Source: Cerioporus squamosus
Lineage: Eukaryota > Basidiomycota > Agaricomycetes > Polyporales > Polyporaceae
Reading direction: 5' to 3'
NCBI GenBank assembly: GCA_022592435.1
Contig: JABYQS010000170.1
Coordinates: forward strand, 1 to 64,000
Length of the DNA: 64,000 bases
This document shows positions 1 through 64,000 of this stretch, one piece after another. How positions within the stretch are numbered: the stretch's first letter is position 1; each line of letters opens with the position of its first letter. The position numbers and the translations under genes were made by a program. The notes below the pieces were generated by a model. The model ran no database searches. It was not told the DNA's origin and saw nothing but the letters and a program-made list of their open reading frames with translations.

Positions 1-2399
1 CAGGATGGAATTCGGAACAGTGTCGAGACTTGACTCGGATAAGCAAGAGAAGACCGAAGGGTCCAGAAAGATTTCGGTTCGGAAGAAGCATGCTCCCAGT
101 CCAGGTTTCAAGTTAGACAGCGGCAAAAAGTCCAAGGCGCAGATGTGATGTCAAGGCTAGCTCTGGCAGCAAGCTTCTTGACTATCATAGTCGGGAATAT
201 TCACAGGCGGTGACCGAATCACGGACACGCCATATTGCGGAGGCACGGCCTCTGCGCAAGAATATTTGCGAGAAGCTATGTTCATTCGTAGCGGGGATAC
301 TATGTACTACAGAGGCATGAGCCACATATACAGAACAATCAAGCAAGCCTAGATATGAATAGACAGGTGGGAACGCAACAGAGAAGTATGTCCCAACATG
401 ACGGGATCCGAGGATGAGAGCTGCCACGTTGTTAGCTTGCCACTCCTCCTGTAATCCGACACAGCGGTAGGCGCAACAGCCGTGGAGACCCAATATAGAG
501 GAGGACGGCTGAATCGAAGACTTCGGGAGTCCGAAGTATGTGTAGGACGTCAACATCGGGGGAACACCGAGGTCGAGAGTGATGTGGCTGAGTCGCAGCA
601 GCGAGAGTCCATTAGGTCATTCTCCGGTGTCCCGACAGTCGTGTTCATGTGGATGTGCTGCCCGGCGGCCCCAGCATCGGTCTTGGAGCCATAGTGCATA
701 GTTGCAAGAGCTCCCGGCGTCGCATCAACTACAGGTACTGTCCGGGCTGTGGCTACAATTGAAACAGTGGCCGACGGCCGGTCATTGAGGCGTTCTCCGA
801 AGCCTGAATGTGCCTCCCGGCCGTTGATTGGGCTGAAACGAGCAGCATAGGAACCCGGAAGATAACTTTGCGGCCGCGGAGACGGCCGGCCAATCGGCTA
901 CGATGAGTCCATGCAACGTCAAGCTCAGCCGAGACACGCAGGTCAACGTGTATGGCTGGTACGCACCTCATATTTCCTACCTATACCGCATCTATCGAAG
1001 CCTCTGCACAGACACACAGTCGCTGTGAGCATCACTTACCGCACTCACATCTTGGGATGATATGCCGGAAGGCGAAGAGGACGACATACATTGATCACCG
1101 TGCTCGAAACGGGACGTCGGCGCGCAACGCGCCTGGGAACCGCAGGAATTCGCCGTCTCTGACAGATGAATGTTCCCGGATCCCGGAGCGAGGGTGCTAC
1201 GTGTGTTGGTCAGTCGCTCCCTTCCTCCTCCCACCACCGGCCCCCCCGTCGCCTGCTCGACTCTCCCAGCACCTGCGCGTCCTCTGGCTTCTCCGGGAGC
1301 AGGAAACGCTGCAAAACTACGTTAGGTGCATAGCAGACCCACGGAAGGACTGCTGGGTACTCACTGGTCAGTTAGCAGAGCTACGCGCTGCGCCGAAGCC
1401 GTCTACGGAAGTATCGGATGCGCTGAGCGTGTTCCGACGCGTCCTTGATGGTTCACAGGTCAGCATGGTGCCGTTTCGACATCGCACGGTACTCGTACCA
1501 TCTGAGTGGCTTCCGGCCACGTACCTATCCCATCCGTGGCCTCAAAGCCCGACTATCGCAGGCCATGAGCCTTCTATCCGCCTTGGATGTTAGGCATGGA
1601 CGTCGGGTCCCTCATGCGTCGGCGGTGGCGTCGACGGTAGTCCTAAGGTGCGTAACCTGGCAGCATGCGGTGCTGAAGACCCCTATGCTGAAGACGGGGT
1701 CCCTAGGTCTTCCAGTGCCGCATTCAGAACGTCTCGGGCAAGGTGCAGACGTCTGGTAGAGTACTAGACAGGCTCTAGAGGTGCGTCAGTGGCTTCCGTA
1801 CAACTCGTGTACTCCTCTAGTGACGCACCTGACGACAATCACGACCAGATCTGGCCCGTGCACGTGTCCCGACTCCCAACAGTCCCCGGACAGCATGCGG
1901 AGCAAGAACACAGCCGAGAAGGCTCCCGGCATCGTCGAAGTGAGTCGATTCAGTGTATGCAGGTCCGCAAGTTGTACGCTTACCACTTCATTGCTCTTCC
2001 CGACGTGGCGCGTCAGAGACGAGACATCCGCACCCGGTATGCGTCGACGGGTGTATCCGGCAGGTTGCATGGACAGGGATCGCGCTGTCGGCACGGCGCT
2101 GTGCGTAGACATCGCGGAGGCGCATCCGAGGTGCGACGACCATGGATTCCGAGCTTCCGCCCTGCGTGTGTCGCGTTCAGTCCCATGTACGCACATTCAG
2201 GGTCCTGGCGGCACTCTGGAAGCCCAACAGCCACCCTGCGATTTCACTGTAGGACGGGCGAGGTGGTGTAGATAGAGGTGCGAGAGCGGCGCTAGAAGCG
2301 ATTTCAGCTGGTGTGAGGGGAGCTGTAGATGGCGAGTCAGCGCGTGTAGCCATCGTATGCGAGCGAATGTGCACTTACGTGCTCGAACTCTCGCTGTAC

Positions 2400-2710
2400 G
2401 CTCTCCCGGTAGCCAATGTTGCGCGGTTCCTGCTGTACCTGTCTCCCACTTGGCACTAGCTCTTCCGACGCATTCCCGGTAGCCTACCTCCCTGTAGTTC
2501 TCCCGTCTCGCCCAGTAGCCCTCCCGTCGCGCTTCCCGTAGCCTACCTCTCTAGCCACCCCGTAAGCCCTGTAGGCTGTAGACGACTCTCCCTCTATCCA
2601 CCACCGGTCAGCCCTCCCTGCAAACTCTCTGTAGCCTACCTAGCCACCCCCGTAAGCCCTCCCTGTGCATCTCCTGTAGCCTACCTCCCTGTATCCCACC
2701 CCACTCAATC
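2400..2710. repeat. Pyrimidine-rich minisatellite, unit 1
   Basis: Degenerate direct repeats of a roughly 20-bp motif built on CCTGTAGCCTACCTCCC, strongly C+T biased on the plus strand. The block lies just 3' of the HbrB copy and recurs at the same place in every unit. Confidence 0.8.
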
Positions 2711-2888
2711 CTCCCTGCGCATCTACTGAGTCTCGTCCTATTTCCGGTCGGGCTAAGTCCTCATTGCGCGCCTGACTCCACCGCGCCCGTCCAGCCACGA
2801 GGCTACCAAACGCCCGGCGCCAGTCAGGAGAACAAAGTATATTCGCGTGCCTACGTACAGCGACGCCCCGGAGCCTGGCGGACGTGCG

Positions 2889-4459
2889 TCAGCTTCCGCA
2901 GCTCAATGCTAGATTGCAGAGTGGATGGGATATATGTACGCACATCTGCTGCGGACGCGCCTGCTGCGTCTCGGAGCCGAGCATGTTCCCGTCCTTGGAC
3001 ATGGTGAGGCGTGCGTGGAGGCGGGGGAAGAGCGGGAGGATGATGTGGTCGCGGAAGGAGACGAGCGCGAGGGCGCGCACGTCGATCTGGCCTGACGCAG
3101 CCGTCGGTACCCCCCCCGCACTCTTGCCATTCTGCGTGGGCGACGTCGGCCGGTGCGCCTTTGGTATGCGGTAAAGCGAGGAGAGGAGCGAATCGGTTTG
3201 CAGTGGGAGCAGCGCCTAGGCGGAAGAGACGGGTAAGGCCGACGAATGGGGGGAAGAGCAGAAGGGAGTGGGGATGTGGGGATGACAGGACGGGAAGAAT
3301 AGACGGATAGACTCACCCCTTCGAGGTACGGGAGGACCTGTGTCCAGAAGAAGGTCCAGAGCTCGACGATGTGGACGATGAGCTGCTCGTCGTCGACGCC
3401 GGCGAGCCTGGAGTCGAGGGTGACCATGCCGGTCGCGATGAGCTCGAAGGCGTCGTTCTCGAGCGTGGCGACGGCCTTGCCCGGGGCGGCGGAGACGACG
3501 GTCTGGATGTGGCGGCGGACGAGCTGGTTGAGGTCCTCGATCGGGCAGCGGAGCGGCTCGTGGTTGAAGAGCGGGAGGATGAGGACGTGGAGGGACGCCC
3601 AGGGGCTCTCGCCCGAGAGGCTCGCGCTGATGCTCGGGGCGGCGGAGGGGGCCATGGTCAGTGCGCTCGTCGCCTGGGGCGCGGAGACGGAGGGGGCGAG
3701 GGAGGGGAGGTGGGCGAGGTTGCCCAGGCGGTGCATCTCGCGCGAGACGAGCTTGGAGTCATATGTGCGCGTGGACGACGCCTGTTTGCGTTCGCGATGC
3801 GGAGTCAGCGGGGAGATAGAAGCGTAAAGGGTGAGAGGATCGCCGGAGGGAGTATGCGCATGGGCAGATCGTGATGGCGCGGGTCACTGAATGCACTGCG
3901 TACATACCTTCGAAGGCGACGTGTGGCCCTTGTTGGGCTGGTTCTGGGGAGCGGCCATCGGGACGGGCGAGTGTGCGCCTTCACGAGGGTCGCGGGGCAA
4001 GGCAGAGTCAGCGCGAGAGTGGGAGCGGGCAGGGAGGAGACTGGACGGGATCGGGGTGGTGCCGGAGCGCTGGGATGACGAAGCGACCGAGGCGGGCGAT
4101 GCTCCAAGGTGAGACGAGTGCAGGTGCGAGGCCAGGTGCGACGAGGACGCGACGAGATGGCCAGCGGACGGCAGCTGGAGGATGTCCCCGAGGAATCCGA
4201 GTCGCTTGGGGCCGTGGTCCGCGTCAGATGCGCCCCGCTGGAGCTCGTGCCCGCGCCCGTGCTCGCATTCTGTGCTGACGCGCTGGCGTCGGGGACGGGG
4301 AGCGCATGGGCGAGGGCGGGACAGAGTGGTCGTGGGGTGGACGAGCGTGGGCGGGGCGGGGACACGTGGGGTCGCGTCGCCGTGTGAGGACGACCGCCGC
4401 CGCTCGGGACCCCGGAAGTCGCTCGAGATGCGTCGGACGTGCGCTGACCGTCCCGCCAT
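2889..4459 (-). CDS. HbrB/Bit61-family TORC2 subunit, copy 1
   Basis: Three exons on the minus strand: 4459-3908, 3781-3317 and 3215-2889 (447 aa). Both introns are GT-AG and frame-neutral. Exon 1 encodes a Ser/Pro-rich, low-complexity N-terminus ending GHTSPSK. Exon 2 carries the core with SPWASLHVLILPLFN and ELWTFFWTQVLPYLEG. Exon 3 reads ALLPLQTDSLLSSLYR, then QIDVRALALVSFRD. This order is typical of HbrB proteins (fungal hyperbranching factor; Bit2/Bit61 in yeasts; PRR5/Protor in animals), which bind TORC2. After QQARPQQM the frame ends in a short tail, so the last exon(s) of a normal family member seem missing. A segment at about 4,216-4,340 is frame-shifted against the other copies by compensating indels. 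The start ATG sits in a good context (gggcATGGCG). Confidence 0.72.
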
Positions 4460-7331
4460 GCCCGGTGCTCGCTCTCGCCGTCGTGGTGGACGAGGAGAGG
4501 GCGGACGGCGGGGCAGAGGACGTTATCGCCGCCGCCGTTTACGGTTTGCTTCTCGACGCCCGTGCCCGCTTCTGCCTCTCTCGCTCGCTCCTGGGCTGCT
4601 CGGCCATCCGCTGCTTCGCGCTCGTCTAGGTGCTCACCCAGTGCTCGTCGCTTTCTCTCCTGGGTGCTCCGTCGACAAAGCGTTGTAGCGCGTCCGGTAT
4701 GCGCCGCCCTCACGCTCGCAAACAGGTAGGTGCAGCACGCTGATCTCAGGGTCTGCGAAGCTAACATGCATATCACCATGTAACAGACGCATATATCCAT
4801 GCATTCCAGTGTCTGCTGGGACGCGTGTGCGTAGAGCAGATATCTTCTGCACCTCGCTATCGCACTCGGCGCCGACTCTTGGTGCTCCGTCTCAGCGCAT
4901 CAGGATTCCGCCGCTCCTCGCAGCAAGTCTCGCCGCTTGCCATCTACTGGACAGTAGCGCGACCGCGGCCACGTCCTCATCTCTCTTGCAGCTATCACAG
5001 GCTCTTGTCTGCTCGCCCGGCAGCGCACGTACTTACAGCAGCCGCCCCTGCCCGCCCAGAACACGCTCTCTCCCGATCTCGCGCACGTTGGACACCGGAC
5101 GAGCACGCGGGCCAGTTTGAGCAAGTACGCAAAGCGTCCCATCGCCGTGCCCTCGTCTCCGCCGCGCTCAGATTCTTGCAGACACACACTAGGTATGTTT
5201 TTCGCGAGCAGCGCACTCGCCATTCGACGCTTACGCTCTTGCTCTTCTAGACCCAGCCCGCCCGAAGCACGAGTGTGCGATCGCCATCGCACGCTCTCAA
5301 GTTCAGAGAACACGCAACATCTGTCGTGGTGCCGCGACGCTCGACCGACCCAAGTGCTGAGGAAGACCGTTTCACTCTGGTACGTCTATTGATCTCCGTC
5401 TTCTGCGATCGTCGTACTTACACACACTCGACTACTTCTCCAGAGTCCTCTGCCACCTCCGAGACCCTCTCCGCTCGCACTCCGTCGCTCTCTACAGCAG
5501 CAGACAGCCGTGGCCGTTGCGCAGACAGCGACTATGTACAACGCCGTCCGCTTGCTCGCACGACGCCATCGTCGCCCCTCGAGCTCGAGCTGGGGCTCGT
5601 GTTGTTCCCTGCTGCGTCCTCGGGACTCTCGCGCGACGACCAGCTCTTCCGGGCACAAGACACTCGACTGGCTCGCAGCCACCGGTCACTTCGTCCAGAC
5701 TGCGTCTTCGCGAGTCTTGTTCGCATGGAGGCTCGCTGCAGGTACGTCGTTCGCGTCTGGTGATATCTTCGAAACGTTCTACTCATTCTATTCTACGTGC
5801 AGTACATCATATATGCCGAAGCACCTCCTGCGCGACCTCGCGTGCCGACCTGGGACGTCCGAGCAAGGTGAGAGCATGAAGTCATGACCGCACGGTGCAA
5901 TTACTGCCCTAGCTTCAACGGCACGTCCTGACGGTAGCCAGGCGCTCTCAGACCGGGACTGTAAGCGGCCCTCGGACCTCGGACGAGCATGCAGATGGCG
6001 CCGCAGCCAGCTGCCCCCGGAAGGTGCGGAAACGGTACGCGCCGCGCTAGGCGTCCTGCTGTACGCCTCAACACAGACCGACCTGCACGTCCTCCTCGCA
6101 GCAGCATGGTTCCTGCCAGCTCAGGACGCGTCTTCCCCTCCCGGTACCCGGCCGCTCCACCACTTCCGGCAGTCGTACAGCTCCCGCGGTCGCCGACCGA
6201 CTCATGCCGCGACCTCGACTCGGTAGCGACGTCTCTTTCCTCACACTCACACCACACAGACACGGCGTCGTCCAGCCGGCCTCTCCGGCTCGCTCAATCT
6301 CACGCCGTGCGCCCGGACTGCCTGAACGGTCCTGGGCTGCAGCTACGCGACCGCTGCTCGATCTCGTACGCGCTCATCTGCTACGTGTATGTACGATCCC
6401 GCAGGAAGGGTCGGCGCGACTGTCACGTCCGGGAGGGCCCGGGAGTAAGTACGTCGGGCAGCGGTTCAGGCCGTTCGCGAGCCGACTTACCGGATGCCTA
6501 CGTACGGACTGACAGTAAGTACGTGACCACGATACACATGGCACGGAGTTCTTACCTGCGCGAGCTGACACCTGCCAGCGACACCATCTTTGTCCTAGAT
6601 CGCGCAGGTTGCCGCGGGTCTCGGTCTCACTGCACTGCGACGTGTTGCAAGGTAAGCTCGAGCTCGGGAGATCGGTGAGTAGCTCACCTGTCTCGCTCCA
6701 GTAGACGTCGAAGTCGGCCTTCAACAGAGCGCGACGCGCCCGAGTCTCTGGTTCAGCAGACGGGTGTTAGCGTGCGTGAGTGCCTTGCAGACCCGGGAGA
6801 GCACGCGCAGACGCACCAGGGATCCGGAGCGCGGACGCGTCTGCGAGCCGGCTCGTTAGCTCGTCGCAGCAGGGAGAAGTGCGGAGGGCGCCCCTGCACG
6901 CCGGGCTACGCAGCTGCAGAGGACGCTTAACCGTCCCCTACTCGAACAGCTTCTGTGCAAGTGCGCGGGTGTCCGTGCGCCGGAGACATCGACCGACACA
7001 CCTCGCCCGTGCAGTGCTCGCGGGATTGTCGAAGCTGGGAGAGCGAGAGGAGAATGGTGAGCATTGAGCTGTAAGCCATGCACAGCGAGACGATGCGACG
7101 TACCGCACCGCTGATCGCGACCGCAGCCTGCCGGGACGCAGTATGAACGTCAACGTCGTGCGCCGGAGGATGGATGGGAGACGTACCTGACCGCGTTCTC
7201 CGTCCAGCCAGCCCGCGAACGAGAGACCTGCCGGGAGTATCCAGTCAATACCAGGAAGGCGCGACACGGGATGGACACCTACTCGACACCGTCGTCGTCG
7301 TCGTCGAAACCGGGCAGAGCTTGAGGAAACC

Positions 7332-7365
7332 GGGAGGTGGGCGGGAGGGCGGGAGAGAGGGGGGG
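7332..7365 (+). other. G-quadruplex-type G-run, unit 1
   Basis: Six runs of three or more G within 34 bp with loops of 1-5 bases (ggg-aggt-ggg-c-ggg-a-ggg and onward to a run of seven G). This fits the standard intramolecular G4 pattern. Confidence 0.7.
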
Positions 7366-10300
7366 AAATGTCGTCTCGCCCGCGTCTCTCGCAGCCTAAG
7401 TAACACGGAGCAGGGTCCGTGCGTCTGCGTCCATCCTTCTCAGGCTGCCTTGTCCGCGTCCGACGTCTCGGCAGTGCTGAATTGTCGTTCGCTAGGTGTT
7501 CTCGGCCAGGGGAGCCGGGAGGAGGGACATGTACGTAGTCTTGCGTGTAACATGTTCGATCTCGGTCCCATCGTCGTTCCGTTGGCAGCGGATGTAGAGG
7601 CTCACATTGAGCTCGGGCTGCCTCCTGCCAACGTCAGAGAACTGCACTGCAGGTCTCCCGAGTACGCTGGAATCAGAAGAATGATTTGATTCTCCGGGCA
7701 CCTCGGGCATGGCTCTTCAAAAGGTTTTCCGCCATGACATCGGCTGAATGATATTCAACCTGTCATGAAAGTATGAGGTATCTTGTCACGGTGCAGACCA
7801 GTGCCTACTCAGGCTCTTTCCCGTACCGCTCAATTGGATAATATTGGCACAATTTCACGGCCTCATGAAGGAGTTTAGGCCATCGTAAACATACATTTTG
7901 ACCTAGCAAGCAGGATGCGAGACAGCATGATCATATGCCTTCCCAAGGGCTCTTCTGGTGTGCCGCTGCCACCGAGACTTTACTCAGTTGCGTGCCCGGC
8001 CTGACCCCGTCGAAGCTCAGTCCGGTGGACACCGGGATAGACAAATCGGGCCAGGGAGCCTCCGAATAACCATACACTTGGACATTCTGTTACCATGTAC
8101 TGGCAGAGCTTGTTGGACAGCCATCAGAGTCGAGTCTGAGCCCGCATACCCACCGCAAATCCTCTGCAGAGCTGGCTGAAGAGCTGCGTAGAAGAACGGT
8201 GGTTAAGACTTTTGTTTCCAAGCCAGAACTATATTTAGGGAAAGACATAGACTTGAGCTTTGCAGTCGAAGAGAACTGGGACAAGCGATGACTTAGACAG
8301 GATGGAATTCGGAACAGTGTCGAGACTTGACTCGGATAAGCAAGAGAAGACCGAAGGGTCCAGAAAGATTTCGGTTCGGAAGACAGCATGCTCCTATCAG
8401 TCCCGGTTTCAAGTTAGACAGCGGCAGGAAATGTCCAAGGCAGCTGATGCGATGTCAAGGCTAGCTCTGGCAGCAAGCTTCTTGACTGTCACGGTCGGGA
8501 AGACTCTCACAGGCAACCAGATAATCAAGATTCGACACAGCACATTGTCGGAGGCCAGGGCATGGCCGCTGTGCAAGAACATCTGCAAGAAGCTATGTTC
8601 ATTCTCACTGTTGGGATACTATGTATCACAGAGGCAAGGGCCATGTACACGGCAGAATCAAGAAAACCTAGATATGAATGGACAGGTGGGAGCACGACAG
8701 CGGAGTATGACCCAACATGACGGGATCCGAGGATGAGAGCTGTGTCACCAGAGGTTCAAGCCGCTCCTCCCGTACTCTGACACAGCGAATAGCGGGACAG
8801 CCTGTAGACTCAATATGGAGGCAGACGGCTGAGCCAAAGACTCCGACGGGAGTCGGAAGTAGTATGTGTAGGACATCAACATCGGGGGGAACATCGAGGT
8901 CGAGAGTGATGTGGCTGAGTTGCGACTGCGAGAGTTCATTAGGTCATTCCCCGGTGTCTCGACGGTTGTGTGCATGCAGATGTATCGCCTGGCGGCCCCG
9001 GCATCGGTCTTGGAGCCATACTGCGTAGTTTCAAGAGCTCCCAGCGTCGCATAAACTACGTGCACCATCTGGATTGTGTCTACCATTGAAACGGTGGCCG
9101 ACGGCCGGTCATTGAGGCGTTCTCCGAAGCCTGAATGTGCCTCCCGGCCGGTGGTTGGGCTGAATCGGGCAGCATAGGTACCCGGAAGATAACCTTGTGG
9201 CCGTGGGGATGGTCAGCCAATCGGCTACAATGTGTCTGTGCAACGTCAAGCTCAGCCGAGACACGCAGGTCAACGTGTATGGCTGGTACGCACCTCATAT
9301 TTCCTACCTATACCGCATCTATCGAAGCCTCTGCACAGACACACAGTCGCTGTGAGCATCACTTACCGCACTCACGTCTTGGGATGATATGCCGGAAGGC
9401 GAAGAGGACGACATACATTGATCACCGTGCTCGAAACGGGACGTCGGCGCGCAACGCGCCTGGGAACCGCAGGAATTCGCCGTCTCTGACAGATGAATGT
9501 TCCCGGATCCCGGAGTGAGGGTGCTACGTGTGTTGGTCAGTCGCTCCCTTCCTCCTCCCACCACCGGCCCCCCCGTCGCCTGCTCGACTCTCCCAGCACC
9601 TGCGCGTCCTCTGGCTTCGCCGGGAGGCGACCGCTGCGTGGCTACGTTAGGTGTGTAGCAGACCCACAGAAAGACTGCTGTGTACTCACTGGTCAGTTAG
9701 CAAACCTACGCACCGCGCCAAAGCCGTATACGAAAGTATCGGACGCGCTGTGCGTGTTCCGACGCGTCCTTGATGGTTCACAGGTCAGCATGGTGCCGCT
9801 TCGACATCGCACGGTACTCGTACTGTCTGAGTGGCTTCCAGCCGCGTACCCATCCCATTCGTCGCCTTGAAGCCCGAATTTCGCAGCCCGTGAGCCTTCT
9901 CTCCACGTCAGGTATGCACCTCGGGTCCCTCACGCGTTGGCGGCGGCGTCGACGGTCGTCCTGAGGTGCGTGTCCTGGCAGCCGCGTCGTCCGGTATCTG
10001 GTGCTGAAGGCTCCGAGGCTGTGGGAGGCGCAGGTGCGCTCGTGTTCTGAACACTTCCCATGCAAGGCAGATCTCCTGCACGGCGCGAGACATGCTCTGA
10101 AAGTACGTCAGCGGCTTCCATGCTCGTGAACTCTACTGTGACGTACCTGACGACATCGGCGCCCAGATCTCGGCACACGAGCTCTCTGAACGAGGACGCG
10201 AATGGTTCGCCCCTTTCAGAAGTGCGTCCGCGCGTCCTTAAGTCGGACGGCTTTCAACGGCTACGGAGACTCCCGGCATCGCTCGTGTGAGTCCATGTAG

Positions 10301-10734
10301 CAGTCTGCAACAAGCTGTCGCTGACCACGGGGCTTGCGCGCAGGTATTGCCGAAGCGCACCTGGGGCCGGACGGCCGTGTTCTCCGACGCGCCGAGCTTC
10401 CGCGCCTGGGGAGCCGGCGAGGTTTCGCCTTGCGGAGTCCGCACATCGTCAGACTGGAAAGACTGCGGCCAGAGACATCCGCACGGACTGTTATCCCTGC
10501 AGCACGCCGACGCCAAGATCCCTCATATGTCCACGTCTCCGAGACCGTCCACGAAGCCGGACCCAAGGATGCGAGCTTCTGGAGGACGGCGGCTTCTGGA
10601 CGACTGGCGAGCGGCGTAGACGGAAGCGGGAGAGCGGAGTTGCGATGCCGTGTGCGCTCACTGGAGGCGCACTATGTGCTGTAGTCAGCGTAGATATTAG
10701 CCCTAAGATAGCGAGTTCTCACCTCGAATCTCGC

Positions 10735-10985
10735 TGTACACTCTCGAGTCGCTCCCGGTAGCCAATTACGCGCCTCCCTGTAGCCCTTCCTGTGCACTCT
10801 CCGTAGCCTGCCTCCCACTAGCCACCCCCTGTGAGCCCTGTAGACGACTCTTTCCGTCGCACTCCCCGTAGCCCTACCTTGCACTAGCCCTCCGTGCGCA
10901 CTCTCTGTAGCCTACCTAGCCACCCCCTGTAAGCCCTCCCTGTGCATCTCCTGTAGCCTACCTCCCTGTATCCCACCCCACTCAA
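10735..10985. repeat. Pyrimidine-rich minisatellite, unit 2
   Basis: Same CCTGTAGCC-type degenerate repeats as in unit 1, with a somewhat different repeat number. Confidence 0.8.
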
Positions 10986-11029
10986 TCCTTCCTGCGCATC
11001 TACTGAGTCTCGTCCTATTTCCGGTCGGG

Positions 11030-13092
11030 CTAAGTCCTCATTGCGCGCCTGACTCCACCACGCCCGTCCAGCCACGAGGCTACCAAACGCCCGGCGCCAG
11101 TCAGGAGAACAAAATATATTCGCGTGCCTACGTACAGCGACGCCCCGGAGCCTGGCGGACGTGCGTCAGCTTTCACATCACAGAGCTGGTTTGCGGAGGG
11201 GACGGGATGCACGCAAATCTGCTGCAGACGCGCCTGCTGCGTCTCCGAGCCGAGCATGTTCCCGTCCTTGGACATGGTGAGGCGTGCGTGGAGGCGGGGG
11301 AAGAGCGGGAGGATGATGCGGTCGCGGAAGGAGACGAGCGCGAGGGCGCGCACGTCGATCTGGCCTGACGCAGCCGTCGGTACCCCCGCACTCTTGCCGT
11401 TCTGCGTGGGCGATGTCGGCCGGTGCGCCTTTGGTATGCGGTAAAGCGAGGAGAGGAGCGGATCGGTTTGCAGTGGGAGCAGCGCCTAGGCGGAAGAGAC
11501 GGGTAAGGCCGACGAATGAGGGGAAGAGCAGAAGGGTGTGGGGATGTGGGGATGACAGGACGGGAAGAATAGACGGTAGACTCACCCCTTCGAGGTACGG
11601 GAGGACCTGTGTCCAGAAGAAGGTCCAGAGCTCGACGATGTGGACGATGAGCTGCTCGTCGTCGACGCCGGCGAGCCTGGAGTTGAGGGTGACCATGCCG
11701 GTCGCGATGAGCTCGAATGCGTCGTTCTCAAGCGTGGCGACGGCCTTGCCCGGGGCGGCGGAGACGACGGTCTGGATGTGGCGGCGGACGAGCTGGTTGA
11801 GGTCCTCGATCGGGCAGCGGAGCGGCTCGTGGTTGAAGAGCGGGAGGATGAGGACGTGGAGGGACGCCCAGGGGCTCTCGCCCGAGAGGCTCGCGCTGAT
11901 GCTCGGGGCGGCGGAGGGGGCCATGGTCAGTGCGCTCGTCGCCTGGGGCGCGGAGACGGAGGGGGCGAGGGAGGGGAGGTGGGCGAGGTTGCCCAGGCGG
12001 TGCATCTCGCGCGAGACGAGCTTGGAGTCATATGTGCGCGTGGACGAGGCCTGTTTGCGTTCGCGATGCGGAGTCAGCGGGGAGATAGAAGCGCGAAGGG
12101 TGAGAAGATCGCGCGGCGAGGACGTGCATGCGAGATGCGGGGTGCGATGCGCAGATCAGGGAGCGGTGGCAGTTGCGTGACGGTGCGCGGTCGTAGCAGG
12201 TAGATGGATCGCCGGGGTACAGCGAGAGTTCAGCAAAGAAGACGAGTAAACAGAGGGCATCTGAACAGCCCCGGGAACCATCGTGAGGTGCGTGACATGA
12301 GTCGCGAACGGGCGAAGACAGAAGACGTACACCAAGGCTGAAGGAAGGGTTCGAAGGCATGGACACAGGCCGGAGACACTGCATACCCAAATGCTCGTAC
12401 GTGCTTGCGAGGACATCCTCCCGAGCACGTTCATACCTCGAGCCACGGCAGCCAGAATGCTACGCTCGGACCTGCACCACTCGCGGTGTCTCCCACTACG
12501 CCCACGCACCAAATCCCGGAGCAGACGCGAAGTATGACGTACGTACCTTCGAAGGCGACGTGTGGCCCTTGTTGGGCTGGTTCTGGGGAGCGGCCATCGG
12601 GACGGGCGAGTGTGCACCTTCACGGGGATCGCGGGGCAAGGCAGAGTCAGCGCGAGAGTGGGAGCGGGCAGGGAGGAGACTGGACGGGATCGGGGTGGTG
12701 CCGGAGCGCTGGGATGACGAAGCGACCGAGGCGGGCGATGCTCCAAGGTGAGACGAGTGCAGGTGCGAGGCCAGGTGGGACGAGGACGCGACGAGATGGC
12801 CAGCGGACGGCAGCTGGAGGATGTCCCCGAGGAATCCGAGCCGCTTGGGGCCGTGGTCCGCCGTCAGATGCGCCCCGCTGGAGCTCGTGCCCGCCTGTGT
12901 ACTCGCATTCTGTCCTGGCGTCGGGGACGGGGAGCGCATGGGCGAGGGCGGGACAGAGTGGTCGTGGGCGTGGACGAGCGTGGGCGGGGCGGGGACACGT
13001 GGGGTCGCGTCGCCGTGTGAGGACGACCGCCGCCGCTCGGGACCCCGGAAGTCGCTCGAGATGCGTCGGACGTGCGCTGACCGTCCCGCCAT
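11030..13092 (-). CDS. HbrB/Bit61-family TORC2 subunit, copy 2
   Basis: Exons 13092-12547, 12050-11586 and 11485-11030 (488 aa). Protein blocks are as in copy 1, with the N-terminus in the frame shared by copies 3 and 4. Intron 1 is about 496 bp against 126 bp in copy 1, because of about 0.36 kb of extra unrelated sequence, but both splice sites are kept. The C-terminus reads on past QQARLQQI for about 50 residues into sequence that is non-coding in the other copies, giving the longest tail. The HbrB family assignment rests on the conserved exon 2/3 core. Whether this copy is functional cannot be told from sequence alone. Confidence 0.7.
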
Positions 13093-16017
13093 GCCCGGTG
13101 CTCGCTCTCGCCGTCGTGGAGGACGAGGAGAGGGCGGACGGCGGGGCAGAGGACGTTATCGCCGCCGCCGTTTACGGTTTGCTTCTCGACGCCCGTGCCC
13201 GCTTCTGCCACTCGTCTGCCTCTCGCGCTCGCCTTGCTCTTCGCGCTCGTCTTGGTGCTCAGCCAGTGCTCGTCGCCTCTCTCCTCTGTGCCCCGTCGAC
13301 AGAGCGTTCTGAGCGCGTCCGGTACGCGCTGCCCTCACGCTTGCAGACAGGTCAGTGTAGCACGCAGGTCTCAGAGTGTGCAACGCTAACATGCATATCG
13401 CTATGTAACAGACGCATATACCCATGCATATCGATCTCCTACAGGCTCGCGCGTGCGTACTCACGTCTGCTGAGCAGATACCTTCAGCCCGAAACAAGCA
13501 CTCGCTATCGCACTTGTCGCTCGTCGTATCAGCGCATCCGCCGCTCGTCGCAGCAAGTCTCGCCGCTTGCCATCTACTGGATAATAGCGCGACTGTGGAT
13601 AGAGATCTCTCGTGCAGCGACTGCAAGTCCCTACCTGCTCGCCCGGCTGCGCACGTACTCACTGCAGCCGCCCCACAGCTTCGTTGCCCGTCCGGAACCC
13701 GCTCTCTCCTGATCTTGTGCATCTTGGCCAGGGGAACAGGACGTGGGCTCAGTTCGAACAAGTATGCAACACGTCCGTCGCCGTGCCCTCGTCTCCGCTC
13801 CGCTCAGATTCAACAAGACACACGCCCAGGTACGTTTCGCGCAAGCAGCGCAGTCGCCATTCGACGCTTACGCTCTTCTACATAGGTATAGTAGCCTGCC
13901 CGAAGCACGAGTGCCCGATCGCCGTCGCACGCTTTCAAGCGCAGAGAACCCGCAACATCTGTCGTGGTGCCGCGACGCTCGACCGACCTGAGTGCTAGAG
14001 GGGATTGCTTCGCCCTGGTACGTGTATCTACCTCGGTCTTCTGCGATCGTCGTACTTACACCAGACACACAGCTGCTTCTCCGGAGTCCTCGACCAGTGC
14101 TGAGACCCATCTCCGCTCGCACTCCGTCGCTCTACAGGAGCAGAACTGAGACAGCCGTGGCCGTTGCGCAGACAGCGACTATGTACAACGCTGTCCGCTT
14201 GCTCGCACGACGCCATCGTCACTCATCAAGCTCGAGCTACGGCTCGTACTGTCCACTGCTGCGTCCTCGGGACTCTCGCGCGACGACCAGTCCTTCCGGG
14301 CACAAGACACTCGACTGGCTCGCAGCCACCGGCCACTTCGTTCAGACCGCGTCTTCGCAAGTCTTGTTCGCATGGAGGCTCGCTGCAGGTACGTCGCTGG
14401 CGTTTGGTAGTGTCTCAACAAGCTTCTATGGATTTCATTCTACGTCCAGTACATCGTATATACAGAAAAGTTTGCTACTCGACCTCACACGCCAGCCTGG
14501 GACGTCCGAGCAAGGTGAGCGCGTTCTCCCATGCTCATGCCCGCACCATCGTGCCCCGATTACTGACCTAGCTTCATAGGTACGCGCTGAGGATAGTCGG
14601 ACGCTGTCGAGGTTAAGGTCAAGGTCAAGCGAGACTATCCACGGCCCTCGGACCTCAAACGATCATGCAGACGGCGCCGCCGCCAGCTGCCCACAGAGGG
14701 AGCGGCAGGCTACGCGCTGCACTCGGTGTGTCGATGTACGCCTCAACACAGACCGACCTGCACGTGTTCCTCGCAGCCAGCATGGTTCCTGCCAGCTCAG
14801 GACGCGTCTTCCCCTCCGGTACCCGGCCGCTCCACCACTTCCGGCAGTCGTACAGCTCCCGCGGTCGCCGACCGACTCATGCCGCGACCTCGACTCGGTA
14901 GCGACGTCTCTTTCCTCACACTCACACCAAACAGACACGGCGTCGTCCAGCCGGCCTCTCCGGCTCGCTCAATCTCACGCCGTGCGCCCGGACTGCCTGA
15001 ACGGTCCAGGGCTGCAGCTACGCGACCGCTGCTCGATCTCGTACGCGCTCATCTGCTACGTGTATGTACGATCCCGCAGGAAGGGTCGGCGCGACTGTCA
15101 CGTCCGGGAGGGCCCGGGAGTAAGTACGTCGGGCAGCGGTTCGGGCCGTTCGCGAGCCGACTCACCGGATGCCTATGTACGGGCGGGATTCACGGTAAGT
15201 ACGTGACCACAATACACATGGCACGGAGTTCTTACCTGCGCGAGCTGACACCTGCCAGCGACACCATCTTTGTCCTAGATCGCGCAGGTTGCCGCGGGTC
15301 TGGGTCTCACTGCACTGCGACGTGTTGCAAGGTAAGCTCGAACTCGGGAGATCGGTGAGTAGCTCACCTGTCTCGCTCCAGTAGACGTCGAAGTCGGCCT
15401 TCAACAGAGCGCGACGCGCCCGAGTCTCTGGTTCAGCAGACGGGCGTTAGCGTGCGTGAGTACCTTGCAGACCCGGGAGAGCACGCGCAGACGCACCAGG
15501 GATCCGGAGCGCGGACGCGTCTGCGAGCCGGCTCGTTAGCTCGTCGCAGCAGAGAGAAGTGCGGAGGGCGCACCTACCCGCCGGGCTACCGTGACGCAGC
15601 TGCAGAGGATGCCCGACCGACCCGTACCCGAACAGCTTCTGTGCAAGTGCGCGGGTGTCTGTACGCCGAAGACATGGACCGACACGCCTCGCCCGTGCAG
15701 TGCTCGCGGGATCGTCGAAGCTGGGAGAGCGAGAGGAGAATGGTGAGCACTGAGCTGTAAGCCATGCACAGCGAGACGATGCGACGTACCGCACCGCTGA
15801 TCGCGACCGCAGCCTGCTGGGACGCAGTATGAACGTCAACGTCGTGCGCCGGAGGATGGATGGGAGACGTACCTGACTGCGTTCTCCGTCCAGCCAGCCC
15901 GCGAACGAGAGACCTGCCGGGAGTATCCAGTCAATACCAGGAAGGCGCGACACGGGATGGACACCTACCCGACACCGTCGTCGTCATCGTCGAAACCGGG
16001 CAGAGCTTGAGGAAACC

Positions 16018-16051
16018 GGGAGGTGGGCGGGAGGGCGGGAGAGAGGGGGGG
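16018..16051 (+). other. G-quadruplex-type G-run, unit 2
   Basis: Identical G-run at the equivalent place, about 260 bp before the transposon insertion. Confidence 0.7.
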
Positions 16052-16307
16052 AAATGTCGTCTAACCCGCGTCTCTCGCGGCCTAAGTAACACGGAGCAGG
16101 GTCCGTGCGTCTGCGTCCATTCTTCTCAGGCTGCCTTGTCCGCGTCCGACGTCTCGGCAGTGCTGGATTGTCGTTCGCTAGGTGTTCTCGGCCAGGGGAG
16201 CCGGGAGGAGGGACATGTACGTAGTCTTGCGTGTAACATGTTCGATCTCGGTCCCATCGTCGTTCCGTTGGCAGCGGATGTAGAGGCTCACATTGAGCTC
16301 GGGCTGC

Positions 16308-16378
16308 CACCTAGGGCAGCAGGGTGGTGGTCCTAGTAGAGGGTATTCCTGTACATGGGAATCCCCCCGTAAAGGACC
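16308..16378 (+). repeat. Left terminal inverted repeat
   Basis: Pairs with the reverse complement of 17,808-17,877. The match is imperfect but continuous, with small gaps. Confidence 0.85.
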
Positions 16379-17807
16379 CGTCCCGGAGGACGTCCCAAAT
16401 GTGTATTAATAGATTTGCTTGGCTCCGGGTCGGAGCGCTGACAGATTGCCATATTGAGCCACTCATCCTATGGCGGTAGCAAGCGCCTGCTGCGCGCTCG
16501 TCACCGTCGGCCCTTGGGAACCTCTCAGAATAGAGAGCTCGAGCACCCTCTATCGGTCTACAAGGTATGCTAAGTGTTTAAATGTTCTAAACGCGTCTTC
16601 TACCTGCTAGAACCCTCGAGGAGACGTCTACACAGACCTCCATTTGCACCTGCCTTCGGACCTCCATCCGAACCTCTGTCCGGACGTCCAAGTGGAGCTT
16701 CGACTTCGAGATCGGCAGACAAAGCAGCCTGCTAGGCGCTCTACTACCCAATGAGGCTGCGTCTACTAACCACCTCCTGCTTTGCTCGTAAGTTCCAGTC
16801 TTCCAGAAGCACATATATATGAGCTTAGTGGGCTTAGCTGACATATAGTATGGTCGATAGTGGCGCCTTTACAGCGTAAACCTTACTGGGAAGACGTCAA
16901 GACAAGCCCTAATACACTACATGTCTTTGACTCACTGAATGCATATGCCCGGGATTTATCATCGCTGGGGCAAGTGGTTATATACGATTTCTTGCACTTC
17001 TGGTATGTGCATGACATAGCTTTCAGCTTGAGGTAAGTCTACAGCAATCCTAGAGTTTACTGAATACCCTCAGATGCATAGCATAGACCTGAAGGTATGG
17101 ACAGGGAGTTCATATAGTGAACTAAGAGGACATATCTTCGCATCTCATGACACTAGGTGTATGTTCTGCTCAGACCTGAGCTAAAACCCTCTCATTTCAA
17201 TCATGCATGCAGTCACTAATATTCCCGTATTTCTCCGACTTGTAGAGCACTACCTAGACTGCACAACAGGTATGTTTTTCGATTTCCGACATTCAGTGGT
17301 ACTCTTATACGGCCGCTGATTGGCTCTTCGCTTCAGCAACTGCTCGTCCGGTAGACGCGGCTCGAAGGCCGGTCACTGTCCGCATTCGGGTCCTATTCGG
17401 TCGCGCCATCAAGCGCCGCTATCGGACAGAAACTCGCAGCGGACGTCCGAGCAGACATCTCGACGTGCCTTCTCGCGGAGCTCCGTACGAGCGTGCCCTC
17501 GGAGGTTCGCCCGCGCTCCCGCCACTACTGTCCAGATCGGGACATGGCCTCGGGGCGAAAATGCTCGTATGCCGGCACTTTCAGCCTACTGTATGTCCCT
17601 CTGACTGAGGGCATATCATTCTGCGAGGCTTAACTATCCTACAGCACGGTATGCAACCCATCCTTCGGACGAATGCAGTCGAGGGAGGCTCAGGGAGCAG
17701 CAGAGGGCAGCGGAAAGGTGGCGGAGAGGCGGCGCGAGAGCACGGGAACGACGATGACGCCCGCGTCCGAATGCGGCACGAAGCCTGCGGGTGCTTCGGT
17801 GGGAGCG

Positions 17808-17877
17808 GCCCTTTAGGAGGGGATTCCCATCTACAAGGAACCCCCCCTACAGGACGTTCCACCTGCTGCCTGGGGTG
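17808..17877 (-). repeat. Right terminal inverted repeat
   Basis: Reverse complement matches 16,308-16,378; shared blocks include ggcagcagg and atgggaatcccc. Confidence 0.85.
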
Positions 17878-20800
17878 CGGGCTGCCTCCTGCCAACGTCA
17901 GAGAACTGCACTGCAGGTCTCCCGAGTACGCTGGAATCAGAAGAATGATTGGATTCTCCGGGCACCTCGGGCATGGCTCTCCAAAAGGTTCTCCGCCATG
18001 ACATCGGCTGAATGATATTCAACCTGTCATGAAAGTATGAGGTATCTGGTCACGGCGCAGACCAGTGCCTACTCAGGCTCTTTCCCGTACCGCTCAATTG
18101 GATAATATTGACACAATTTCACGGCCTCATGAAGGAGTTTAGGCCATCGTAAACATACATTTTGACCTAGCAAGCAGGATGCGAGACAGCATGATCATAT
18201 GCCTTCCCAAGGGCTCTTCCGGTGTGCCGCTGCCACCGAGACTTTACTCGGTTGCGTGCCCGGCCTGACCCCGTCGAAGCTCAGTCCGGTGGACACCGGG
18301 ATAGACAAATCGGGCCAGGGAGCCTCCGAATAACCATACACCTGGACATTCTGTTACCATGTACTGGCAGAGCTTGTTGGACAGCCATCAGAGTCGAGTC
18401 TGAGCCCGCATACCCACCGCAAATCCTCTGCAGAGCTGGCTGAAGAGCTGCGTAGAAGAACGGTGGTTAAGACTTTTGTTTCCAAGCCAGAACTATATTC
18501 AGGGAAAGACATAGACTTGAGCTTTGCAGTCGAAGAGAACTGGGACAAGTGATGACTTAGACAGGATGGAATTCGGAACAGTGTCGAGACTTGACTCGGA
18601 TAAGCAAGAGAAGACCAAAGGGTCCAGAAAGATGTCGGTTCGGAAGACAGCATGCTCCTATCAGTCCAGGTTTCAAGTTAGACAGCGGCAGGAAATGTCC
18701 AAGGCAGCTGATGCGATGTCAAGGCTAGCTCTGGCAGCAAGCTTCTTGACTATCATAGTCGGGAATATTCTCACAGGCGGTGACCGAATCACGGACACGC
18801 CATATTGCGGGAGGCACGGCCTCTGCGCAAGAATATTTGCGAGAAGCTATGTTCATTCGTAGTGGGGATACTATGTACTACAGAGGCATGAGCCACATAT
18901 ACAGAACAATCAAGCAAGCCTAGATATGAATAGACAGGTGGGAACGCAACAGAGAAGTATGTCCCAACATGACGGGATCCGAGGATGAGAGCTGCCACGT
19001 TGTTAGCTTGCCACTCCTCCTGTAATCCGACACAGCGGTAAGCGCAACAGCCGTGGAGACCCAATATAGAGGAGGACGGCTGAATCGAAGACTCCGGGAG
19101 TCCGAAGTATGTGTAGGACGTCAACATCGGGGGAACACCGAGGTCGAGAGTGATGTGGCTGAGTTGCAGCAGCGAGAGTCCATTAGGTCATTCTCCGGTG
19201 TCGCGAGAGTCATGTTCATGCAGATGTGCTGCCCGGCGGCCCCGACATCGGTCTTGGAGCCATAGTGCATAGTTGCAAGAGCTCCCGGCGTCGCATCAAC
19301 TACAGGTACTGTCCGGGCTGTGGCTACAATTGAAACGGTGGCCGACGGCCGGTCATTGAGGCGTTCTCCGAAGCCTGAATGTGCCTCCCGGCCGTTGATT
19401 GGGCTGAAACGAGCAGCATAGGAACCCGGAAGATAAATTTGCGGCCGCAGAGACGGCCGGCCAATCGGCTACGATGAGTCCATGCAATGTCAAGCTCAGC
19501 CGAGACACGCAGGTCAACGTGTATGGCTGGTACGCACCTCATATTTCCTACCTATACCGCATCTATCGAAGCCTCTGCACAGACACACAGTCGCTGTGAG
19601 CATCACTTACCGCACTCACATCTTGGGATGATATGCCGGAAGGCGAAGAGGACGACATACATTGATCACCGTGCTCGAAACGGGACGTCGGCGCGCAACG
19701 CGCCTGGGAACCGCAGGAATTCGCCGTCTCTGACAGATGAATGTTCCCGGATCCCGGAGTGAGGGTGCTACGTGTGTTGGTCAGTCACTCCCTTCCTCCT
19801 CCCACCACCGGCCCCCCCATCGCCTGCTCGACTCTCCCAGCACCTGCGCGTCCTCTGGCTTCGCCGGGAGCGGCGACCGCTGCGTGGCTACGTTAGGTGC
19901 GTAGCAGACCCACAGAAAGACTGCTGTGTACTCACTGGTCAGTTAGCAAACCTACGCACCGCGCCGAAGCCGTATACGAAAGTATCGGACGCGCTGTGCG
20001 TGTTCCGACGCGTCCTTGATGGTTCACAGGTCAGCATGGTGCCGTTTCGACATCGCACAGTACTCGTACTGTCTGAGTGGCTTCCAGCCGCGTACCCATC
20101 CCATTCGTCGCCTTGAAGCCCGAATTTCGCAGGCCGTGAGCCTTCTCTCCACGTCAGGTATGCACCTCGGGTCCCTCACGCGTTGGCGGCGGCGTCGACG
20201 GTCGTCCTGAGGTGCGTGTCCTGGCAGCCGCGTCGTCCGGTATCTGGTGCTGAAGGCTCCGAGGCTGTGGGAGGCGCAGGTGCGCTCGTGTTCTGAACAC
20301 TTCCCATGCAAGGCAGATCTCCTGCATGGCGTGAGACATGCTCTGAAAGTACGTCAGCGGCTTCCATGCTCGTGAACTCTACTGTGACGTACCTGACGAC
20401 ATCGGCACCCAGATCTCGGCACACGAGCTCTCTGAACGAGGACGCGAATGGTTCGCCCCTTTCAGAAGTGCGTCCGCGCGTCCTTAAGTCGGACGGCTTT
20501 CAACGGCTACGGAGACTCCCGGCATCGCTCGTGTGAGTCCATGTAGCAGTCTGCAACGAGCTGTCGCTGACCACGGGGCTTGCGCGCAGGTATTGCCGAA
20601 GCGCACCTGGGGCCGGACGGCCGTGTTCTCCGACGCGCCGAGCTTCCGCGCCTGGGGAGCCGGCGAGGTTTCGCCTTGCGGAGTCCGCACATCGTCAGAC
20701 TGGAAAGACTGCGGCCAGAGACATCCGCACGGACTGTTATCCCTGCAGCACGCCGACGCCAAGATCCCTCATATGTCCACGTCTCCGAGACCGTCCACGA

Positions 20801-20979
20801 AGCCGGACCCAAGGATGCGAGCTTCTGGAGGACGGCGGCTTCTGGACGACTGGCGAGCGGCGTAGACGGAAGCGGGAGAGCGGAGTTGCGATGCCGTGTG
20901 CGCTCACTGGGGGCGCACTATGTGCTGTAGTCAGCGTAGGTATTAGCCCTAAGATAGCGAGTTCTCACCTCGAATCTCG

Positions 20980-21275
20980 CTGTACACTCTCGAGTCGCTC
21001 CCGGTAGCCAATTACGCGCCTCCCTGTAGCCCTTCCTGTGCACTCTCCGTAGCCTGCCTCCCACTAGCCACCCCCTGTGAGCCCTGTAGACGACTCTTTC
21101 CGTCGCACTCCCCGTAGCCCTACCTTGCACTAGCCCTCCTTGCGCACTCTCTGTAGACGACTCTCCCACTATCCACCCCCGGTCAGCCCTCCGTGCGCAC
21201 TCTCTGTAGCCTACCTAGCCACCCCCTGTAAGCCCTCCCTGCGCATCTCCTGTAGCCTACCTCCCTGTATCCCAC
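20980..21275. repeat. Pyrimidine-rich minisatellite, unit 3
   Basis: Same motif. It includes an extra segment with gtagacgactctcccactatcc that is absent from unit 2 but present in unit 4, as expected for repeat gain or loss. Confidence 0.8.
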
Positions 21276-21476
21276 CCCACTCAATCCTCCCTGCGCATCT
21301 ACTGAGTCTCGTCCTATTTCCGGTCGGGCTAAGTCCTCATTGCGCGCCTGACTCCACCGCGCCCGTCCAGCCACGAGGCTACCAAACGCCCGGCGCCAGT
21401 CAGGAGAACAAAATATATTCGCGTGCCTACGTACAGCGACGCCCCGGAGCCTGGCGGACGTGCGTCAGCTTTCACA

Positions 21477-23026
21477 TCACAGAGCTGGTTTGCGGAGTGG
21501 ATGGGATATATGTACGCACATCTGCTGCAGACGCGCCTGCTGCGTCTCGGAGCCGAGCATGTTCCCGTCCTTGGACATGGTGAGGCGTGCGTGAAGGCGG
21601 GGGAAGAGCGGGAGGATGATGCGGTCGCGGAAGGAGACGAGCGCGAGGGCGCGCACGTCGATCTGGCCTGACGCAGCCGTCGGTACCCCCGCACTCTTGC
21701 CGTTCTGCGTGGGTGATGTCGGCCGGTGCGCCTTTGGTATGCGGTAAAGCGAGGAGAGGAGCGGATCGGTTTGCAGTGGGAGCAGCGCCTAGGCGGAAGA
21801 GACGGGTAAGGCCGACGGAATGAGGGGAAGAGCAGAAGGGAGTGGGGATGTGGGGATGACAGGACGGGAAGAACAGATGGATAGACTCACCCCTTCGAGG
21901 TACGGGAGGACCTGTGTCCAGAAGAAGGTCCAGAGCTCGACGATGTGGACGATGAGCTGCTCGTCGTCGACGCCGGCGAGCCTGGAGTCGAGGGTGACCA
22001 TGCCGGTCGCGATGAGCTCGAATGCGTCGTTCTCGAGCGTGGCGACGGCCTTGCCCGGGGCGGCGGAGACGACGGTCTGGATGTGGCGGCGGACGAGCTG
22101 GTTGAGGTCCTCGATCGGGCAGCGGAGCGGCTCGTGGTTGAAGAGCGGGAGGATGAGGACGTGGAGGGACGCCCAGGGGCTCTCGCCCGAGAGGCTCGCG
22201 CTGATGCTCGGGGCGGCGGAGGGGGCCATGGTCAGTGCGCTCGTCGCCTGGGGCGTGGAGACGGAGGGGGCGAGGGAGGGGAGGTGGGCGAGGTTGCCCA
22301 GGCGGTGCATCTCGCGCGAGACGAGCTTGGAGTCATATGTGCGCGTGGACGACGCCTGTTTGCGTTCGCGATGCGGAGTCAGCGGGGAGATAGAAGCGTA
22401 AAGGGTGAGAGGATCGCCGGAGGGAGTATGCGCATGGGCAGATCGTGATGGCGCGGGTCACGAATGCACTGCGTACATACCTTCGAAGGCGACGTGTGGC
22501 CCTTGTTGGGCTGGTTCTGGGGAGCGGCCATCGGGACGGGCGAGTGTGCACCTTCACGAGGGTCGCGGGGCAAGGCAGAGTCAGCGCGAGAGTGGGAGCG
22601 GGCAGGGAGGAGACTGGACGGGATCGGGGTGGTGCCGGAGCGCTGGGATGACGAAGCGACCGAGGCGGGCGATGCTCCAAGGTGAGACGAGTGCAGGTGC
22701 GAGGCCAGGTGGGACGAGGACGCGACGAGATGGCCAGCGGAGGGCAGCTGGAGGATGTCCCCGAGGAATCCGAGTCGCTTGGGGCCGTGGTCCGCGGTCA
22801 GATGCGCCCCGCTGGAGCTGGTGCCCGCCTGTGTACTCGCATTCTGTCCTGGCGTCGGGGACGGGGAGCGCATGGGCGAGGGCGGGACAGAGTGGTCGTG
22901 GGCGTGGACGAGCGTGGGCGGGGCGGGGACACGTGGGGTCGCGTCGCCGTGTGAGGACGACCGCCGCCGCTCGGGACCCCGGAAGTCGCTCGAGATGCGT
23001 CGGACGTGCGCTGACCGTCCCGCCAT
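21477..23026 (-). CDS. HbrB/Bit61-family TORC2 subunit, copy 3
   Basis: Exons 23026-22481, 22355-21891 and 21788-21477 (440 aa). Splice sites and core match copy 1. The tail after QQM ends at a TGA at 21,479-21,477, because this copy has the unit-2 form of the 3' flank but with a different frame. No internal stop or frameshift is seen. The 5' side, intron 1 (125 bp) and exon 2 are closest by eye to copies 1 and 4. Confidence 0.7.
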
Positions 23027-25922
23027 GCCCGGTGCTCGCTCTCGCCGTCGTGGAGGACGAGGAGAGGGTGGATGGCGGGGCAGAGGACGTTATCGCCGCC
23101 GCCGTTTACGGTTTGCTTCTCGACGCCCGTGCCCGCTTCTGCCACTCGTCTGCCTCTCGCGCTCGCCTTGCTCTTCGCGCTCGTCTAGTTCTCACCCAGT
23201 GCTCGTCGCTTTCTCTCCTGGGTGCTCCGTCGACAAAGCGTTGTAGCGCGTCCGGTATGCGCCGCCCTCACGCTCGCAAACAGGTAGGTGCAGCACGCTG
23301 ATCTCAGGGTCTGCGAAGCTAACATGCATATCGCTATGTAACAGACGCATATATCCATGCATATCGATCTCCTACAGGCTCGCGCGTGCGTACTCACGTC
23401 TGCTGAGCAGATACCTTCAGCCCGAAACAAGCACTCGCTATTGCACGCGTCGCCGGTCTCTTCGGTCTTCGTATCAGCGTATCCCCCACTCGTCGCAGCA
23501 AGTCTCGCCGCTTGCCATCTACTGGATAATAGCGCGACTGTGGATAGAGATCTCTCGTGCAGCGACTGCAAGTCCCTACCTGCTCGCCCGGCAGCGCACG
23601 TACTCACTGCAGCCGCCCCACAGCTTCGTTGCCCGTCCGGAACCCGCTCTCTCCTGATCTTGTGCATCTTGGCCAGGGGAACAGGACGTGGGCTCAGTTC
23701 GAACAAGTATGCAACACGTCCGTCGCCGTGCCCTCGTCTCCGCTCCGCTCAGATTCAACAACACACACGCCCAGGTACGTTTCGCGCAAGCAGCGCAGTC
23801 GCCATTCGACGCTTACGCTCTTCTACATAGGTATAGTAGCCTGCCCGAAGCACGAGTGCTCGATCGCCGTCGCACGCTTTCAAGCGCAGAGAACCCGCAA
23901 CATCTGTCGTGGTGCCGCGACGCTCGACCAACCTTAGTGCTAGAGGGGATTGCTTCGCCCTGGTACGTGTATCTACCTCGGTCTTCTGCGATCGTCGTAC
24001 TTACACCAGACACACGGCTGCTTCTCCGGAGTCCTCGACCAGTGCTGAGACTCATCTCCGCTCGCACTCCGTCGCTCTACAGGAGCAGACAGCCGTGGCC
24101 GTTGCGCAGACAGCGACTATGTACAACGCCGTCCGCCTGCTCGCACGACGCCATCGTCACCCATCAAGCTCGAGCTACGGCTCGTACTGTCCACTGCTGC
24201 GTCCTCGAGACTCTCGCGCGACGACCAGCTCTTCCGGGTACAAGACACTCGACTGGCTCGCAGCCACCGGCCACTTCGTTCAGACCGCGTCTTCGCAAGT
24301 CTTGTTCGCATGGAGGCTCGCTGCAGGTACGTCGCTGGCGTTTGGTAGTGTCTCAACAAGCTTCTATGGATTTCATTCTACGTCCAGTACATCGTATATA
24401 CAGAAAAGCTTGCTACTCGACCTCACACGCCAGCCTGGAACGTCCGAGCAAGGTGAGCGCGTTCTCCCATGCTCATGCCCGCACCATCGTGCCCCGATTA
24501 CTGACCTAGCTTCAACGGCACGTCCTGACGGTAGCCAGGCGCTCTCAGACCGGGACTGTAAGCGGCCCTCGGACCTCGGACGAGCATGCAGACGGCGCCG
24601 CAGCCAGCTGCCCCCGGAAGGTGCGGAAACGGTACACGCCGCGCTAGGCGTCCTGCTGTACGCCTCAACACAGACCGACCTGCGCGTCCTTCTTGCAGAT
24701 GGCATGGTTCCTGCCAGCCAAGGACGCGTCTTCCCCTCTCGGTACCCGGCCGCTCCACCACTTCCGGCAGTTACACAGCTCCCGCGGGAGCCGTCGTCCG
24801 ACTCATGCCGCGACCTCAACTTGGTAGCGACGTCTCTCTCCTCCAACGAAACGGACACCAGCCAGCCTCACCGGCTCGCTCCATCTCACCCCGTAAACCT
24901 GGGCTGCCCGAACACTAACACTACTCGGGCACAGCTACGCGACCGCCGCTCAACTCCGTCTGTATGCACGCGTCCTCCTACGTCTATGTACGAGTCTGCA
25001 GGGAGGGTCAGCGCGACCGTCACCTCCGGGAGGGTCCGGAAGTAAGTACGTCGGGTAGTGGTTCAGTCGGTAACGCGCTTGGGGCCGTTCGCGGGTCTAC
25101 TTACCAGACGCCTATGGTAGGATTCGCGGTAAGTACGCGACCACAACACACATCGCATTCTTACCTGCGCGGGCTGACACCTGCCAGTGATACCTCCCTC
25201 ATTGCAGCCCTTGTTCGCGCAAGTAGCCGTTCCGCTGCGATGTGTTACGAGGTGAGCACGCACTCGGGGCATTGGTGAGCAGCTCACCTGTGTGTAGATA
25301 TCCAAGTCCGGCTTCAACAGAGCGTGATGCGCCCGAGTCTCTGGTTCAGCAGACGGGTGTTAGCGTGCGTGAGTGCCTTGCAGACCCGGGAGAGCACGCG
25401 CAGACGCACCAGGGATCCGGAGCGCGGACGCGTCTGCGAGCCGGCTCGTTAGCTCGTCGCAGCAGAGAGAAGTGCGGAGGGCGCCCCTGCACGCCGGGCT
25501 ACGCAGCTGCAGAGGACGCTTAACCGTCCCCTACTCGAACAGCTTCTGTGCAAGTGCGCGGGTGTCCGTGCGCCGGAGACATCGACCGACACGCCTCGCC
25601 CGTGCAGTGCTCGCAGGATCGTCGAAGCTGGGAGAGCGAGAGGAGAATAGTGAGCACTGAGCTGTAAGCCATGCACAGCGAGACGATGCGACGTACCGCA
25701 CCGCTGATCGCGACCGCAGCCTGCTGGGACGCAGTATGAACGTCAACGTTGTGCGCCGGAGGATGGGTGGGAGACGTACCTGACCGCGTTCTCCGTCCAG
25801 CCAGCCCGCGAACGAGAGACCTGCCGGGAGTATCCAGTCCATACCGGGAGGGCGCGAAGGCGCGACATGGGATGGTACCTACCCGACACCGTCGTCGAGA
25901 CCGGGCAGAGATTGAGGAAACC

Positions 25923-25956
25923 GGGAGGTGGGCGGGAGGGCGGGAGAGAGGGGGGG
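25923..25956 (+). other. G-quadruplex-type G-run, unit 3
   Basis: Identical G-run at the equivalent place in unit 3. Confidence 0.7.
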
Positions 25957-28900
25957 AAATGTCGTCTAACCCGCGTCTCTCGCAGCCTAAGTAACACGGA
26001 GCAGGGTCCGTGCGTCTGCGTCCATTCTTCTCAGGCTGCCTTGTCCGCGTCCGACGTCTCGGCAGTGCTGAATTGTCGTTCGCTAGGTGTTCTCGGCCAG
26101 GGGAGCCGGGAGGAGGGACATGTACGTAGTCTTGCGTGTAACATGTTCGATCTCGGTCCCATCGTCGTTCCGTTGGCAGCGGATGTAGAGGCTCACATTG
26201 AGCTCGGGCTGCCTCCTGCCAACGTCAGAGAACTGCACTGCAGGTCTCCCGAGTACACTGGAATCAGAAGAATGATTTGATTCTCCGGGCACCTCGGGCA
26301 TGGCTCTCCAAAAGGTTTTCCGCCATGACATCGGCTGAATGATATTCAACCTGTCATGAAAGTATGAGGTATCTGGTCACGGTGCAGACCAGTGCCTACT
26401 CAGGCTCTTTCCCGTACCGCTCAATTGGATAATATTGACACAATTTCACGGTCTCATGAAGGAGTTTAGGCCATCGTAAACATACATTTTGACCTAGCAA
26501 GCAGGATGCGAGACAGCATGATAATATGCCTTCCCAAGGGCTCTTCCGGTGTGCCGCTGCCACCGAGACTTTACCCGGTTGCGTGCCCGGCCTGACCCCG
26601 TCGAAGCTCAGTCCGGTGGACACCGGGATAGACAAATCGGGCCAGGGAGCCTCCGAATAACCATACACCTGGACATTCTGTAACCATGTACTGGCAGAGC
26701 TTGTCGGACAGCCATCAGAGTCGAGTCTGAGCCCGCATACCCACCGCAAATCCTCTGCAGAGCTGGCTGAAGAGCTGCGTAGAAGAACGGTGGTTAAGAC
26801 TTTTGTTTCCAAGCCAGAACTATATTCAGGGAAAGACATAGACTTGAGCTTTGCAGTCGAAGAGAACTGGGACAAGCGATGACTTAGACAGGATGGAATT
26901 CGGAACAGTGTCGAGACTTGACTCGGATAAGCAAGAGAAGATCGAAGGGTCCAGAAAGATGTCGGTTCGGAAGACAGCATGCTCCTATCAGTCCAGGTTT
27001 CAAGTTAGACAGCGGCAGGAAATGTCCAAGGCAGCTGATGCGATGTCAAGGCTAGCTCTGGCAGCAAGCTTCTTGACTGTCACGGTCGGGAATACTCTCA
27101 CAGGCAACCAGATAATCAAGATTCGACACAGCACATTGTCGGAGGCTAGGGCATGGCCGCTGTGCAAGAACATCTGCAAGAAGCTATGTTCATTCACACT
27201 GTTGGGATACTATGTATCACAGAGGCAAGGGCCATGTACACGGCAGAATCAAGAAAACCTAGATATGAATGGACAGGTGGGAGTACAACAGCGGAGTATG
27301 ACCCAACATGACGGGATCCGAGGATGAGAGCTGTGTCACCAGAGGTTCAAGCCGCTCCTCCCGTACTCTGACACAGCGAATAGCGGGACAGCCTGTAGAC
27401 TCAATATGGAGGCAGACGGCTGAGCCAAAGACTCCGATGGGAGTCGGAAGTAGTATGTGTAGGACATCAACATCAGGGGGAACATCGAGGTCGAGAGTGA
27501 TGTGGCTGAGTCGCGACTGCGAGAGTTCATTAGGTCATTCCCCGGTGTCTCAACGGTTGTGTGCATGCAGATGTATCACCTGGTGGCCCCGGCATTGGTC
27601 TTGGAGCCATACTGCGTAGTTTCAAGAGCTCCCAGCGTCGCATAAGCTACGTGCACCGTCTGGATTGTGTCTACCATTGAAACGGTGGCCGACGGCCAGT
27701 CATTGAGGCGTTCTCCGAAGCCTGAATGTGCCTCCCGGCCGGTGGTTGGGCTGAATCGGGCGGCCGGAAGATAACCTTGTGGCCGAGGGGATGGTCAGCC
27801 AATCGGCTACAATGTGTCCATGCAACGTCAAGCTCAGCCGAGACACGCAGGTCAACGTGTATGGCTGGTACGCACCTCATATTTCCTACCTATACCACAT
27901 CTATTGAAGCCTCTGCACAGACACACAGTCGCTGTGAGCATCACTGACCGCACTCACGTCTTGGGATGATATGCCGGAAGGCGCAGAGGACGACATACAT
28001 TGATCACTGTGCTCGAAACGGGACGTCGGCGCGCAACGCGCCTGGGAACCGCAGGAATTCGCCGTCTCTGACAGATGAATGTTCCCGGATCCCGGAGCGA
28101 GGGTGCTACGTGTGTTGGTCAGTCGCTCCCTTCCTCCTCCCACCACCGGCCCCCCCGTCGCCTGCTCGACTCTCCCAGCACCTGCGCGTCCTCTGGCTTC
28201 TCCGGGAGCAGGAAACACTGCATACGTTAGGTGCATAGCAGACCCACGGAAGGACTGCTGGGTACTCACTGGTCAGTTAGCAGAGCTACGCGCTGCGCCG
28301 AAGCCGTCTACGGAAGTATCGGATGCGCTGAGCGTGTTCCGACGCGTCCTTGATGGTTCACAGGTCAGCATGGTGCCGTTTCGACATCGCACGGTACTCG
28401 TACTGTCTGAGTGGCTTCCAGCCGCGTACCCATCCCATTCGTCGCCTTGAAGCCCGAATTTCGCAGGCCGTGAGCCTTCTCTCCACGTCAGGTATGCACC
28501 TCGGGTCCCTCACGCGTTGGCGGCGGCGTCGACGGTCGTCCTGAGGTGCGTGTCCTGGCAGCCGCGTCGTCCGGTATCTGGTGCTGAAGGCTCCGAGGCT
28601 GTGGGAGGCGCAGGTGCGCTCGTGTTCTGAACACTTCCCATGCAAGGCAGATCTCCTGCATGGCGCGAGACATGCTCTGAAAGTACGTCAGCGGCTTCCA
28701 TGCTCGTGAACTCTACTGTGACGTACCTGACGACATCGGCGCCCAGATCTCGGCACACGAGCTCTCTGAACGAGGACGCGAATGGTTCGCCCCTTTCAGA
28801 AGTGCGTCCGCGCGTCCTTAAGTCGGACGGCTTTCAACGGCTACGGAGACTCCCGGCATCGCTCGTGTGAGTCCATGTAGCAGTCTGCAACGAGCTGTCG

Positions 28901-29324
28901 CTGACCACGGGGCTTGCGCGCAGGTATTGCCGAAGCGCACCTGGGGCCGGACGGCCGTGTTCTCCGACTCGCTGAGCTTTGTGCCTGGGAAGCCGGCGAG
29001 GTTTCACCTTGCGGAGTCCGCACATCGTCAGACTGGAAAGACTGCGGCCAGAGACATCCGCACGGACTGTTATCCCTGCAGCACGCCGACGCCAAGATCC
29101 CTCATATGTCCACGTCCCCGAGACCGTCCACGAAGCCGGACCCAAGGATGCGAGCTTCCGGAGGACGGCGGCTTCTGGACGACTGGCGAGCGGCGTAGAC
29201 GGAAGCGGGAGAGCGGAGTTGCGATGCCATGTGCGCTCACTGGGGCGCACTTTATGTGCTGTAGTCAGCGTAGATATTAGCCCTATGATATTGAGTTCTC
29301 ACCTCGAATCTCGCTGTATGCTCT

Positions 29325-29610
29325 CGAGTCGCTCCCGGTAGCCAATTACGCGCCTCCCTGTAGCCCTTCCTGCGCACTCTCCGTAGCCTACCTCCCACTA
29401 GCCACCCCCTGTAAGCCCTGTAGACGACTCTTTCCGTCGCACTCCCCGTAGCCCTACCTTGCACTAGCCCTCCTTGCGCACTCTCTGTAGACGACTCTCC
29501 CACTATCCACCGCCGGTCAGCCCTCCATGCGCACTCTCTGTAGCCTACCTAGCCACCCCCTGTAAGCCCTCCCTGTGCATCTCCTGTAGCCTACCTCCCT
29601 GTATCCCACC
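29325..29610. repeat. Pyrimidine-rich minisatellite, unit 4
   Basis: Same motif, organised as in unit 3. Confidence 0.8.
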
Positions 29611-29798
29611 CCACTCAATCCTTCCTGCGCATCTACTGAGTCTCGTCCTATTTCCGGTCGGGCTAAGTCCTCATTGCGCGCCTGACTCCACCGCGCCCGT
29701 CCAGCCACGAGGCTACCAAACGCCCGGCGCCAGTCAGGAGAACAAAATATATTCGCGTGCCTACGTACAGCGACACCCCGGAGCCTGGCGGACGTGCG

Positions 29799-31322
29799 TC
29801 AGCTTTCGCAGCTCAATGCTAGATTGCAGAGTGGATGGGATATATGTACGCACATCTGCTGCAGACGCGCCTGCTGCGTCTCCGAGCCGAGCATGTTCCC
29901 GTCCTTGGACATGGTGAGGCGTGCGTGGAGGCGGGGGAAGAGCGGGAGGATGATGCGGTCGCGGAAGGAGACGAGCGCGAGGGCGCGCACGTCGATCTGG
30001 CCTGACGCAGCCGTCGGTACCCCCGCACTCTTGCCATTCTGCGTGGGCGACGTCGGCCGGTGCGCCTTTGGTATGCGGTACAGTGACGAGAGGAGCGGAT
30101 CGGTTTGCAGTGGGAGCAGCGCCTAGGCGGAAGAGACGGGTAAGGCGGGATGTGGGGATGACAGGACGGGAAGAATAGACGGATAGACTCACCCCTTCGA
30201 GGTACGGGAGGACCTGTGTCCAGAAGAAGGTCCAGAGCTCGACGATGTGGACGATGAGCTGCTCGTCGTCGACGCCGGCGAGCCTGGAGTCGAGGGTGAC
30301 CATGCCGGTCGCGATGAGCTCGAAGGCGTCGTTCTCGAGCGTGGCGACGGCCTTGCCCGGGGCGGCGGAGATGACGGTCTGGATGTGGCGGCGGACGAGC
30401 TGGTTGAGGTCCTCGATCGGGCAGCGGAGCGGCTCGTGGTTGAAGAGCGGGAGGATGAGGACGTGGAGGGACGCCCAGGGGCTCTCGCCCGAGAGGCTCG
30501 CGCTGATGTTCGGGGCGGCGGAGGGGGCCATGGTCAGTGCGCTCGTCGCCTGGGGCGCGGAGACGGAGGGGGCGAGGGAGGGGAGGTGGGCGAGGTTGCC
30601 CAGGCGGTGCATCTCGCGCGAGACGAGCTTGGAGTCATATGTGCGCGTGGACGACGCCTGTTTGCGTTCGCGATGCGGAGTCAGCGGGGAGATAGAAGCG
30701 CGAAGGGTGAGAGGATCGCCGGAGGGAGTATGTGCATGGGCAGATCGTGATGGCGCGGGTCACGAATGCACTGCGTACATACCTTCGAAGGCGACGTGTG
30801 GCCCTTGTTGGGCTGGTTCTGGGGAGCGGCCATGGGGACGGGCGAGTGTGCACCTTCACGAGGGTCGCGGGGCAAGGCAGAGTCAGCGCGAGAGTGGGAG
30901 CGGGCAGGGAGGAGACTGGACGGGATCGGGGTGGTGCCGGAGCGCTGGGATGACGAAGCGACCGAGGCGGGCGATGCTCCAAGGTGAGACGAGTGCAGGT
31001 GCGAGGCCAGGTGGGACGAGGACGCGACGAGATGGCCAGCGGACGGCAGCTGGAGGATATCCCCGAGGAATCCGAGTCGCTTGGGGCCGTGGTCCGCGGT
31101 CAGATGGGCCCCGCTGGTGCCCGCCTGTGTACTCGCATTCTGTCCTGGCGTCGGGGACGGGGAGCGCATGGGCGAGGGCGGGACAGAGTGGTCGTGGGCG
31201 TGGACGAGCGTGGGCGGGGCGGGGACACGTGGGGTCGCGTCGCCGTGTGAGGACGACCGCCGCCGCTCGGGACCCCGGAAGTCGCTCGAGATGCGTCGGA
31301 CATGCGCTGACCGTCCCGCCAT
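29799..31322 (-). CDS. HbrB/Bit61-family TORC2 subunit, copy 4
   Basis: Exons 31322-30783, 30657-30193 and 30122-29799 (442 aa). It differs from copies 2 and 3 by a 6-bp in-frame deletion in the Ser-rich N-terminus and a few substitutions (for example TVISAAP in place of TVVSAAP). The short tail after QQARLQQM resembles copy 1. This is the copy nearest the array edge; its 5' flank diverges about 120 bp upstream of the ATG. Confidence 0.7.
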
Positions 31323-31440
31323 GCCCGGTGCTCGCTCTCGCCGTCGTGGTGGACGAGGAGAGGGTGGATGGCGGGGCAGAGGACGTTATCGCCGCCGCCG
31401 TTTACGGTTTGCTTCTCGACGCCCGTGCCCGCTTCTGGTG

Positions 31441-34100
31441 CTCGTCTGCCTCTCTCGCTCGCCTCGCTCTGGGCTGCTCGGACTTCCAGTACTGCTGCTC
31501 CGCCCTCGTCTGCTTGTCCTGCCAATCCTCGTCGCCTCGTTTCCCCAGTGTCCCGTCGGCATGGAGGGGTGAGTCCACCCGGTAGTATGGCTGCCCTTAC
31601 GCTCGCAGACAGGTCAATGTACCACCCAGGGCTCAGAGCGTGTAACGCCAACATTGATACAGACGCATACATCCACTGGCATGTATTCCGAGATCCTGTG
31701 GACAATTTGAGTGGTTCCTGGTGGGTACTACATGAAGTATACTCCCCTCCAATCCGACATACATACCCATGTCCCTTTCACAGGTATTTCTCGGGTTCGT
31801 TCGTGTGCGCGAACAGAGTGTCTGTAATGACGTTCTATCACTGCTGTATCCTCGTCGTCTCAACGACTGCCCATACATCAAGTGCTCGGAGGGCGCTGGA
31901 GAGTATATTGGGAGAGGATTCCCTCGCCGGTGCGTCCTCGTCAGGGATCCGTCTGGTCCTTATTACGGTGCACGAATACTTTCTCCTTCACCCTGCCCTC
32001 TCCCGGGACCTTTCCCTCATCCCATCATCCCATCATCCTGCTTCCGCCACGCTCGCGTTTCTTCTCTTCGCGGTCCGGGGCGCACGCATCCGTAGATGTC
32101 TTATGTCTATCGACTGCATCTTGTCCTACTACCTGCTTGCACTCCCCACCGGCCCTACCTGCCTGCCTCACTACGCCCGCATCTTCCGGCAACACGCTGG
32201 ACGCCTCCGATGCATGGCTGGCAACCGACTGGCCCACATCGTCGCATGTCGCTCCCTCCGCGTCCGTCTGCCGTCATTGTCAAGCACCACATAACAGCAC
32301 AGGTAACCATCTCGGACACCACGCTCGTCGCTCGACCCGTGCATCAGCTATACTGACTCCGGTTACCGATATCTGCATGCCACCGGAGGTCTGGTAGGCG
32401 GACCTAACCTCAACATATCGCAACAATGTCCCAGCAACGAGTCTATCTACAGACAGGCACGGACAGATCCGCTGCAACGAGGGCCCTCTGGGGCCCTTCC
32501 GATCGCGAACGGCCCAACCGTCACCTCCACCTATCCTCTCCTTTATCGCTCCTCTCAACTGCATCACCGCCTTCACCCGACGAGAGCATCAGGTATCCGT
32601 ACGACAATGCCGCGTGCCACTGGACGTGCATCCGACGGCGCTGGAGCGACCGTGCCTACCCAGAACCCAGGAGACGTCGTGCCCTCGTATCGCACTCGAC
32701 CGTGCAGCGCTCCCTGCCACAGCGCGTGGAGCCCGTGGTCGGGCAGCTAGGCTCTGGGCCGACTGCACGCAACGCGGAACAAAAACTCTTCGTATGTTGG
32801 ATCGACCCCGTCTGCAGACTGCATGTCGTGCACCGATCCACGGTCCGTCGTCCCATCGTCCTCCTGCGCTGTTTCGGACGCAAGGCTCGCTCAGGTCTCC
32901 GTCAAGACTCAAGAGGGTTTCAGGAGACCTCTTCGTGCTCAGACCGCGCACCGTTCTGCTGGCACATTCTAATTTCCACCTCCAGGCATAGAGCTCCATG
33001 CATGGAGTGCAAAGCGGCAAGCCATGGCTCTCCCGTGGCTCGCCTCGTGAGTCGCAGATGGTTGGGTGCGTCCGTGCCCCGTCGATACAGCGACAAACAG
33101 GACGGCCGTCCGGCGTCGACTATCGCGCACTCGCGTGAGTCCACCGGTGGTCTCCCGCGTAAGCTCCACGCTTAGCTCTCGCCGCCGCGACGTCAGGTTG
33201 GATACGAGCCGCGCGGTGGACTCCAGCTCACACTTTGCTTCTCGACACGCCTGCCACGCTTCCGCGTACCCCTCTGTTCTCTCGCCTGCTTCACACCTGG
33301 CCTGTGACGCTCTACTGCGCTCGCCGAGCGCCAAAGTAGTCACGGCTCGCTCCCCAGCAACATCGTGCAGCCACACGCCCTCAACTGCACTTGCACACGT
33401 CGTCGTCAGGATCCGTCTGCGCGTGCTATGCTGCAGCGCGACCTTGGGGTCCCGCTCTGGGCCATGCTCGGCCCTTCGCGGCTTCAAGTTCGCGCTCGTC
33501 TACATAGGTGCTCAGGACTCAGCCAGTACTCGCAGGTACGTCGCTCGCGTCTGGATGATGTCTTCACAAGGTTCCATTTATTCCATTCTACGTGTAGGTG
33601 CATGACTCTCGCGCGTCCCTCCATGCTCGCGGCCGGGCCATCGGACCCTCAGGCTGGTTGCTGGTCGGGCTCCGGGGGTGCGTGCTGGCGGTGCCAGTGG
33701 GCCATTGACAGACGCTGTCATTGTCTGGGTCGCCCGCGAGTATCCCTCGGACTCGAACGAGGGTACGTGCAGACGGCGCCGCCGCCAGCGAGGAGCCTCA
33801 TTTGCTTCGGAAGACAGTGGCGGTCTTGTGCGACGTGTTCATCCAAGGTCGAGGTGCGTCGTCTCTATACCCGATACCTGCTTGCGTGTCGGATCCCGAT
33901 ACTGTCCGGATATTCAAAGACATCTTCCTCACACTGGTCTTGTACGGGGACATCGCGCGTCGCTGTACGTCCATCGGCCACCTTCCATATGGCATCTCCA
34001 GTTTGCACGATGAAGAAAGTGGCTCCCTTTTTTTTGGGCGAACACGCCTTTTCATGTGCTTGCATTTCTGGCGACTGCCCCCGGGCAAGGGAAGGGCTGC
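31441..34100. repeat. Degenerate remains of a fifth unit
   Basis: Patchy similarity to the segment of the unit that follows HbrB. Examples: 31,612-31,665 resembles 13,350-13,420; 33,535-33,600 (gtacgtcgctcgcgtctgg...ttctacgtgtag) resembles 5,741-5,803; 33,770-33,790 (cagacggcgccgccgccag) resembles 14,669-14,690. The order is the same as in the unit. ORFs in this stretch, including a 249-codon one at 32,426-33,175, are not convincing. No gene is called here. Confidence 0.6.
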
Positions 34101-34125
34101 CGCCGTTCGTCGTACTGCCTATGAC

Positions 34126-36452
34126 CTACGTGTCGGCTCCTTCCTTGCTCCTTCGTGGACGCGCCATGGCCGCACCCGCCTCCTTCGCAACTCTCGTGAC
34201 CTCAGCCCGACGGCCTTCCGCTTCCTCGCGATGGCCACGGACGAGAGCACCGCCAACGCGGCCATCCCCTGCTCTCAGCCGCTGTGCTCCCTCCATTGCT
34301 CTCCGCATCGCCAGCAAGTTGCTTCCCTCGCTGCCTGCGCCAGACGGACGAGTTCTTCCTGCACGGGAACAAGACTGGGTTGATAAGGAGGAGGAGGAGG
34401 AGGAGACGAGTCCGGAGTATGGCTGGGACTCGGTAGCGGGAGGAGTAGGTCGTGTTGGGTGAATTGATCGTTCAGCACCACCCACTGCCAGCGCATTACT
34501 GCCGTCCTCCGTACTGTGATTGAGAGAGCTGATCGAGGCATCCAGGACGAGCGTCGCCCCATTATTGATGGGACAAGGCGCGAAGGACAGGGTCAGCGTG
34601 GCATCTTGCAACCAGCCCTCAATGTCCACGTGGAACACCTTACGGAGAGCGGGCCATTGCGAGACATGGTCCGTCAAGCAGTCGTGTCGGAGGTCATCTG
34701 AGAGCATTCTCATCTCCCATAATGCGTGGGAGACTCTTCTCGAGTCGGAGATGTATTCGCCATGAACTGTCGCCCAAACACGCTGGTCCCAGGGAAGGTT
34801 CTGCTCAATCTGCCATTGGCGACATTTCCCAACCTTGATCATGATGAAGCGGACGTTCATATACGAGTCATAGCCCCGGACATCGAGGAAGGGAGTCGGG
34901 GAGAAGATATATGTTGTCGGGAGCATGGTTGGGCAATTGGATTGGGGCATCCAGCCGCTCGGACTCGGAGGCCGGTGATCGGCGCCGTGAACCGTCATGT
35001 AGTGGGCCTGAGACTCGCGCAGGAATTTGCGGATGTGAGCCTCGTCGAAGCGGTAAGGAGCATTGAGGGTGAGCTGCATGGGCATGGTTGGAATGAGGGT
35101 CGTACCACGATCTGACAGCCGGGCAGAGAGCGAGCCGGCGCCCCAGTGCGGTACAGGTCGATGTCGAATGAGGACTTCCTGCCACGATGCGTGCTCCCCT
35201 GGCTCACGGCTTTCAATGCGAAGAATGCCGCATTGGACACGATACAATGGGCGGACGGTCCGGGATGAGCCAGTCTGACTGTCAGGGTCTTCTTCAAGAC
35301 AAAGCATGGGTCTCAGCTTGCGATTACGCATTTGTCTAACAGCTGAGGGCCGAGACCAGTAGAAGTCTCCCACAAGGAGCTCGTTGTACCGATATACGGG
35401 GATATAGGCCAGGATGCCATAGGGGGTGACGGAAAGCTCTATGTCATGGACAGCTCCATTCCGGAGGGCTGAATTCTACGAATTGTATCAGAGGTCGTGC
35501 ACAATGGAAGAAAGACGTCTCAACTGACTCTGTGCGAGGGATGGTCTTGTCGAGGCGGCGTGTACATGATATCCCCGATCGTTTTGAACGCTGTAGGCGA
35601 CGGCGCGAAGAGACAAGAATGCAGTCGATAATCCAGGCTGAAGTCTTCCCATGCGAAGAGCGTCGTATCCGTCGACTGCTTCAAGAGCTCCTCCTGCAAC
35701 CGACGGAACGCATTTCTCCCCTCGCCGTAGAGTGGTGGCATATGTATGTCAAACAGTCCGAGCAGACAGTACGCTTCATCCTCCAGACGTGTCGTCTCCC
35801 GCTTTCCGTACCAGGACATCCGCTGAGCGATGCTGAACTCTGAGTGACTGACTTGAAGCCGGAGTACAGGTTCCGGAATGGTTGTCGGCAAGAGCTCTGC
35901 CAAGTCTGCCTTTGTGCCTAGGACTTCCCAGGAGCGCGAAAGGAAGAGGAAGAAGCGGGGAGCGATGAGTTCCTGGAGCGTCCAACCTCTCGTGAACCAA
36001 ACGCTTCCCCTTAAGGACTCGGACATGGGCCCGCGGTAGTAGCTGAGCTGACAGCCGCCTTTCGTCGGCATGATGTCCTCGAGCGAGCCATCCAGAGCAG
36101 GGACGTCCGGCAAGTATCCGTAGCAGATGTCCGCGAGGGCATAATAGCGAAACATAGAGTTGATGGCCTCTGAGAGCTCGGCGCTGCTCGTCTTGTCGAT
36201 GCAGCAGGTGTCAATCCACACCCACTTGTAGCCATGCCTCTCCGCAAGCTCGCAGCACCTCCGGGTTTTCTTGCACACTATATCGCGAGGGTTGGTGCCG
36301 TCTATGGCACAATGCTCCTGGATCCTCCGGACGTCCTGGAACGACTGCTCCTCCTTGCCCCAGACGTGGGAGAGCGCTCCGTAACCATCCGGGACATCCT
36401 CGGGAGAGGCAAAGAAGTGGAGCTCTGCACGGTCGGTGCTGAGGAGCCACAT
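34126..36452 (-). CDS. HET-domain (heterokaryon incompatibility-type) protein
   Basis: Two exons: 36452-35529 and 35475-34126 (about 757 aa), with a 53-bp in-frame intron (donor gtcagt, acceptor tag). It begins MWLLSTDRAELHFF, the usual start of this basidiomycete family. HET-domain blocks follow: GALSHVWG (~26-32), WVWIDTCCID (~77-86) and RGWTLQELIAP (~155-165), then RMSWYGKRETTRLEDEAY (~211-228) and LLGLFDIHMPPLYGEG. HET domains are TIR-related and can trigger cell death when non-self is sensed, but most mushroom members have no tested role. The C-terminus after the Ser run (about 34,395) changes character; a missed intron or frameshift there is possible, so the last ~90 residues are uncertain. 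Confidence 0.82.
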
Positions 36453-36795
36453 GAGGAGCGCTGCGACGAGTTGTTAGGGAACGACACATCGATCGAGTCT
36501 GCTGGAGTTGCGCACCTTAGAAGAGTACGGGACAGCGCGCAGGGATCGAGCGGATGATCGCGGATGGGTGAGGATGGGACGCAAGAGGCGAGACGACTCG
36601 AACGACTTATGTACGAGTGTGCGGCGGGTAGAGTCCGCTGGTGATAACTCAGGCGAGCAAGCAGTACAACGTCAAGAGAGAGAGGTAGAGAGAGGGAGCG
36701 ATTTGTACGAGATCCGACGATGTCGTCTCGACAGAGGCCGTGAGCAGGGGTGGTCGTGGTACTGAGTGAACGCACAGTGAACGTTCCGGCTTCGG

Positions 36796-36803
36796 CTTAT
36801 AAG
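36796..36803 (-). promoter_or_regulatory. Possible TATA-like box of the HET gene
   Basis: The palindrome cttataag lies about 345 bp upstream of the HET start codon. The distance is long for a TATA box, so this is weak. The rest of 36,453-37,590 shows no gene. Confidence 0.25.
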
Positions 36804-37589
36804 GACTGTCCTTCAATCCTGACGTCTGCAGTGCAAGTGGGAGAAAGAAGCGTCACTCGGCGCTGGCGCTGCGGCGGGGCAGTGTGCCGGCGCTGTCCGA
36901 GAGAATTTGAGCGGGGAGAGGAGAGGACGGTTGGGTCTGTCCAGACATGCGGTTGGAATTGCACCGCTACAACCTAAGATCAACAGAACGGTTCTAACCT
37001 GTTCGAGTCGGCACAAGGTAGATAAGAGCTGCTGGATTCTGCGAGGTACGGCGCGCGAGGCCGCTGCCCCGGAGAAGAGCGGATACGCAAATTCCTCTTG
37101 CGAGTTTAGGCAAAGAGGAGTACAGTCTCCGAGTTCCTCGATGTCCTTCCGTGGTGCGTGAAATTGGACATGGCAGGAGCTCGCGTCTTCCGACGTGTTT
37201 GTGGCTCGGACAGGTGCCTGTTATCGTCCTCAGACACGATGCGACGGGCGGGTCCGCCATCCTGCTCTCGCCATCCTGACGTCGACCGGTGAGCTTTCGA
37301 TCAACATTAGAGCAAGAAGAGGATCAGTTAGCACTCTCGCAAAGAGCTCACCGATCAAGGGCGCGAGCGGAATGGCTATCGGCGTTTTTTTTGTTCCAGA
37401 AAGAGCATGAGACAAGGTCTTGCAGACCGCGCAGAAATGCGCGAAACCAATGATATAGAAGCAGTTCGACCACATGAGCTTTAACGCGGTAGCCGCACGA
37501 ACCATGCACGAACCACCTTTCCTGCGACACACCTCCCATCCTGCATCTTACCCTACACACCCATTCCGCGAAGTGATGATGGACGTACC

Positions 37590-38060
37590 TTGAAAAGCGA
37601 AGTATTGGCCTTGTTGAGTTGATTTGCTGGTGCGCCCATCGATAGTGTTGATCGGGAGAGTGTGTGCCGCTGCGAGGATCACACGAGTGTGAGCGAACAG
37701 GGAGATCTTAACGGAATAGACCGATGAAGCCACGCAGGTAGGCGGTGCAAGTGCGAGTGCAGATAAAAGGAATAGTGAATGATTGGACGACCAGCAGAAG
37801 GCGGCGCCGCAGCTGAAGCTGGAGGATGTCGCCGGAAAGCTTAAGCTGTGTGGTCCGTCGTCGGACGTGTCCCGCCTATCCTCGTGCTCGCGCCCTGCGT
37901 GTTCGCAGTCTGTGTCGATGGCGCTACAGACGGGGCGGAGAGCACGTTGGCCAAGGCGGGACGAAGGGGTTGTGTGGGTAGAGTCCGAGGAGGCCTGATG
38001 TTGCGGCGTCATCGGAAGCTGGGGGCCATGGGCGGGTCGTGTAGACAAGCCATCGGTGAG
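37590..38060 (-). pseudogene. Degenerate HbrB relic, 3' part of exon 1
   Basis: Diverged copy of HbrB exon 1. The plus-strand stretch at 37,585-37,670 (cgtaccttgaaaagcgaag, then ttggccttgttgagttg and cggga-gtgtgtgcc) lines up with 12,542-12,620, and 37,800-37,860 (agctggaggatgtcgcc to gtggtccg) with 12,810-12,860. The reading frame is mostly open but hardly matches the functional copies. This is an old copy, unlike those in the array. Confidence 0.65.
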
Positions 38061-38869
38061 GAAGAACAGTGCTGGACCCCTGCGCTTCTCTTGAGCGGAT
38101 ACCGGTCAGACTCCGAATCTGCCACTCCGTACCCGTCGTCCAAAGGGTACTGTGATTCCGGCCGACTCACCTTCAAGCCCTTGTGCACTCCGGCAGATCC
38201 TGGTTGCGGCCCTCTTCAACAAGTTCGAGTACATTGTGGAATCTTCCGGTGCGCCTCCTCCTGGCTGTGCGGACGATCCCCTCGCGCGGCGACTAAACTG
38301 TCAATGTGCGCAGGAGAGCGAGGTCATGAAACGTCGAGCTGAGAGGAAGAAGGTGCGTGTCTTCTAAGCCGGGCTTCTGTGGGGAGAACATAGTGTGACG
38401 GGCGAGAAGGACAGTACCGGAGAGGTGTTCGGAGGCAGCAGCAGCGTCGCCGTCATGGACGTGTTCAACCACAATGCCGTGCGGCGTGCTATCTGCATAC
38501 TACTTACTTGCCCAGTAAGCAGCGTGCCTTTCCCACGTATAGTATTGCTACTCGATCAGTAAGAGTCTACTTACTTCAGTCATCATATAACGAGTCCGCA
38601 TGTCTCTTTGTTCTCCTCCTCCCTCTATCTCCCTTTGACAGTGTGAGTGCTATACACGCGCCGCCGCTAACGTGCAGCGTTCAGGCAGCTAAAGAAGACG
38701 ATCCCATAGCATCTCAGCAGGCCGCAGGCATGCGCAGTAATTTAGCGGCGACAAGGAGTTTTCGACTCTGCAGGACGCGTCGCGAGTTGCAACTGTTCTT
38801 GGGCCACCACAACAATGGAGAGCATCGAACCTTGACGAGAACGCCCCATCGTCCACATTTCTCTGCTCA

Positions 38870-40008
38870 TTGCGCACTGCTTCGTCGCTATCTCTGCACA
38901 CAACAGCAGGGGCCGCTTCTCCAGGTACCAAGCGCGCAGCTTATTCCCCTCGAGCTCTGAAGCTCTCTGCCGCCATCCGCACCCTGGACCCGACGAAGCT
39001 TACCGCAGAAGACTGCATCACATGCATGTCGTCAAGGCCATCCCCGCGTCTTGAGTTGAGAGTATCCGAGTATCATGACGACGCCCGAGGGTCTCCCTCC
39101 TCCTCTCGCGCCACCACGAGGACCGTGACCCACACAGCCTGTCAGTACCCAAGACCCGCGGATTCCTCTACTACCACCAGCCTCCCCGGGCGCCTCCCCT
39201 CGCAGGCCAGCTTCGCTTCCATGTTACAGGCTCAGACGACCCTGCCTCCTTTTCTTCCGGGACCGACTTGACGACCGAACGCGGCGTTCCGTGGTACATC
39301 CCTCTCCCCGTTACTGCTTCCGCTGGCTACCGGATGCACACGCCTATCCGACGTCTGCTCACGGACGTCGACGGGCTCGTCCCTCAGCAAGTGATGGACC
39401 TCGCACGCGCACAAGAACACGTCCACATGTGCATCAGTGGCGACGTCAAAGGCACCTGATATCTTTACGCATTCGGCCAGCCGTTTGACCTCACCCTGGA
39501 CAGCGCGAGCTCTGCGTTCGCGCTTGTCGGGAGAGATCGCATCGCGCGCATGATCCTCCCGTACGTGATCTGCTTCTACACCGGAACCGCCAGCCGTGGT
39601 CGACTCTTCCATCTCCCTTTCTCAGGTCAGCCGGCAGTGTCCGCACTGCGTCTCGCATGCGTTTGAAGTGGCCGTCGAGAGAGCGCTGACCTCCACACTG
39701 TTGCAACAGGCACGGCTCTATGCTGTTTCGAGCCCTCTGCACTTCCGGAGCACGCCGGGAAGCGTGTCGCGGTCGTGCGCGTGCTGCGCTCCCTGGAGTC
39801 GGACCCCGTCCGACCCAACCCGTTGTATGCCGGACTGCCCATCCCGCCTGAGCTCTACCCCCAAGACGGACAGCTGTTGATGGCGCTGCGGTTTCGGAAG
39901 CCGCGGGTGTGGGCGGGCCATGTAGACAAGGAGACATCAGTGAGGACGACCGGTGTTGGACCGCTGCGCATACTCTTCGACAACGCAATTGAATACGGCT
40001 ATCCTTGA
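38870..40008 (+). pseudogene. Family-X orphan gene, copy 1 (broken)
   Basis: Same protein family as the intact gene at 46,999-48,150. Seen in order: RTLDPTKLTAEDCITC; a frameshift near 39,070-39,150; GFLYYHQPPRAPPLAGQLRF; GVPWYIPLPV; QQVMDLA; then an in-frame TGA at 39,457-39,459 just before YLYAFGQPFDLTLD. The intron from 39,626 to about 39,711 is kept, and the last exon (GTALCCFEPSALPEH to ILFDNAIEYGYP) is open to the stop at 40,006-40,008. One frameshift plus one nonsense codon mark it as a recent pseudogene. Confidence 0.75.
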
Positions 40009-40079
40009 ACGGGTACCGGCCAGACTGCCCTGCAGACGCCCTGCCATTCCGCTCCCGTCATCCGTCCAAAGGCTACCGT

Positions 40080-40260
40080 GAGTTTGTGGAGGACGAGGAC
40101 AGGGTGGATACCGGCGCAGAGGAGCCCTGAGGTTATCACCGCTGATGTTCACGGCTTGCTTCTCGATGCCCGGCGTGCCCCGCTTCTGCGTACTCGTCTG
40201 TCACTCTCACTCCTGGCCTGCTCGGACCTTTGCTGCGCTCGCGGTGTACTAGTTCTAACA
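40080..40260 (-). pseudogene. Degenerate HbrB relic, 5' end and leader
   Basis: The plus-strand stretch from gtggaggacgaggac through cggcttgcttctcgatgccc to cactcctggcctgctcgg matches the sequence just upstream of HbrB in the units (compare 13,115-13,235 and 4,480-4,600). It looks like the missing upstream half of the relic at 37,590-38,060, separated from it by family-X copy 1. Confidence 0.6.
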
Positions 40261-41560
40261 TCGTCCTACAGTCCCATGAACCCGTTCTTCTCATCATCTG
40301 TCCTCGTCGACGCTCCTGGGTCTGCACATGGCATAGTGGGTTTGGAGCCACGGCGTGTGCAAAAGCGTACCGTCGATAGCGCTATCCCTCGTCCGAGCGT
40401 TGCTGCGCGCAACCTTTACGATGCCCCTCACCTCGCTCGTATAGCCAGAGTCCGTCTGGAGATCCAGAAAGCAAGAGGCGCAGGCGGAGTCGGACCCGAG
40501 ACAGACGTCGGCGGTCGTCGTGTTCGTACGTTTACGAGGTCCAGGTACGTCGCTACAGCCTCGGATGAGAAATCACTCCTGTCCCCACGTTGTTCAGGAG
40601 CATGGGACACCGCGGCATGTGCGTGAACGCTGCGCATGTGCTCACCGTTCGCATGCGCGAGTCAGAGCACGTCGGTGGGTTGTTCCACATAGTCGTCCCA
40701 TCCTCCGCATGCTTTGCCCCGTTTGCATGGTGCCGACCTCCGCTAGGTTCTCCTCATCGCATCCGCCATAGACCGGAGCCTCGCGGGTCTCGTTGCGCTG
40801 CAGTGCCAGACCTGACAGGAACATATACAGAGGAGTTGTCCCTGGACCCGCTCGGAATGTCTTCTGTTGTCGTCTACGCCTGGACGCCTCTGAATCGATG
40901 CATGCTGCAGTATGTCTCGTCCGTCGCGCCAGAGCATGCATGCCAGCCTGAGTCCAGTATCGCAAGGCACATCCGGCTCTACGGCGTGTGCCATCCGTAC
41001 CGGGAGATTTGTCTGGACTGGGGAAAGTATTGCAAGACGCGGACTTCTAAGCTTCAAGCCGTACAGTTCGTAGTGCGGTCGACGAGAGGCGAACTTCCTC
41101 AGCTTCAAGCCTTGCGGTTCGCACTGCCGTCGACGGCTACTACGGAAGATCTCACAGCATCGTCTGTGTAGCGGGCATCGCGAGCCTTCTAGACGTCCTG
41201 CATGCCCTCCAAGCGCGTCGGACAGTATCACTTCCATTTGTGCTTCTAGTACGTGCACTTTGCGCCGACAAATAGGATGGCCGACAACTGTCACGCATTC
41301 GCATTCGGCAACTACTAGAAATCCCACACTTCGCTTTCGCCGCCGATGCCACCGTGGTCATCGTCGTCGTCGGGGACAAGGACTTGGATGGCGAGGAGAA
41401 TATATCGCGTCGCCAACGATATGATCTAGCTTCATGACGCTCATTACTATGACACTGCGCACTTGTCTGCCTGTCTGGCCCGTAACTTGCTCGCCTCGCA
41501 CCTAGCTCTCCACTGTGCTTGCGACTGACGTCTAGCTCCCTGTGCGACTGCATCCGACCA
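40261..41560. other. Gene-free stretch
   Basis: I see no supported gene. The plus ORF at 40,590-41,171 lacks recognisable motifs. It contains a direct duplication near 41,040-41,140, built on cttcaagcc...ttcg.actgc.gtcgacg, about 60 bp apart. Confidence 0.5.
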
Positions 41561-41579
41561 CCAAGTTGATGCCGCTACT

Positions 41580-42085
41580 CACTGTGGCCCATATAGCAGC
41601 TACGCGGGGCTGATCCCGATCTCCGGACATCCCTTCCTCGAAACATTGCCCGACCTTGATGACGACGAAGCGGGTGGTGAAGCTGGCCCACAAGAAAGTG
41701 AACGTTCTTGGGAAAGTTTTGGCGTCGCCCGTCGGTCGAGACTGCGGCCCGGTGTTGGGAACAACCACGCTGTACACGGGAGCGAAAAGCTAGATCTTTC
41801 TTGATGATTCAATCCGAAGCCTTCCCATGCAAAGAGCGTCATGTCGGCAGACTACTGTAACTTCATGATATCCTCCTGCAGCCTACGGAACATGTTGGCG
41901 CCCTCGCCGAGGAGGGTGGAGGTGGACATCGAACAGCCCGAGGAGGTAGTACGCTTCGTCAACTAGTCGTGTGGTCCATAATGTCCAAGCCAGGACATAC
42001 GCTGCACGATGCTGAACCGCGGTGTGGGGTCAAAGGCTGCTCTCGAGAAATACATCAGCTCCTTGCAAGGGCCCGGATGGACGCC
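41580..42085 (-). pseudogene. HET-domain relic
   Basis: In minus-strand order across several frames: CKELMYFSRAAF, RFSIVQRMSWLG, a stop, DEAYYLLGLFDVHL, a frameshift, GEGANMFRRLQEDI, a stop, DMTLFAWEGFGLN, and finally TRFVVIKVGQC and IWATVSSG. Each block pairs with the intact HET protein (FSIAQRMSWYG, DEAYCLLGLFDIHM, GEGRNAFRRLQEEL, DTTLFAWEDFSLD, VRFIMIKVGKC, VWATVHG). The N-terminal HET blocks are missing. Confidence 0.8.
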
Positions 42086-42308
42086 AGGACCGAGAGCAAG
42101 CGAAACCGCGCAAAAGGTGCTACACGGAGACGTATGAGATGCATAGGATCTGGAGTATCGAAACTGTACCTTCTCTGTCGCAATTCGAGCTTTTTGGCCT
42201 GGTGGTCGTTTGAGAGAGAGAGCTGGTCCCGCCACTGGGTCCGCCCGCACGCTAGCGGCGCGCGTCGCGCCAGCTCGCGCCTTAGCTTCCTTCTCATCTC
42301 ATTCCTCC

Positions 42309-43198
42309 ATGTTCCGTCTAATCCAAACTTTGAGACCTGCATCTCGTCCACGCTCGCTGCTTCCTTTGTCTCTACAGAGACCCCAAGCTGTGTCAAGGCC
42401 AGCCTTCCAACTGCGACATGCCTCAGCAGATGCCAGCAGCAGCAGCAGCGGTGAGTGCTCAAGAACATCCTCGACCACGTCCAGAACTAAACTGTGTTGT
42501 GACGCACGCAAGACATCCGCGCGACACTCATGGTAGAGCTTAAGAACGCAATGAAGGTGTGTCCCTTCTGCTCGCGTTGCTTGCGCGCGTTCAATAGCAT
42601 CCACACCCGCGCGCACAGACGAAGGACAACGTCAAGTCCATAACTATCCGGGTATGTCGTACCTCCCGTCTACTTGATCCATCCCATATCCGATTTCAAC
42701 CCCATTATCAGTCAGTCCTATCGGAAGTCTATGCTGCAGACAAGGCCGCATCCGGGACCGCGCCGCCCTCTGCCATCGTGACCATCCTGCGCAAAGCCGC
42801 GACACAACGTGTACATCCCTCATGGCCTAAGTCTCCGTCCCTCACACCGTCCTCAGATGCATCGTCACTCCTCTCGCTTCCCAATCGTTCCCGCTTCGCA
42901 GACGGACGCAGCAGCCAAGTTCGCAAAGGCGTCCCGCCCAGACCTCGCTGAGAAGGAACAGCACGAAGCCGCGATTCTGCAAGCATTCCTGCCCCCGCTC
43001 CTCCCAGAGGCCGACATCGACGGCGTGCTCCGTGAAGTCGTTGCGACACCTGCTATTGCCGAGGCGGTCGCGAAGGGCCCGCCGCAGAAGGCACTTGGTC
43101 AGGTCTTCAAGGTGTTCTACGCGCAGGTAGACAAGTCCTCCGTCGATCCCGACTTGGTCCGGCGACGTGCGCAGGCATTGCTCGCTGCCGCGAAGTGA
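42309..43198 (+). CDS. AIM41: AIM41-type GatB/YqeY domain protein, mitochondrial
   Basis: Five exons: 42309-42450, 42514-42557, 42619-42651, 42712-42810 and 42902-43198 (204 aa), all junctions in frame. The first ~45 residues (MFRLIQTLRPASRPRS...) are Arg/Ser/Leu-rich with no acidic residues until the end, a good mitochondrial presequence. The rest is a YqeY domain: DIRATLMVELKNAMK, then SVLSEVYAADKA, then EKEQHEAAILQAFLPPLLPE and a C-terminal AQALLAAAK. In yeast, AIM41 ('altered inheritance of mitochondria') is a matrix protein of unclear role; the YqeY fold is shared with the tail of GatB amidotransferases. It is the only clear housekeeping gene in the window. Confidence 0.9.
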
Positions 43199-43934
43199 TT
43201 CTGCTGGAGGCTGTTCGATGTGCGAACACGTACTCTACACATGTATAATCATCCAGGTTAATTGACATCCTCATGCTCATCTGAACAACATGTTGCCTGC
43301 AGCGTGACACGCCCATCCGGGGTAATTAGCACGATTCGTTCGTCCAAGATTGACGGCCGGGACGACGTCGTTCGGGAGCAGTGGACGGACACCGCGAGGC
43401 GGAGACATATTGCCATGCAGTCGGTCGCACAAGTGCCTTGCAGGTACAGCTACTCAGCAGTCGGAAAGAAGGTTCTTCGGCGCGCGGCAGCCTCGCGAAA
43501 CGAAAACGTGAATCGATTCGATACAGGGTGAGTCTGTCCGTCCGAACGACGACGTCGCATTGACCAAGGAGACTGGTGCTCTTCCGGCGGCACAGGAACC
43601 ACCTTCTTCGACGACGACGCACTGCCAGAGCGAGCGTCCTCATCCGACTTGAACTATGTTGCAAACATCCGAGACGCAGCAGCAGTACTAGTGGGATGAG
43701 ACACCGCTTTGCACCTCCGTCAGCTTCTCGCATCCGATATGTTAGGCCTCGGCACGAGCACGCCGCAGTCCCTCGTTAACAGGTGCGGTCGCATCAGGGG
43801 TGTGTCTCGAGAGTCCGGAAGAGGTGCGAGCGAGGAAGCGGTGGATGAGGACACGTCGAGGATACCAACACAGCACAAGAACGTCGAGCGAGACCGATAC
43901 CGTAGTCAACGGCCTGTATAAAGGGGATGCCAGG
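43199..43934. other. Gene-free stretch
   Basis: 3' flank of AIM41. Only short ORFs without recognisable motifs; nothing else seen. Confidence 0.5.
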
Positions 43935-45000
43935 TCATGACAAGTACGGAGATCCATACTCGACAGTGTTTTCAAACAACACGGCGAGCGGCCTGGCGCT
44001 GCTCACTCCCCTGGACGACTTCATGTCCACGTCGCACGTCCACGCCCGCGGCCCCCGAGCACGAAGCTTCATAAGCAGCTGGCCTTCTTGAGGGCAAAGC
44101 GCAAGTGGATCTCTGGTCCCGTATGGGACGGGTTGGGTCGGAAGGGATCGACGAAGCGCAGGACTCGTACGACTGCGACACTGCTTTTGAGAATGCTGCG
44201 GGAGCATGGACGGCTCGAAGCAACACAGTGCCGTGCTTGTCAGTGAATGCGACGAGTCAGCGGCGTGCAGGGTGGCCCGAAAAGCGGAACATAGCGCAGC
44301 GTGGAGACTCACCTAAGAAGGGGAGCTGTCGCTGACCACTTGTATTACTGTTGCCCGCCATCATCCACAGTCTAGTCCGTTCTATATGATCCTTGCCCAC
44401 GAATGCGAAACAATGACTGGTGCTGTCCAGCGTTAAGGCGAACGGTTGGCCAAACGCATGCAGGACTTGCGTGCCCCCTTTGTGGCCCAGCTTGAACGCG
44501 TGAGAGTGGTGCTGCGCGAGGTCCATGACTTGCTCGGGGACAGTCGCATCCACAGCCGTGAGGAGATGTCGAAGGGGCGCGTACATCTGGGTGCTGGCAA
44601 TGGTCGGAAGGGGTACATACCAGGGACTCCGCGAATCGTCATGAAGTCTGCCCCAGAGGAAAAGCTGGCGGGATCACTTGAGGCGGTGACACGGAAACGG
44701 AGTTCTCCGCAAGGGAGGGGCGCGAGGAGGTTGGTGGTAGTGAAGGAACCCGCCAAGCTCGCAGTCAGGTGGGACCTCTGGGTGGAGGGCGTACAGTGCG
44801 CGAACGCTCGGATCCCAATCGGAACGTCTGTATAGCTGCAGGGCAATACCCAGGGCAGTCATTGTGAAGTACTCCCCCGACGTGAGTTTTTTCGGGTCCA
44901 AGGTGTGGAGAGTGCGAACAGCGCTGAATTGCCTTTGCAAAATGCTAGGGCGAGCCGACAGATCCCTCGAAAGCAACACTCCGCGTAGTCCTGAATGGCA
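43935..45000 (-). pseudogene. Family-X orphan gene, copy 2 (broken)
   Basis: Blocks in order: FSAVRTLHTLDPKKL, GGFLHYHQPPRAPPL, a one-base shift, GELRFRVTASSDPASF, a second one-base shift inside the GVPW block, HLLTAVDATVPEQVMDLA, LHAFGQPFALTLD, FAFVGKDHI. The intron acceptor is offset by one base compared with the intact copy. The last exon has a further frameshift, then ILFENTVEYGSP-like residues. The exact 5' end is unclear, as an open frame runs on to 45,453. Confidence 0.8.
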
Positions 45001-46998
45001 ATGGCGACTCGGAGGGAGCTCGCGAAGCCGCGTGTGACAGTGCCAGAGACTGACGGCGCGACGCGCTGCAGACAGATAGGCTGGCATCCCCCCTACACTC
45101 GACTCGCTGACGAGGTAGATCGCTGTCAAATCGCGCTCGTGAGTATAGGAAACAGTGTAGGACGGGCGAGACTTACGTACCGCTTCGCAACAGGATGGTG
45201 GTTCAAGGCTACAAGCAACCGTGAGAGGTAGGCCATCAGCAAACCGCGGGAGTTCCGAGAGCACATTACAGTCGCTTACCAAGGACGAGGGTACATGATA
45301 GTTGCCCATCAGCCACCAGTGCGTATGATAGCACAGCGGCTGCGGAGGAGGAGAATGATCGTACAGCCTCTCCGCACGCCATGTATGGTCGCACAATGTC
45401 GGCGACGGCTTTAATCTGTAGCATACGCTATCACAAACGTAAGCCGGTTCCATAGGGAGCTTGACTGGACGGTCAGTGTCATAGGTACAGAGCTCGTTGG
45501 TGCGGGCACGGAAGGTCTGGAGTAGCGGAAGACAGTAAGCTTAGGAATTGCAGTGTCGAGGGCAAGGATGAGGACTTTGTAAGTACGGGATGGCCGATGA
45601 CGTCACGCGTCTCTCAGGCCGCGCGCTACTTAACATGTCGAGCCGACACCTCGTCCCTCCCATCCTTGCTCTCGTACCACCACCATCTCCCCTTCGATGT
45701 TTGCGCTTCTCATATATCCGCTGCGCTGCGCGTACTCGCTCGACTTCCACAGCGGCTCAAAGCCTACCAAGTCTGTTCTTCGACACCGACGCCGGCAGGT
45801 GCGTGCCTACATGCTGCGGTGTCACAGGAGATCCTTCGGCCTACAGAAAGGGTGTTCGCACGCAGAGGTGGTCCTCAAGTCTGAAGGAAGCTGCGGGTAT
45901 GTGTTTTCTCTTCTCAGGAGCTACTGTATGCGCATATATCCATATGGTATGTCTCATCGCAGCTTTTCTGAGCTCCAGATAGCCATCCGGCATGCAGCGA
46001 GCAGCGCGAGAGCTCACGACGACGACATTGTCCCATGTATGCGTCACGGTCCTGCGCTTCCACATTCTCCCTCCGTGCGTCTCTCCCCCACGTCCGGGTC
46101 TGCAGCTTAGCCTGAGTCCTCTATTCCGCTGTGGTAATTCCCGGTCCCCGCCCTCCGCATACACTAATCTTGTCCCCGTGCTAAACGTCGCCCATCCGCT
46201 CTACTTATCTGCTTATATTCGCTTCCTGCTTCTTTCTCCGTCCTATCCTCTGGTCGCTCGCGCCGACCATGGGCCTCCCGGATCACCTGAGTAAGTGCTC
46301 CCTGTCTCCCTCCCATCCGATGTCTGCGGTGCTCTTCCTGTCTGTTGTTCCACGAGTTCTGTCCTGTATGTCCAGTGCTGTAGTATACTTGTAATCGAGT
46401 ACACATATTTAATAGATTGATCGTTCACTTGCCAGAATATCTGCCAGGCCCGGAATTGTGAGCTGCCCAGTGTAGGCTGCACGGTAGCCTCGCGTATGAT
46501 AGCACGCCGCGGAGGTATGGTAGCATGCCGCGCCAGTATGATCATGTGCTACCAAACCACTGCGCTCGTATGATCATTGATTACGGGTGCGTTCATACCT
46601 TGGTATCCTCAGAGAGTACATCGGCAATACATCATCAGCGATGAGGCGTATGGTCGTGGATTTCAAGTACGATCGTGCGCTCTTACTAGTCTTGATGGAG
46701 AGAGAGAGACGCCCGCCGCAAGCTGCAATAGCGGCCCACGCATACAGACACGAAGGGAACACGAAGCGGCACGAAGAGTTAGAGGCCAACCCAGGAGACC
46801 ATCCAGATAACGCAGCACACGACCTTTGACGGCCCTTATCAAACAGGATGCCCCGGCCCTGTACTGTACGCTTCCACAATATCCACATCTGCTCCTCCCG
46901 TTCCCCAGATCCGAGTCTGTATGTCCGACGCCTACGTGTCCCCGTCCTTCCCGAGCAGTGACAAGCCCGCCCAAATCAAATCTGCTCCTTACTGTCGG
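45001..46998. other. Gene-free stretch
   Basis: No convincing gene. At 46,267 there is an ATG followed by a good donor (ctgagtaagt), possibly an orphan first exon, but I cannot find a matching second exon. Around 46,490-46,580 a short motif built on gtatgatagcacgccgcg is repeated imperfectly. Confidence 0.45.
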
Positions 46999-48150
46999 TC
47001 AACCGAAGTGTGGTGATCCGTACTCACTCGCGTTCTCGAACAGTATCGCGAGTGGCCCAGCACTGTTCCTCCTCGTCCGCGCTTTCCTGTCCACGTCACG
47101 TTCCCACACCCGCGGCTCCCGGCGATCATGTAGTCTCATCAGCAACTCCCCTTCTCGAGGGTAGAGTGCGGATGACTCGGAGATCTGTGGTCCGATATAC
47201 TCTGGGTTGGGTTGGATGGGATCCCATTCGAGGGAACGCAAGACTCGTATAAGTACGACGCGCTTCCCTGAGTGCTGGGGGAGCGTAGACGGTTCAAAAC
47301 AGCATAGCGCCGTGCCTGTGGAAGTCGCAGCTTAGCTCCCGTTCTGGCCTGTCGTGCCGAGCGAAATGCGGAATGCAGACTGACCTGAGAAGGGGTAACA
47401 AAGTGCGCGGGCTTCAGAGTCGGTGAAGCGGAACTGCGCCAATCTGTGCAGAATCGTGTCTGCGATACGTTCCTTGCCAACAAACGTGAATGAGGCTCCG
47501 CCACGATCCAGTGTCAGGTCGAACGGTTGGCCGAACGAATGCACGTATCGCGTGCCCGAGACATTGCCGGACCTGGAGTGGCGATGCCCCCGTGCGAGAT
47601 CCATAACTCGCTGAGAGACCGTCCGATCGACGGCGGTGAGTAGATATCGTATTTGCGCGAATGTCTGGCCTCTGGCAATGGTGGGAAGGGCAATGTACCA
47701 GGGAGTCCCGCGTCTGGTCGTTACGTCGACGCCGGCAGAAAAGGTGGCAGGATCGGCGGAGGCCGTGAGGCGGAAGCGGAGCTGTCCTGCAAGGGGAGGA
47801 GCACGAGGAATTTGATGGTAGTACAGGAAGCCGCCGCTCGGTTCACCCTGCACAGACAAACCGCGTGTATCCTGTTGGTGGGGCAAGTGGGAGATGAAGA
47901 CTCTAGGGCGTCCGTCAACATCGTGGCCATATACGTTCAAGAAACCATGAGTTCCTCTTGATGAGCAGGTGATATGATCTGTCGGTGACAGTTTTGTTGG
48001 GTCCAATGTGTCGATCACGGCTGTGGTTCTATGCTTCCGGGGAGCTGCGCTCGATGTGCTTGATGAAGACGCAAGAGTGCCACGTCGTGGTAGGGTACGC
48101 CACAAGGGACACACTGGTCCTAGGGCAGCCAACATGGCTGACACTGACAT
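46999..48150 (-). CDS. Family-X orphan protein (intact copy 3)
   Basis: Exons 48150-47385 and 47315-46999 (360 aa), with a 69-bp in-frame intron (gtcagt...cacag). I know this only as a type of orphan protein seen in mushroom genomes; no function is assigned. Visible blocks: VIDTLDPTKLSPTDHITC (~45-62), GGFLYYHQIPRAPPL, FRLTASADPATFSAG, GTPWYIALP, LLTAVDRTVSQRVMDLA, HSFGQPFDLTLD, SFTFVGKERI. The second exon begins GTALCCFEPSTLPQHS and ends with LYPREGELLM, VWERDVDRKA and ILFENASEYG. There are no membrane segments or Cys clusters; the N-terminus (about 45 aa) is Ser/Arg-rich. It is the only unbroken copy of four in 12 kb. Confidence 0.75.
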
Positions 48151-48612
48151 TGCCCCGTTGAGTCAGTAAGTAAACTTCGAGCGGGAAATACGCGGACGAC
48201 TAACCGCAGTCGCTGAGCGGCGGTGATGGTTCAAGATGTCGGAGTCGAGCGTGTGAAGCAACGAGACCTCGGGGTTTGCCGACTTTGTTCGCGAGCCCGA
48301 CGGCACTGTCGCGACTTACGACGCAGTAACCACCTGCCTTCCTCAAATACGGATACGGTCAAGGAGGCTCGAGTGAGGGCACGACGAGAAGAGCTAGATG
48401 ACTTGGAGGTAGCCGAACATTGTGTCGGAGCGGCGCGTACTACGTCTGGACACCGGCAAAAGCAGAGACGGATATGAATCAAGGTGCGCCGCGTTGTTAC
48501 ATATACTAGTACGCGTACAACTTCAAGCCGCCTTGACGCAAGCAGGCCCCTCTACTCCCTTGTCAGCTCCTCTTAGCACACGCCCTCGAGGACGCGCAGC
48601 AAGCTACTCAAT

Positions 48613-48755
48613 CTAGGCACCGAGCGTCTCCCTCGTCAGCCGGTCCAGCGGGGCGAGCTGCCCGACTTTCAGTGTCAGCAGGACTCGAACTGGACAGAGG
48701 TATTCGCTTTGAGCGTAGATCTGTGCGACGTAGCTGGGTATGAAGGGCCTGTTGA
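48613..48755 (-). other. Possible last exon of an unidentified gene
   Basis: After an acceptor-like caacag at 48,756-48,761, one frame reads PFIPSYVAQIYAQSEYLCP and ends LTRETLGA then TAG. It looks more protein-like than its neighbours, but I could not join upstream exons with confidence (a preceding segment could read YACPRCYT). Other frames are also open. The rest of 48,151-49,209 shows nothing definite. Confidence 0.25.
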
Positions 48756-49209
48756 CGGAAATACACGGAGGGGTATTGCCGGCGGCGTAGGGACGCCGAT
48801 GATAGTGGGCGGACAGCACGTACTAGGTGTAGCAGCGAGGGCACGCATAGGCTGCACAGGCAAGGATCATACGGCAGAATGGGGAGAGGAAGAGATACAG
48901 ACTGGCAGTGACCCGGACGTAGACCTGGACGTAGACGAAGACGCGGTTCGGACAGACTCCAATCGACGCGAGTCAGAGTCGTAGATGAAACCTCGCGCCC
49001 ATCGGGTAGTCGCAGTACGCGAATACTATGACGAGTGACATGCGACACGTACGGTGCATGTGTGCGCGCCATGATGAAGTGGACGAAGACCTCCCGGCGT
49101 GAGGATGGGTGCATACTGACAAGAAGGGGACATAAAGCGTATTAAAGGCTAAGTCGGGAGGCAACGCATAGTATCGCAGCGAGCGACATTCCGAGGCATT
49201 GATAGCAGG

Positions 49210-50240
49210 TCACGGGTAGTACGACGATGCGTACTCCACGGCGTTATCGAACAGGATGCCGAGGGGGGCGAAGAGGTTCTTCGTGCGCTTGCGCAACTTG
49301 CCGTCGACGTCGCGAAACCACGGCCGCAGCCAGCCGTTGGAGAGTTCCATCAAAAGCTCGCCTTCGCGGGGAACCAAGCCGGGCGGGTACTCTTGTCCAC
49401 CGTACGACGGGTGTGGCAGGATCGGGTCCGCGTCGAGGGAACGGAAAACTCGTATGACAGCGATGTGCGCGTTCGGGTGCTGTGGGTGCACATATGGCTC
49501 GAAGCAGCAGATAACGGTGCCTGCGAAACGAACGGCGGGGTGTTAGCTGGAGCTGATCAGGAGATGCTGGTCGACGAAGACAGACTGGTGAACGGGCTCC
49601 ATCGCTGGATATCGATCCGCCGCTCTTGGGTACTTGTGCACTTGCTACCTGTACTGAAGGTGGAGGGTCGTGCGCGCGACGCGATCCTTGCCCACGAACG
49701 TGATGCGGCATTTGCTCCATTCGAGGGACAGCCCGAACGCTGACCGACGAGTGCAGACATCCATCGCCATTCTTCCTCATGATGTAGTCGTGGCTCCGTG
49801 CGAAGTCCATCACGCTCTGAGACGCCGTGCCGTCCACAGTGGTAAGGATGTGTTGGAGCATCGCTTGCGAGTCGTTCCTTGCGAGGGCCAGAAGAGAAAG
49901 GCGCCATGGGAGACCGCTTGCGCCAGTTGTGACGTCGATCCCGGACTAAAAACTAGAGGGATCGTCCGAGTCGGTGACGCGGAAGCGGATTTCGCCAGCT
50001 AGCGGCGGTGCACGAGGTGGCTGGTGAGTAGTAGAGGAATCCGCCGACGGCAGTGTGTGACTGATGTTGCAGAGAGCCGGAGCTCGGGAGCGCAAGGATT
50101 ACACTGGACCCGCACATGTGAAAGCTGTGTATGTAGAGCGTTGGACGTCGGAGCCAGTGAATTGTGAGATAATCCGCCCGCGTGAGTTTTGCTGGGTCCA
50201 AGGTGCGGAGGTATCTAGTAGTAGGGACAGGCCTTTGTGT
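49210..50240 (-). pseudogene. Family-X orphan gene, copy 4 (broken and interrupted)
   Basis: Blocks in order: TRYLRTLDPAKLTRADYLTI, GGFLYY, then several frame changes, ILTTVDGTASQSVMDFA, and an open last exon (AVIRVFRSLDADPILPHPSY, LVPREGELLMELSNG, LGILFDNAVEYAS). The N-terminus is lost exactly where the inverted repeat of the KDZ element begins (about 50,241). On the far side of that element (minus strand, just right of 63,469) an ATG-led frame of about 25 codons is open up to the boundary, but I cannot show that it is the missing first exon. Confidence 0.75.
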
Positions 50241-50313
50241 CATATGGATCCATCCAACAACTGTGGTAACAGAGGATTGGGGATCCATCCCCTACTGTAG
50301 TCACAGTCCACTG
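50241..50313 (+). repeat. Outer inverted repeat, left
   Basis: catatggatccatcc at the edge, then ctgtggtaacag, ggggatccatcccc and ctgtagtcacagtccac. It matches the reverse complement of 63,409-63,469 with scattered mismatches. It too contains small palindromes around GGATCC and CTGTnnnnACAG. Confidence 0.75.
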
Positions 50314-50992
50314 TGCAGATGTATCCAGCGTTTGAGGGAGCCCGTACCGGCGGTTAGCCACTGCAATGCTAGGATCCCGTCCGCAATGGGTTAGCGGGCG
50401 CTACGTTATCCTTCCTCCCTTCTGGCACGCTTGAAACACTGGGCTCACACCCTGCATACCGTCCAAACGCGGAGTGCCAAAGCTGCAGCATCACATCCTC
50501 GGGTTTTTCCTTGGGACCTCCAGCGGCGGAGTGCAAATGTGGTCTACCGCGTCTCTGCAGGTTCACGGGTCACCATCCCAATCCGTCGTCTACCGTGGCT
50601 CCGGCGGCTCACCGGTGACCGTCCCATAGCTAGCGGGCAGCACGGCGGTACTGTGCACAGACGCGAACAACTTGAAGGTAGGTCGCACGATTCTCTACCG
50701 TTCAAACTTTCTTCTATCAGACATAGAAGTAAGTACTACCTTCTGTAACACTGATCTCTAGGTACTTAACACTTATGGCCGCGATGGCCTGGACCTTCCA
50801 GCAGCAATATTCACAATACGGTTGCCATTCTCCTGAACAGTGGCCGCGGTACCAGACAGTACGTCCAGTTGCAAGACCATGCCGGCCCATGGGTCCGACA
50901 AGTTCAGTCCTCTGGCCAAGTTCCTTGCTCAAGCAGTAGCACAAGATCGTAACGGCCTTAGCCCTCACTTGCAAGGGCATGGACCTTGTCTA
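50314..50992. other. Left inner flank of the transposon
   Basis: No gene seen; lies between the outer repeat and the palindrome array. Confidence 0.5.
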
Positions 50993-51776
50993 ACTGTAGA
51001 GATGGATCCAGCGAGAGCATCGCTAGATCCATGTCTACAGTCTTGAGGCATTCCGAACACGTCGAGCTCTGCGCGTGTCTGTAGAGATGGATCCAACGAG
51101 AGCATCGCTGGATCCATGTCTACAGTCTTGACGCCTTCTGAAGACATCGAGCTCGGCGCGTGTCTGTAGAGATGGATCCGACGCATCTCTACAGTCCTGA
51201 AGCCTTCCAGCCATGTCGGGGTCTGCGCAACGCCCGTACTGTAGAGATGGATCCAGCGAGAGCATCGTTGGATCCATCTCCACAGTCCCGAGGGCTTCCG
51301 CGCACGTCGGGCTCTGCGCGTGCCGGTAGGACGCTCGTACTGTAGACATGGATCTAACGATGCTCTCGTCGGATCCATCTCTACAGTCCTGAAGCCTTCC
51401 GGCCATGTCGGGCTCTGCGCAACAACACCCGATGCGCAGACGTTCCCTGGGCCACCGCCTGCTTCGAGTTCTCTGCCATGACCGCCATGAAGTTGTACCT
51501 ACACAGTGTACCTGCGTACTAGTAGCGTGCCACACAGCAAGCTCGCGACGGCAACTTGACTGTAAGTGCCGTAAGTGTAGATTTGTGGCTGTCCCGGTAG
51601 TCTACAGTCTCGTGCAACTCCATAGTACGCCCCGCCCTAGCACGATGCGCTCACTTGTAAACATGGATCCATGTTTACAGTGAGCGCGCTTCCGCACACT
51701 GTCTGTTCCGGCACGACACTCGTATTGTAGAGATGGATCCTCCAGCGATGCTCTCGCCGGATACATCTCTACAGTC
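50993..51776. repeat. Left palindrome array
   Basis: Four ~49-bp palindromes of the form ctgtagagatggatcc(a/g)(a/g)cg-loop-cg..ggatccat.tctacag at 50,993, 51,076, 51,239 and 51,339, a short one at 51,160, then outliers at 51,648-51,688 and 51,725-51,776. The spacers, read in reverse complement (tacgggcgt..., cgcagagcccgac, ggaaggcttcaggac), match those of the right array, so the two arrays are inverted copies. Confidence 0.92.
51648..51688. repeat. Near-perfect 41-bp palindrome
   Basis: gcgctcacttgtaaacatgg followed by its mirror complement (atccatgtttacagtgagcgc), with only a small bulge at the T/A next to the tg core; no loop. It is a loop-free variant of the array palindrome and is centred on GGATCC. 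Confidence 0.85.
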
Positions 51777-52054
51777 CCGCGGAACTCCATATCAACTAAG
51801 CGCTGCATGTTCGGCGATCTGTGGGTATGTCCCCTCATCCCAGAGTTGCTAGCGGCTGCACAGCGGTAGACTGAAGATCAACGGACATTATCAATGGTAT
51901 ATAAACATGTACGCGCTCTGAAGCACAGTGTATATACAGGCAGAACACTATGTACAAGTAGGATACATGGCAAGATAACGAGTGTGTCAACGTATTCACG
52001 ACAGGCGACAAGAAGGGACAGCAGAGCGCACAGGAAGAGACAACTATGAACATA
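51777..52054. other. Spacer between left array and first gene
   Basis: 3' flank of the basic-protein gene; includes an AT-rich stretch near 51,890-51,960. Nothing else seen. Confidence 0.5.
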
Positions 52055-54216
52055 CTACCGCGGCTTACGCGTCGTGCGGGACTTGGTTGGAGGTTGAGCC
52101 ACCTTCTTGGTTGGGGCCGCCTTCTTCGCCGGGGCTGCCTTCTTGGCGGGGGCCGTCTTCTTGGCCGAGGCCACCTTCTTGGCTGCAGCCGGCTTCTTGG
52201 CCAACGTCGCGGCTTGCTTACTAGCCCTGGTACGCGCAGTTCCTCGGGCAGGCTGAGGCCCAGGGCCATCCACCTGGCTAGGGACTGCAGGGGACGCCGC
52301 CTGAGTACTTGACCCCACCACAGCGACTGGCGGAGTTCTGCCGGCTGGGTGACCCCGGGGAGACCGACGCTTCCGGGAGCAATCATCAGTCTCGCTGGGG
52401 ACTGACGATGACACGGTGTCAGTACTCGACTCCATAGGGGCACCTGGGGACGTCTCGTCCACTGCGCGACCCCGGGGAGACCGACGCTTCTGGGGAGCAC
52501 CTGGGACTGAAGACGAGGTCGGTTCTTCCGGTGTCGGAAGGGTGACAGACTGCAGAGCGCTGTTGACAGCGGGGATTGTCGCCCAAACGGGAGGAGGCGG
52601 GTCGAACTCTTCGAAGGTGTAGGGATCGGCGGTCTCGAACGCCGCCACCATCTGATCCACCGTCTCAAGGTCCATTGACGCGATGCGACCCGCGAGGAAT
52701 GGGTCATACACGTCGAATGGACCCAGGGCTGCACCGGGAGCGGACAGTGCGAATGGGTCAACTAGAGTGGTAGAGTTGATGGGCATCATGAGGGGCTGGA
52801 CAGCTTCCGCAACCGTCGCCGACAGGCCACCCAGAATGTGAGAGTTCGGGGCGACAACGGGAAGCTGACTGGCTTCGGCAGGCTGGGAAACAGATGGGGC
52901 ACTGCGCGCCAGGGATGGATCGGTGAGCGCATCGGACACGAGGCTTGTGTCTGGTGTGGGCAGTGAGCGCGTGTCCTCGTGAGAGGCCTGCCGAGGAGCC
53001 TGCAGACTGCGTTGCTGTTGTACTTCGCGCGCTGTAAGGTAGTGTGAGTGCCAAGCACAGGCCAGTAATCAACGAGACTCACGGAAGACTTGCTTGGCAA
53101 ACCGCCCCATAGGGATTACGCACTGCTCCTCGAAGTCAGGATGCGCTTGTGCAAAGGTGATGCCGTTCTCCTTGTGACCAAAGTGTGCACTAGGAAGGTC
53201 AAATGCATGAGCGATAACCGGTCATATGGCGGACAGTGGTCAGTACTCACGACATGTGGCCGATCTTGCCGTTGGCATCGGGTAGCGGGCCTGCACCGAC
53301 CACGCTGAAGGTCCAGCCACTTGCGGCCGCATAAGGCTTCAAGACACCCTCGAAGACTTCAGGCGCAAGTTCGATAGCACTGCGTAATCGGGGGTTCACG
53401 TCACAGAAGAGGAGCATACATGGCGATGAGACTCACTCTTGGTATTGCTGCGGAGTACGGTTGTCGTTCTCCGGAGTGAGCGCCCGGCCAGTACGTCCGT
53501 TTGCCGCATCCTCCTTTGCCTGCGCTAGCTTCCTCTTGATCTTGCGCTTCACCTCCAGCGAACAGGCCTGGAACGCCTCCCTCGTGCACGCCTTCACGTT
53601 GTTGAGCCTCTCTTTGCGATCTAGCCTGCGTCCCAGCTCTGCCTCCATCGCCTTTGTCTTCTCTCGTACAATCGGCTGGACATCACTCTTGTAGTGGTCG
53701 GCCGAGTAGACCTCTTGCGCCTGTGGCAAACGTCGGGCTTTCTTGGAGACACCAATCGCGGAGAGCAAGCTTGACAGCTTCCGGGTCGAGGCGCGCTTTC
53801 GATCGCGGTTCTTGTGCCACACCACCAATTGCTAGGATAGGACGGACACGTCAACAGCTGACCTGGTGGACAACAGGGAACAGGATGAGGGATGGATTTG
53901 TGCGTACCCCTTTCCTCTTCTTGACCGCTTCTGCTAACACTTCCTTCTCTTCTGGGGATAGACGTGTCTCGTCGCGGTGGCCATAGATCAGCTGGCACTC
54001 GGACCATTCAGCGAACCAGTCGGTGTACATAGACTCGAGGTAAATGTGACGGCGTTTTGCCTTCCTCGCCGCCAGATAGGGGCCTCTCGTTCGCTTCAGC
54101 CATGCCCATTGGGGCGGAGTCGTCCAAGTACGGGTAGCTCCCGGCCAGCTCTCCACCTCAGAGTCGTATTCCGGCTCACTAAGGTCCATGTGCACGTCCT
54201 CAGGTGTGTCGGACAT
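52055..54216 (-). CDS. Transposon-encoded basic protein with histone-H1-like tail
   Basis: Five exons: 54216-53908, 53831-53437, 53379-53251, 53189-53083 and 53031-52055 (638 aa), all junctions in frame, introns 57-76 bp. Residues ~1-105 are acidic, then Trp/Arg-rich (WTTPPQWAWLKRTRG, YTDWFAEWSECQ). A Lys/Arg-rich, probably helical part follows (VQPIVREKTKAMEAELGRRL, RLNNVKACTREAF). Next comes a block ELAPEVFEGVLKPYAAASGW...GKIGHM, with FAQAHPDFEEQ after it. The last ~40 residues are Lys/Ala/Pro repeats (PAKKAAPAKKAAPTKK), like a histone H1 tail. It resembles an agaricomycete orphan family of repeated copies; I assign no biochemical role. DNA or chromatin binding is an inference from composition. 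It is divergently transcribed from the next gene across 336 bp. Confidence 0.8.
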
Positions 54217-54482
54217 GGCGGGAAACGCGCCAACGGCGCGGCAGCAGTACGAGGGGGAAACGGTTTGGGGATATTGGGGGGGCGGGGGAGGGCGGCGGCG
54301 GCAGAGGCATTATTGAAGGAAATATTCACCGAGGTCGTCCGCTTCAACCTGCCACTAGAAATGGTGACATGCTTTCGCTCTGCATGCAGCAACTTAGACG
54401 GGTAAGTGCACGTCTTTCGGTTCCTCCAAGATTGAGCAACTGATGTCCATTCTTGTCAGCCTTCCGACGGCGTCGCTGAAGC

Positions 54483-54488
54483 TATAAA
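54483..54488 (+). promoter_or_regulatory. TATA box of the Cauli_VI-like gene
   Basis: tataaa 70 bp upstream of the ATG at 54,553, within the 336-bp divergent intergenic region. Confidence 0.6.
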
Positions 54489-54552
54489 GACACCCTGCGT
54501 CCCCATTCCTAGCTCTCAAGCACTCAGCTATCTCCCTCTCCCTCGTCTCACT

Positions 54553-55723
54553 ATGCATGTCCGCCATGGCAAGAACGTTGAGTACGCGGCGGCTCCTGTC
54601 GCCGCGCCCTCAACCTTGATGCCGGGAGGCCTCGTAGATGACCAGCCAGGCAAGTGCACACGTCGTCGCCGTGCATGCAAGCACTGATGTCCGTTTACCT
54701 ACAGCCGAAGCTCCCATTGGGCCTACGATCGAATGTTGGCAGTGTCATCGGTTCTCCATCGGAAGTAAGCCCGCCCTCCGATGTCCGATGGCCTTGTTTA
54801 CTCACATATCTACTGTAGTTGGAATGTGCGAGCACCGCGCGGCTGCCCTCGCAGCCAATGATGGGTACAGCGCAGCCGAATCGGATGCCAGCATCGACGA
54901 TAGTGTGAGCTCTGGCAGCTCCCTGGGGGGAATTACAGACCAGCTTCACCATGCCGAGGTCACCGATCGCGCGGACTCACCCCAGTCCGAGCACTCCTCG
55001 GCCCTGTGGGTGGGGGTGTCCCCCGGGTCTTCCTTCCTCGCCGACAATGCTTCACGCATTCGCTCTGTGACGCCGCCCTCTGATCATGAGGAGGAGCCTG
55101 CCGCTAACGCTCAAGCTGTGCCCGCTGTGCAGCTGCAGCCCGCGCCTCAGCTCGCCCAGGCTCCGCCCATCGCGCCTGTCATGCAGCCGGTTGCTCAGCT
55201 CGCCCAGGCTCCGCCCATCGCGCCCGTCGTGCAGCCGGTTGCTCAGCTCGTTCAGGCACCGCCTGTGGCGCCCGTCATTCAGCCTGCTGCCCAGCCCGCT
55301 CAGGTGCCTCCCGTCGCGCCCGTTGTGCCCATCGCGCCTGTTGTGCCCATTGTGGCCCCCGCGCAGCCGCAGCCTGCTGCTCAGGCCGTCATGCAGCCGC
55401 AGGCCGGTGGTCAGACTATGCGAGCACAGGTTGATGCCCGCCTTGCGCTCAACAACATCGTGGCGCATTACGACCCGAACGACCCGACGTTCACGGGGAA
55501 GTGGTATGTCGTCACACGAGGGCGCACTGTTGGCGTCTTTAGGCACCAGTGAGTATCCCATTGGCCTGGGATGTTACAGCAACTGACTCGACAGTGTAGG
55601 GGGCCGGCGAACACCGCCGTGAATGGGTTCCCAGGACAGAACTGGTTCCGTGCCAGGCCGTACGAGGCCGCATGCGAGGCCTTCTATAGCTGCGCCCTTG
55701 TTGACGGTGTCAGTACCCGGTAA
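54553..55723 (+). CDS. Protein with C-terminal Cauli_VI / RNase-H1-N-like domain
   Basis: Four exons: 54553-54649, 54705-54764, 54819-55548 and 55600-55723 (336 aa), all in frame. Intron 1 has either a GC donor (cag|gcaagt) or a GT donor three bases on; both keep the frame. The N-terminal part is short, with IECWQCHRF. The middle is acidic and Ser-rich, then about 100 residues of Pro/Ala/Val/Gln repeats (AQAPPIAPV units). The C-terminus reads KWYVVTRGRTVGVF, then, across the intron, NTAVNGFPGQNWFRARPYEA, the pattern of the small domain shared by RNase H1 N-termini and caulimovirus inclusion protein (RNA:DNA or dsRNA binding). I infer nucleic-acid binding for the transposon; this is not a virus gene. 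Confidence 0.82.
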
Positions 55724-55883
55724 AGGTTGGGTAACGCCGGTGGCAGGGCATGAATAGGTAGCGGGAATGACTTTCTTGGAACGCGCGTACAATTGTAACA
55801 TGTGTGATATCCTCTCCGTGCATAAATACATCCTGACGAGAGCCCGTGCGGGTCTCCGTCAGCTTCCGCCCCTCTCCGACCTT

Positions 55884-56702
55884 ATGGGACGCCGTACCAT
55901 CTACTTCACGTCTGCAGAACGTGATGCAGCGAAGCGTGCACAGCATGCCAAATATGCCAAATCAGATCGGTAAGGTACAATCGCATGACATCATGACGAT
56001 CATACTAAGTTCTACTGCTCAACCAGAGGCAAGGCCACTCGAGCTCGACTTCGTTCCAAAGATTCCAAGTCGCTTGCTGTGTCGAAGTCCATAATAATAC
56101 CACTAGCCGTCCGCAGCCGCGCCACCATCTACTCTGTCCTGTCGTGGTCATTCACCTCAAAGGATGATGCCGACACGGTCACCGATCTTGGCCTCCGCCA
56201 GTCGCCATATGTCTTCCTCATGCCAGATGCCGCCTCCATCGCTGCGGTGTTGGAGGCCGAGATGGATGGCATAGAGCTTACACTGAATAGCATCCACTGC
56301 GCTTGGATCCGGGAGGAGGCTCGTACGCGCTATGAAGCATGGTCGACTGAAGGCTTGGAGGAGAAGGACTTTGCGGACGCGGCCATTGCGGAGCTTGAAG
56401 AACGCATTCGCGCGTGGAACGCGGTCGCAGCTGACGGGGACGGAAATAGTGCGGATGAAGAGTCGTGCTTCTGCAAGGTATACTTGGACTGGGGTGCGAA
56501 GCGTATCATATGGTTGTGGGAAGAACTTGAGGTCAGGCGGAAGGGTCTGGAGGCGTACCTTACTGCACACGGGAACTCCGAACTCCCCGCTCAGAGACTA
56601 TACCGTTCTAATCTGGACTACATAGAGAGCTTACCGGTGTTGGAAGACTCGGACGACGAGACCTATGACCCCGATGATCTTTTCTCAGAGATGTACGAAT
56701 GA
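55884..56702 (+). CDS. Transposon-encoded basic/acidic protein of unknown role
   Basis: Two exons: 55884-55969 and 56027-56702 (253 aa), with a 57-bp intron and a clear tactaag-type branch site. The start MGRRTIYFTSAERDAAKRA is preferred; an upstream in-frame ATG at 55,767 would leave only 43 bp after the preceding gene. The N-terminus is strongly basic (ERDAAKRAQHAKYAKSDRGK, then ATRARLRSKD). This pattern recurs in mobile-element-linked mushroom proteins. The rest is acidic and helical (EAEMDGIELTLNSIHCAWIR, FADAAIAELEERIRAWNAVA) and the end is very acidic (DSDDETYDPDDLFSEMYE). No enzyme motif is seen. Confidence 0.72.
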
Positions 56703-57672
56703 TAGTTACAAACCATGTACGCACTTGAGTATCTCTAACGTACCGTGCTGCTCCCGAGTACTTACCTATGGTTGAACATCTATCTTGGCTCCATTGTTGC
56801 TTCTTATCATCTGTGGGTATCGTGTCATTGTACCTGTACCTTGTCATGCCCGAGATCGCAGTCAGTACGACCTGTAGAGCAGTAGATATGTTTTCGCACC
56901 TTTTGGCCACACTGATATCCAGCCTCTGATTGGCTGAAGGGATGGAGCGCCGGCGTGGCACAGCCGCTCACATATCCTCTGCTGGCTATCCTTTGGGCGC
57001 TCAGAACCTAGTTACTACCAAGTGCGCCTCCGTCCCCGCTTGTTCAGGACACAACCTGCACGCCTCAACGCGCTCTAAGTTCTTCCTGTGCTCCATATCT
57101 ACTACTGTGAAACTATGACGATCAACACGCCCTTGTGCTCTCATTCTGCTTCTCCCTTTCTTGCGGCTATCGCCACGCCATCGACAGCAGCAACAGAGGA
57201 TGGGCCGCATGGACGCAGGCACATAAGGAGGCCGTCTGTGGAGGGTTCTCAACATCTAAGAGGTAAGCCCAGGGCTCTCGTACTCGGTGATCCCGCCGCG
57301 CCCTCCCGGGTCCTGTGTGCTGACTGCACACGCAGTCACCGGGGACCTTAGGAGCTTCTAGCACATCAAGTGCGCTCATCAGATGTGGCACAGGTCATCC
57401 TTCAAGTCCCGCAACCTTCATGTCAGCATACATTTCAAGTTGGGGTGCAGATCCCCGTGTCTCCACTAAGGAATGTCTAGGTACGTGCTGTCCTTCACGT
57501 CGTAGTAGCTCCTCGCCGATGTGCTATCTATACTAGCACGCGGCGGCCGGTTCTCTATTTGTATATCATCCCTGAACAGACAGTGTACCCGTACAAGCTG
57601 TATGCAACCGAATATACGCTCCTTCCAATCTCTGTTGTCGTCTGCAGTGCCCCAGGCCTCCGATGAAGCAAT
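56703..57672. other. Intergenic stretch upstream of the transposase
   Basis: About 970 bp without a supported gene. A short open frame from an ATG at 57,115 ends in a good donor at 57,263 (aagaggtaagc) and could be a leader exon; nothing downstream confirms it. Presumably holds the transposase promoter. Confidence 0.45.
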
Positions 57673-60600
57673 ATGAGCCCCCGCAGCAAGCTCAAGCGGC
57701 TCCTCACCACCCTACCGTTCCTCTTACGCAAGATGGTCAAGCGTAGCTCGAAGAACATCATCGTCCACACCATTGACGACGAGGACGATACCGACGAAGG
57801 CAACGACAACGACAACCGCACAGAGGCGCATCAGCACATCGCGTACGCCTTTGCCGGCGATAAAGTCTCTCAGCAGACATCGTTCGTCCCCCTACCGGCA
57901 TCCCCACGGAGCAAACGCGCTCGGCTATCTCCCTTTCCTTCGGATGCACCCTCTCTCGGCAAGGACACCACGGAAGGTGGTGATCCGGACGAAAACGACT
58001 TGAACTACCTGTGGCACCGGATCGAACAGCTTGGGTTGGAGGACACACCAGCCGCCCGCGCGCGCACAGCCGGCGTATGTGGTCTTGCACTCCAAGCTCA
58101 TCCGTGGACTGACTTCATACGCTCATAGGACCGTCCCCTCCTGACGTGGTTGAGGTACGATGTTCAGAACTACCTCGACGAGCTCATGCGTCAAGAGGGT
58201 CGCGGTGACTTCACTGCTCCCACATGTCCGCGCTGTTCCCAGTCTCTAGCCTCGAGCGAAGCACCTGGCTATCGCTGTGACGACTGCGACGACAGCGCAC
58301 TGTACTGTCAAAATTGCACGAAAGAGCAGCACGTGCGACACCCGCTGCACCGGGTGAAGGTATGGACGCGTTTCTGTACACGCGACGACGTGCGCTCATC
58401 CCTGTCGCCAGTGGTGGACAGGCACCCATTTCGAGCGGGTGACGCTGAAGTCCCTCGGCTTGCGTATCCAGCTCGGCCATCGGCCCGGCGACAAGTGCTA
58501 TAGTCCAGTAGCGGCCTTCGGAGATGCCTTTGTTGTTATGGATCTGCATGGTATTCATGAAGTCGGCCTGGACTTTTGTGCTTGTGCGCTTGCGGCCCCC
58601 TCTACTTCTCAGCTGCTTCGTTACCGCTTGTATCCTGCTACATCCACGGATCCCCGCACTGCTGCGACTTTCCGTCTCCTCGAGACGTTCCACCTCCTCT
58701 CGGCCCAGTCTAAGGTCTCTGCCTTTGAGTTCTATTCGACGCTGGCCCGGCGATCTGACAACACTGGAACACAACCGCCCAAGGTTAGTATCATTGGACG
58801 CGCCCATCACTCACCGCTTGCTGATACGCATGCCGTAGGACCGTTACGTGTCCTTCCTGCATATGATCAGGCAGTGGCGTCACCTGAAAATGCTGAAGCG
58901 CGGAGGCCGAGGCAATGTGCCGCAAGGGGCAACAGCTGTCCCGCAAGGAAGCTGCGCGGTCGAGTGCCCGGCATGTCCCCATCCCGGGAAGAATCTTCCT
59001 GACGAGTGGGAGAGCGCGCCCAAGAACAAGTGAGTGCACACGCATCTTGTCGCATATGTTACTAACCAGTCATAGGAGTTGGTTATACAGGCTCTACCTC
59101 GCAATAGATGGCAACTTCCGCCTGAAGCGGAAAAACATATCCGCCTCGAACCTGGACCCTGCGCTTAACGCTGGTTGCGCGTACTTCGTCGAGGACAGCG
59201 CCTACGAAGCTCACCTCAAGGAGTTCGACTCTGGCAATGCCAAGGAGACGCTTCCCGGAGAATGTAACACGCATGACGCGGTTAAGCTTGCGAACATCAA
59301 GGGCGCAGCCGGATTGGCAGCTACTGGTGTCGTCACGGTCGACTGCAGTCGGCATGACATGAAGTGTCCGTGCTCCATAGGAGACTTGCAGAAGGGCGAA
59401 AGGTTCGTCTCCTGGTTCCCACAATTGCTCATGTTGCTGATGCCCTCGCACCGCAGACAGGTGAATGTGGACTACCTCCTAAACTCGAGCTTGTTGCACA
59501 ATGCGCCCACCCAGTGCAGCATCTCCTATGATATATCGTGTAGCTACAGTGTTCGGTTTCCTATACGATGGGTGAAGTATGGCTACGACACTAACATAGG
59601 TCGTCAGATTATGTGGTCCATTCCCATGTTTCACTTGAATGCGCACCGAGAGCGCTGTCGCTCTGTCTTCTCCCCCTACCTACTGCTCTACTCCGGCCGG
59701 CTTAATGGGGAAGGCGTCGAGCGTCGCTGGGCAATGGCCAACGGATATGCTCCTGCCACCAAGGAGATGGGCCCTGGCTCACGTCATGACATGTTAGACG
59801 ACGTTTTTGGCGACCAGAACTGGGCGAAAGTGACCAAGCTCCGTATGTTATTGTTCGTCTGCATTTGCTGGCGCGTCACATTGAAATTCTCTCACAGCTG
59901 TTAGTTTGTTGTCACGCATCAAGGTCGCGGTTGTTGAACGTGCCAAGCACGTCAACGCGTACAATCAATTTACGTCGTCTCTACCAGCCAACTCCGTCAG
60001 CCAATGGAAGGAGATGGTGCATCTGTGGGATGAGTCGCCCTCGACGGCCCCCAATCCCTATGAGTACCGCCGCACCCGTAAGCACACCACTCTGCTATGT
60101 TCTCAAAGTTCTGACGCCGCTCCTGCAGACATCACTCAGGGCGCGCTTCGTGTGGAACTCGCGGAGGAGGATGCTGATGACATCCGTGCAGGTCGGGCCT
60201 CGGCCGTGCACGAGTACTACTCAGCGAGCACAATCGTTGTGGTTGGCATGGAGATCGAAGATCAGCAGTGAGTAGTACATAGTGACACAGCTCCCAAGCA
60301 CTGCCGCAAACCTGACGCTCTGATGTATCCAGGCGGAAGCTTCTCACCGACAGCTCAGCCCTCGGCTCCTATCCCACCGACATGCAACGCGCGAAGCTCA
60401 TCGAGCGTCAGAATGCACTGCAGCGCCGGATCGATGGGTGGCGCAAGATCCAGAACTTGTTCATGCCCTCCGTTGTCACTCTCATTACTCAAGCTGGCTC
60501 TGGCGATGACTCTCCACTTCCCCAGAGGCTACCGCTCTTCCTCCCTTCAGCAGCGTGTATTGAAGTCGTTGTATCCCCCTGCCTCCTCAATCACGAATGG

Positions 60601-61526
60601 CGCATGCGGCAGGCACAGGCCTATGACGCCCTCACCGACCTACGCGGCCACCTCGAAGTCCGAGCGTACATCTATCAGTACAAGGATCAGCATGTCCGTG
60701 GTCAGCGGGAGATCACCCGATCGCGCGACATTGTTAACGGCATCGAGGCCAAGATCAAACTGGATGCTGCTCGCTACCGTGCTGCCTATATCGCGCTGAC
60801 GACACTCTCCGGCGCCCTCAGCAAGGTGAATTGGCGCGGTCCCCTGCAGCCGCTCCTCGATAGCGACATTCGGCACGTGGCGGCTGGGGATGGCACTGGC
60901 TCCGAGAGTCGTAGGGAGCTCTCCTGGATTTGGAAAGCGGGCAGTGTCACGAGCGCGGATGGAGTCTTGCTCGAGGGTCAGACTGAGAACCTTCAAGAAG
61001 GTGAGATGTTCTGTTGATTCGACTTATCTGGCTTTGCTGACTTGTCACAGGCCTCCGTGTCGAGTGGTGCAAGGCGCGTGCTCGCGCACTACGATGGATC
61101 GAAGAGGTCCAGATTGTGGAGGAGGAGATGCGTCGGACAAAGCAGTACCTCAAGTGGCACTCACAGAGATGGGAAGCGTACGTCCCGCTCACGCCTCAGC
61201 AACGGGCCGATCTCCACGAAGGCGCAACTGCCTACGCCTATCGTCAAGCGTCAATCCGGCAGAAGATGGCCGCGTACTGCGAGCATGCCTGGAGGTCCGT
61301 TAGCACATGGGTTTGTATAGGCCAGACCGCATGCGACCTCGATCAGTCGGCTTCTGGGGATACCGACGCCGCAGAGCCATCGGCGGCCACAAACATCGAC
61401 AACGATGAGGACTTGCCGTCGTTGCATACCATGTTAGATTCGACAGACTCGGTCCCATCTCTCATTGCCTCGGAGATGCAGGACGTTGGCGAGCTTGAGC
61501 TGGCAATGGAGGACTTTTTTGATTAA
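57673..61526 (+). CDS. KDZ transposase with CxC2 cysteine cluster
   Basis: Ten exons: 57673-58074, 58129-58359, 58412-58783, 58839-59029, 59076-59402, 59457-59842, 59898-60077, 60129-60267, 60333-61000, 61051-61526 (1,123 aa). All nine introns (46-65 bp) are GT-AG and frame-true. Blocks: acidic N-terminus with KRARLSPFPS; YLDELMRQEGRGDF then the CxC2 zinc cluster (CPRC...YRCDDCD...YCQNC...HVRHPLHRVKWW, ~165-213); GIHEVGLDFCAC (~258-269); ECPACPHPGKNLPD; YLAIDGNFRLKRK (~410); GECNTHDAV and DLQKGERQVNVDYLL (~500); SYDISCSYS; GEGVERRWAMANGYAPATKEMGPGSRHD (~593-618). The last three are KDZ hallmarks; the Asp in GLDFC, the Asp in IDGNF and the Glu in VERRW are my candidate catalytic acids. The C-terminus is coiled and acidic. 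It looks intact. Family: Kyakuja-Dileera-Zisupton. Confidence 0.95.
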
Positions 61527-61783
61527 ATCCTGCGTGTTGTACTTATATCGTCATGTCGCTAAGCTACTCAGTAGTACGTTCGCTCTCGAGTTCATTGTAT
61601 ATTGATGTCGTGTAACAGGATGTACTGCCTCACGGTTATGGTATCTATTCCCTCCCACCCAGAGCTATTCCTGCCTCCCTCTTAGCGATCCAGATCGCGT
61701 CTCAGCTGACGCAGGTGAGACTTATAGCATCTCTATCGGAGCAGGGATGAGCCAAAAGGTCAATGAGCGAGTCATAGTGAGCA
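61527..61783. other. 3' flank of the transposase
   Basis: No gene; presumably transcription end region. Confidence 0.5.
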
Positions 61784-62739
61784 ACTGTGGAGATGGATCC
61801 AACGATGCTCTCGTTGGGTCCATGTCTACAGTACGGGCGTGGCACCGGGACGCGCAGAGCCCGACATGCGCGGAAGCCCTCGAGACTGTAGAGATGGATC
61901 CAGCGATGCTCTCGCTGGATCCATGTCTACAGTACGAGTGTGGCACCAGAACGCGCAGAGCCCGACGTGCCCGGAAGGCTTCAGAGCTGTAGAGATGGAT
62001 CCGACGATGCTCTTGTTGGATCCATCTCTACAGTATGGGCGTGGCACCGGGACACGCAGAGCCTAACATGCCCGGAAGGCTTCAGAACTGTAGAGATGGA
62101 TCCAACGAGAGCATCGTCGGATCCATCTCTACAGTATGGGCATGGCACCGGGACGCGCAGAGTCCGACATGCCCGGAAGGCTTCAGAACTGTAGAGATGG
62201 ATCCGACGAGAGCATCGTCGGATCCATCTCTACAGTACGGGCGTGGCACCGGGACGCGCAGAGCCCGACATGCGTGGAAGCCCTCGAGACTGTAGAGATG
62301 GATCCAGCAAGAGCATCGCTGGATCCATGTCTACAGTACGGGTGTGGCACCAGAACGTGCAGAGCATTGGATCCATGTCTACAGTACGGTCGTGGCACCG
62401 GCAGGCACAGAGCCCGAAGTGTGTGGAAGCCCTCAAGACTGTAGACATGGATCCAACGATGCTCTCGCTGGATCCATCTCTACAGTACGGGCGTGGCACT
62501 GGCACGCGCAGAGCCCGACATGCCCGGAAGGCTTCAGAACTGTAGAGATGGATCCAACGATGCTCTTGTTGGATCCATGTCTACAGTACGGTCGTGGCAC
62601 CGGCATGCACAGAGCCTGAAGTGTGCGGGTACGGGTGTGGCACCGGAATGCGCAGAGCCAGACGTGTGCGGGGGCCGAGAGGCCTCGAGACTGTAGAGAT
62701 GGATCCAACAATGCTCTCGTTGGATCCATCTCTACAGTA
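61784..62739. repeat. Right palindrome array (~100-bp period)
   Basis: Nine full palindromes of about 49 bp starting near 61,784, 61,885, 61,986, 62,087, 62,188, 62,289, 62,438, 62,539 and 62,691, plus a half copy at about 62,367. Arms read ctgtaga(g/c)atggatcc and the mirror ggatccat(g/c)tctacag. Spacers of about 52 bp (tacgggcgtggcaccgggac, then gcgcagagcccgacatg...ggaag) are also repeated. Every arm has a BamHI-type ggatcc. A last half-site (ccattggatccatctgcaca) is at 62,785. Confidence 0.95.
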
Positions 62740-63408
62740 CGAATGCAGTGTCGAGCTGTAGCCGGCGAGGAAAGCGGAACCACGAACGGGTGGCCATTGG
62801 ATCCATCTGCACAGTGGGCCCATGAAGCCAGAACGGGCACAGTGTTGCCCGACCTGCGACCAGATAGGACCGGAGAGATCCTAATGCAGGCACAGTGGTT
62901 GTATGCGCAGCGGCGCGCCTCATGCCTAGTCTCGCGAGGTACTCACCCATTAGCACATTCACTGCTTCACAGGTCCAGCTATACACTGGGAGTAGTCGCA
63001 CCGCGTATTGTTGAGCACCTGTAGCAAATCGAGGTACCGTGCGTGCAGCGGCAACAAGGAGAGCCCCAGTTGTGGAGCCTGTGGTGCAGCGGCGCATGGG
63101 GGAGACGCGGATAGGAGGGTGGTGGGACGGCAGGACACGTGGGTCAATTGCTGGGCATGCCAGCACTGGCTGAACGCGGGCAACGTAGCGGGGTCCGAAT
63201 GTATTGGTTTACCGCAGGAAATCAATGAATGCGCATGGATGTCGAGCGGAGATTGGAAGCTGATTCAGATAGGCCTGGTTATGGACAATCGTCAGGCAGG
63301 GAGCCATGTGTGAAACATATCAGCAACATACCTAGGAAGGCAGCAGGCGCCGGAATGGCAGGGCGAGGCAGGTACTGGCTGGCAGGGGATATTATTTTGG
63401 TGGACTGT
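62740..63408. other. Right inner flank of the transposon
   Basis: No gene seen; lies between the array and the outer repeat. Confidence 0.5.
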
Positions 63409-63469
63409 AACTACAGTATGGGATGGATCCCAGGTCATCTGTAACTACAGTAGTGGATGTATCCCTATG
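63409..63469 (-). repeat. Outer inverted repeat, right
   Basis: Reverse complement reads catagggatacatcc, ctgtagttacag, gggatccatccc and ctgtagttacagtccac, pairing with the left copy. Confidence 0.75.
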
Positions 63470-64000
63470 CCAGCATGAGGTGGTAGGGAGATGATTTGCC
63501 GGGGCTTGGGCGTGGAAGTGCGGCGACTTGCTACCCTCCCGCGAGCTGGTGAACATGGTGGTCTTTACGTCTCCTGTGTCTGTGGATGCTTTTCGCAGGG
63601 TTGGAAGGTCGCGAAGTGGAGGAGCACGGCCGCTTCGGTGAGCACGCTGGCATTGTGGGTACTTATTGCCACCGGGAGGCGATGCCTCGGAGACCCATCT
63701 GAGGCTGTCGGGATGTGGTTATCTAGTCCCAGCGGGGTGGTTAGTATAGGAGGCACAAGGCAGATAATCAGGACATACAAGTATCGTACTTACAGAACTG
63801 TTGACATTAATGGTGGTTTCAGTGAGGTCACCGCGACTCATCGTCTTTCCGCCCGCATGAAACGTACTCGCCTACCTCCGGTATACACCCCAGAAGAATC
63901 AGCCCGATGTATCTTATCTTGACCTGACAGAATACAGAACATTATGCGCAGGGTCAGTACTGCTAGTGCTGCGGACGCGTCAGCCATAATGAGACGCGTC
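63470..64000. other. Right flank of the transposon
   Basis: No gene recognised. On the minus strand an ATG at about 63,554 opens a frame of about 25 codons that reaches the transposon edge. A plus ORF (63,491-63,922) has no known motif. Confidence 0.45.

Follow-up and report, generated by a model that had tools for sequence, protein, structure and literature searches.

Two arrays of palindromes lie in mirror image on either side of a transposase gene in the window (the whole 64,000-nucleotide stretch of DNA analysed here), which raises the question of what these arrays are and what they could do. Judging from sequence comparisons, we consider it quite probable that they are tandem, mirror-image, two-fold-symmetric sites for an element-encoded protein, carried by a KDZ element of the Kyakuja type.

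A KDZ transposon fitting the Kyakuja group

The arrays belong to a complete, autonomous-looking KDZ transposon of 13,255 bp, at positions 50,228-63,482 of its contig (C80). Comparing its flanks with those of a second copy, in contig C149, revealed the 7-bp target site duplication GTAGGGA, exact (7/7) on both sides of the element (50,221-50,227 and 63,483-63,489, forward strand); the same comparison showed no clear duplication around the C149 copy. The left terminus, CAGGCCTTTGTG (50,228-50,239, forward), is shared in all 12 bp by the elements of C149, C65 and C123 at their own left ends, and is unspecific by itself, with 11 exact genome places against 9 for a reversed-pattern control. The right terminus, TGCCAGCATGAGGTG (63,468-63,482, forward), has 7 exact places, and 6 more with one mismatch as compared with 7 in the control. 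The ends are of the form 5'-CA..TG-3', and the tips themselves form no terminal inverted repeat. A related element in C65 and C123 ends in CAGGCC..GAGGTG; these two share an insertion site, and 6 of the 7 bases of the duplication match in each contig. For C377, C712 and C109 one side of the target flanks was seen.

The transposase gene (57,673-61,526, forward) has several exons with approximate bounds. It encodes the KDZ domain PF18758 (59,086-59,820, forward; E 3.5e-48) and, upstream of it, the CxC2 cysteine cluster PF18803 (58,445-58,768, within 58,367-58,801, forward; E 1.5e-43), a domain that is associated with KDZ transposases and that we do not claim as Kyakuja-specific. A divergently transcribed accessory gene, probably of several exons, lies at 52,055-54,216 on the reverse strand; we infer that a reading frame encoding a lysine/alanine-rich tail is part of it, and no Pfam family matched this gene above the cut-off. 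Additional conserved reading frames of unassigned function occupy 54,638-56,702 (forward). A known structured RNA was rejected, as the window had 0 matches reaching the Rfam gathering threshold.

Among KDZ elements, Kyakuja DNA transposons, as described for two Laccaria bicolor families, make 7-bp duplications, and Zisupton and Dileera 8-bp ones (Kojima 2025, PMC12730594). The KDZ transposase, the 5'-CA..TG-3' termini, the 7-bp duplication and the lack of an inverted repeat at the tips are all common to the window element and Kyakuja as described for those two families (PMC12730594). By described ends, duplication and domains, the element thus fits the Kyakuja group. It differs from Kyakuja in having inverted boxes ~16 bp inside and palindrome arrays ~750 bp inside its ends, and in that no TET/JBP domain was found in its scanned reading frames. 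CACTA/En-Spm identity was rejected, the ends and duplication being different and the transposase of KDZ rather than tnp2 type. A Foldback-like identity was rejected as well: the tips differ, and the arrays start about 750 bp inside, whereas Foldback-like elements have long terminal inverted repeats of tandem subrepeats that extend to the tips.

Mirror-image arrays of palindromes

The left array (50,994-51,774, forward) holds 7 palindromic units, five long and two short (51,164-51,194 and 51,655-51,680), and the right array (61,785-62,737, forward) 9 units of 47 bp with a period of 101 bp and two wider gaps. A half-unit without partner lies within the right array at 62,369 and an isolated one outside it at 62,799-62,813 on the reverse strand (both with up to 4 mismatches), and weaker unpaired half-units lie at 50,311 and 56,934. 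The typical unit consists of two 16-bp arms, CTGTAGAGATGGATCC and GGATCCATCTCTACAG, around a 15-bp centre; the ~49 bp given for it in the earlier note holds if the flanking A..T is counted, the palindrome itself being typically 47 bp. Strong palindromes number 8 per array, whereas 200 dinucleotide shuffles gave on average 0.04 for the left array and 0.025 for the right one, and 0 were found in two control stretches. Chance is therefore excluded as their origin.

The same note had put the arrays at the transposon ends. They are indeed mirror-imaged and subterminal, but not terminal, starting 766 bp (left) and 745 bp (right) inside positions 50,228 and 63,482. Its claim that the spacers match only when one array is inverted was borne out: the reverse-complement alignment was better in all 30 left-right pairs, with a mean identity of 62% as against 49% in the same orientation. 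This test used five left and six right spacers, excluding composite right spacers of 102 and 104 bp and a 268-bp left gap. Within a single array some unit centres face one way and some the other, under spacers that run in the same direction.

Could the units work as folded DNA hairpins or cruciforms, or as RNA hairpins, the fold being what is recognised or processed? Three 47-bp units fold at -17.3 to -25 kcal/mol (z -8.4 to -11.4 against shuffles), the two orientations of the centres fit flipping by hairpin or inverted-repeat recombination, and pairing at the four innermost positions of the stem slightly exceeds that in shuffles (62/80, mean 55.0; 126 of 5000 shuffles as good). The arms behave otherwise. 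Over the 20 distinct 47-mers among 34 units of C80, C149 and C377, 299 of 320 arm positions pair, against a shuffle mean of 301.3, and 5000 of 5000 shuffles do equally well. Over all 22 distinct arm pairs from the 29 units of C65 and C123 the figures are 328 of 374 against 325.2 (1132 of 5000 shuffles equally good). At arm position 8, G-G and C-C mismatches occur in 5 of the 8 distinct arm pairs that 31 units of C80 and C149 provide once two short forms per copy are dropped. Neither array family thus gives compensatory support for a hairpin constraint on the arms, whose variable positions change without compensation, and a need for hairpins is not supported. Since the 16-17 bases of the arm vary uncompensated across units, protein half-sites are a better fit, and we regard recognition of a fold as unlikely.

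Arrays in one part of the KDZ superfamily

All 44 exact genome matches to the 16-bp arm lie in the KDZ elements of C80, C149 and C377, as do all 69 with at most one mismatch, and each of these elements has a KDZ gene between its arrays. Allowing two mismatches gave a total of 113 matches, of which 100 were listed, against 24 in the control; those outside KDZ elements were treated as background. Matches at this level in C65 and C123 led to a second array family: two more KDZ contigs with inverted arrays, whose arm has GGATACATC in place of GGATCCATC. Their arrays lie 907 and 717 bp (C65) and 907 and 655 bp (C123) from the ends, and spacer pairs preferred the inverted orientation in 8/8 and 18/18 cases. 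The arm of this family gave 34 genome matches with at most one mismatch, all 34 in C65 and C123; at two mismatches it gave 69 (control 17), again with those outside KDZ elements taken as background. These counts rule out an ordinary scattered satellite, in agreement with the earlier reading.

A looser palindrome pattern, GATGNATCC..GGATNCATC, yielded 40 palindromes in the genome and 0 when reversed as a control. The five KDZ elements with arrays account for 27 of them, and eight further contigs for 13. The latter are all of the GATGCATCC type; 11 represent another repeat and 2 lie in C490, where a 1.3-kb stretch 13 kb from a KDZ match was also read, so we do not assign them to the array described here. 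Of these eight contigs, C8, C112, C347 and C809 lack a KDZ match, and C77 has one some 54 kb away. Arrays scattered away from KDZ genes, the observation that would have spoken against the proposal, were absent among the arm matches with up to one mismatch. The looser arm pattern CTGTAG..CTACAG fell below its control (153 vs 218 per strand) and was dropped from counting.

KDZ transposons are abundant in mushrooms, with 92 KDZ-model matches in this one genome, which we sorted by eye into some 56 loci. We searched the flanks of nine loci, on both sides in five (C377 without its extreme left end), and scanned the 1.5-kb flanks of thirty KDZ search loci for the end motif only. Arrays were present at five of the nine loci, corresponding to four insertions. 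None occurred in the right 3 kb of the more distant elements C385, C42 and C712, so inverted arrays do not always bracket a KDZ gene and are not a property of all KDZ elements; because of this absence, they look like an accessory of one KDZ subclade. Two of these three elements, C712 and C42, have recognisable right ends with the end motif, indicating that the arrays are unnecessary for KDZ mobility in general. The C860 locus (1.8 kb, one flank) carries a palindrome of a different kind, the GATGCATCC type mentioned above, and C418 contains a KDZ fragment with 74% identity across 77 residues.

The core of the accessory gene matches C377 at 56-80%, and it has matches near other KDZ genes, array-bearing and array-less alike, including all three array-less elements (C42, C712, C385). 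The tail, searched in C377, matches weakly (38%, E 7e-6). With relatives near array-less elements too, the accessory protein is not array-specific, and presence or absence does not single it out as the binder of the arrays.

Most terminal boxes change together with the arms

Self-BLAST and end alignment revealed putative recognition boxes near both termini: the left boxes (50,238-50,311, forward) are an inverted copy, 82% identical, of the right boxes (63,400-63,472, reverse). On the left, the box GGATCCATCC occurs twice, both times with an ACTGT(A/G)G..ACAG box after it. In each array arm, half of one terminal box (CTGTAG) is fused with the other box, GATGNATCC; as the arm combines parts of both, the array unit may be described as a rearranged end recognition module.

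The window element contains GGATCCATC 24 times and GGATACATC 4 times; the examined stretches of C65 contain them 0 and 22 times, and a further 60.8 kb of C80 contig sequence 1 and 0 times. C65 and C123 show the same change in their terminal boxes, with GGATACATCC in both left boxes and in one of the two right ones (3/4 in each contig). The outer right boxes deviate: in C80 and C149 this box reads GGATACATCC instead of GGATCCATCC, and in C65 and C123 it matches neither motif exactly, so that the change of arrays and ends together is incomplete. The comparison nevertheless shows, for these sequences, a change common to the arrays and most terminal boxes between two families. The distant elements C712 and C42 keep the end architecture, the CTGTA..TACAG box reading CTCTA..TAGAG there, or nearly so.

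These data also bear on whether the arrays are functionless passive satellites, grown by unequal recombination and copied between the ends by recombination. Unit number does vary between near-identical copies (7 + 9 in C80, 8 + 11 in C149), the right-array spacers are 86% alike, as if recently duplicated, and three distant KDZ elements show no array in the right 3 kb. Recombination homogenisation, rather than selection, could indeed account for part of the near-identity of the arrays. However, the arms stay constant where the spacers drift: the commonest arm is identical at 16/16 bases between C80 and C377, whose right spacers are 53-62% identical (52% when shuffled). The arrays are also mirror-imaged in C80, C149 and, with other spacers, in C377, C65 and C123; their end distances are near-equal in C80 and C149; arm sequence tracks most terminal boxes in two families; and at 0-1 mismatch the arms stay within KDZ elements. 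We therefore think a purely passive origin improbable.

A binding-site model and known systems

Multivalent protein-binding sites, as first proposed, remain the best reading of these sequences. It builds on what was computed here: the ends and target duplications, the geometry of the arrays, their confinement to KDZ elements, and a box sequence that arrays and ends have in common and that changes jointly between families. We infer that a protein binds the units, which protein it is, and that binding has a role in synapsis. One candidate is the KDZ transposase, whose CxC2 cluster could serve as a zinc-dependent DNA-binding part; the other is the divergently transcribed basic protein. Multiple bound copies on each side would raise the local protein concentration, bound arrays would help to join the two ends, and the arrays would let ends of the same element recognise each other. 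The literature found holds no description of how a KDZ transposase recognises its ends. The result gives a brief list of candidate binding proteins, and the boxes in common, their joint change and the array-less relatives provide a testable candidate recognition code, GGATNCATC plus CTGTA..TACAG.

A mainly regulatory use, as transcription operators or as sites drawing or repelling silencing, would be compatible with binding sites, and the arrays do occupy the stretches that separate the outermost reading frames from the ends. In maize Spm, TnpA sites also have a regulatory or silencing role. CACTA subterminal repeats likewise mediate suppression (PMC2613891). An operator alone predicts neither mirror-image arrays nor boxes common with the extreme termini, and we rate such a use as the main one as quite unlikely.

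The binding-site model gains from comparison with known transposons. The part of the Kyakuja account used here never has the word "subterminal" and reports no arrays of this kind (PMC12730594). Galileo and Foldback-like elements also have mirror-image tandem repeats at both ends, and in Galileo these provide several binding sites for the THAP domain of the transposase; however, they lie within long terminal inverted repeats, the transposase is of the P superfamily, and "palindrome" occurs 0 times in the paper (PMC3688188). piggyBac and piggyBat resemble the window element in having palindromic boxes near the tips, more than one per end, to which the transposase binds through a dimerised cysteine-rich zinc domain, but their sites are few, 14-19 bp long and without long arrays, and the transposase is unrelated (PMC11707139). 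We liken CxC2 to these cysteine-rich domains by analogy.

The earlier note knew of no description of this layout for KDZ elements. The mirrored arrays are new for the KDZ superfamily as far as the literature found goes, but a nearly identical layout has been published for the soybean CACTA element Tgmt*, where two-part motifs of 17 bp make up palindromes in subterminal arrays, the counts per end are unequal (2 left, 12 right) and the motif differs between families of one species (PMC2613891). By analogy with CACTA subterminal regions, the window element has direct and inverted motifs and palindromes near both ends, and its array units are most likely repeated binding sites, as in the Tgmt* palindromes. 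The differences are that CACTA belongs to another transposase superfamily and another kingdom and has matching terminal inverted repeats, with a 3-bp duplication in Tgmt*; that the Tgmt* repeats are found no farther than 159 and 732 bp from the terminal repeats, while the window arrays start 0.75 kb inside; and that the part of the soybean account used here makes no mention of mirrored spacers (PMC2613891). The boxes in common, their joint change and the array-less relatives also suggest separate evolutionary origins for the long subterminal palindrome arrays of KDZ and of CACTA elements.

CACTA elements also encode a second DNA-binding protein (PMC2613891), for which the window element has a candidate. 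Tentatively, and with considerable doubt, a KDZ subclade may have independently evolved a CACTA-like two-protein system, in which the basic protein rather than the transposase would occupy the arrays, and array and binder would coevolve. The array palindromes would then be built of rearranged terminal boxes, and their co-evolution would be visible between families in one genome.

The transposon and its mirror-image arrays

The KDZ transposon in the window spans 13,255 bp, from 50228 (CAGGCCTTTGTG) to 63482 (TGCCAGCATGAGGTG), limits that come from alignment with a second copy in another contig of the same 54 Mb genome (C149:51-13505). The window element is flanked on both sides by GTAGGGA; a clear 7-bp target duplication was not recognisable in the flanks of the C149 copy. 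Between the arrays described below, 9,837 of 9,916 aligned bases are identical in the two copies, with 20 gaps. The multi-exon transposase carries CxC2 (PF18803, E 1.5e-43) and KDZ (PF18758, E 3.5e-48) domains, and the named relatives of the KDZ frame are mushroom sequences (Fomitopsis, Polyporus, Grifola and Armillaria among others). A divergently transcribed accessory gene (52055..54216, reverse strand) seems to have a lysine/alanine-rich tail at its end, and further conserved frames had no Pfam match above the cut-off. The element resembles two Kyakuja families of Laccaria bicolor, for which sections of Kojima 2025 (PMC12730594) give the same CA..TG ends, 7-bp duplication and tips without an inverted repeat.

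About 750 bp inside the ends lie two arrays: the left one (50994-51774) has 7 palindromic units and the right one (61785-62737) has 9. Most units are 47 bp long and consist of the arm CTGTAGAGATGGATCC, a 15-bp centre and the arm GGATCCATCTCTACAG. Each array holds 8 strong palindromes, compared with means of 0.04 and 0.025 over 200 dinucleotide shuffles and 0 in two control stretches, which bears out the palindrome arrays that the earlier note had described at both transposon ends. Its claim that the arrays are mirror images also held, as the spacers of the window element (contig C80) match solely after one side is reverse-complemented: all 30 left-right pairs fit better inverted, with a mean identity of 62% reverse-complemented versus 49% direct. 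The inverted match recurs in three related elements, in C65 (8/8 pairs), C123 (18/18) and C377 (one pair compared; 79% versus 41%). Array length differs by whole units, the left array of C149 exceeding that of C80 by one unit and the right array by two. In C80 and C149 alike, palindrome centres face either way (CGATGCTCTCG / CGAGAGCATCG) between spacers of constant direction; the units look as though they had been turned round, whether by recombination between their two arms or by template switching there.

Distribution of the arrays among KDZ elements

The exact 16-bp arm has 44 matches in the genome and, at up to one mismatch, 69, all of them inside C80, C149 and C377, each of which has a KDZ gene between its arrays. 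At this stringency the same array scattered without KDZ genes, which was to count against the proposal, was not found, 69 of 69 matches being in KDZ elements. At two mismatches there were 113 matches (24 for a reversed-pattern control), with scattered ones among the 100 of them that were listed. The C377 element is a diverged relative (KDZ frame identity 85% and 60% over two stretches) with 2 units on the left and 3 on the right; from its right array (11505-11844) to its right end (14853) there is about 1.6 kb extra relative to C80.

Inverted arrays with another arm, CTGTAGACGATGTATCC, are present in C65 (3 left and 10 right units; KDZ frame identity 53% and 80% over the two stretches) and C123 (5 and 11 units; 57% and 79%). 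All 34 genome matches to this arm at up to one mismatch lie in these two contigs; up to two mismatches give 69 matches (control 17). As their flanks are common, we count C65 and C123 as one insertion; its target, judged by eye from a motif, is presumably a copia-type reverse transcriptase.

Not every KDZ gene showed arrays beside it: we were not able to find arrays in the right-side 3 kb of C712 (KDZ identity about 50-57%), C42 (49%) and C385, nor the end motif in that stretch of C385. Short non-palindromic tandem repeats occur in the right part of the C712 element (165095-165330; GC-rich, about 0.8-1.0 kb from the element end) and of the C42 element (87335-87481; GAGCATCTCCCGC-like, some 2.2 kb inside its end).

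A code shared by ends and arrays

At the extreme ends of the elements in C80, C149, C377 (right end only), C65 and C123, GGATNCATCC-type boxes alternate with ACTGTAGTTACAGT-type boxes, and the array arms combine CTGTAG, which is half of one kind of box, with GATGNATCC, the complete other kind. The C80 element contains GGATCCATC 24 times and GGATACATC 4 times, versus 0 and 22 in the examined C65 stretches. The switch between the two forms is seen in arrays and terminal boxes, with exceptions at the outer right boxes, which in C80 and C149 already read GGATACATCC and in C65 and C123 match neither form exactly. C712 ends in TGCCAGCATGAGGTG and C42 in a variant that differs from it by 3 mismatches, both preceded by CTCTA..TAGAG-type boxes, a symmetric change of CTGTA..TACAG. 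The right terminus has 7 exact matches in the genome, one in each of the five array-bearing elements, one in C712 and one at a C712-type end in C109. Allowing one mismatch added 6 places (control 7).

Probable protein half-sites rather than hairpins

Single-stranded units have good predicted folding, as any palindrome should. The arms speak against the hairpin or cruciform sites offered as an option in the earlier note, since their base changes are uncompensated: 299 of 320 positions pair in the C80 group (301.3 by shuffling), the varying bases showing no covariation, and 328 of 374 in the C65/C123 group (325.2). At arm position 8, 5 of the 8 distinct arm pairs carry G-G or C-C. A slight lean towards pairing is confined to the four innermost positions in the C80 group (62/80 versus 55.0, equalled or bettered in 126 of 5000 shuffles); taken jointly, all 20 positions give 361/400 versus 356.4 (equalled or bettered in 723 of 5000). 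Variation of arm bases without joint pairing favours two candidate protein half-sites per unit.

The best reading of the sequence is that the arrays would serve as a subterminal repeat region for protein loading and the joining of ends: many copies per side of a putative element-specific binding site would load protein and draw the two ends towards each other. The transposase is one candidate binder, by analogy with piggyBac-type cysteine-rich domains, which bind palindromes near the tips (PMC11707139); the accessory protein is another, with TnpA in CACTA elements as its parallel (PMC2613891). Relatives of the accessory gene also lie near the array-less KDZ genes of C42, C712 and C385, and its presence therefore does not decide which protein binds. 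In soybean Tgmt*, a CACTA element (PMC2613891), palindromes formed by 17-bp two-part motifs likewise make up subterminal arrays. The mirror-image arrangement is comparable to Galileo, whose mirrored tandem repeats contain transposase-domain sites. In listings and abstract openings on KDZ, Kyakuja, Zisupton and subterminal or palindromic repeats, and in part of PMC12730594, we found no such layout for KDZ elements, in agreement with the earlier note; the layout is of a known kind, but one for which these sources gave no description in the KDZ superfamily.

Other repeats and genes

Positions 1-31700 of the window are occupied by about four tandem copies, 84-95% identical, of a unit of some 8.3-10.3 kb. 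An HbrB-like gene of a TORC2-related family lies here: its copy at 2909-3736 matches PF08539 with E 2.5e-31, and open frames that begin alike are found at 2909, 11178 and 29761. A HET-domain (heterokaryon incompatibility) gene follows on the reverse strand (35520-36452; PF06985, E 2.2e-15). Members of a dispersed, diverged repeat family (65-73% identical) lie at 39158-39998, 43942-44761, 47006-47840 and 49926-50046, and a frame in this region (47332-48150) had no Pfam match.

Another palindrome-rich repeat, distinct from the arrays (GATGCATCC and GGAGACGACG..CGTCGTCTCC), is near-identical in five contigs (C112:938199-938889, C77:68070-68760, C347, C809 and C8). In C112 and C77 some 7.1 kb separate it from the contig end, and it is perhaps subtelomeric; C154 and C860 contain copies of 81-82% identity at a distance of roughly 6 kb from KDZ genes.
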